Source of the DNA: a virus
DNA: 29,642 nucleotides
Reading direction: 5' to 3' (one strand)
IMG/VR virus record: IMGVR_UViG_3300029953_000121
Coordinates: 1-29,642 of that record
The notes under the pieces were generated by a model. It ran no database searches. It had not been told where the DNA came from and saw nothing but the letters and a program-made list of their open reading frames with translations. The translations under genes were made by a program, and so were the position numbers. The first letter of the stretch is position 1, and every line of letters begins with the position of its first letter. Shown here piece by piece: positions 1-29,642 of this stretch.

Positions 1-17
1 AGCTCCATTGTGATTAC

Positions 18-46
18 AGTATACACTAGAATGGGTTAAAGTTCAA
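18..46 (-). promoter_or_regulatory. Sigma70-like promoter pointing left out of the window
   Basis: On the minus strand a -35 hexamer TTGAAC (41-46) is followed by a 17-bp spacer and a -10 hexamer TATACT (18-23). It lies just beyond the terminator of the leftward operon, so it probably starts the next leftward unit, most of which is outside this window. An ATG at 6-8 (minus) follows within a few bases of the expected start of transcription but has no ribosome-binding site. The 100 bases between the promoter and the terminator hold nothing recognisable. Confidence 0.42.
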
Positions 47-127
47 GCTAGATTTTATAGATAGTACAGATTTTGTTGCCGACCCTAGATTGGAAAACCA
101 CGGTCGATTACGGCAAAAGCAGGCAAT

Positions 128-158
128 AAAAAACCCCTGCCGGATTAGGGCAGGGGTT
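128..158 (-). terminator. Rho-independent terminator of the leftward operon
   Basis: A perfect 10-bp stem (132-141 pairs with 149-158, arms AACCCCTGCC and GGCAGGGGTT) has a 7-nt loop. Reading leftward it is followed by a run of T (complement of 128-133). It lies 42 bases past the stop codon of the last leftward gene (201-839), where the early operon should end. Confidence 0.9.
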
Positions 159-200
159 GAGTTAAAATGCCAAAGGGTCAGAGGGGTTAGTAGAAGATGC

Positions 201-839
201 TTAGGATTCCCAACGATGCCCTGAGATAGAAAGCAAAGGGTTGACAGCCTCCGGCTCGGCCTCGCTTTCGGCAATGGTTTCGGTTACGGGGTTGGAGAAG
301 TGAAGGATGTTAGGAAGCGGCTCAGGATCGACCACAGGCGTCGGGATAGGCGTAGGGGTAGGCCGAGCCACGGCCTCGTTAGGCAGGCCGAGTATTTCCC
401 GAAATCGGGCCAGCTTGCCTTCGGCCTCGGTCAGCGCGGCCTTGGTGTCGTCGAGGGCGATAGTGACTTCAGCGAGGTTGTATTCGGTGTGGGACAGGGT
501 AGTGCGGGTTGCGGTTAGGTCATCCCAATGCTGACCGGCGAGCTTCTGTTCCTCCGCCAGCTTGGCCTGAGTCTCGTTGTATTCGATCCGCAGGGCCGAC
601 TCACGAGCCAAGGCATCGGCGAGGGCCTGCCGGACTTCGGCGAGGGTGATTTCCAGAGAGTTGCGGGAGTCGGTCAGGTTGGCGATGGTTTCTTGATCGG
701 TCAAGGCCTGTGCAGTCAACCGATCGTTGTATGTACGCAACTCTCCGACAAGGGCGATGGTATTGGCGGCGACGGTCAGAACCTTATAGGCAGAGGACTC
801 ATCAGCGGACAGGGAAAGCGCGGTGCTATCGTAAGTCAT
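201..839 (-). CDS. Coiled-coil protein with a Pro/Thr-rich tail, function unknown
   Basis: This 212-aa protein is not recognised. Residues about 35-150 are strongly helical and charged, with long heptad-like Leu/Ala/Glu/Lys spacing that suggests an extended coiled coil. Residues about 155-175 are a Pro/Thr linker containing PTPTPIPTPV. The C-terminus is acidic and then ends in GHRWES. No membrane segment or catalytic motif is visible. The start has a clear ribosome-binding site, GGAG seven bases before the ATG. It is the last gene before the leftward terminator and probably shares promoter 1737-1765 with its upstream neighbour. A structural or scaffolding role is possible, but nothing in the sequence proves it. 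Confidence 0.85.
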   Translation of the reverse strand: MTYDSTALSLSADESSAYKVLTVAANTIALVGELRTYNDRLTAQALTDQETIANLTDSRNSLEITLAEVRQALADALARESALRIEYNETQAKLAEEQKLAGQHWDDLTATRTTLSHTEYNLAEVTIALDDTKAALTEAEGKLARFREILGLPNEAVARPTPTPIPTPVVDPEPLPNILHFSNPVTETIAESEAEPEAVNPLLSISGHRWES

Positions 840-901
840 AGGTTTTCTCCGGGGGGTAGGCTAGGGGCAGGATTGCCCCTAACCGTGGGTTGGGTTGTGG
901 C

Positions 902-1528
902 TTAGTGCTTCACAGCCGGGCTGACTCGCGGGGCGACTTTTCCGGCGGTAGCGGCGGAGAGGACGCCAGCCTTTTTCTTGAGCTTGGCTTCCTCGGTCTT
1001 GGCGACGAGGGCCGGGTCTTCGTGGAGCTTGGTGAGGTCGAACTCGATGCCTTTCTTGGTACGGGAGGCGAGGTTTTCCTCGGCCATTGCGATGTAGCCA
1101 GGGCCTTGGGCGGGGTCGGCAAGGAGTTCGTTCGCGGCCTTGGTGATCTCCGAGGCGGCGTAGTGGGAGACTTTACCGCCGGAGTCCTTGATCATCTGCT
1201 TGATCAGGTCTCTGGCAATGCGGCGGGCTTCGGTCATCACAGCACCGGACGGGCCTTTGACTGCGGCCTCACGACCGAGCTTCAGGGTATTGGAGTACAT
1301 GGCGGCGACACGTTCCTGAGCCTTCTCCGTGGCCAGCTTGGCGAACTCAGCCTTTTCTTCGTCGGTCTTGGCGTCCTTGACATTGGCGAGCTTGGTAGCG
1401 CCGCCGTTGATGAGAGTGTGGAGGCCCTTGGTCAGGGCCGAGACGTAGATCCGTTCCGGGAGTTGGTCCGTTTCCACGGTGATGGTAGCGTTTCCGGCTT
1501 TGGTAACGGGGATGTTAAGAGCAGTCAT
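902..1528 (-). CDS. Lys/Ala-rich helical protein, function unknown
   Basis: This 208-aa protein is not recognised. The first 25 residues look like short beta strands (NIPVTKAGNATITV). The rest is helical and rich in Lys, Ala and Glu, with a basic Ala/Val tail ending SPAVKH. This composition is frequent in abundant or nucleic-acid-associated phage proteins, but no specific motif supports either role. The start has AGAAAGG eight bases upstream of the ATG. It is the first gene downstream of the strong minus-strand promoter at 1737-1765, behind a leader of about 200 nt, and is followed 62 bases later by the coiled-coil gene. Confidence 0.85.
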   Translation of the reverse strand: MTALNIPVTKAGNATITVETDQLPERIYVSALTKGLHTLINGGATKLANVKDAKTDEEKAEFAKLATEKAQERVAAMYSNTLKLGREAAVKGPSGAVMTEARRIARDLIKQMIKDSGGKVSHYAASEITKAANELLADPAQGPGYIAMAEENLASRTKKGIEFDLTKLHEDPALVAKTEEAKLKKKAGVLSAATAGKVAPRVSPAVKH

Positions 1529-1557
1529 TGGGTAAGCCTTTCTGGCTTGTGAGAGGC

Positions 1558-1580
1558 GACTCGGTTAACCGCCCAGAGTC
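1558..1580 (-). other. Leader hairpin containing a GGTTAACC palindrome
   Basis: GACTC (1558-1562) pairs with GAGTC (1576-1580), extended by GG/CC with a one-base bulge. It encloses part of the palindrome GGTTAACC. It lies in the leader of the transcript from promoter 1737-1765, 30 bases upstream of the start of the 208-aa gene. No T-run follows it, so it is not a typical terminator. Confidence 0.35.
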
Positions 1581-1600
1581 ATGCGGGGTTTGTAGTTAGC

Positions 1601-1954
1601 TCAAGGCATGGCCTTGATATTACATTTCCTATTAGCCGACACGCATTGGTCTTTCATATCCAATTCGCTCCGCAGGCTTAGGTCAGTGACTAACCACAGT
1701 GATGAGGGTCGAAACCGACGACTCATCATGGGTAACATACTAGCACGAGTCGGCGGGTTTGTCAAGCCGGTTTCGAGAATTTCTCGCTTGGCGTCTCCTT
1801 GGTTTGTGGGGGGGTTAAGCTTGGCCGCGTCGTTCCAGCCGTTGTTCCAGCCTGAAGATTGTTCGGACCAGACGCGGTAGGGGTTGGAGATCAGCGCGAC
1901 TCCGGCGAGGTAGGCGTCATAGCCTTCGGCATAGGCGAGTTGATAGCGATTCAT
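1601..1954 (-). CDS. Rmf/CrpP-like small protein with an unexplained C-terminal tail
   Basis: This 117-aa protein begins MNRYQLAYAEGYDAY. The pattern A-x3-GY-x-A-x3-G (residues 7-18), NPY (24-26), W (29) and GW-x2-GW (35-40) matches the signature of the ribosome modulation factor/CrpP family. Rmf itself binds 100S ribosome dimers, but the role of phage relatives is not established. The family domain is covered by residues 1-45. Residues 46-117 look unlike it, with low-complexity and basic patches. The start ATG overlaps the upstream stop as ATGA, implying translational coupling. The tail-coding DNA contains promoter 1737-1765 and its start-site hairpin, so the tail may be incidental read-through of regulatory DNA. 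Confidence 0.72.
   Translation of the reverse strand: MNRYQLAYAEGYDAYLAGVALISNPYRVWSEQSSGWNNGWNDAAKLNPPTNQGDAKREILETGLTNPPTRASMLPMMSRRFRPSSLWLVTDLSLRSELDMKDQCVSANRKCNIKAMP
1701..1727 (-). other. Stem-loop at the expected 5' end of the P1 transcript
   Basis: GATGAG (1701-1706) pairs with CTCATC (1722-1727). An inner GTCG (1708-1711) pairs with CGAC (1716-1719) around an AAAC loop on the plus strand. The -10 box of the minus-strand promoter ends at 1737, so transcription should begin near 1729-1731, directly before this hairpin. A 5'-terminal stem-loop could protect the RNA from 5'-end-dependent decay. That role is inferred. Confidence 0.55.
1737..1765 (-). promoter_or_regulatory. Strong sigma70-like promoter (P1)
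   Basis: On the minus strand a perfect -35 TTGACA (1760-1765), a 17-bp spacer (1743-1759) and a -10 TAGTAT (1737-1742) preceded by TGC, an extended -10 element. It should drive the 208-aa and 212-aa genes to its left. It lies inside the 3' part of the Rmf-like gene. The -35 and early spacer (TTGACAAACCCG) resemble promoter 3781-3809 (TTGACAACCCGG), which suggests a common phage promoter type. Confidence 0.72.
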
Positions 1955-2160
1955 TGTGCACCGCTCCAAGTCTTTGTGGCTCCGATGAAATCTCCGCCAC
2001 AGCCTGTTTGAATATGGGAGACTTGTCTTGCCCAATTGTCAGTTTGGTAGATGACTGCGTACTTGTCTCCGAGGTTGGGGTTTTCCTTAACCGCCGTTTG
2101 CAGGGCGGCAATGAGTTGAGTATAGGTCAAGTTGGGCTTGGATTCAGATTCAGTTGACAT
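1951..2160 (-). CDS. Small soluble protein, function unknown
   Basis: This 69-aa protein is not recognised. Residues 10-30 form a likely helix (LTYTQLIAALQTAVKENP). The rest is mixed, with a VIYQTDNWARQ segment and a glycine-rich GCGGDF turn, suggesting a compact alpha/beta fold. The ribosome-binding site GGGAG is six bases before the ATG. Its first codons overlap the end of the 45-aa upstream gene, and its TGA overlaps the ATG of the Rmf-like gene (ATGA), so three genes are translationally linked. Confidence 0.8.
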   Translation of the reverse strand: MSTESESKPNLTYTQLIAALQTAVKENPNLGDKYAVIYQTDNWARQVSHIQTGCGGDFIGATKTWSGAQ

Positions 2161-2287
2161 TCCAATCTCCCGGCGGGTTAGGGACTAGCCAATAGGTAAC
2201 AGTTTCGTCGTGCTCCCAGTTTGGTTCGCTGGCTAAACTAAAGGGTTGATAAACCCAATAGACATCTGCCCAATAAACTACATACAT
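2150..2287 (-). CDS. 45-aa aromatic-rich small protein (MYV family, copy A)
   Basis: The product begins MYVVYWADVYW and ends YWLVPNPPGDWNVN, with many Trp and Tyr residues and no obvious membrane helix. The start is supported by a strong GGAGG six bases upstream of the ATG. The TGA overlaps the first codons of the next gene. It shares both ends with the 54-aa gene at 4232-4396: MYVxYWxD at the start and WxVPNxPGDWxV at the end. The two therefore look like diverged paralogues, and their conservation argues that both are translated. Function unknown. Confidence 0.78.
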   Translation of the reverse strand: MYVVYWADVYWVYQPFSLASEPNWEHDETVTYWLVPNPPGDWNVN

Positions 2288-2340
2288 CGGAACCTCCAAG
2301 CGAACCGCAGGAGTGGCCTCCGGCTCGCCCTTGTTGTGGG

Positions 2341-2616
2341 TTAGTTCGGGATAATAGCCTTGTGGGCAATATCACGAATGAACTGCTCGTAGTCTTGTGA
2401 ACAGCCAAGGCGGTTCCATGCTTCATTAAGCGCAGCATAGGCGCTGATCTTATCCTTGTCATATTCCGGCGGATCGTTGAAGGCCATTGCTATCGCCGTT
2501 GCTTGGATCTGGTCCTTTACACTAAGAGTGATTTCGATTGATGGGATTTCATTGAGGTCGCAGTCACGAAAAACCACAGACCAATGCCCGCCGGATTGTG
2601 TGATAAAAGCTTTCAT
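2341..2616 (-). CDS. Small alpha/beta protein, function unknown
   Basis: This 91-aa protein is not recognised. An N-terminal strand-rich part (MKAFITQSGGHWSVVFRD, then IPSIEITLSV) is followed from about residue 35 by helices containing QATAIAMAFNDPPEY and ALNEAWNRLG. No catalytic motif is evident. The start follows AAAGGATAAAACCA, one of four nearly identical 14-base leaders in this phage. The stop codon of the 56-aa gene immediately upstream lies inside this leader, so the pair is tightly coupled. A gap of 53 bases follows before the 45-aa gene. Confidence 0.82.
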   Translation of the reverse strand: MKAFITQSGGHWSVVFRDCDLNEIPSIEITLSVKDQIQATAIAMAFNDPPEYDKDKISAYAALNEAWNRLGCSQDYEQFIRDIAHKAIIPN

Positions 2617-2621
2617 TGGTT

Positions 2622-2792
2622 TTATCCTTTTGCTTGGGCCTTGGCGTAGTTGATCCGGGCGATCGGCATGAACTTGGGCAGGATCGCCTTGCCCTTGGCG
2701 ATTGCCTCGGTCTTGGACAGTTCGGGGTGGTTCTTGGCCACGTTGTTCTTGGCATAGCGGCGGGCGAGGTTAATAATGGCGAGGGTGTTCAT
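2622..2792 (-). CDS. 56-aa basic helical protein, function unknown
   Basis: The product begins MNTLAIINLARRYAKNN and ends NYAKAQAKG. It is helical and rich in Lys, Ala and Asn, with a net positive charge and no hydrophobic membrane run. A nucleic-acid-binding or inhibitor role would fit the composition but is unproven. The start follows AAAGGACACAACCC, an excellent ribosome-binding site. The TAA stop is embedded in the ribosome-binding leader of the 91-aa gene. A longer open frame on the same strand (63 codons, 2564-2755) is a proline/arginine-rich shadow of this gene. Confidence 0.82.
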   Translation of the reverse strand: MNTLAIINLARRYAKNNVAKNHPELSKTEAIAKGKAILPKFMPIARINYAKAQAKG

Positions 2793-2809
2793 GGGTTGTG
2801 TCCTTTGGG

Positions 2810-3022
2810 TTAGGCGCGGCGACCGGCGACGATCTCATCCAAGGCGGCATGGTCGGCGATAACCTCAGGCTCATCCTCGGAGAGGTCTTTGGTATAGGTC
2901 ACAGCCACGCCGTCGTCGTCGATGCGAATGTCGGCATCTTCGGGAATGTCATAAACCTGCCGGAGTAGGTCGAGGATTTCGATGTTGTCAAAGGAAAGGG
3001 TTGTCGTGGTAACTTGGCGCAT
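2810..3022 (-). CDS. Acidic small protein, function unknown
   Basis: This 70-aa protein is strongly acidic, with runs such as IPEDADIRIDDDG and DLSEDEPEV. It has a likely helix at LDLLRQVYD and another at DHAALDEIVAGRR. Small acidic early phage proteins are sometimes DNA mimics or host-enzyme inhibitors, but there is no specific evidence for that here. The start follows AAAGGACTAAACCT. It is 17 bases upstream of the basic 56-aa gene, giving an acidic/basic pair made from one message. Confidence 0.82.
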   Translation of the reverse strand: MRQVTTTTLSFDNIEILDLLRQVYDIPEDADIRIDDDGVAVTYTKDLSEDEPEVIADHAALDEIVAGRRA

Positions 3023-3117
3023 AGGTTTAGTCCTTTGAAAGAGTGATAGGTAACTTCATAGGCATGGGGTCAGTGTTTGATCCAGCACCAAGAGACGCGA
3101 AGGCGACCGATTGCGAG

Positions 3118-3450
3118 CTAGTGTAACCCGCCGATCTTGCGATCGGTTCGCCTCCGGCCTCCTATTATCTCTGCCCAAGCATCGGGGGTGTAGTTGGCTT
3201 CGAGGTAGTCAAGGACTTTATGGTCCTCGGTTAAATCCTCTCCGGCGTCAGAGTAGGATTGGAATTTCTCTCTGATCCAAGCCCAATCCCTGCCACAGGC
3301 CAGAGCGAAGCCGATGCTATCAACCCAACCGATGACATAATTGGTAGGGTGGACCGGCTTGCCAAGAAGCGCGCAAAGCTCCTCGTCTATATCCGAGAGC
3401 AGGCTTGGCGTGGTTGCGCCTTTCTTTGTGAGTGAGAAACAATTCGGCAT
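3118..3450 (-). CDS. Conserved-type phage small protein, function unknown
   Basis: This 110-aa protein begins MPNCFSLTKKG. It has a helical DIDEELCALLGKP segment, then a Trp-rich part (IGWVDSIGFALACGRDWAWI), then an acidic helix and a basic tail (GGRRRTDRKIGG). From memory it resembles small proteins found in many tailed phages that start with F-S-L-T-x-K-G and contain IDxELCxxLG. No function is known to me. The ribosome-binding site is GGGAG about nine bases before the ATG. The 100-base gap upstream contains the hairpin at 3501-3552, which may affect its expression. Confidence 0.85.
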   Translation of the reverse strand: MPNCFSLTKKGATTPSLLSDIDEELCALLGKPVHPTNYVIGWVDSIGFALACGRDWAWIREKFQSYSDAGEDLTEDHKVLDYLEANYTPDAWAEIIGGRRRTDRKIGGLH

Positions 3451-3500
3451 GGGGTTAAACTCCCGTTAGGGGATACGCAGAGACCATCCCTGACGCTCGG

Positions 3501-3552
3501 CTTGTGAGGCCGTACAAGGGGTGAGTGACTACCCCTTGGCCTGACTCACAAG
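3501..3552 (-). ncRNA. Long imperfect RNA hairpin between two early genes
   Basis: Three nested helices stack. CTTGTGA (3501-3507) pairs with TCACAAG (3546-3552); GCC/GGC pairs inside it. Then CAAGGGGT (3515-3522) pairs with ACCCCTTG (3531-3538) around an 8-nt loop. The element starts two bases after the stop of the 62-aa gene and ends about 50 bases before the next start. There is no T-run on either side, so it is not a canonical terminator. A processing site, attenuator or other leader element is possible. Confidence 0.5.
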
Positions 3553-3553
3553 A

Positions 3554-3742
3554 TCACAAATCCCAGACGACTACGCTATTTTTGGCGTAATGACCGTTAG
3601 CCTTGAGCCAATCAGTCGCCGCCCAGAGGGAATTAGCCTCGTGCTGTTCGCCATTGACCGTGAAAGACACAGGCTTGATCTTTCCCTCTTTAGCGAGATC
3701 ATTGATTGTGGCAGAGTGTTCGGAACCAAAGGGCTCAATCAT
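3554..3742 (-). CDS. 62-aa small protein, function unknown
   Basis: The product begins MIEPFGSEHSATINDLAKEG and continues with strands (KPVSFTVNGEQHEA) and a helix (SLWAATDWLKANGH), ending VVVWDL. The layout suggests a compact alpha/beta fold. The order ATINDLAKEG then a short beta pair could suit a small DNA-binding domain, but no helix-turn-helix can be assigned with confidence. The start has AGGAG about six bases upstream. It is the first gene after promoter 3781-3809 and its start-site hairpin at 3757-3775. Confidence 0.82.
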   Translation of the reverse strand: MIEPFGSEHSATINDLAKEGKIKPVSFTVNGEQHEANSLWAATDWLKANGHYAKNSVVVWDL

Positions 3743-3756
3743 GCTAGTCTCCTGTT

Positions 3757-3775
3757 AATCGCCTCGGCGGCGATT
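3757..3775 (-). other. Stem-loop at the expected 5' end of the P2 transcript
   Basis: A perfect 7-bp stem (AATCGCC at 3757-3763 with GGCGATT at 3769-3775) has a 5-nt loop. The -10 box of the minus-strand promoter ends at 3781, so transcription should start at about 3774-3775, exactly at the base of the stem. The ribosome-binding site of the 62-aa gene begins three bases after the stem. Confidence 0.6.
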
Positions 3776-3780
3776 GATCC

Positions 3781-3809
3781 AATATAACCGATCGCCGCCG
3801 GGTTGTCAA
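3781..3809 (-). promoter_or_regulatory. Strong sigma70-like promoter (P2)
   Basis: On the minus strand a perfect -35 TTGACA (3804-3809), a 17-bp spacer (3787-3803) and a -10 TATATT (3781-3786), five of six matches to consensus. The -35 overlaps the stop codon of the 67-aa gene. It should drive the run of small genes from 3742 leftward to the Rmf-like gene, about 2.1 kb. Confidence 0.8.
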
Positions 3810-4009
3810 TCGCGCCGCTGGTCCTTGGCATAACGCCATAACAGAATGGCTGACGCCGTAGTGATTTGCGTGAGGTATTTAATCTCAATCGCGGGGTTAA
3901 TATAATCACCACGGCAGGCCAACCTAGCCGCGTCAGCATCGCCGATGATATAACTCAGCGCGGGGTTAGTCTTATTATGGTACTCATGCTCAGGATGCGG
4001 CTTGCCCAT
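3806..4009 (-). CDS. 67-aa protein with a hydrophobic C-terminal stretch
   Basis: The product begins MGKPHPEHEYHNKTNPAL. Its N-terminus is hydrophilic and His-rich. A helical DADAARLACRG segment follows, then a moderately hydrophobic ITTASAILLWRYA near a charged end (KDQRRD). This could be a short amphipathic or peripheral helix, but it is weak for a true membrane span. The ribosome-binding site GGGGAG is seven bases before the ATG. The upstream 26-aa gene stops one base before its start. Its own stop lies in the -35 box of promoter 3781-3809. Function unknown. Confidence 0.78.
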   Translation of the reverse strand: MGKPHPEHEYHNKTNPALSYIIGDADAARLACRGDYINPAIEIKYLTQITTASAILLWRYAKDQRRD

Positions 4010-4010
4010 C

Positions 4011-4091
4011 TCACTCTCCCCTAACCATTTGCCACAGGCTCAACCCGACCGCCGGACCGAGGATGATAACCATTTGCAACGCCTCGATCAT
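4011..4091 (-). CDS. 26-aa single-span membrane peptide
   Basis: The product, MIEALQMVIILGPAVGLSLW plus QMVRGE, is one hydrophobic helix with charged ends. It is supported by GAGGAG seven to eight bases before the ATG and by tight packing: 11 bases separate it from the gene upstream and one base from the next start. No homologue is recognised. It could be a regulatory micro-membrane protein, such as a holin antagonist or transporter modulator. Those are guesses. Confidence 0.62.
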   Translation of the reverse strand: MIEALQMVIILGPAVGLSLWQMVRGE

Positions 4092-4102
4092 CACCAATCT
4101 CC

Positions 4103-4228
4103 TCATAACCAATCCCCCTTGCGCCAGCATCCACCCACTACCACCGCGGCGATACCTAACACTAACACTCCCGGTATCCACCACGGCAACGCCGCGAGCC
4201 GGTCCAGTTCATACCACACTCGCCACAT
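4103..4228 (-). CDS. 41-aa single-span membrane protein
   Basis: The product begins MWRVWYELDRLAALPWW. It has a hydrophobic helix from about residue 17 to 34 (IPGVLVLGIAAVVVGG) and a basic end (CWRKGDWL). GGAGG lies eight bases before the ATG, inside the last codons of the 54-aa gene upstream. The stop falls beside the ribosome-binding site of the 26-aa gene. The positive-inside pattern suggests the C-terminus faces the cytoplasm. Holin-like or inner-membrane regulatory roles are possible, but no lysis partner is seen nearby. Confidence 0.7.
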   Translation of the reverse strand: MWRVWYELDRLAALPWWIPGVLVLGIAAVVVGGCWRKGDWL

Positions 4229-4231
4229 AGC

Positions 4232-4396
4232 CTAGTCCTCCACTCCCCAATCCCCCGGCGCGTTCGGCACTCGCCAGCATGACTCGCCGGGGTTGCACCA
4301 AGCCCCAGACTCCCAAGCGTAAACAGCCCAAGTCCCATGCGCCAGCAAGTCATTATAACAACAAAGCTCGCCGTCGGTCCAATACCAAACATACAT
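4232..4396 (-). CDS. 54-aa Trp/Cys-rich small protein (MYV family, copy B)
   Basis: The product begins MYVWYWTDGELCC and ends SCWRVPNAPGDWGVED. It contains seven Trp and four Cys residues. It is a diverged paralogue of the 45-aa protein at 2150-2287, sharing MYVxYWxD and WxVPNxPGDWxV. GGAGG lies eight bases before the ATG. Its last codons carry the ribosome-binding site of the 41-aa membrane gene. Paired cysteines (CC and C-x5-C) could bind metal or form disulfides, but no known fold is recognised. Confidence 0.75.
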   Translation of the reverse strand: MYVWYWTDGELCCYNDLLAHGTWAVYAWESGAWCNPGESCWRVPNAPGDWGVED

Positions 4397-4424
4397 AACC
4401 CCATCCTCCGCTTAGGGATCGAAA

Positions 4425-4494
4425 GATCCCACAACAACCCCAGATACTCCCCAGCACAACCCCACAACCTCCCCAGAATACCAGATTTCCCAGA
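4425..4494 (-). repeat. Degenerate ~11-bp repeat array, left copy (minus orientation)
   Basis: Read on the minus strand, the segment carries about five to seven degenerate units of the TCTGGGGnnGA type, including TCTGGGGAGGT, TGCTGGGGAGTA and TCTGGGGTTGT. Positions 4439-4454 are a perfect 16-base inverted match to 4691-4706 in the right array. The array lies upstream of the 54-aa gene in otherwise non-coding DNA. Confidence 0.6.
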
Positions 4495-4649
4495 GAGGCC
4501 ACCCCCCCCCAATCCCCTCCCCTCCCCTCTGTCCTTGTCTAAATCCCCGTCCCTCTCTAGAGAATTTTTTTTTTTTAGGAAGGAAGGCAGGAACCAAGGA
4601 ACCCAAGCCCGAACTTGAACAGAGACGGACCCAAGGCCGGGAGTGGGGG
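4495..4649. other. Homopolymer-rich spacer between the inverted arrays
   Basis: This 155-base stretch has no credible gene. It contains a run of nine C (4502-4510), pyrimidine-rich CCCCTCCCCTCCCCTC, a TCTCTAGAGA palindrome (4553-4562) and a run of twelve T (4565-4576). The strong strand asymmetry and the A/T tract between repeat arrays look like an origin or regulatory region. A 64-codon minus frame across it uses a TTG start, has no ribosome-binding site and encodes low-complexity sequence. Confidence 0.5.
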
Positions 4650-4733
4650 TCTGGGCTTATCTGGCAGTCTGGGGTTGATCTGGGGTAGATCTGGGGAGTA
4701 TCTGGGATAGATCTAGGGATGATCTGGGCTTGG
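4650..4733 (+). repeat. Eight direct ~11-bp repeats, right copy
   Basis: Eight consecutive units start at 4650, 4660, 4668, 4679, 4690, 4701, 4712 and 4723, with consensus TCTGGGGTAGA. Five consecutive units are exactly 11 bp apart. The array overlaps the 3' end of the gene at 4657-4872. The 11-bp period is not a multiple of three and the encoded peptide shows no repeat, so selection appears to act on the DNA. The period is close to one helical turn, as in iterons bound by initiator proteins. Confidence 0.8.
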
Positions 4734-4872
4734 CGTAGCTAGGCACGCAGACCGGGGCGAGGCTGGGCTTGCACTCGGTGATCTCTAGCCCGGCCTCTAG
4801 CCATACCTCAACCGCCTCGGTGGCGAGTGCTCTCAGGTTATGCTTCGCTTGGGTTATCTGGGTGTAGTACAT
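4657..4872 (-). CDS. 71-aa protein whose C-terminus is encoded by the repeat array
   Basis: The product begins MYYTQITQAKHNLRALATEA. It is helical up to about residue 32 (EVWLEAGLEI), then becomes a Pro/Ser/Gln-rich tail (about residues 48-71) read through the 11-bp repeats. GGAG lies seven bases before the ATG in the context GGAGCTAGGCTATG, very like the GGAGGACTAGGCTATG before the 41-aa gene. It is the first leftward gene after the divergent region. Function unknown. The low-complexity tail is probably a by-product of the repeats. Confidence 0.68.
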   Translation of the reverse strand: MYYTQITQAKHNLRALATEAVEVWLEAGLEITECKPSLAPVCVPSYAKPRSSLDLSQILPRSTPDQPQTAR

Positions 4873-5151
4873 AGCCTAGCTCCGTTGGTGGTCGGTGGTT
4901 GATCCAACCGACGGCCTAGGATGGCACCTCCGGCGGTTGGTGGCAAGTTAGCAAATGGTCGCATGAACGAACCGCGAACGTGCACAAACCATGCCAACGC
5001 TTTCCGACTTGACTGTTGCGCCCCGGCAACTGTTGCTCTCCCGCCACATTAGCCAAACGACCTACAACTACCTAGGTAATCTTTCCGCTTGCAATCTCCA
5101 AACTCCGGCGCTAAGTTGTGTCCATCGGATCAACCGATAAGGACTCACGCC
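4873..5151. promoter_or_regulatory. Divergent intergenic region between leftward and rightward genes
   Basis: These 279 bases separate the two oppositely transcribed arms and hold no gene with a ribosome-binding site. The TTGCAA at 5089-5094 is its own reverse complement and has hexamers 17 bp away on both sides. Rightward the -10 would be TAAGTT (5112-5117), three of six matches. Leftward it would be GTAGTT. Small inverted repeats are present, such as GTTGC/GCAAC near 5015-5030 and ATCGG/CCGAT near 5123-5138. Promoters must lie here, but none is strong by sequence. Confidence 0.4.
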
Positions 5152-5241
5152 ATGCTTATCCGTCTCGCTTACCTCACCCTTGGCGCAATCCTTCCTATCC
5201 TCGCGTTAGTCCTAGGCTATACGCTTTCCCTCACCCACTAA
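5152..5241 (+). CDS. 29-aa single-span membrane peptide
   Basis: The product, MLIRLAYLTLGAILPILALV followed by LGYTLSLTH, is a single hydrophobic helix with a basic N-terminus. AAGGA is eight bases before the ATG. The TAA stop (5239-5241) overlaps the AAGGAG ribosome-binding site of the next gene, which indicates a coupled pair. It is the first rightward gene after the divergent region. It resembles the other three one-span micro-proteins of this phage in size and layout but not in sequence. Function unknown. Confidence 0.68.
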   Translation: MLIRLAYLTLGAILPILALVLGYTLSLTH

Positions 5242-5253
5242 GGAGTAACCCAC

Positions 5254-5604
5254 ATGGCCCTGCCTCTCAAGCCCACCGCCCGTATCCTCCCCGACCTCAC
5301 CGCCGGTCAGCCCACAATGGCTGAACTTATGGCCATGCTCCAATCCCAAGCCGCGCTGATAACCGCTCTCCAAGCTTCCGGCCCTCGCCGCGCAATCGGC
5401 TTCAAAGTCTCCGAGAAAGGTTGTGTTACCATCACCGGCACAGGCCAATTTGGCACCACCCTCTACGCCTCCCAATGGGCTACGATCCTCGACAACGCCC
5501 CAGCCCTCGCGGCGTTCATCACCACCAACGCGGACAAGCTCTCATTCAAGACACCAGAACAGCGCGCCTCTACCCTCGCCTCTGCTAAGGCCTTCCAAGC
5601 CTGA
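5254..5604 (+). CDS. Small phage protein with a KVSEKG...TLYASQW core
   Basis: This 116-aa protein has a variable N-terminus with a helix (MAELMAMLQSQAALITAL, about 22-39). A conserved-looking core follows from about residue 48 to 100 (IGFKVSEKG, then GTTLYASQW, then AFITTNADKLSFK). From memory, similar cores with KVSEKG and TLYxxQW occur in small proteins of phages and some other viruses. I cannot name a function. The ribosome-binding site GGAG is nine bases upstream, overlapping the stop of the 29-aa gene. Two hairpins follow the gene, consistent with the end of a short rightward transcript. Confidence 0.82.
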   Translation: MALPLKPTARILPDLTAGQPTMAELMAMLQSQAALITALQASGPRRAIGFKVSEKGCVTITGTGQFGTTLYASQWATILDNAPALAAFITTNADKLSFKTPEQRASTLASAKAFQA

Positions 5605-5610
5605 CACTCT

Positions 5611-5633
5611 AGGGCTAGCCCCACGCTAGCCCT
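5611..5633 (+). terminator. Hairpin after the 116-aa gene (weak terminator)
   Basis: A perfect 9-bp stem (AGGGCTAGC at 5611-5619 with GCTAGCCCT at 5625-5633) has a 5-nt loop and begins six bases after the stop codon. It lacks a T-run, so termination here is likely inefficient or needs the second hairpin at 5658-5680. Confidence 0.45.
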
Positions 5634-5657
5634 TCCCATGCTCTCTCGATCAACCAC

Positions 5658-5680
5658 TGGCCCCGGCACCCCCGGGGCCA
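5658..5680 (+). terminator. GC-rich hairpin followed by AAATTTT
   Basis: A perfect 9-bp stem (TGGCCCCGG at 5658-5666 with CCGGGGCCA at 5672-5680) is followed by AAATTTTG. The T-run is displaced by three A, so the element is plausible but not ideal. With the hairpin at 5611-5633 it makes a tandem terminator separating the first rightward unit from the late operon. Confidence 0.5.
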
Positions 5681-5919
5681 AAATTTTGTCTTCCGCGCCC
5701 GGGCCCCCACCCCCTTCGCAAAAATTGTGTGGATTTCGATTTTCGTGGTGGTAAAAATAATTATCACAGTTTCCGCGGTTCCCTCCGATTCGAATCTCTT
5801 TTGCCCCCGCACGAAAGATTCCCGCGGGCATCATGAAAAATTGATCCTCGCCTACAACTTCCCACTTGACTTCCGCGCCTGAATGTGTCATGCTGATAGG
5901 CAGAATAGGAGAAGATGTC
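5681..5919 (+). promoter_or_regulatory. AT-rich island and late-operon promoter region
   Basis: No gene with a ribosome-binding site is present here. Positions 5717-5770 form an AT-rich island (AAAAATTG and TAAAAATAATTATC) in otherwise GC-rich DNA. At 5866-5894 a TTGACT is followed by a 17-bp spacer and CATGCT preceded by TGT, a weak extended -10. Either could be the start of the late operon that begins with the nuclease-like gene at 5920. Confidence 0.35.
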
Positions 5920-6210
5920 TTGACCCACGACCTTTCCGCGATCCTCATGCCCGGAGTCTATATCCTCCGCCATCGCGGCAGGGTTGTGTTTATCGGCGCG
6001 GGGCGTAACCCGCTGGCCCGGATCAACGCTCACGCTAACCAACGCCGGGGCAAACCGCTCGCGGCGTTTCTTCCTATCCGCCCCATAACCTTCGACGCGG
6101 TAGAACTCCGGCCTGCTCGCGTCGATTTACTGGCGGAGACCCTCGCTCAGACCTGCACCGAGCTTGAGTGGTCTCCGTCAGTATCTCACCCGGTCGCTGC
6201 TAATGGCTAA
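5920..6210 (+). CDS. Small GIY-YIG nuclease-like protein
   Basis: This 96-aa protein shows a compact GIY-YIG pattern: GVY (12-14), FIG in place of YIG (24-26), Arg34 in LARINAH, His38 and a downstream Glu73 (LLAETLAQ). These match the positions of the catalytic Tyr, Arg and metal-binding Glu of the family. The FIG substitution may alter activity. I chose the TTG start at 5920 because AGGAG lies eight bases before it; the in-frame ATG at 5890 and TTG at 5866 have no such site. It overlaps the next gene by eight bases. Nucleases beside terminases often aid DNA packaging, which would fit here. Confidence 0.68.
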   Translation: MTHDLSAILMPGVYILRHRGRVVFIGAGRNPLARINAHANQRRGKPLAAFLPIRPITFDAVELRPARVDLLAETLAQTCTELEWSPSVSHPVAANG

Positions 6211-6778
6211 GCCCCGCACCGGCTCCGGCCTCCGCTCACTCACGCGAGATGACATGGTCACGCTCCTCGGCCCAGCCCAGAAGAACTTGATCCTGAGCCC
6301 GGATAAGATCCGAGACTCTCACCACATGGTCGCGCGTTACGCCGCCCGGGGGATGAAGAACATCGAGATTGCCGATGCCACTGGTTATTCCGCAGTCCGT
6401 GTCGGCACCATCCTCCAATCCCCGGCGATGGCCGACCTTGTCTCAAAGTACCGTGACATGGTTGACGAAGCCTTCCGCGCCGAGGCCAAAGAAGACTTCG
6501 ACATGGGGCGGTCTGCTTGGCGCAAAGCCCAGCGCCTCCGTCTTGACAAACTCGAGGCCGCGGAATGTGGCGAGCTCGACATCTCCCTCCGCGAACTCAA
6601 CTCAATTGCGATGGATGGCGAGGACCGCTACGGCACCTCGAAGAAATCCACCAACATCAACCTTAACGCCGACTTCGCAGCGGAACTCGAGGCCGCTCTT
6701 GCTCGTTCCAACCGCGCCGTGGATCACAAGATCATCGAAGTCGAAGCCACGCCTGACGGCATCCGGAGACGTGTTTAA
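6203..6778 (+). CDS. terS: Terminase small subunit (likely)
   Basis: This 191-aa protein has a helix-turn-helix-like segment at residues about 41-75 (MVARYAARGMKNIEIADATG, then YSAVRVGTILQSPAM). That pattern is typical of phage small terminases, which recognise packaging DNA and pass it to the large subunit. A long charged helical middle (about 78-140) would suit the oligomerisation core, and the end (DGIRRRV) is basic. The ATG at 6203 overlaps the nuclease-like gene. Its stop overlaps the next ATG as TAATG. The assignment rests on the HTH pattern and on position. A GTG start at 6164 is possible but unsupported. Confidence 0.75.
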   Translation: MAKPRTGSGLRSLTRDDMVTLLGPAQKNLILSPDKIRDSHHMVARYAARGMKNIEIADATGYSAVRVGTILQSPAMADLVSKYRDMVDEAFRAEAKEDFDMGRSAWRKAQRLRLDKLEAAECGELDISLRELNSIAMDGEDRYGTSKKSTNINLNADFAAELEAALARSNRAVDHKIIEVEATPDGIRRRV

Positions 6779-8343
6779 TGCGTAAGTTCCTCACCCTACT
6801 CCTCTGCTTACTCGTCACCCCAGTCTCCGCGCAGTCATGGATCGCGAACGCGCCGAACCAATCAATCCCATTTAACAATAATGGCTATCTCGGCTACATC
6901 AACTGGACCAACGGCTGTATTCTGACTTATCAAACCGGCACCGCTTCTGGCACAACCGGTGGTTTTCCTGTCTGTACCACCGCGGCGATCACCGCCTCCA
7001 TGCTTGCTCCTGGTGCGGCGGCGGCGAATCTCAACGCGGGGGGGCTGCTCAAGCCGTCCATCACCTCCGCCCGCACACTCGCGATGCTTGGCGACAGCAT
7101 AACATTTAATGTCGACGACGCGAACTTGACCAACGGTCCCTGCGTGGGCCTTTCCTGCGAGGCCTACGGATACGGCGGGTACGGAACATGGGCGTCGGTC
7201 TATTCTGGCTATCGCGTTTGGCGGGCGCCGAATACCGGGAATTGCGGGGAATCAGGGGGGACCATCGCGCAAATTCTCGCTAACATTTCCTGCGTCACCG
7301 CTTTAAACCCGGACGTGGTTATCTATGAGGGCGGCGGCAATGACCCTGGCTCTGGCTCGACCTGCGCGAGCGCGACGGCAGCCAACCGCGCGATCTATTC
7401 CGCGTTCAAGGCGGCCGGAATTGCTGTTATCAAGGTCGGGATTTATCCGCGCACCTCTCCGGTTGCCTTCACGACATCTCAAGCATCTATCGCTCAATGC
7501 CTCAACATGGAGGACCGGCGCTATGCGCAAGAGGTTGGCGGCGCTGGCTGGTATTTTGTTGATGTAGAACCGATCATGGTTGATCCGGCGCAAACAGGTT
7601 CATGGGCGACCCGGAGCGGCTACATGCTGGCGGATGGCGCCCACCCGTCAACTGTTGGATCGTCGGCAATCGGCTACGCCATCGCGCAAGTATTGAACCA
7701 GCTTTCCCCGCCGTGGCTTTACCCGTCCTATTCTGCCGCTGATCTCTATGACGCCACGAACAATGTTGGCGGGAATCTGCTCACGAATGGCCTCTTTACG
7801 GGCAGCGGCGGCAGCGTCGCGACCTGTTCGGGGGTGAGCGCGACAAGTTGGACGCTGGCGACGGGTGGCCTCGGGGGCGGAACGTGTGTGGGCGCGGTCA
7901 GCACGAGTTCTGACGGGCGTCCGATCCAGACCATCACCCTTGGAGGAACCTCAACCGGGTCTAACCTCAGCCTTGTTCAATATCAAGGCGTCGGTACGCT
8001 CTCCAATATCTCGGCTGGGGACACGCTTGAGGGGGGCGTTTGGGTCAACTGGTCGGGGCTATCTCCGGCTGTTGCTGGCCTTTGGGTCCAGCTAAAAACC
8101 GTAGAGGGCGGACAGACCTACACCTATGGGGGGATGGTGCCAAATACGGGCGTGGCCTTCCCTGCGTCAAACCCAGCGGGAAGCGCCTATGTCCCCATCA
8201 TCACCACGCGGCGCACGGTAACGGCGACACCCACAACAGCAGAGCTTGATGTGTCGGTCGTTCTCATTTCGCTTACTTCATCCTCGGCGCTGACCGGCGT
8301 CATTTCGATGCAAGGCGCGTGGATTAAGAAGGTCATCAACTGA
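6778..8343 (+). CDS. Exported SGNH/GDSL hydrolase with a C-terminal beta domain
   Basis: This 521-aa protein begins with a Sec signal peptide (MRKFLTLLLCLLVTPVSA, cleavage before Gln19). SGNH blocks are clear: GDS (105-107, Ser107 the nucleophile), GGGND (185-189) and DGAH (286-289, Asp286 and His289). Such enzymes remove acetyl or other ester groups from polysaccharides or peptidoglycan. Residues about 330-521 are Gly/Ser/Thr-rich and beta-like, resembling a carbohydrate-binding module. The gene sits between terS and terL, a position normally without such genes, and overlaps terS as TAATG. It may act on host surface glycans after export or from the virion. The substrate is unknown. Confidence 0.85.
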   Translation: MRKFLTLLLCLLVTPVSAQSWIANAPNQSIPFNNNGYLGYINWTNGCILTYQTGTASGTTGGFPVCTTAAITASMLAPGAAAANLNAGGLLKPSITSARTLAMLGDSITFNVDDANLTNGPCVGLSCEAYGYGGYGTWASVYSGYRVWRAPNTGNCGESGGTIAQILANISCVTALNPDVVIYEGGGNDPGSGSTCASATAANRAIYSAFKAAGIAVIKVGIYPRTSPVAFTTSQASIAQCLNMEDRRYAQEVGGAGWYFVDVEPIMVDPAQTGSWATRSGYMLADGAHPSTVGSSAIGYAIAQVLNQLSPPWLYPSYSAADLYDATNNVGGNLLTNGLFTGSGGSVATCSGVSATSWTLATGGLGGGTCVGAVSTSSDGRPIQTITLGGTSTGSNLSLVQYQGVGTLSNISAGDTLEGGVWVNWSGLSPAVAGLWVQLKTVEGGQTYTYGGMVPNTGVAFPASNPAGSAYVPIITTRRTVTATPTTAELDVSVVLISLTSSSALTGVISMQGAWIKKVIN

Positions 8344-8420
8344 CGGCGCGCAACCCAAAGACAACAGTTGCGCCGGTGAGGTGCACCTATAACGGCACGA
8401 CTTATTCCTGGGTATATTGA
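8340..8420 (+). CDS. Possible 26-codon frame between the SGNH gene and terL
   Basis: A frame open from 8328 reads ..TARNPKTTVAPVRCTYNGTT then YSWVY and stops at 8418-8420, overlapping the terL ATG as TGATG. No ATG is available. A CTG at 8340, seven bases after AAGGT, or a GTG at 8376 could initiate. The sequence looks protein-like and the stop/start overlap matches the style of this phage. It could be a real micro-gene or the remnant of a gene broken by the SGNH insertion. A hairpin (8344-8375) lies in the same bases. Confidence 0.28.
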   Translation: MTARNPKTTVAPVRCTYNGTTYSWVY

Positions 8421-9922
8421 TGGCAATTAACCCCGATTTCCTCACATGGCTAGCATCCTGCAACAAGGCGCCGCTGCGTTTTGTTCTCGGTGCTTTCCCT
8501 TGGGGCACCGGGCCGCTTAAAAAGTTCACCGGCCCCGAGTCATGGCAGGTTGAGATCCTCAACGCCGTAGGCACTGGTCTTGTCTCCCTCAACGACGCGA
8601 TTAAAATCGCCAGGGCTTCCGGCCACGGCATCGGCAAGTCCGCGCTGGTTAGCTGGCTTATTCTCTGGGCTTTCACTACCGCCCCGGACACCCGCGGGGT
8701 AGTCACCGCCAACACCGAGACGCAGCTTAAAACCAAAACATGGGCCGAGCTTGGCAAGTGGTTTAACCTGTTCCTCGGCCGCGAGCATTACCAACTCACC
8801 GCCACGGCTCTCCTCTCCCGCGATCCCTCGCGCGAACGCACATGGCGTATCGATCAGGTCCCTTGGTCCGAGAAAAACCCCGCCGCCTTCGCGGGCCTTC
8901 ACAACCAAGGCAAACGCATCCTCCTCGTCATGGACGAAGCCTCCGAAATCCCCGACACCATCTGGGAAGTTGCGGAAGGTGCTCTGACCGATGCTGACAC
9001 CGAAATCCTCTGGTTCGCCTTCGGCAACCCCACGCGGTCACTCGGCCGGTTCCGTGACTGTTTCGACGACACCGGTCACGGCAAGTACTGGAACTCGGCG
9101 CAGATAGATTCCCGCACCGTCACCTTCACCAACAAAGAACTCTTCAATCGCTGGGTCGATGCTTACGGCGATGACTCCGATTTCGTCCGTATCCGCGTCA
9201 AGGGCATGTTCCCGCGCCAAGGCGAGATGGAGTTCATCTCCGCGTTCGAGGTAGACACCGCGATGGGGCGCGAGGCCGAAGCCGCGCTCTCCGATCCGAT
9301 CGCTCTCGGCTGTGACGTGGCTCGCTATGGCGCGAACGAATCCGTCATTGCTTTCCGCCGGGGCCGCGATGCCCGCACAACCCCTTGGGAGTTCTACCGT
9401 GGCGTTAACACTGTCGAACTCGCGGCGAAGATCTCCTCTGCCAACGGCACCCATTCGGCCGACGGCATCTTTATCGATGGAGGCGGTGTCGGTGGCGGCG
9501 TGGTCGATAACGTTCGTGCCTTGGGGCTTCATTGCTGGGACGTGCAATTCGGCGGAGCAGATGATGTCGGTGGTGCTACCACCGGGAACGCCGGTGAGGT
9601 GTACGCAAACAAGCGCGCTGCGATGTGGGGCGCCATGCGGTCCTGGATTCGTGCCGGTGGGGCGCTTCCTCATGACCCGGACCTCCGGACTCAACTAATC
9701 GCCCCGACCTATGGCCTCGACGCCAAAGGTCGGATCCAGCTTGAAAAGAAAGAAGACATGATGCGGCGGCTTGGTTCTGATCGGTCCCCTGACCGCGCCG
9801 ATGCTCTCGCGTTGACCTTCGCTTACCCACTCCAATCCCGCGCCCAGACCGAGGCCTTCGGCCAACGGACCGGCTGTGAATTCGAATACGATCCTTACTC
9901 CGAGAAAAGGATGCATGCTTAA
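8420..9922 (+). CDS. terL: Terminase large subunit (ATPase and nuclease)
   Basis: This 500-aa protein is the motor that packages DNA into the prohead and cuts it. Walker A is GHGIGKS (68-74), Walker B is ILLVMDEAS (167-175, Asp172/Glu173), and a coupling-type FGNP follows at about 201. The nuclease domain has GCDVARYG (Asp299), FIDGGGVGGGVVD (Asp353) and DRADAL (Asp461), the acidic triad of the RNase H-like fold. The size is normal for the family. The ATG at 8420 is preferred over the TTG one codon upstream. No strong ribosome-binding site is seen, so coupling to upstream translation is likely. The stop overlaps the next ATG as TAATG. Confidence 0.95.
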   Translation: MAINPDFLTWLASCNKAPLRFVLGAFPWGTGPLKKFTGPESWQVEILNAVGTGLVSLNDAIKIARASGHGIGKSALVSWLILWAFTTAPDTRGVVTANTETQLKTKTWAELGKWFNLFLGREHYQLTATALLSRDPSRERTWRIDQVPWSEKNPAAFAGLHNQGKRILLVMDEASEIPDTIWEVAEGALTDADTEILWFAFGNPTRSLGRFRDCFDDTGHGKYWNSAQIDSRTVTFTNKELFNRWVDAYGDDSDFVRIRVKGMFPRQGEMEFISAFEVDTAMGREAEAALSDPIALGCDVARYGANESVIAFRRGRDARTTPWEFYRGVNTVELAAKISSANGTHSADGIFIDGGGVGGGVVDNVRALGLHCWDVQFGGADDVGGATTGNAGEVYANKRAAMWGAMRSWIRAGGALPHDPDLRTQLIAPTYGLDAKGRIQLEKKEDMMRRLGSDRSPDRADALALTFAYPLQSRAQTEAFGQRTGCEFEYDPYSEKRMHA

Positions 9923-10137
9923 TGACTCACATGTTCGCGCCACACACTACCGCGGCGGCTCCTATCGTGGTGAACCCAACCCCGACGCCCTCGCAGGTCA
10001 TCACCCCGAGCCAAGCCCCTGTCCAAGGTTCGACTCCGGCTGGCGGCTCTACTCCGTCATTCCTTGGCTCTTCGGTCATGCCCCCACAGACCCCCGGCGG
10101 TTCGCCGAGTAACCAAAAGAAACTTCTCGGCTCATGA
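9922..10137 (+). CDS. Pro/Thr/Ser-rich small protein after terL
   Basis: This 71-aa low-complexity protein begins MTHMFAPHTTAAAPIVV and is rich in Pro, Thr, Ser and Gly with PTPTPS-type repeats. It ends NQKKLLGS. It appears disordered and has no hydrophobic segment. Similar short proline-rich proteins lie between terL and the portal gene in other podoviruses. Their role is unknown. It overlaps terL by one base (TAATG) and the next gene by four bases (ATGA), so it is embedded in a translationally coupled chain. Confidence 0.75.
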   Translation: MTHMFAPHTTAAAPIVVNPTPTPSQVITPSQAPVQGSTPAGGSTPSFLGSSVMPPQTPGGSPSNQKKLLGS

Positions 10138-10316
10138 AGATCCCCGCGGCTAGAGGCCACCAACCACAGCAAGCAACGCCGGTCCCCGCGGCTTACCTCG
10201 CCATGGCCGCGGCGCATATGCAATCCATGGGCAAGCCGGTGGTTGATCCCAACGCGCCGCCCTCCCAAGACCAACTCGCCGCCGCAGTAAAGGCTCCCAA
10301 TGCGACAGGTAACTGA
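10134..10316 (+). CDS. 60-aa Ala/Pro-rich small protein before the portal
   Basis: The product begins MKIPAARGHQPQQATPVPAA. It has one likely helix (AYLAMAAAHMQSMG, about 20-33) between proline-rich ends. The ATGA overlap with the upstream gene and the 17-base overlap with the portal gene support it being translated. The ribosome-binding site of the portal gene (AAAGG) lies inside its last codons. No family is recognised. It may be a minor virion or assembly protein, judged only from position. Confidence 0.7.
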   Translation: MKIPAARGHQPQQATPVPAAYLAMAAAHMQSMGKPVVDPNAPPSQDQLAAAVKAPNATGN

Positions 10317-12018
10317 AGCCGACCAGCGCTATCGGCGTTATGTCGAATCTCTAATCATCGGGATGCGGAACAACCGTTACTCGTGGTGGACGCATTGGCG
10401 CGAGTGCGCGGATTACTTCATGCCGCGGCGCTACCGCTGGCTGATTACGCCCAACCTTCAAAACCGCGGCTCGCCGGTCAACCAACACATCATTGATTCC
10501 ACCGGCTACCTCTGCGCGCAGAACCTCGCCTCGGGCTTGATGTCAGGCAAAGTCTCGCCGATTCAGCCGTGGTTCGGGCTCACTGTAGGCAACCTCGACT
10601 CCACCGAAACCTCGCCCGCTTCGCTGTGGATGGCCGAGTGTGAACGCCGGCTCCGGATGATCTTCGCGGAAGGTAACTTCTACCCGTCGATGGCGCAGTA
10701 CCTGATGGACCTCGTGGTCTTCGGTACCGCCACAATGTTAATCTACGAAGACTTCGAAGACGTGATCAATTGCCGCGTCCCCTGCGCCGGTGAGTACTAC
10801 GTCGATCTCGACGGGCGCTACCGCCCGAGCATCCTCGCGCTTGAGTACACCCAAACCATCCGGCAGGTTGTGGACGAGTTCGGGATTGAGAACGTTTCCG
10901 ATTCCGTCAAGCAAGCCTACCACCTACCCAACGGCGCCGGGCTCACTCGCGAGATAGTTCTCGCCCAGATGATTGAGCCTAACAATGATGGCCGGAAGTT
11001 CGGGGTCCCGGAGCATTTTAAATTCCGTGAGTGTGTCTGGGAGTGGGGCGGCAGCGCTAGCCCCCAAAACAACTCCGGCGACAACCGCGGGTTCCTTCGC
11101 AAGGCTGGTTACTTCGAACAGCCCAACATCACCGCTCGCTGGTACGTCACCTCCAACGACCCGTACGGCCGAAGTGCCGCCATGGATGCTCTCGGCGATC
11201 AGAAACAACTCCAACTCGAATCCCGCCGAAAGCAACAAGCCATCGACAAGATGGTCAATCCGCCGCTTGTCGCGGACATCCAACTCAAAAACAAACCCAC
11301 GTCCCTCCTCCCCGGCGGCATGACCTACGTCACCGGCTTCGCTTCCACCGGCCGCGCCGGGATCGCGTCTGTCTACCAGTCCCAATTCCCGGTCGGTGAA
11401 ATCTCCAAAGATCTGGAGGAAGTCCGTGAGCGTCTCAAACTTACTTTTTTCAATCATCTCTTCCAGCCGATCTCCCAATTCGAAACTCGCTCTAATGTTA
11501 CTGCGGTCGAGATACAGCAACGTAAAGCTGAGTCACTCATTATGTTGGGACCGGTCTTCGAACGTCTGGACAATGAGTGTCTACGACCGATCATCGAACG
11601 AGTGTTTGCTATCGCTAAGCGCGCTGGCCTCATCCCACCCCCTCCCCCGGAACTCGCTGGACAGGAGATGACGGTTAAGTTCGTCTCCATGCTTAAGCTC
11701 GCGCAGGACTCCACCGACGCCGTCGCGATCCAAGAAGTCCTCGCGATGGCTGGTAACTTGGCTGGTGTGGATCCTACCGTCATGGACAACATCGACGTCG
11801 ATTTTGCGCTTGAGCGATTTTCCGAGCTCAAAGGCAACGACCCGCGGATGATCCGGTCGCCTGAGGCCCTTGCCGCTCTCCGCGCCAACCGCGCCAAGCA
11901 ACAGGCCGGCGAACAACAAGCGGCTCAAGCCCAGCAACTTGCGATGGGTGCGAAGACGTTGTCCCAAGCTGATGTTGGCGGCGGGCGTAACGCGCTGCAA
12001 GCAATGACAGGAGGTTAA
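10300..12018 (+). CDS. Portal (head-to-tail connector) protein
   Basis: This 572-aa protein matches the head-to-tail connector family of T7-like phages: an N-terminal RYRRYVESLIIGMRNNRYSW segment, then WRECADYFMPRRYRWL, an SGLMSG segment and a long central domain. A Gln/Ala-rich tail (about 525-560) precedes the end. The portal forms the dodecameric ring at one capsid vertex through which DNA is packaged and ejected. AAAGG lies seven bases before the ATG. The length is typical for the family. It is followed at once by a 31-aa membrane peptide whose GGAGG overlaps the portal's last codons. Confidence 0.93.
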   Translation: MRQVTEADQRYRRYVESLIIGMRNNRYSWWTHWRECADYFMPRRYRWLITPNLQNRGSPVNQHIIDSTGYLCAQNLASGLMSGKVSPIQPWFGLTVGNLDSTETSPASLWMAECERRLRMIFAEGNFYPSMAQYLMDLVVFGTATMLIYEDFEDVINCRVPCAGEYYVDLDGRYRPSILALEYTQTIRQVVDEFGIENVSDSVKQAYHLPNGAGLTREIVLAQMIEPNNDGRKFGVPEHFKFRECVWEWGGSASPQNNSGDNRGFLRKAGYFEQPNITARWYVTSNDPYGRSAAMDALGDQKQLQLESRRKQQAIDKMVNPPLVADIQLKNKPTSLLPGGMTYVTGFASTGRAGIASVYQSQFPVGEISKDLEEVRERLKLTFFNHLFQPISQFETRSNVTAVEIQQRKAESLIMLGPVFERLDNECLRPIIERVFAIAKRAGLIPPPPPELAGQEMTVKFVSMLKLAQDSTDAVAIQEVLAMAGNLAGVDPTVMDNIDVDFALERFSELKGNDPRMIRSPEALAALRANRAKQQAGEQQAAQAQQLAMGAKTLSQADVGGGRNALQAMTGG

Positions 12019-12019
12019 C

Positions 12020-12115
12020 ATGGGAAATATCTTTGAGGCTATCGGGTTGGGATTGATCGCGCTCGGGATTCTGGGCGTGATTGGTTATCTCATCATCTCT
12101 ATTATAGAGTCTTGA
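12020..12115 (+). CDS. 31-aa single-span membrane peptide
   Basis: The product begins MGNIFEAIGLGLIALGILGV and continues IGYLIISIIES: one hydrophobic helix with an acidic end. GGAGG is five to six bases before the ATG, one of the strongest ribosome-binding sites in the window. It starts two bases after the portal stop and ends one base before the next ATG, so it is part of the structural operon. It is the fourth one-span micro-protein of this phage. A membrane-associated role during assembly or ejection is conceivable but unproven. Confidence 0.72.
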   Translation: MGNIFEAIGLGLIALGILGVIGYLIISIIES

Positions 12116-12116
12116 G

Positions 12117-12521
12117 ATGGACAACGCAGCCTCCCGGAAAGAAATCCGCCGGAAAGAAAAAGACGCCCGGCTTGCGGAGAAGACTCGCGGCGGGGTCACC
12201 ATCGATCTCATGTCCACCAAAAACGGCCGGGGCTACGTTTGGGATCAACTAACCGCGGCCCACGTATTCTCTACCTCCTACGCACCTGACGCCTTGCAGA
12301 TGGCTTTCGCGGAAGGCGAGCGGAACTCAGGACTACGCCTACTAAACGACATCATCGAATGGTGTCCGGAGCAATTCATTCAAATGATGAGGGAACAAAA
12401 TGAGCGAAGCACCATTGATCACAGAGACGCCGGTAACGACGACGGAGGCCCCGAGTCCTTCCCAGACGACGACCCCGCCGACGACGGAATCCTCCCCGGC
12501 CACGACGTCTACGACGTCTGA
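12117..12521 (+). CDS. Bbp19-like phage protein with an acidic C-terminal extension
   Basis: This 134-aa protein matches, from memory, the Bbp19-like family found between portal and scaffold in BPP-1-type podoviruses: GRGYVWDQLTAAHVFSTSY (about 38-56), FAEGERNSGLRLLNDI (about 64-79) and a terminal MMREQNE. The function is not established. The family core ends near residue 95. Residues about 96-134 are an acidic tail (PDDDPADDG), encoded out of frame with the start of the scaffold gene over 122 bases. It begins one base after the stop of the 31-aa gene. The ribosome-binding site is weak, so coupling is likely. Confidence 0.82.
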   Translation: MDNAASRKEIRRKEKDARLAEKTRGGVTIDLMSTKNGRGYVWDQLTAAHVFSTSYAPDALQMAFAEGERNSGLRLLNDIIEWCPEQFIQMMREQNERSTIDHRDAGNDDGGPESFPDDDPADDGILPGHDVYDV

Positions 12522-13101
12522 CACGACTCTTCTGAATCAGGAAGAGCCGGTTGCCGAAGCCGCCGCTCCTGTCGTCCCGGAAACCTACGCCGATTTCAAA
12601 CTCCCCGAGGGCCAAGCTATCAGCCCCGAGCTCCTCGCTGAGGCCACGCCGATCTTCAAAGAACTCGGCCTGACTCAGGACGCGGCGCAGAAGCTTGTTG
12701 ACTTCTATGCAAAAACCAACGCGGCCGGTATCGACAAACTCTTCAACGACCAACGCGCGGTCCGTCAGGAATGGGCGACGGAATCCAAGACCTACCTCGA
12801 CGCGCTTCCGGGCGGGATCAAGCAGGCCAAGGCCGATCTCTCCGCAGCCAAAAACGCCCTCTTTGCCGGTGCCGATGGAGTCCCCAACGCCGAAAAGATC
12901 ACGCAGTTCAACCGCTTCATGGACATGACCGGCGCCGGAGACAACCCACTGTTCATCGAAGCCTTCACCAAAATGGCGAAGCTTTACACCGAAGGCAAAC
13001 CCGTCACCGGCGGCGGGCCAAGCAAATTCGGCCAGCAGGGCCCCGGGTCGCGCCCGACTGCTGCCGGTGCACTTTACCCCAATCTCACAGGCCAGCCGTA
13101 G
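12400..13101 (+). CDS. Capsid scaffold protein (likely)
   Basis: This 233-aa protein has a Thr/Pro/Ser-rich disordered first 55 residues. A helical core follows with DFKLPEGQAISPELLAEATP and IFKELGLTQDAAQKLVDFYA (about 61-100), a widespread scaffold pattern in short-tailed phages. The end is Gly/Pro-rich (GGGPSKFGQQGPGS). Scaffolds guide prohead assembly and then leave or are degraded. It lies directly before the major capsid gene, the expected place. The start has GAGGGA six bases upstream and no other Met until the C-terminal third, so the long overlap with the preceding gene cannot be removed by moving the start. Confidence 0.85.
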   Translation: MSEAPLITETPVTTTEAPSPSQTTTPPTTESSPATTSTTSDTTLLNQEEPVAEAAAPVVPETYADFKLPEGQAISPELLAEATPIFKELGLTQDAAQKLVDFYAKTNAAGIDKLFNDQRAVRQEWATESKTYLDALPGGIKQAKADLSAAKNALFAGADGVPNAEKITQFNRFMDMTGAGDNPLFIEAFTKMAKLYTEGKPVTGGGPSKFGQQGPGSRPTAAGALYPNLTGQP

Positions 13102-13107
13102 ATACGG

Positions 13108-13136
13108 TTGACAGGCTAGGGCCCAGATGGTTAGTG
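13108..13136 (+). promoter_or_regulatory. Possible promoter before the major capsid gene
   Basis: A perfect -35 TTGACA (13108-13113) is followed 16 bp later by GTTAGT (three of six) or 17 bp later by TTAGTG. The -10 is poor, so this would need an activator or be weak. It is the only sizeable gap (64 bases) in the head genes and lies directly before the most highly expressed gene expected in the operon. Confidence 0.32.
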
Positions 13137-13165
13137 AGCTCCACCCCAACTAAGGAAAACAACTT

Positions 13166-14209
13166 ATGGCAACGATTGGTAACACGGCCCTAACCTACGC
13201 TGACTGGGCCAAGCGCGTCGATGATGGATACAAGATCGCGACGATCATTGAGATTCTTTCTCAGACCAACGAAATCCTCGACGACATCATGGTCGTCGAA
13301 GGCAACCTGCCGACGGGTCACAAGACCACGATCCGTACCGGTCTCCCGCAGGCCACTTGGCGCCTGATGAACACCGGCGTCCCGAACGCGAAGTCCACCA
13401 CCGGCCAGATCGTCGACACCTGTGGTAACCTCGAAACCTACGCGGTTATCGACAAGGACATCGCCGATCTGAACGGCAACACCGCTGAGTTCCGTCTCTC
13501 GGAAGTCCGCGCGTTCCTCGAAGGCATGTCGCAGCAGGTCGCCTCCACGATCATCTACGGCAACCAAGGCGTGAACCCGGAACGTTTCACTGGCTTTGCT
13601 CCGCGTTACTCCACCAAGAACACGGCCAACTCGCAAACCGCGAACAACGTGCTTGACGGCGGCGGCACGGCCTCGACCAACACCTCGATCTGGATCCTGA
13701 CTTGGGGCAACGACACGTGGCATGGTATCTTCCCGAAGGGCAAGATGACCGGCCTCCAACACATCGACATGGGCGAGTGGCCCGTCGCCGATACCTCGGG
13801 CAACACCTACCAAGCCTATCGCGATCACTTCAAATGGGAGATCGGTCTCGTCGGCCGCGATTGGCGTTACTGCGTCCGTATTGCGAACATCGATGTGACC
13901 CAGCTAACCGGCGTCTCAGCCGCGAATCTGCTCAACCTCCTCGTCCGCGGTCTCTATCGTCTGCCCACGGCGCCGTCCACTGCCGCTGCGGTTCAGACCT
14001 CCGACACCCCGGAAGTCCGCTCCGACATGGGCCGCACGGTTATCTACTGCAACCGCGTGATTCGCACCTACCTCGATCTGCAAGCGATGAATAAAACGAA
14101 TGTACTCCTGCAATTGAGCGAGTTCGACGGTAAAGTCGTTACCACGTTCAGAGGCATTCCGGTCAGAACTTGTGACGCGATATTGAATAATGAGGCGCAG
14201 GTAGTGTGA
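13166..14209 (+). CDS. Major capsid protein
   Basis: This 347-aa protein begins MATIGNTALTYADWAKRVDD. It carries the EILSQTNEILDDIMVVEGN and TTIRTGLPQATWRLMNTGVP segments typical of BPP-1/P22-like podovirus major capsid proteins. The end has the RVIRTYLDLQA and FRGIPVRTCDAIL pattern of the same family. These have an HK97-type fold. It forms the shell of the head. AAGGA is nine bases before the ATG. Codon use is very GC-rich, as expected for an abundant protein: one line counted by hand (13501-13560) has 38 G or C in 60. Scaffold lies upstream and the Bbp16-like gene downstream. Confidence 0.95.
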   Translation: MATIGNTALTYADWAKRVDDGYKIATIIEILSQTNEILDDIMVVEGNLPTGHKTTIRTGLPQATWRLMNTGVPNAKSTTGQIVDTCGNLETYAVIDKDIADLNGNTAEFRLSEVRAFLEGMSQQVASTIIYGNQGVNPERFTGFAPRYSTKNTANSQTANNVLDGGGTASTNTSIWILTWGNDTWHGIFPKGKMTGLQHIDMGEWPVADTSGNTYQAYRDHFKWEIGLVGRDWRYCVRIANIDVTQLTGVSAANLLNLLVRGLYRLPTAPSTAAAVQTSDTPEVRSDMGRTVIYCNRVIRTYLDLQAMNKTNVLLQLSEFDGKVVTTFRGIPVRTCDAILNNEAQVV

Positions 14210-14254
14210 GTTTTCCAGCGACTTCGCTGAACTAAATTGAAAGGTAAACATGAT

Positions 14255-14812
14255 ATGATCATTGACGGATTCTTCCTCTTCACTGGCACGTCGAACGGCG
14301 CCTCGGGCGGTATTACTTCCACCGCCAATACCGACGCACCGACCATCGGCACTCAGGACTCCTCGAACATCGTGGATATCGGCGTTAAATCCGGCGTCCC
14401 GTCCTCGGCTGCTGGCGGCGGCGCCCGCGATCTCGGCATCGGCGACAAGCCGGGGCTTAAGGTCCTGATTCAGGTCACCACGGCTTTCACCGGCGGTACC
14501 TCGTTGCAGGCTCAGATCCAAGGCGCGCCGGATAACGGCGTGGGCGCTCCCGGTACGTGGTACCCGTTCTGGACTTCGCAGGCGATCGCGGAAGCTGCTC
14601 TCCAACCCGGCGCCGACATCGGCAACATCTTCATGCCGCAGCCGGAACCAGGACAGCCCATGCCGCGATTCCTAAAAGTCACCTTCATCTCCGTCGGTAC
14701 CCACACCGCCGGTCAGGTCGAAGCGGCGATCGTTCTCGATCAGATCTCTCAGGTCCAGTCTGCTACAGGCCAACTCTCCGGCTATCCCGCCGGCCTCACC
14801 GTCGCGAACTAA
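14255..14812 (+). CDS. Bbp16-like capsid-associated protein
   Basis: This 185-aa protein begins MIIDGFFLFTGTSNG. It contains SNIVDIGVKSG (about 37-47), LGIGDKPGLKVLIQV, and a C-terminal PRFLKVTFISVGTHTAGQVE, matching the Bbp16-like family that follows the major capsid gene in BPP-1-type phages. BPP-1 has a cement-like protein at this position, so a stabilising shell role is likely by analogy. The ATG at 14255 is used. An upstream in-frame TTG at 14237 would add six residues but lacks a ribosome-binding site at a good distance. An ATG at 14250 runs straight into a stop. Confidence 0.85.
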   Translation: MIIDGFFLFTGTSNGASGGITSTANTDAPTIGTQDSSNIVDIGVKSGVPSSAAGGGARDLGIGDKPGLKVLIQVTTAFTGGTSLQAQIQGAPDNGVGAPGTWYPFWTSQAIAEAALQPGADIGNIFMPQPEPGQPMPRFLKVTFISVGTHTAGQVEAAIVLDQISQVQSATGQLSGYPAGLTVAN

Positions 14813-14825
14813 GGAGTACCCCGCT

Positions 14826-15470
14826 ATGACTCTCAAGAAACTTCTCCTTGGGGCTGTGGCGGGGGCGCTCTTCGCGTCCTCGGCCGTGGCTCAGGTTAAC
14901 TTCGTTCCGCAGGTCGGCGTGACCTCCGGTTACGGCGCCAAGGCCACCTACTCCTCGGCGTTCTTCGGTCTCGTCCCGCCGGCCTCGGCTACGGACGTGG
15001 TCTGCATCGCGGCTTCGGCTTCGAAAACGATCCGCGTTCAGCGCCTTGTCATCGGTGGTACGGGTACCGCGGTCTCGCTGCCGATTCAGGTCCTGCGCCG
15101 TGCAGCCCTCGATACCGGCGGCACGATCGGTCTGACCACAGCCAACCCCGGCATTGTCACGCAGATCTCCTCGCGTGATACTAACGCGTCACCCAACCTC
15201 TCGGCCTCGGCGGCGTTGGTTTCCTACACGGCGGTTCCCACGATCAACGACGCGGCCCCTGTCTATGTTGACTCCGGCCTCCTCGGCGTTGTGGCTACCA
15301 CCGTCGGCACCCCCACCCCGCAAACGGTCTTCGATTGGGGTCGTGATACCGAGAACCTGATCCAGACCCCGACTTTGGCCAAAGGCTCCACGCAGCAACT
15401 CTGCGTGAATTTCGGCGGCGTCTCCACGACCTCGTCGCTCAATGGCCAGATCACTTGGACCGAAGAATAA
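14826..15470 (+). CDS. Exported beta-rich protein, function unknown
   Basis: This 214-aa protein has a clear Sec signal peptide (MTLKKLLLGAVAGALFASSAVA, cleavage before Gln23). The mature part is Thr/Ser/Ala/Val-rich and beta-like, with few charges and two Cys (near residues 60 and 193) that could form a disulfide in the periplasm. AAGGAG lies upstream of the ATG and the gene follows the Bbp16-like gene by 13 bases, so it belongs to the capsid operon. Phage virion proteins rarely have signal peptides. It could be a surface modifier or a periplasmic superinfection-exclusion factor. Neither is shown by the sequence. Confidence 0.82.
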   Translation: MTLKKLLLGAVAGALFASSAVAQVNFVPQVGVTSGYGAKATYSSAFFGLVPPASATDVVCIAASASKTIRVQRLVIGGTGTAVSLPIQVLRRAALDTGGTIGLTTANPGIVTQISSRDTNASPNLSASAALVSYTAVPTINDAAPVYVDSGLLGVVATTVGTPTPQTVFDWGRDTENLIQTPTLAKGSTQQLCVNFGGVSTTSSLNGQITWTEE

Positions 15471-15487
15471 CCTGAAAGGCAGCCATC

Positions 15488-15940
15488 ATGTTCAAACATC
15501 TTCTACTTGCCTTGTGCGTGGTGGCTGGCCTCTGGTCGCCCACCGCCGCGGATGCTCAGGCCATTGGCGGGGCCAACACCATCATCTGTAACAAGACCGC
15601 GGTCTTCTCCGGAGTCACCGGGGTTACCTCGCTCATTGCCGGAGTCGCGGGTAAAATCATCTCGATCTGCGGCTGGCATGTAACCTCGAACTCGGCCACC
15701 GCGGCTACCTTCCAGATCACCTCCGGCACCCAGACCACCACCGCTTGCGACACCGGCACAGTCAACATCACCCCGGCGCTTAGCATCCTCAACACCGCGC
15801 CGTCGGCTGATCACATCGACTTCGCTATCGCCTCCGCTGGTGCCCCCGGCATTGGTGGATCTGCGGTGTCATCCCCGGCGATCTGCGTCAACCCATCCAT
15901 CACCGGTATTTCCGGTCTCGTCTACTATTCCCAATACTAA
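15488..15940 (+). CDS. Exported Cys-containing small protein, function unknown
   Basis: This 150-aa protein has a Sec signal peptide (MFKHLLLALCVVAGLW then SPTAADA, cleavage before Gln24). The mature part has four Cys residues (ICNK, ICGW, ACDT, ICVN), enough for two disulfides, and a Ser/Thr/Gly-rich beta character with a GAPGIGGSAV turn. AAAGG lies 9-10 bases before the ATG. It follows the previous exported protein by 17 bases and looks like a second protein of the same style. No family is recognised. Disulfides would fit a folded periplasmic or surface protein rather than a cytoplasmic capsid part. Confidence 0.82.
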   Translation: MFKHLLLALCVVAGLWSPTAADAQAIGGANTIICNKTAVFSGVTGVTSLIAGVAGKIISICGWHVTSNSATAATFQITSGTQTTTACDTGTVNITPALSILNTAPSADHIDFAIASAGAPGIGGSAVSSPAICVNPSITGISGLVYYSQY

Positions 15941-15952
15941 CGGAGAACTACC

Positions 15953-16507
15953 ATGGCCCGCTGGCGCCTGACACAGAAGCATTACCTCAACGTCCCCGGT
16001 ACTGAGTTCGAGTACCGCGAGACCACCCACTACGGAAAGCAGATTAAAAAGAACTTCCCGGTCCCGATGTATCTCGATCCCGAGAACCCCGGCGATTGTA
16101 ACTACAACCAAGACGGCGAATCGCGCGCGGGCAATGCCAACACCCCCGGCGAGATCATCGTGGCTTGGGCCGATGGCACCGAGAAGCCCCGGGACATCAT
16201 CTTCACCGGTTCACCTACCCTCGACATGGTCCCGCTTGACGACGCTGCCCGCGCTGCCTCGGCCGAAATGTCCGGTGGTTGGGGCAGGGCGTTCATTGGC
16301 GAAGACGACGAAGAAGGTGGCTACACCAACCGCCTCCTCCACGAACTCACCGAGACCCTGAACTCGTTCAACGGCACGGCTAAGCCTTCCTCGGCGGTTC
16401 CCGATGACAACCGGATCGCGGGGCTCGAAGCGCAGGTCAAGCAGATGCTTGAAATGAATCTCGCGCTTGTTGCCAAGCTTGAGCCCACGAATAGCAAAAG
16501 GATCTAA
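15953..16507 (+). CDS. Conserved podovirus protein, function unknown
   Basis: This 184-aa protein begins MARWRLTQKHYLNVPGTEFE. It continues with EYRETTHYGKQIKKNFPVPMYLDP. I recognise this opening from hypothetical proteins of other short-tailed phages, where it lies near the capsid genes. A GEIIVAWAD strand (about 66-74) follows, then an acidic FIGEDDEEGG stretch. The C-terminal 35 residues form a likely coiled coil (AGLEAQVKQMLEMNLALVAK), suggesting oligomerisation. GGAG lies nine bases before the ATG. Function unknown. Confidence 0.82.
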   Translation: MARWRLTQKHYLNVPGTEFEYRETTHYGKQIKKNFPVPMYLDPENPGDCNYNQDGESRAGNANTPGEIIVAWADGTEKPRDIIFTGSPTLDMVPLDDAARAASAEMSGGWGRAFIGEDDEEGGYTNRLLHELTETLNSFNGTAKPSSAVPDDNRIAGLEAQVKQMLEMNLALVAKLEPTNSKRI

Positions 16508-16510
16508 CCC

Positions 16511-16912
16511 ATGTTCACTTCCGGCGGTGGCGCCTCGCCAGTCGGCCCTACTTCGGGCGGAAAGGTTTATGCCTTCAACAACGTAGGTACATCGCCGGAA
16601 GTTGTGGCTCCGGCCAATTCCAAACGTACGGTGATTACTTTTGATAACCCCGGTGCGGTAGACGTGATTGTCTTTCCTGTGTTAGCGCAGGCGGTCAATC
16701 CAACATGGACCGCGGCTACCAGTCTTGACTCAGGCGCAACCAGTATCTCTAATGTCGCTTTGACTCCCACAGCCTTACTCCTCGGTGGTGGCTATCGTAT
16801 CTACGGCAACGGCGGAACGCGGACATTCTCCGGCGAGTGCCAAGGCGCGTGGCAGGCTCTCGCGATCACCGGTTCAGGCAACGCATTGACCGTAACGGAT
16901 TCAAACATATGA
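16511..16912 (+). CDS. Beta-rich small protein before the tailspike
   Basis: This 133-aa protein begins MFTSGGGASPVGPTSGG. It then reads as alternating strands (RTVITFDNPGAVDVIVFPVL and TALLLGGGYRIYGNGG), suggesting a jelly-roll-like fold as in small head-decoration or fibre-associated proteins. It follows AAAGGATCTAACCC, the same 14-base leader style used by three early genes. Its TGA overlaps the tailspike ATG as ATGA, so it is translationally coupled to it. A structural accessory of the tailspike is the simplest reading, but it is not proven. Confidence 0.78.
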   Translation: MFTSGGGASPVGPTSGGKVYAFNNVGTSPEVVAPANSKRTVITFDNPGAVDVIVFPVLAQAVNPTWTAATSLDSGATSISNVALTPTALLLGGGYRIYGNGGTRTFSGECQGAWQALAITGSGNALTVTDSNI

Positions 16913-18501
16913 GAAAGCTCTTCCTCCTACTCTCTTTGCTTTGGGCCACTACAGCCTCAGCACAATATGCAACTACGGCCCCTACTCGGCCCACCGGAGA
17001 TAATTCCAACGCGATCGCGACAACGGCGTTTGTGTCAAATCATAGCGCTGTTGAATTACCTGCGGCAACCACATTGCAACTCTACGCGGGCAGCGGCGTT
17101 GCTGGTGTTGCCTCTGTCTTCACGCCCGGCACCAATGTCATGGCGGCGTTACAGGCATCTATAAACGCCTCTGGTGGTTTATCTAATGTTTCCGGAGCAA
17201 TAACTGCTGGTAACTGCCTTCGCTGGGGGCCGGGGATACAAGATGCTGGCGCGGCCTGTGGTGCGGGCGGTGGTTCTGGCACTGTTGCCTCAGGCACTAA
17301 AGGGCAATTCTCTTACTACGCTGCAAACGGTACAATGGTTTCCGGTATCTTTGGTTGTTTACCAATCGAGGCTTACGGCGGAAGCACAGCAAACTCCGAC
17401 AACACCACAGCTCTTGCGGCAGCCTTCGCGGCCTTACCCACCAATGGTGGTTGTATTTTATTCGGCCCGGGTAAGTACACCTTTACTTCGAATAATACCC
17501 TTACACTACCTGCCGGAACGTTGAACTTTAATCTTACTCTGAGTGGGACTGGTAAGGAGGTCACGACGCTTTATTGGGCGTCAGCGATAAGCAACGCTTT
17601 AACCATCGCCCTCAACGCCTCTGCGCATACAGCAACCGTGCGTGACATGACGTTTGCTACAGGCGCCGTGGGCGGTGGTACGGCGTTGAATATCACACAG
17701 TCTGTTTATGAAACCTTCGCGCCTACTACGATAGAAAATGTGGTGTTTCGTGGTGTGGATGGGATCAGTGTTGCTGATTATTGGAATATCGGTGTTAATA
17801 TATTAGGCCTTTCCAACACCCGATTTAACAATGATGACTTTTATGGTACCGGCACGACTGGCGTTGGCGCATGGATTGCGGGTGTCAATGCCGGTGGTTA
17901 TTCCTTTAGTGCAATATTTACCAATTGCGGCTGGTGGGCACAGAATGTCGGCGTTCTTTACGGAAGCTATGTTCAGGACATTCAGATCAGTAACTCAACT
18001 TTCGGCGGCAACACGTTTGTTTCTACCAATGCCGGCGAGCTTGGCAGTCTTCTTGCATTGGAGATTAGCAACAACCAGATCAGTGCAAATGTTTACGGTC
18101 TTTCGCTTGCGACAGGAGTTGAGCAAATACAGGTTTCAAATAACCTGTTCTATATTCAGCCTAATTACGTAGGTGTTTACTGTTTAGCTTGCCAAGGCGG
18201 AACTATCACAGGCAATGTCTTTTATAGCGCCCCCGGCACACCATCATCCAATGTTGGCGTTTATGTTGGTACATCAGCAGGGTCTATGCCGATGATGATC
18301 GCGGGCAATACATTTTATCAATTAGCGAATGGCATAAATTTAGCTGCTGGGTCAAGCCAAGTCACGGTTACAGGCAACGGCTATTACGGAAACACCAACG
18401 CTTACCTCAATTCCGGTACAGGCAATGTCGTTGGCGCGAGTTGCTCCGGAACCCCGTCGACTAACTTCTTTGTACTCAACGGTATGGTCACGCATTGTTA
18501 G
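16909..18501 (+). CDS. Tailspike-like beta-helix protein with a signal peptide
   Basis: This 530-aa protein begins with a signal peptide (MRKLFLLLSLLWATTASA, cleavage before Gln19). RPTGDNSNAIATTAFVSNH (27-45) follows, a motif common in phage tail fibres. Residues about 150-520 show parallel beta-helix features: TFNNDDFYGTG-like turns and repeated ISNSTFGG, ISNNQISAN, VSNNLFY and ITGNVFY strands, as in pectate-lyase-type polysaccharide depolymerases. Such tailspikes bind and cut host surface glycans. Three Cys lie in the last 125 residues. Its DNA is more AT-rich than the capsid gene: lines 17521 and 18301 have 28 and 25 G or C in 60. A tailspike with a signal peptide is unusual. Confidence 0.82.
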   Translation: MRKLFLLLSLLWATTASAQYATTAPTRPTGDNSNAIATTAFVSNHSAVELPAATTLQLYAGSGVAGVASVFTPGTNVMAALQASINASGGLSNVSGAITAGNCLRWGPGIQDAGAACGAGGGSGTVASGTKGQFSYYAANGTMVSGIFGCLPIEAYGGSTANSDNTTALAAAFAALPTNGGCILFGPGKYTFTSNNTLTLPAGTLNFNLTLSGTGKEVTTLYWASAISNALTIALNASAHTATVRDMTFATGAVGGGTALNITQSVYETFAPTTIENVVFRGVDGISVADYWNIGVNILGLSNTRFNNDDFYGTGTTGVGAWIAGVNAGGYSFSAIFTNCGWWAQNVGVLYGSYVQDIQISNSTFGGNTFVSTNAGELGSLLALEISNNQISANVYGLSLATGVEQIQVSNNLFYIQPNYVGVYCLACQGGTITGNVFYSAPGTPSSNVGVYVGTSAGSMPMMIAGNTFYQLANGINLAAGSSQVTVTGNGYYGNTNAYLNSGTGNVVGASCSGTPSTNFFVLNGMVTHC

Positions 18502-18517
18502 AAGGAGCACCAAAGAA

Positions 18518-18940
18518 ATGAGCGACGAAGAGATCTATTTAAAACAAATCGCACGGGATATGCATGAAACTCTCTTGCATATACGCGAGGTCGTCAAGTA
18601 CATGAAAGATGCCGAGACTGAGGTTCCGGAAAAGATGCGCCGGTTCTTGATGTACTTTCATGACATTCATGACCTGCGGGATCTTTATCATCAGGGAGGG
18701 CAAGAACCGCCGGTCTACATCAGGCGCGAAATCGAGAAATGCGACGACCGACTTCGGCATCTTCTCGAGGATGCCTACGCAGACGGCGGGGCTTTTGAAA
18801 AGATCCGCCAAGAAATGTCGAAACGGTCTGGTAACAAATACGACCACACTGTTCTTTTAGCCTCACCAACGGAGCAAAGCAATGAAACAGGGAACGGGAA
18901 AGAAGACGACGGCGCCCAAGGAAGCCTCGAAGGTATTTAA
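18518..18940 (+). CDS. Charged helical protein, function unknown
   Basis: This 140-aa protein begins MSDEEIYLKQIARDMHETLL. It is almost entirely helical and charged through residue about 110 (IREVVKYMKDAETEVPEKMR, IHDLRDLYHQGG, IEKCDDRLRHLLEDAY). It then has a hydrophilic tail that overlaps the next gene by 59 bases. GAAGGAG lies 10-11 bases before the ATG, a little distant. An upstream frame extension to 18425 runs inside the tailspike gene and is not credible. The family is not recognised. It could be an adaptor or chaperone for nearby tail proteins, judged only from position. Confidence 0.8.
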   Translation: MSDEEIYLKQIARDMHETLLHIREVVKYMKDAETEVPEKMRRFLMYFHDIHDLRDLYHQGGQEPPVYIRREIEKCDDRLRHLLEDAYADGGAFEKIRQEMSKRSGNKYDHTVLLASPTEQSNETGNGKEDDGAQGSLEGI

Positions 18941-19085
18941 ACCCAGCCTCGGGGCGATTGCGAGAATGGGGGCTACAGAGAATAATTTCAAGAAGCCGCC
19001 AGCCGAAACCAAAAAGATCGGAACTTCGGCGCCCCGATCAACAGTCACCAAGCATCACACCGGCAGCCAAGGAAAGCACAAATGA
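18882..19085 (+). CDS. 67-aa Lys-rich disordered protein
   Basis: The product begins MKQGTGKKTTAPKEASKVF and ends TKHHTGSQGKHK. It has a strongly positive charge and little hydrophobic content, so it is probably disordered and may bind nucleic acid or acidic partners. GGAG lies seven bases before the ATG. It overlaps the upstream gene by 59 bases out of frame and the next gene by four bases (ATGA), a very compact arrangement. It resembles the 65-aa protein at 19318-19515 in being basic, Gly/Pro/Lys-rich and preceded by an acidic helical partner. Confidence 0.72.
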   Translation: MKQGTGKKTTAPKEASKVFKPSLGAIARMGATENNFKKPPAETKKIGTSAPRSTVTKHHTGSQGKHK

Positions 19086-19318
19086 GAGACACGTTTGAAT
19101 ACCTCAGCCTGCTCTTCACGCTCGATGAGAAACTCCGCGGGCACCCGGGTTATCCTGAGATCAAGAAGGCACTGGCCCGCGAAGTCAAGGACATCGAAGA
19201 AAGCTTCGCCCCGGTTCCGCATGATGTCTTCCCATCGGTCGCGGTCTTTCCGGAAAACTCCGGCGTGATTCAGAAGGAAACCGAAGCCGAAGTCCAACCC
19301 AGCGATCGGAGGTTCTGA
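19082..19318 (+). CDS. 78-aa acidic helical protein
   Basis: The product begins MRDTFEYLSLLFTLDEKLRG. Residues 1-42 form a charged helical region with EIKKALAREVKDIEESF. The rest is Pro/Val/Glu-rich (VFPSVAVFPENSG). No membrane or catalytic motif is visible. It overlaps both neighbours (ATGA upstream and TGATG downstream), so it is made in fixed ratio with them. The last codons contain the GGAGG ribosome-binding site of the next gene. Function unknown. Confidence 0.78.
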   Translation: MRDTFEYLSLLFTLDEKLRGHPGYPEIKKALAREVKDIEESFAPVPHDVFPSVAVFPENSGVIQKETEAEVQPSDRRF

Positions 19319-19515
19319 TGTCCAAGATCCCCACCACCCCCGGCGGCCGCGCGATTCCGGGCAAGCTCTCCTACAAACCCCCGGTCGGCCCAAAGCTCTC
19401 GCATAAAGCCCACAGCAACGGCCAGGCCTTCGAAACCAAAGGCAACACCAGCGGCGGCGCCAAATCCATGTCTCCCTGCAATCATGGTAACTGCGGCACA
19501 CAGCATAAAGGCTGA
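19318..19515 (+). CDS. 65-aa Gly/Pro/Ser/Lys-rich small protein
   Basis: The product begins MSKIPTTPGGRAIPGKLSYK. It is rich in Gly, Pro, Ser and Lys, ending with a Cys/His cluster (SPCNHGNCGTQHKG). The spacing C-x-H-x2-C-x4-H resembles a small zinc-binding knuckle, so metal or nucleic-acid binding is possible. The start follows GGAGG closely and overlaps the upstream stop. The tail-tubular A gene begins four bases after its stop. The Cys/His end sits in a basic disordered context and no family is recognised. Confidence 0.75.
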   Translation: MSKIPTTPGGRAIPGKLSYKPPVGPKLSHKAHSNGQAFETKGNTSGGAKSMSPCNHGNCGTQHKG

Positions 19516-19518
19516 GTC

Positions 19519-20610
19519 ATGAACCTCTCCGGCATCGTTAACTTAGCCCTGCAAAAGATCGGTACCCGCACGACGGTTACCTCAGCGGAGCTTGCTGCAA
19601 ACTCAACCAACGAAGCGCTTCAGGCCAATATCGCGATCGCGACCACCCGCGATGAGTTACTCCGGCTTGCCCCTTGGCAGTGTTCAAAGGGCATGACGGT
19701 ATTGCAGTACATCACCTCGTTGCCGGGGACTCCTGAAAACCAATCAACCCCGGCGAACTTACTCAACTGGACGCCGGGGTTACCTCTTCCGCCGTGGTCT
19801 TATGAATACGGTTACCCTGTAGATTGCCTTCGGGCTCTCTGGATCGTGCCGCAGCAAAACACTGGCATGCAAGGCCCGGCGGTTTACCCGACCTCCACTA
19901 TGACAGGCTTTGCTTCGACATGGGGCGGACCGCCGATCAAGTTCGATGTGGGTAATGATAACTTTTATGCGGTGACCGCGGCGGTAGCTTCTGCTACTGG
20001 CGGCGGCTATGCAGTCGGCGATCAAATCACTCTCGCGCTGGGTCCGGTAACCTCACCACCGATTGGGGCGCCGGCCGTGCTTCAGGTCACTGACGTTGCG
20101 GGCGGAGGGATCATCACCTCTGTTGCGGTTGTGCCAGAAGTTCTTGGCGAAGACGTGCCGCAGACCGGTGCTTATTTCCAGCCCTTGTCTGGCGCGCAAG
20201 CACAAGGCTCGACTACAGGCTCTGGCTCTGGCGCTACATTTACCCTGACCTATACCGCGCTAGGTAACCAGCGGGTCATCCTCACCAACCAAGAATACGC
20301 GGTGCTTTCCTACGTTCGTCAGGTCACTGATCCAAATGTGATGGATCAGTTATTCATCAAAGCTTGGTATCATGTCCTCGCCGCGGCACTTGCGATGGCA
20401 CTCACCGGGGACAAGAGCCTCGCCAATGGCCTTATCCAAGTCGCCAATGGTTGTATTATTGAGGCTCGCGCGGTTGATGGCAACGAAGCCTTAACCACCA
20501 ACGATGTCATGCCTGACTGGCTTCGTTGTCGTGGCGTGGCTGATGCTGGTTATTGGAACATGGGAACTGGTTTCGGCTGGGACTCTGTCGGACTCTGGGC
20601 GGGGTATTGA
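19519..20610 (+). CDS. Tail tubular protein A-like adaptor with an inserted domain
   Basis: This 363-aa protein begins MNLSGIVNLALQKIGTRTTV and has TRDELLRLAPW (43-53), the start of T7 gp11-like head-to-tail adaptors. The matching end is ILTNQEYAVLSYVRQVTDPN followed by MDQLFIKAWYHVLAAALA (about 254-290). Between them an insertion of about 90 residues (155-247) carries TGGGYAVGDQITLAL and GGGIITSVAVVPEV, a beta-rich module. The core is about 200 aa in simple homologues, so the insert explains the extra length. It forms a ring under the portal in the virion. Its position before the nozzle gene supports the call. Confidence 0.85.
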   Translation: MNLSGIVNLALQKIGTRTTVTSAELAANSTNEALQANIAIATTRDELLRLAPWQCSKGMTVLQYITSLPGTPENQSTPANLLNWTPGLPLPPWSYEYGYPVDCLRALWIVPQQNTGMQGPAVYPTSTMTGFASTWGGPPIKFDVGNDNFYAVTAAVASATGGGYAVGDQITLALGPVTSPPIGAPAVLQVTDVAGGGIITSVAVVPEVLGEDVPQTGAYFQPLSGAQAQGSTTGSGSGATFTLTYTALGNQRVILTNQEYAVLSYVRQVTDPNVMDQLFIKAWYHVLAAALAMALTGDKSLANGLIQVANGCIIEARAVDGNEALTTNDVMPDWLRCRGVADAGYWNMGTGFGWDSVGLWAGY

Positions 20611-20613
20611 TCC

Positions 20614-23421
20614 ATGGGCACTCCCGTTATGCAAAAATCCTTTAACTCCGGTGAGTGGGCTCCACAGCTTTACTCCCGGGTTGATATAGAGAAATACAAA
20701 TCCGGCGCGGCTCTTCTCCGGAACTTCTTCGTGGATTACCGCGGCGGTGCCAGCACCCGTCCGGGCACGAAGTACATACTCCAAGCCTACAAATCAGCAA
20801 AGCCAGTCCGACTCATTCCGTTCCAAGCCAGTATCACCGCGGCATATGTTCTTGAGTTTGGGGATTATTATATACGGTTCTTTAACAACGGCGCGCCGAT
20901 TCTTGAAGCTGTTAAAAGCATAACCGGTGCCACACAAGCCAATCCTGCTGTCATCTCTGTGGTCAACACCTATGCCGCGGGTGATTGGGTTTATATCACT
21001 GGCGTCGTGGGTATGACACAGCTCAACGGGAACTATTACTCAGTACAAAGCGCAACGGGTACGACAGTAACGCTGGCTGATCTGAACGGAGTGCCAATCA
21101 ACTCCACAACGTTTGGGGCTTATGTCTCTGGCGGTACTATCGCGCGCGTCTATACGATCGCCTCACCCTACGCCGCCGCTGATGTGGGCTTACTTAAGTA
21201 CGCCCAAAGCGTCAACTCGATGATCATCTGCCACCCAAACTACGCGCCGCAGACGTTGGTATTGACTGCCTATAACAACTGGACCATCAGCCCAATTAAT
21301 TTCGGTACCACGATTACAGCCCCAAGCGGGCTCTCCGCAAATTCAACGCTAGCCGCGGGCTCAGCGAATTATTCCTATGTCGTGACTTCAATCGATTCTA
21401 GCGGCAATGAGAGCATTGCTTCGAGCGCGGTGAGTTTAACCGGCCTCCAAGACCTGCGTAATACCTACGGTTCAAACAATGTTACATGGACATCCAGGAT
21501 CGGGGCTGTTTCGTATAACATATATAAATCCGATATTTCGTATTTTGGTATAGTACCCTCTGGCGTTCCTTATGGATACATCGGTAACGTCACTGGCAAC
21601 GCTATCGTCGATAGTAACATCAACGCCGATTTCAGCATAGCCCCGCCGTTAGGGCAGAATCCTTTTCAGGGGTCGGCGGTAGCTTCCATCACACAAGGCG
21701 CGGCGGGTGTTTATACCTCTGTGCCGGGTGTGATCATCTCCGGAGGTAGCCCCGCAGCTACCGCAAACGCGCAGGCTATCCTTGGAGTGCAAGGAACGCC
21801 GACTGTAGGTGCTGGTGGTACTGGTTATCTTGTTGGTGATACCATCGCTCTAGGCAACGGTGTCGTTGTTAAAGTAGCAACGGTGACTGGTACCACGATC
21901 ACGTCATATAATGTGATCACTTCCGGCGGCTCCAACCCTGGATCACTGACTTTCGGGGCAACCCCAACCAACCCTGTTGCGCAGGTTTCAACATCAGGCG
22001 TGGGCACCGGGGCCACGGTTAATCTTGTCTGGGGTGTCACACAAACTATTGTTACTTTTGGGGGCGCGGGTTACCTATCAGTCCCGTCTGTTGGTTACAC
22101 CTCCGGTGCCGCAACAGCCACCGCGGTACTCACAGCGGCTGCGTCGGTCAACCCAAGTGTCCCGGGGTTCTTCCAACAGCGCATGGTCCTCGCCGCCGCA
22201 ACGATCGGGCCCGAGACCATGGCGTTTAGTCAGCCGGGGAATTACTTCAACTACAACACAAGTTTCCCTATTCAGGCCGATGATGCGATTGAAGTCTCTC
22301 TGGCCTCAGGGCAACTTGAGACGATTAAATCTGTAATCGGTTATTCGGCCGGGTTGATTGTCTTCACGGATAAATCTTCTTGGTTGGTCACCGGTGGATC
22401 ACTTGGATCAGCCATTACACCGTCAGCGATTGTGGCCAATAGACAGTCACTAAACGGCGCAAGTGATGTGCCGCCGATCTTAATCAACTTCGACATCCTT
22501 TTCGTGGAAGAAAAAGGCTCCTCGATCCGCGATGCCAATTATAATTACTATGCTCAGGTATTCACCGGGTCGGACATCTCGGCTATCTCAAGTCATCTAT
22601 TCTACGGCTATCGGATCACTGAATGGGCTTGGGCGCAAGCACCGTTTAAATGCGTCTGGGCTGTGCGTAATGATGGGGTGCTGCTCTCGCTGACTTTCGC
22701 GAAGGAAGAAGACTTCACCGCATGGGCGCATCATGATACGCAAGGGTTGTTTAAATCCGTCGCAACCGTGTCCGAGACGTTATCCGATGGTATGATTGTG
22801 GACGCGGTTTATGCCGCGGTTCAACGCACGATCAACGGTAATACGGTTCAGTACGTCGAACGAATTGCGGATCGTATTTACAACAACCAAGCCAAGAACG
22901 CTTGGTGTGTTGACGCTGGTATACAATATATCGGCTCCCCTGCTACCACCTTTAGCGGAGCGCAGCAGCTGGCCGGGGCAACAGTGACTGGATTGGCGGA
23001 CGGCGTGGTGATCCCTCCCTTCACCATGCCTGTTAGCGGTTCGTTTTCGCTGTCTACCCCGGCCAGTTTGGTTACGATTGGTTTGGCCTTCACACCACAG
23101 TTACAAACCCTGCCGATTGAAACCGGCGAACCTACTACTCAAGGCAAACAAAAGAAGATCAGTTCGGTCGTGGTCCGGTGTGTTGATGCGTTGGGCTTAT
23201 CTATCGGGTCGAGTTTCAGTAATCAAATCACAATGCAAGATTTGGTTATAGGCAACGTCGGCTCGATGACCAACACGATCGTGACCGATCTTGTCACAGG
23301 CGATGCTATGACTTACGTTGATTCACTCTGGGCTTCTCAGGGGCAGTTCTGTATCCAACAAAGCCTGCCGCTTCCCGCCACGATTACCGGCGTGATTCCG
23401 CGCTTGACTGTCGGGGGTTGA
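20614..23421 (+). CDS. Tail tubular protein B-like nozzle protein
   Basis: This 935-aa protein opens with a GTPVMQKSFNSGEWAPQLYS and NFFVDYRGGASTRPGTKYI pattern typical of podovirus nozzle proteins (T7 gp12-like). Within it are a likely FCCH-type segment (about 110-180, GVVGMTQLNGNYYSV), a fibronectin-like segment (about 235-345) and an inserted GGTGYLVGDTIAL module (about 397-500) similar to that in the gene upstream. The DDAIEVSLASGQLETIKSVI and NYNYYAQVFTGSDISAISSH segments belong to the nozzle core. It forms the tail tube outlet. It starts three bases after the adaptor stop with only a weak GGGG ribosome-binding site. Confidence 0.88.
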   Translation: MGTPVMQKSFNSGEWAPQLYSRVDIEKYKSGAALLRNFFVDYRGGASTRPGTKYILQAYKSAKPVRLIPFQASITAAYVLEFGDYYIRFFNNGAPILEAVKSITGATQANPAVISVVNTYAAGDWVYITGVVGMTQLNGNYYSVQSATGTTVTLADLNGVPINSTTFGAYVSGGTIARVYTIASPYAAADVGLLKYAQSVNSMIICHPNYAPQTLVLTAYNNWTISPINFGTTITAPSGLSANSTLAAGSANYSYVVTSIDSSGNESIASSAVSLTGLQDLRNTYGSNNVTWTSRIGAVSYNIYKSDISYFGIVPSGVPYGYIGNVTGNAIVDSNINADFSIAPPLGQNPFQGSAVASITQGAAGVYTSVPGVIISGGSPAATANAQAILGVQGTPTVGAGGTGYLVGDTIALGNGVVVKVATVTGTTITSYNVITSGGSNPGSLTFGATPTNPVAQVSTSGVGTGATVNLVWGVTQTIVTFGGAGYLSVPSVGYTSGAATATAVLTAAASVNPSVPGFFQQRMVLAAATIGPETMAFSQPGNYFNYNTSFPIQADDAIEVSLASGQLETIKSVIGYSAGLIVFTDKSSWLVTGGSLGSAITPSAIVANRQSLNGASDVPPILINFDILFVEEKGSSIRDANYNYYAQVFTGSDISAISSHLFYGYRITEWAWAQAPFKCVWAVRNDGVLLSLTFAKEEDFTAWAHHDTQGLFKSVATVSETLSDGMIVDAVYAAVQRTINGNTVQYVERIADRIYNNQAKNAWCVDAGIQYIGSPATTFSGAQQLAGATVTGLADGVVIPPFTMPVSGSFSLSTPASLVTIGLAFTPQLQTLPIETGEPTTQGKQKKISSVVVRCVDALGLSIGSSFSNQITMQDLVIGNVGSMTNTIVTDLVTGDAMTYVDSLWASQGQFCIQQSLPLPATITGVIPRLTVGG

Positions 23422-23422
23422 G

Positions 23423-23797
23423 ATGACCGCGGAGGTTCGTGAAATAAAGGCTGATGATCCGTTACTCCTACCCTGTCTTGGGGATGTGGTTAAGGCATCG
23501 CAAGGCATTTGGGCTGGTTTCTGGGACGGAGAACTCGTGGCTATGTGGGGGTTGGTACCAGAAAGCCTGCTCTCTGACACAGCCTACATCTGGTCCTACA
23601 CCACACCGGCGGTCACGCGATGCAAGAAGACTTTTCTTAAAGTCACCAAGGCTTGGATCAAAGCGCGGCAGGAAGAATACCCGCGGTTGGTTGGGCTTAC
23701 GAACTGCAAGACTTCCTTTATCAAACACATCGGCGCTGATTTTGGTGGCGAGACCGCTGGGTTAACTTCATTCATAGTAAGGACGTCACATGGCTGA
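23423..23797 (+). CDS. GNAT-like small virion protein (T7 gp13 type)
   Basis: This 124-aa protein begins MTAEVREIKADDPLLLPCLG. It has a GNAT-like alpha/beta layout: an initial strand and helix, GIWAGFWDGELVAMWGLVP (strand pair), ITP-like YTTPAVTRCKKTFLKVTKAW (long helix) and a terminal KHIGADFGGE. Proteins of this type occur as small internal or core-associated proteins in T7-like phages. Acetyl transfer is not established for them, and no clear acetyl-CoA loop (Q/R-x2-G-x-G/A) is visible here. It overlaps the next gene by eight bases. Confidence 0.72.
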   Translation: MTAEVREIKADDPLLLPCLGDVVKASQGIWAGFWDGELVAMWGLVPESLLSDTAYIWSYTTPAVTRCKKTFLKVTKAWIKARQEEYPRLVGLTNCKTSFIKHIGADFGGETAGLTSFIVRTSHG

Positions 23798-24383
23798 TCC
23801 AATAACAGCAACGCTTGGCGCGGTCTCTCTTGGCACAGGACTTCTCGGCGGTGCGGCTTCGGCGGCAGGTACCGCACAACAGAGTGCGGCCCAGCAGCAG
23901 TCATATCAATACCAAGCCGCTCTTGCGGCGCAGAATCAACAGATCGCGAATCAGAATGAGAGCTATGCCTTGGTGCAAGGCGAGCAGGTGGCCGCGCAGT
24001 CCGGGGCGAAGACACAGAATATCATCGCGCAGACCAAGGCAGCGCAGGGTGCTTCGGGGTTGAATGTTAACACCGGGAGCGAGGCTAAGGTCCGCGATAG
24101 TGAACAAATGCTTGGTCAGACTGAGCAGACCGCGATCCGAAGCTCTGCCGCAAAGACGGCTTATGATTATGACATAAGCGGATTTCAGGCGGGTGAGCAA
24201 TCGCAAATGTACACGGCGGCCGCGGCTAATACCAAAGCCGCAGCACCCCTTGCTGAGGCCGCGAGTCTTCTCGGATCTGCTTCCAGCGTTTCAAGCAAGT
24301 GGTCTGGGCTGCAATCTTCCGGGGCGTTTAGCGGCGTAGGCAGCACACTCAGTGGCTTGACCAATAGCTTTAGTTTTTCTTAA
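23790..24383 (+). CDS. Internal (ejected) virion protein, T7 gp14-like
   Basis: This 197-aa protein begins MADPITATLGAVSLGTGLLG. Its N-terminus has a Gly/Ala hydrophobic stretch (about 8-28), followed by a Gln/Ala-rich coiled region (SAAQQQSYQYQAALAAQNQQ). Its end is Ser/Gly-rich. This arrangement is typical of the smallest ejection protein in T7-like phages, which enters the outer membrane during infection. It overlaps the GNAT-like gene by eight bases and precedes the larger ejection proteins, the usual order. Function is by analogy. Confidence 0.82.
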   Translation: MADPITATLGAVSLGTGLLGGAASAAGTAQQSAAQQQSYQYQAALAAQNQQIANQNESYALVQGEQVAAQSGAKTQNIIAQTKAAQGASGLNVNTGSEAKVRDSEQMLGQTEQTAIRSSAAKTAYDYDISGFQAGEQSQMYTAAAANTKAAAPLAEAASLLGSASSVSSKWSGLQSSGAFSGVGSTLSGLTNSFSFS

Positions 24384-24392
24384 GAGGTTCCG

Positions 24393-26522
24393 ATGGCACA
24401 AGTTCCCTACTCCCCGGTACCTGATGTTACCTCTAGCTATGGCGCGACGCCGGAAGTTCATGTCAATGCCCCAGAGGCAGCGTTCGGCGGGGCTGTGGCC
24501 GGGGCCCTTCAAAAGCTCGGCGCAGCTGGTAGCGAGGCTTCGAATGAAGTCTATCAGCGCGCCATGGCAATGCAGCAGCTTGACAACGAGACCAATGCTC
24601 GACAGGCTTCGATTGATTTTGCTACCAAAGCCGACCAACGAGTCGCTGATTTCAAAACACAGTACGGCCAGAACGCCGGGCCGGATCAGTATGCTCAATT
24701 CCAAAAAGACATCGCGGATCTTCGGGATCAGACGCGTAAGGGCTTGAACGGCCCGATGGCACAGAAGATGTTTGATGCTGATGCCGCCAGTACCACAATC
24801 AATTCATTGAAGTATGGCGCGTTTCATTCGGCTGAGCAACTTAAACAAAACTCCATTGTCACCAATAAGATGGCGGTTGAGACTGTTAATAATGGCGTAC
24901 TGGCTCACCCCGAGGATGAAGCTGCTTATAACGAAGGGCTGGTTAAGGCCAAAGCGCACACCGAAGACATTGCGGGTACGCAGGGTTGGGATGCTGAAAC
25001 CACAAAGGCTGAGGTAGCCAAGGCTCAGAGTAATGTCACCAAGCAACGCATCACTGGGCTTGCGAACAATGGTGACATCCTTGGAGCAAAGAAAGCTTTC
25101 GACGGAGCCAACGAGAACAATGCTCTCACTGGTGAAGACCGCAGCGCCTTGCAGAAATTCCTCAACACCCAAGAGAACACCCACGGCTCGCGGGTGGTTG
25201 TGGATAACACCCGCGATGGTACCAATCTCGCAATGGGACAAGGTGCGGTTGATATGGATCGCGCCAAGATCGGAATCAAGGCCGTTGAGGGCGGAGACTA
25301 TTCCGCGATTGTTCCTATCAAACACACCAATGCGGCGCAGACTCCTGACCGAGCGATCGGTGCGTATCAGGTCCTTGAGAGCAACCTGCCTAAGTGGCTA
25401 AGTGCTGCGGGTTTGCCTTCAATGACTGCCGAGGAGTTCGCCAAGAACCCAGCCGCGCAGGATAAAGTCTTTGAGAAACAGTTCGGCGATGATATGGCTA
25501 AGAACGGTTTCAATACCGCGGCGGATCATTGGTTAGGGACCGGCGCGGCTGATGTCAATGGCACCACACACTCGGCCTATCTCGCCAAGGCTAACGCGGC
25601 GATGTACAAAGCAAGCTCCCTCGAACAACGGGTCGCGGCGACTAAAGGCCAAGCATCGACGATAGCCCCGGAGAACAAAGAATTCCCGGACTTCGTCGAG
25701 AGCCATACCATCACGGATTACAATCACGAGAAGACCGAAGAGAAAGCCAACAACGACTATGCCCAGAACATTGTCTCTAGCGCGATTCAAGAGCAGACAA
25801 CTAAAGGCCCGGTGACCATCAGCAACCTCATGAAGAATTCGCCGGAGTTCGCTGATGTTTACAATAAAATGCCGTTGGCGAAACAGTTGCAGTTGGCGGG
25901 GCAGTTGAAGCGACTGAGCGCGCAGGATAACAACATCACGCCGGTTCGTGAGGAGACTTATAACAAGCTTCAAGGGCAAGCGCTGGTGGTTGATCCGGAG
26001 GGGTTCAAGAGCATTGACTTCACTGATGGAAGTATTGATCTCGCCGCAGATCAGCGGAAGGCTTTGGTCACGTTGCAGCAAAAGATGATCGCGAAGAATG
26101 TCGTGCCTGATCCGGCGCTGCAAGGCGCGATTCGTGATCCCGGGATCATTGCCACGGCAGACTCCGTGGGCGCAGGTCCGAAGAGCGGTGATAGTTGGAA
26201 GACCTTCACGGGTGCGTTGGCTGAGGAGATTAAGTTCGCTCGGGCCCGCGGGGAAACTCTCAATAACAACACCGTGCAGGACATGGCTAACAAACTGGTT
26301 CAGGTCCGCGCGGGTTCGGGGATCCTCCGCAGTAACTTCGGCGGGACCTCAGAATACCGGATGCCATTGCATGCGATCCCTGAGGGGCAGCAGGATCAGG
26401 AACGCGATTTCCTTAAAAAGAAATACGATCGCGATCCCACCGATCAGGAAATTGAACACCTACATGCCATAAGACTTTATCAGGCGACTCAAACCAAGAG
26501 AGCACCCAATGCCGGACAATGA
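24393..26522 (+). CDS. Internal virion protein with a transglycosylase-like segment
   Basis: This 709-aa protein has a helical N-terminal half and a central segment (about 292-395) resembling soluble lytic transglycosylases: IGIKAVEGGDYSAI with a candidate catalytic Glu299, IGAYQV (322-327) and AADHWLGTGA (376-385). Such enzymes open the peptidoglycan during DNA entry. The C-terminal part is helical with long charged stretches, typical of ejected core proteins. The ribosome-binding site AGAGG is close to the ATG. It overlaps the next gene by 14 bases. The family match is by pattern and position, so substrate and activity are inferred. Confidence 0.85.
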   Translation: MAQVPYSPVPDVTSSYGATPEVHVNAPEAAFGGAVAGALQKLGAAGSEASNEVYQRAMAMQQLDNETNARQASIDFATKADQRVADFKTQYGQNAGPDQYAQFQKDIADLRDQTRKGLNGPMAQKMFDADAASTTINSLKYGAFHSAEQLKQNSIVTNKMAVETVNNGVLAHPEDEAAYNEGLVKAKAHTEDIAGTQGWDAETTKAEVAKAQSNVTKQRITGLANNGDILGAKKAFDGANENNALTGEDRSALQKFLNTQENTHGSRVVVDNTRDGTNLAMGQGAVDMDRAKIGIKAVEGGDYSAIVPIKHTNAAQTPDRAIGAYQVLESNLPKWLSAAGLPSMTAEEFAKNPAAQDKVFEKQFGDDMAKNGFNTAADHWLGTGAADVNGTTHSAYLAKANAAMYKASSLEQRVAATKGQASTIAPENKEFPDFVESHTITDYNHEKTEEKANNDYAQNIVSSAIQEQTTKGPVTISNLMKNSPEFADVYNKMPLAKQLQLAGQLKRLSAQDNNITPVREETYNKLQGQALVVDPEGFKSIDFTDGSIDLAADQRKALVTLQQKMIAKNVVPDPALQGAIRDPGIIATADSVGAGPKSGDSWKTFTGALAEEIKFARARGETLNNNTVQDMANKLVQVRAGSGILRSNFGGTSEYRMPLHAIPEGQQDQERDFLKKKYDRDPTDQEIEHLHAIRLYQATQTKRAPNAGQ

Positions 26523-29500
26523 TCTGAGCGACCTCGAGTCTGCCTTTTCGATGATGCCAAATCCCCGCGCCATTACGGCAGCGGCGGTAGGCAGCAATCC
26601 TGACAAAGCCGCCGAAGCAGTGAACCTCGGCAAACAAACCGGAGTGAACCCGGCGGCGATTAATATAGATCTGGATCGGTTCAAGGCACAGGTTAACACA
26701 CGGGCCGCAGGGGATATTGTTCAGAACAACCCGAAGCTCCGGGATTATGTTATCTCTGACCCGATGAAGGCTAAGGTTTCGAGTGATGATCTAGCCAACC
26801 TCGATGCTTATTCCAAAGCCGCGGAAGCTGTACCGAAGAAGACTTTCTTCTCGACGGTGGCTGATGCTTGGAATGAAGCGAAGCCCGAACTCACGGACCC
26901 AAAGGAAGCCCAGCGCCTCGCGGATCTCTCCGATAGCCCTTATTGGAAATCATTCGTTAACAACTCAATCGTGCCGGATGTTGATAATCTCACCGGGCTG
27001 TTCGCGCTTCCGGGGCAGGTGCTTAACGCTGGTATCGCGGGGTTGGCTTATGGGTATAAGGCCTCGGGGGCGGAAGCTGCGGGAGCAAAGATCGGTCTAG
27101 GTACCGCTGAGCAACTCCAACGCGACCTCGGTGGGATGGTTGAGAATGAGATGTTCCGGACCGGCGGGGAAGCTGGCGGGCATGTGGCCGCGGCTGAGAT
27201 GGCGCCTTATATCAAAGCGGCTCGGGCGCCGGAGCGTGGGAAGTTTCCTGAGATTGATAAGGTGCGTGATAAGGTAGCTGACGAGAAGGTTGACGCGATC
27301 AAGCAGGCTTTTTCGGATGCTCAGTCTTCGGCCACCCGCGAACGCGTCCCGGAGTTCTTCAAAGACTTCGCCGAGCAACATCATGGTGATGATACCATCG
27401 GGATCAGCGCGGATGTTGTCCGAGCGTTGTATGGGGATAAGGTTCCAGCCAGCGACGACGGGATCCTTGGCTTCGTTCCGGATATGGCTAACCAGCTTGA
27501 GTTGGCCAAAGCCGCCGGCGCGGATGTGAAGGTGCCGATTGCGGACTTGATGGCTAATGCCACGCCGGAGGTTTTCCATTCGATTGAAGACGGGATCCGG
27601 GTCGACCCAGAGACGCTGACCAAGTTCGAGAAGGATGCGGTACCTCCGGAGTCAGGGGCCGAGTCAAAGTATCCGGAAGGTAATGTAACCAAGCAAGCCG
27701 GGTTCTTCAACTACCGCGATGCTGAGCATCCGGCGGCTCCGGAGTGGCATGCGCCGTTGCAGAAGATCGTGGATGATCTTGCGGAGAAGTTTGGGTTGCC
27801 GGTTACGCCGAAGGTTTGGTCGGCGTACGGGCCTGATCACCATTTCGGCTACGCCTCTTCCACAGGCCATATCGTGCTAAATGAGAAGCTTGATCCAAAG
27901 CTGGCTGTGGCTACGACGTTGCACGAGCTCGGGCATCAGGTCGAGTTCCAGCGGTTCCGGGATGTTGGACCTGAGGTGCAGACATCCGTCCGCGATGCTT
28001 GGCGGAGGGAGTTTGGTAAAGAAGAAACTGTCGGGCAAAACAGACCGCTGAGTGTGCCGGAAGATGCCCATGGCATACGCATTGAAAACACAAGCACAGC
28101 GAATCAAAACTATATGCGTTCCTTCCCAGAATGGTTCGCGGAACAGGTCCAGCGGTGGGCAACCAAGACCGAAGAACCTACCGGCGTGGTTGAGAAATTC
28201 TTCAAGGGCATTGCTGACGTCTGGAAGGAAATCTACGCGAAGGTCACCGGCCATGTTGACGTCGTGCCGGAGATTAAGGACTTCATCAAGGGTATCTGGA
28301 ACGGGAACAAGGCCGGGTTTGATTCGCCGATCGAGCCGTTTCCAATTCCGGCTCGCGGCACTATCACGGCTCGCCCCGAAGAGATCCGGATCTTCAAGGA
28401 CCCGCGCGCCATCGGCATGAACAAAGGCCAGTGGGACCTGTACCAAAAAGCCATCGAGGCCCAGAACAAAGCTGAGTACGAGAGCCGGCTTAAGAAAGGC
28501 ATGGCCGAGGAAAAGAAACGGATGGCACCGGAGTGGGCAGCGAAGCTCGCAGTGATCCGGAGTAAGATCGTTGACGAAATGAAAGAGATGCCGCGGTTTA
28601 TCGCGGATCAGGGGTTGTCTTCGGGCGAGTTTAAGATCGCCTCGGATGCTTTGACCGATGAACAGAAGGCGGTGTTGCCGAGGAGTTACTACGGTAAGGA
28701 TGGGCACCTGCCGGATCAGATCGCGCGGTACACCGGCCATACCTCTGGTCAAGCGCTGATTGATGACCTGACTGCGCTTCATGCCAACCGCGGGAAAATG
28801 CAACCAATGGAATACACCCGGCGGATCGCGGATCAACTCGCGGCACGGTGGATGGAAGAGGAGCATGGGACTTTCAAGGACGCGGTTGAGGCCGTGACCA
28901 AGCAAAGGATCGTGCCAGCTACCGCGCTGGACTCCATGGCGGCTGAGTTGAAAGCCATGGCGGAGGAGCATGGATTTGATCTGCCTCTGAGCCGGGAGGA
29001 GATCGAGGGGGCGACGCGGGATAAGTTCAACAACACCCCGCTGAGCATGATCGACAGCGATAACATCCTCGCGGCGATCAATCGGTTGAACAACAAGATC
29101 GAGGACAAGCTTCTTCATGAGGACCCCAAGGCTGCCTTCGCAGACCGCCAGCGGAAGTTCCTTGCGTCGATCATGGCCAATCGTGCGTTGGAGATAGAGC
29201 GGACCAAGGCCAAGTTCGACAAGCAAATGAAGAAGTTCAAGGAACGCGTGATCGGCGATCTGGGAAAGCCAACTGTTCGGCAGGAGTACACGGATCAAAT
29301 TCATGCGGTTATGGATCGGTTGGGGTTGCCTATCAAGCGCGACCGGGCTGATATCACCAGCAACATGGATAAGGCTGGCTATGGTGGGCTGCAGGATTTC
29401 TTGCAGCAGAAGATCAATGATGGGCATCAGATTCCGGTTCCGGAGTTCTTGCTTGATCCTGCTTGGAAAGAGAACATGAGCTCGATCAAGGCCGATGAGT

Positions 29501-29642
29501 TTGAACAACTCGCGGACTTCATGAAGGCCATGGAGAAGAACGGACGGGATGAGCAGAAGATCATTGTGGCGGGCGAACAGTTCGACCGCGAGGTTGTGGC
29601 GCAGGAATTGATTGCTGCCGCGCGATCGGTTAAAGCCAAACC
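26509..29642 (+). CDS. Very large ejected virion protein with HELGH motif, partial
   Basis: The frame is open from ATG 26509 to the window end, 1,044 complete codons without a stop. I checked it codon by codon through the HELGH region. The product begins MPDNDLSDLESAFSMMPNPR. A zinc-metalloprotease motif HELGH lies at residues 472-476 (27922-27936). A Glu in SFPEWFAEQVQRW (Glu541 or Glu545) could be the third ligand. The rest is helical and charged, as in huge polyvalent or core-ejected proteins of podoviruses. It overlaps the 709-aa gene by 14 bases. The missing C-terminus may carry more domains. Confidence 0.85.
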   Translation, partial: MPDNDLSDLESAFSMMPNPRAITAAAVGSNPDKAAEAVNLGKQTGVNPAAINIDLDRFKAQVNTRAAGDIVQNNPKLRDYVISDPMKAKVSSDDLANLDAYSKAAEAVPKKTFFSTVADAWNEAKPELTDPKEAQRLADLSDSPYWKSFVNNSIVPDVDNLTGLFALPGQVLNAGIAGLAYGYKASGAEAAGAKIGLGTAEQLQRDLGGMVENEMFRTGGEAGGHVAAAEMAPYIKAARAPERGKFPEIDKVRDKVADEKVDAIKQAFSDAQSSATRERVPEFFKDFAEQHHGDDTIGISADVVRALYGDKVPASDDGILGFVPDMANQLELAKAAGADVKVPIADLMANATPEVFHSIEDGIRVDPETLTKFEKDAVPPESGAESKYPEGNVTKQAGFFNYRDAEHPAAPEWHAPLQKIVDDLAEKFGLPVTPKVWSAYGPDHHFGYASSTGHIVLNEKLDPKLAVATTLHELGHQVEFQRFRDVGPEVQTSVRDAWRREFGKEETVGQNRPLSVPEDAHGIRIENTSTANQNYMRSFPEWFAEQVQRWATKTEEPTGVVEKFFKGIADVWKEIYAKVTGHVDVVPEIKDFIKGIWNGNKAGFDSPIEPFPIPARGTITARPEEIRIFKDPRAIGMNKGQWDLYQKAIEAQNKAEYESRLKKGMAEEKKRMAPEWAAKLAVIRSKIVDEMKEMPRFIADQGLSSGEFKIASDALTDEQKAVLPRSYYGKDGHLPDQIARYTGHTSGQALIDDLTALHANRGKMQPMEYTRRIADQLAARWMEEEHGTFKDAVEAVTKQRIVPATALDSMAAELKAMAEEHGFDLPLSREEIEGATRDKFNNTPLSMIDSDNILAAINRLNNKIEDKLLHEDPKAAFADRQRKFLASIMANRALEIERTKAKFDKQMKKFKERVIGDLGKPTVRQEYTDQIHAVMDRLGLPIKRDRADITSNMDKAGYGGLQDFLQQKINDGHQIPVPEFLLDPAWKENMSSIKADEFEQLADFMKAMEKNGRDEQKIIVAGEQFDREVVAQELIAAARSVKAK

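Follow-up and report, generated by a model that had tools for sequence, protein, structure and literature searches.

Assembly of tailed phages is taught as a wholly cytoplasmic process. P22-type tailspikes, which combine a beta-helix receptor/depolymerase body with a short conserved N-terminus and a variable C-terminus, are cytoplasmic proteins; they go on last, and their addition to particles also works in vitro. Phage proteins made with signal peptides (SPs) include (i) the coat proteins pIII and pVIII of filamentous phages, which are virion proteins whose SPs are cleavable; and (ii) the morons Lom, Bor, Cor and Sp, which act in the envelope and are not virion-type proteins. Capsid cement or decoration proteins, such as those of KHP40 (7dou), Pam1 (7eel) and GP4 (8h89), are jelly rolls encoded next to the major capsid protein (MCP).

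The window (i.e., the whole stretch of 29,642 nucleotides analysed here) belongs to an epsilon15-like podovirus, as it encodes both a GP7 MCP and a Head-tail_con portal (Table 1; genes are named by their start coordinate). With epsilon15 and BPP-1-like podoviruses it shares the GP7-type MCP, the Head-tail_con portal, the adaptor, the nozzle and the internal virion proteins, all in the same order. Its portal, however, is only ~35% identical to those of the isolates and, between the MCP and the adaptor, it adds genes for a predicted exported spike and for decoration-like proteins. Filamentous phages assemble during extrusion through the membrane, whereas the phage studied here is tailed and its head is cytoplasmic. 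Unlike the morons, its SP genes are part of the virion block and possess SP-less homologues of virion type.

Table 1. Features of the window discussed in the text
Feature	Position	Strand	Evidence and remarks
SGNH/GDSL hydrolase, 521 aa	6778..8343	+	Predicted Sec SP MRKFLTLLLCLLVTPVSA, then Q; mature part 10 Cys; PF13472 9e-15; phrog_6102 lipase 3e-36
SGNH hydrolase signal peptide, 18 aa	6778..6831	+	SP call
Portal protein, without SP	10300..12018	+	PF12236 2e-122; 61 relatives; anchors lineage identity
Major capsid protein, GP7 family, without SP	13166..14209	+	PF20911 6e-132
Conserved gene after MCP, phrog_427, without SP	14237..14812	+	PHROGs match; kept in relatives
Predicted exported jelly-roll protein, 214 aa	14826..15470	+	SP MTLKKLLLGAVAGALFASSAVA, then Q; Cys60/Cys193 pair; jelly roll predicted
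14826 signal peptide, 22 aa	14826..14891	+	SP call
Predicted exported jelly-roll protein, 150 aa	15488..15940	+	SP MFKHLLLALCVVAGLWSPTAADA, then Q; mature Cys34, 61, 87, 133; jelly roll predicted
15488 signal peptide, 23 aa	15488..15556	+	SP call
Conserved SP-less gene amid SP genes	15953..16507	+	SP in 0/71 (relatives)
SP-less spike partner, candidate socket	16511..16912	+	ATGA overlap with spike start; SP in 0/51; pairs strictly with T-type spikes
Predicted exported beta-helix tailspike, 530 aa	16909..18501	+	SP MRKLFLLLSLLWATTASA, then Q; NosD-type beta-helix 1.6e-5; tail-fibre motif
Tailspike signal peptide, 18 aa	16909..16962	+	SP call
Tail-fibre motif APTRPTGDNSNAIATTAFV in spike mature N-terminus	16978..17034	+	In relatives, Cys at the positions of the first Ala and the Ile of NAIATTAFV
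Conserved SP-less gene closing the spike slot	18521..18940	+	Conserved position in relatives
Tail adaptor, phrog_394, without SP	19519..20610	+	SP in 0/48 (relatives)
Tail nozzle, PF25675, without SP	20614..23421	+	SP in 0/39 (relatives)

Signal peptides were called by means of a von Heijne-type cleavage matrix and n- and h-region rules, a caller that recovered 9/9 known E. coli SPs. Exactly four of the 27 genes of the window were positive (6778, 14826, 15488 and 16909); these are the four that an earlier note on this DNA had singled out, and all four open reading frames are present. Their products share a basic n-region, a hydrophobic core and small residues at -3 and -1. The cores are strong, with Kyte-Doolittle means of 2.3-3.5 over the best 8 residues, and the start codons credible, with Shine-Dalgarno-like stretches and, at 16909, an ATGA overlap. 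The predicted cuts are VSA/Q (6778), AVA/Q (14826), ADA/Q (15488) and ASA/Q (16909). The A-x-A that the note had read in all four is found in the last three, 6778 having V-x-A instead; the Gln said to follow every cut is there at these sites, but in 6778 the matrix scores SAQS/W marginally above VSA/Q. Gln occupies position +1 in 122/154 SP proteins of the clade and is rarer in two arbitrary alphaproteobacterial genomes (6/16, a small sample). Some permissive calls, at internal Met residues of long fibres and at alternative TerL starts, were discarded as false.

The search for relatives with the same gene set, which the note had proposed, revealed SP-bearing slots across an epsilon15/BPP-1-like clade of metagenomic podoviruses, so that the pattern is not confined to one genome. 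Portal, capsid, scaffold, adaptor and nozzle are practically never SP-bearing (in relatives, portal 0/59, scaffold 0/41, terS 0/40, MCP 0/38), while the slots between the capsid genes and the tail adaptor almost always are: the caller found SPs in 7/12, 9/12, 8/9 and 7/9 members of four post-capsid families, well beyond what chance would give, and nearly all have one by eye. The hydrolase 6778 sits in the terS-terL slot, which also holds SP genes in relatives, and retains the GDSL-type blocks GDS105, GGND186 and DGAH286 (GDS, G-x-N-D and D-x-x-H all present). Searched by tblastn against cultured phages, the spike, 14826, 15488, an SP-less 14826 homologue and a Q-type spike gave no match. The host search yielded matches in MAG contigs only (Telmatospirillum MAG, portal 84%), and Alphaproteobacteria are our guess for the host; the A2 query found nothing in 385 genomes of the class of that MAG, in a search run without a positive control, and the A1 query was absent from the two MAGs searched.

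Even numbers of Cys are enriched in mature, oxidatively folded exported proteins (PMC7678975). By this rule, 129/144 (90%) mature SP proteins of the clade have an even count, as against 72/183 (39%) core proteins (Fisher 5e-22) and 123/253 (49%) other SP-less proteins; Cys density is 1.70 per 100 aa in mature SP proteins versus 0.65. In the 14826 family, both Cys are present in 39/42 SP-bearing representatives (two SPs by eye) and in 0/8 SP-less ones, and an SP-bearing clade with the Cys pair falls with SP-less members, with moderate support. In the 15488 family, Cys34 and Cys61 are jointly lost in one relative (L026), which keeps the remaining two. The motif Cys pair of the spike occurs in 49/50 SP spikes (six SPs by eye) and in 0/8 SP-less fibres, which have A/I there; another 80 SP-less motif loci without Cys were left uncounted because the search patterns demanded A/I at the Cys positions. 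The window spike itself has lost the motif pair and has an odd count (9). Since the even-Cys bias and the Cys pairs go with the SP proteins, Sec export, which was the main point of the earlier note, appears real and is well supported at the level of sequence; cleavage itself we infer.

The product of 16909 has both an attachment module at its N-terminus that is common to tail fibres and a variable C-terminus, as expected of a tailspike: N-terminal conservation among spikes (median identity 81%) contrasts with C-terminal similarity in just 4% of pairs. Its body matches the NosD family with 1.6e-5, narrowly above the Pfam cut-off; copper binding was rejected, and the match taken as one to a beta-helix. 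In none of six nearly complete relatives (44-51 kb) was a receptor-binding gene recognised other than the SP spike, be it a fibre or a further spike; sister genomes carry SP-less fibres in the spike slot. Two types of mature N-terminus exist, and each invariably goes with an SP-less upstream gene of its own (38/38 and 12/12 concordant, p=8e-12), a pairing to which co-transfer of overlapping neighbours could contribute. The c17 partner corresponds to the N-terminal domain of SP-less fibres that are made in one piece by the sister phages L022 and, judged by eye, L033. What sets the window spike apart from P22-type tailspikes is its SP and its separate SP-less partner gene, together with the Cys pairs of its clade.

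Structure models of 14826 and 15488 (pLDDT 71-72) have viral jelly rolls as best PDB matches (Z 7.8 and 8.7). Both genes lie by the MCP, as is typical of decorations, and an SP-less homologue of 14826 directly follows a P22-type MCP in L209. The fold matches to the cement or decoration proteins 7dou, 7eel and 8h89 are weak (Z 7-8), and the window proteins differ from these in their SPs and predicted disulfides. The neighbouring 14237 product (phrog_427) is probably a cement protein.

Starting from SPs, SP conservation, Cys pairing and partner specificity, all of them supported by the sequences, we infer cleavage, virion membership and docking after lysis. The evidence tilts, if slightly, towards a split tailspike and jelly-roll decorations that would undergo export, acquire disulfide bonds and become part of the virion once the cell has lysed, with hydrolase 6778 as a companion; the four products would be outer phage parts formed outside the cytoplasm. 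Expressed late, they would leave the cytoplasm through Sec, be cut immediately ahead of the Gln and fold under oxidising conditions in the periplasm. In parallel, the head, filled with DNA, would be put together in the cytoplasm with portal, adaptor, nozzle and the SP-less 16511 partner. Lysis would mix the two pools, whereupon the jelly-roll proteins would attach to the capsid and the spike, by its short conserved mature N-terminus, to the tail that bears the partner. Such docking may be inefficient in dilute medium. This scheme explains more than the options of the earlier note, because the spike is the sole receptor-binding candidate, its SP-less partner is paired with it and the other folds are decoration-like. 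A tailspike with an SP had been expected to leave the cytoplasm before assembly; it appears to do so, and the genes nevertheless resemble virion parts.

The main rival is that spike and hydrolase form a free, soluble depolymerase and esterase that removes capsule or EPS in the surroundings of the lysing cell, with polysaccharide-binding jelly rolls and none of them in the virion. Beta-helix and SGNH domains are typical of enzymes acting on polysaccharides, the 15488 model also matches CBM36/CBM6/CBM22 folds (Z 6.5-7.3), and export is supported by sequence. Nevertheless, it would leave complete relatives without a recognisable receptor-binding protein, and the conserved N-terminus with variable C-terminus, the shared tail-fibre motif and the strict pairing with an SP-less partner are hallmarks of an attached spike. 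We rate the free depolymerase suggested earlier as rather unlikely. Less probable again is dual targeting, in which partly effective SPs would send a cytoplasmic fraction to virions and an exported one to free depolymerase. It would reconcile the SPs with the virion-like features, and in-frame upstream start extensions do exist (a 554-aa frame from 16837), but the SP cores are strong rather than marginal, and the even-Cys bias and motif Cys pairs imply an oxidised functional form.

SGNH enzymes are capable of deacylating surface glycans, which is compatible with a host-envelope programme in which exported proteins, acting as decoys or masking receptors, block superinfection or alter the surface. 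Similar export is known in other phages, e.g., Lom of lambda (PMC12309495). We hold this to be improbable: no match to known superinfection-exclusion families was found in Pfam, PHROGs or NCBIfam, the genes lie within the late virion block, and the missing SP-less spike and the partner pairing would be left unexplained; the proposed superinfection block and envelope modification find no positive evidence, the latter being disfavoured. Finally, some tailed-phage proteins use hydrophobic N-termini, yet the suggestion that those seen here are uncleaved virion attachments or membrane anchors, without export, is scarcely credible, because the even-Cys bias and the Cys pairs point to an oxidising compartment, because SP-less homologues lack the pair, and because the c-regions are canonical, with Gln at +1, and the pattern extends over unrelated protein families.

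Since tailed phages are thought to build in the cytoplasm, exported parts may join only after the cell bursts. Whether decoration and spike subunits that have matured in the periplasm with disulfide bonds are fitted, at lysis, to SP-less sockets of particles built in the cytoplasm is, in our judgement, evenly balanced. As far as found, such a two-compartment assembly line is undescribed for tailed phages; the open-access literature yielded no description of tailspikes or decorations that these phages export, which is a weak negative. If true, virions would be completed only at or after lysis and spikes would depend on the host Sec and Dsb machinery. This would revise the view of tail assembly, of spike stability (through disulfides) and of host specificity, and would bear on whether co-infecting phages might swap spikes. 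An SP, an even Cys count and a paired SP-less partner gene would together provide a sequence rule for receptor-binding proteins missed by virome annotation.

Some sister phages export decorations and not the fibre; SP use is, therefore, set per protein.

The window is a complete IMG/VR virus record (29,642 bases, linear fragment) encoding an epsilon15/BPP-1-like podovirus with (i) a Head-tail_con portal; (ii) a GP7 major capsid protein (MCP); (iii) a nozzle; (iv) a tail adaptor; and (v) internal virion proteins. Its portal shows only ~35% identity to those of isolates; closer portals lie on 61 metagenomic contigs, one of which (L002) shares with the window an identical portal and all four genes for proteins with a Sec signal peptide (SP). 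Signal peptides were scored by a simple method, a von Heijne-type weight matrix used together with a threshold for the hydrophobic core and a rule for the charge of the n-region, which recovered 9/9 known E. coli signal peptides. Among the 27 window genes, exactly the four proposed in the earlier note were called; for the hydrolase, the matrix marginally favours a cut two residues further on. The starts of these genes are plausible and show Shine-Dalgarno-like stretches or, at 16909, an ATGA overlap.

Features of the window and of related loci, with predicted signals (slash, cut site)
Locus	Position	Feature	Signal
Window	6778-8343	SGNH hydrolase, terS-terL slot	Sec, VSA/Q
Window	14826	Predicted jelly-roll protein	Sec, AVA/Q
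Window	15488	Predicted jelly-roll protein	Sec, ADA/Q
Window	16511	Candidate socket	none
Window	16837-16909	Spike frame open 24 codons 5' of its ATG, across the 3' end of 16511	
Window	16909	Beta-helix tailspike	Sec, ASA/Q
Window	20614-23421	Nozzle; E1_FCCH-like stretch at residues 120-179, under the Pfam cut-off	
L089	2207-2599	Gene	Tat-like
L162		874-aa gene	Tat-like
L043	16937-17119	Gene	Tat-like
L052	4372-4851	Gene	Tat-like
L008	1350-2975	TerL, frame open ~26 codons upstream	
L220	3959-5914	Tail protein UEW68612.1	Sec

These genes are no isolated case, as the same pattern is found among relatives. No SP was called there in portal (0/59), scaffold (0/41), terS (0/40) or MCP (0/38), nor, in a larger set, in portal (0/50), MCP (0/74), scaffold (0/60), adaptor (0/48), nozzle (0/39) or the 16511 family (0/51), these being metagenomic contigs and loci that overlap in ancestry. 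Three TerL calls derived from implausible alternative starts and were rejected. Four small post-capsid families carried a called SP in 7/12, 9/12, 8/9 and 7/9 members, and nearly all uncalled members have one by eye. Furthermore, the 32 loci spanning MCP to adaptor, a few near-duplicates included, have a small SP gene in 26 cases and a large one in 23. The terS-terL slot is a second SP slot, with different SP genes in L003, L005 and L006; its products belong to different families (SGNH in the window; 765 aa, 236+442 aa and 184+363 aa in the relatives). Tiny SP genes (63-77 aa, two Cys, mature end like CNGTIDLSSGCVQPMLGGL) recur in L144, L162 and L208.

Cysteine content is evidence, at the level of sequence, for genuine export of the SP proteins. 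By a rule described in PMC7678975, odd Cys counts are avoided in exported proteins of bacteria. In the SP proteins of 168 loci (mature forms, non-redundant at 60% identity), the count was even in 129/144 Cys-containing proteins (90%), versus 72/183 core proteins (39%) and 123/253 other SP-less proteins (49%); for SP versus core, Fisher p = 5e-22, p-values being indicative and representatives not fully independent. Mature SP proteins contain 1.70 Cys per 100 residues versus 0.65 in the comparison proteins. The 14826 family has both SP-bearing and SP-less members: an SP is present in all 39 representatives with both conserved Cys, by the scoring in 37 and by eye in L178 and L190, both Cys occur in 0/8 SP-less homologues, and three distant SP-bearing members are without both. 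In its tree, an SP-bearing Cys-pair clade (L211, L214) stands, with moderate support, beside SP-less members and, therefore, a single event behind the association is unlikely. The tail-fibre motif at the mature spike start has Cys at two positions in 49/50 SP-bearing proteins (six SPs by eye) and Ala/Ile in 8/8 SP-less fibres, a fair comparison because the second position was left open to C or I in the search pattern; the window spike is the sole SP protein with A/I there (1/50). In the 15488 family, L026 has lost Cys34 along with Cys61 and retains Cys87 and Cys133.

The most economical account of the SP genes is a two-compartment assembly line, in which export and pairing are read from sequence and docking is what we infer: (i) heads, tails and SP-less sockets would be made in the cytoplasm; (ii) decorations, spike and hydrolase would acquire disulfides in the periplasm; and (iii) lysis would join both sets of parts. 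Tailspikes and decoration proteins of other phages (P22 spike, lambda gpD, T4 Soc/Hoc) are known to attach in vitro to particles already completed and, in consequence, post-lysis docking is chemically reasonable; no precedent for exported tailspikes or decorations in tailed phages was found in the open-access literature.

The main rival, a free depolymerase cocktail instead of virion parts, does not explain the missing receptor-binding protein: in six relatives of 44-51 kb, whose structural block is covered by the regions read, no second fibre or spike was found, and opposite-strand genes resembling replication genes follow the internal virion proteins. As further evidence of a virion role, the slot of the SP spike holds SP-less fibres in sister phages L022, L033, L039 and, by position, L028, three of the four matching PHROG tail fibre or spike families. 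The domain c17, an alternative SP-less partner, is fused to the fibre in L022 and, by eye, in L033; SP phages encode c17 or a 16511-family member on its own, as an SP-less gene directly upstream of the spike. Nor does a cocktail explain the strict pairing of spike and upstream gene (p = 8e-12): the 16511 family precedes spikes with mature N-terminus TRPxGD..STAFV in 38/38 typed, distinct cases (three further untyped, one without upstream ORF), and c17 precedes the other kind, QCNGVFP..VCGN, in 12/12. Median identity of the N-terminal motifs is 81%, conservation partly built into the search, and C-terminal similarity is common to only 4% of spike pairs; judged by sequence, this is the look of attached receptor-binding proteins.

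The cassette of 16511 and SP-bearing spike also occurs in L089, a phage with another major capsid family (phrog_9953 major head protein). L089, L092, L095 and L107 carry it on contigs without similarity to the window portal or capsid and, therefore, it moves between phage lineages. The open frame upstream of the spike is longer in L092, L104 and L105, and a frameshift fusion of 16511 and spike is possible. The E1_FCCH-like stretch of the nozzle is perhaps an inserted module.

AlphaFold models of 14826 (pLDDT 72) and 15488 (pLDDT 71) are both beta sandwiches, and among solved structures they are best matched by viral jelly rolls. The matches of 15488 include the KHP40 cement protein (Z 7.8), a GP4 capsid chain (7.3) and a Pam1 capsid chain (7.1), together with carbohydrate-binding modules; such matches between predicted models and structures indicate a common fold only. 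In L209, an SP-less 14826 homologue lies directly 3' of a P22-type major capsid gene, an arrangement that would fit a head-surface role.

Tat-like (twin-arginine) signals were observed on several genes of relatives, for instance MATRRDFIVGSLASLAAIPSLSTA directly 3' of MCP, and some parts may thus be exported in a folded state. The upstream TerL start in L008, which would give the Tat-like extension MDMNRRQLLTGVGAVALAGGASSTSA, is probably unused, though odd. Finally, the cultured Burkholderia phage BgManors32 (OK665842.1) encodes a 651-aa tail protein that clearly carries a Sec SP (MKKIVFTLTAAFALLFSFVPRVAVAQ), and could serve in the laboratory as a model for tests on exported tail proteins.
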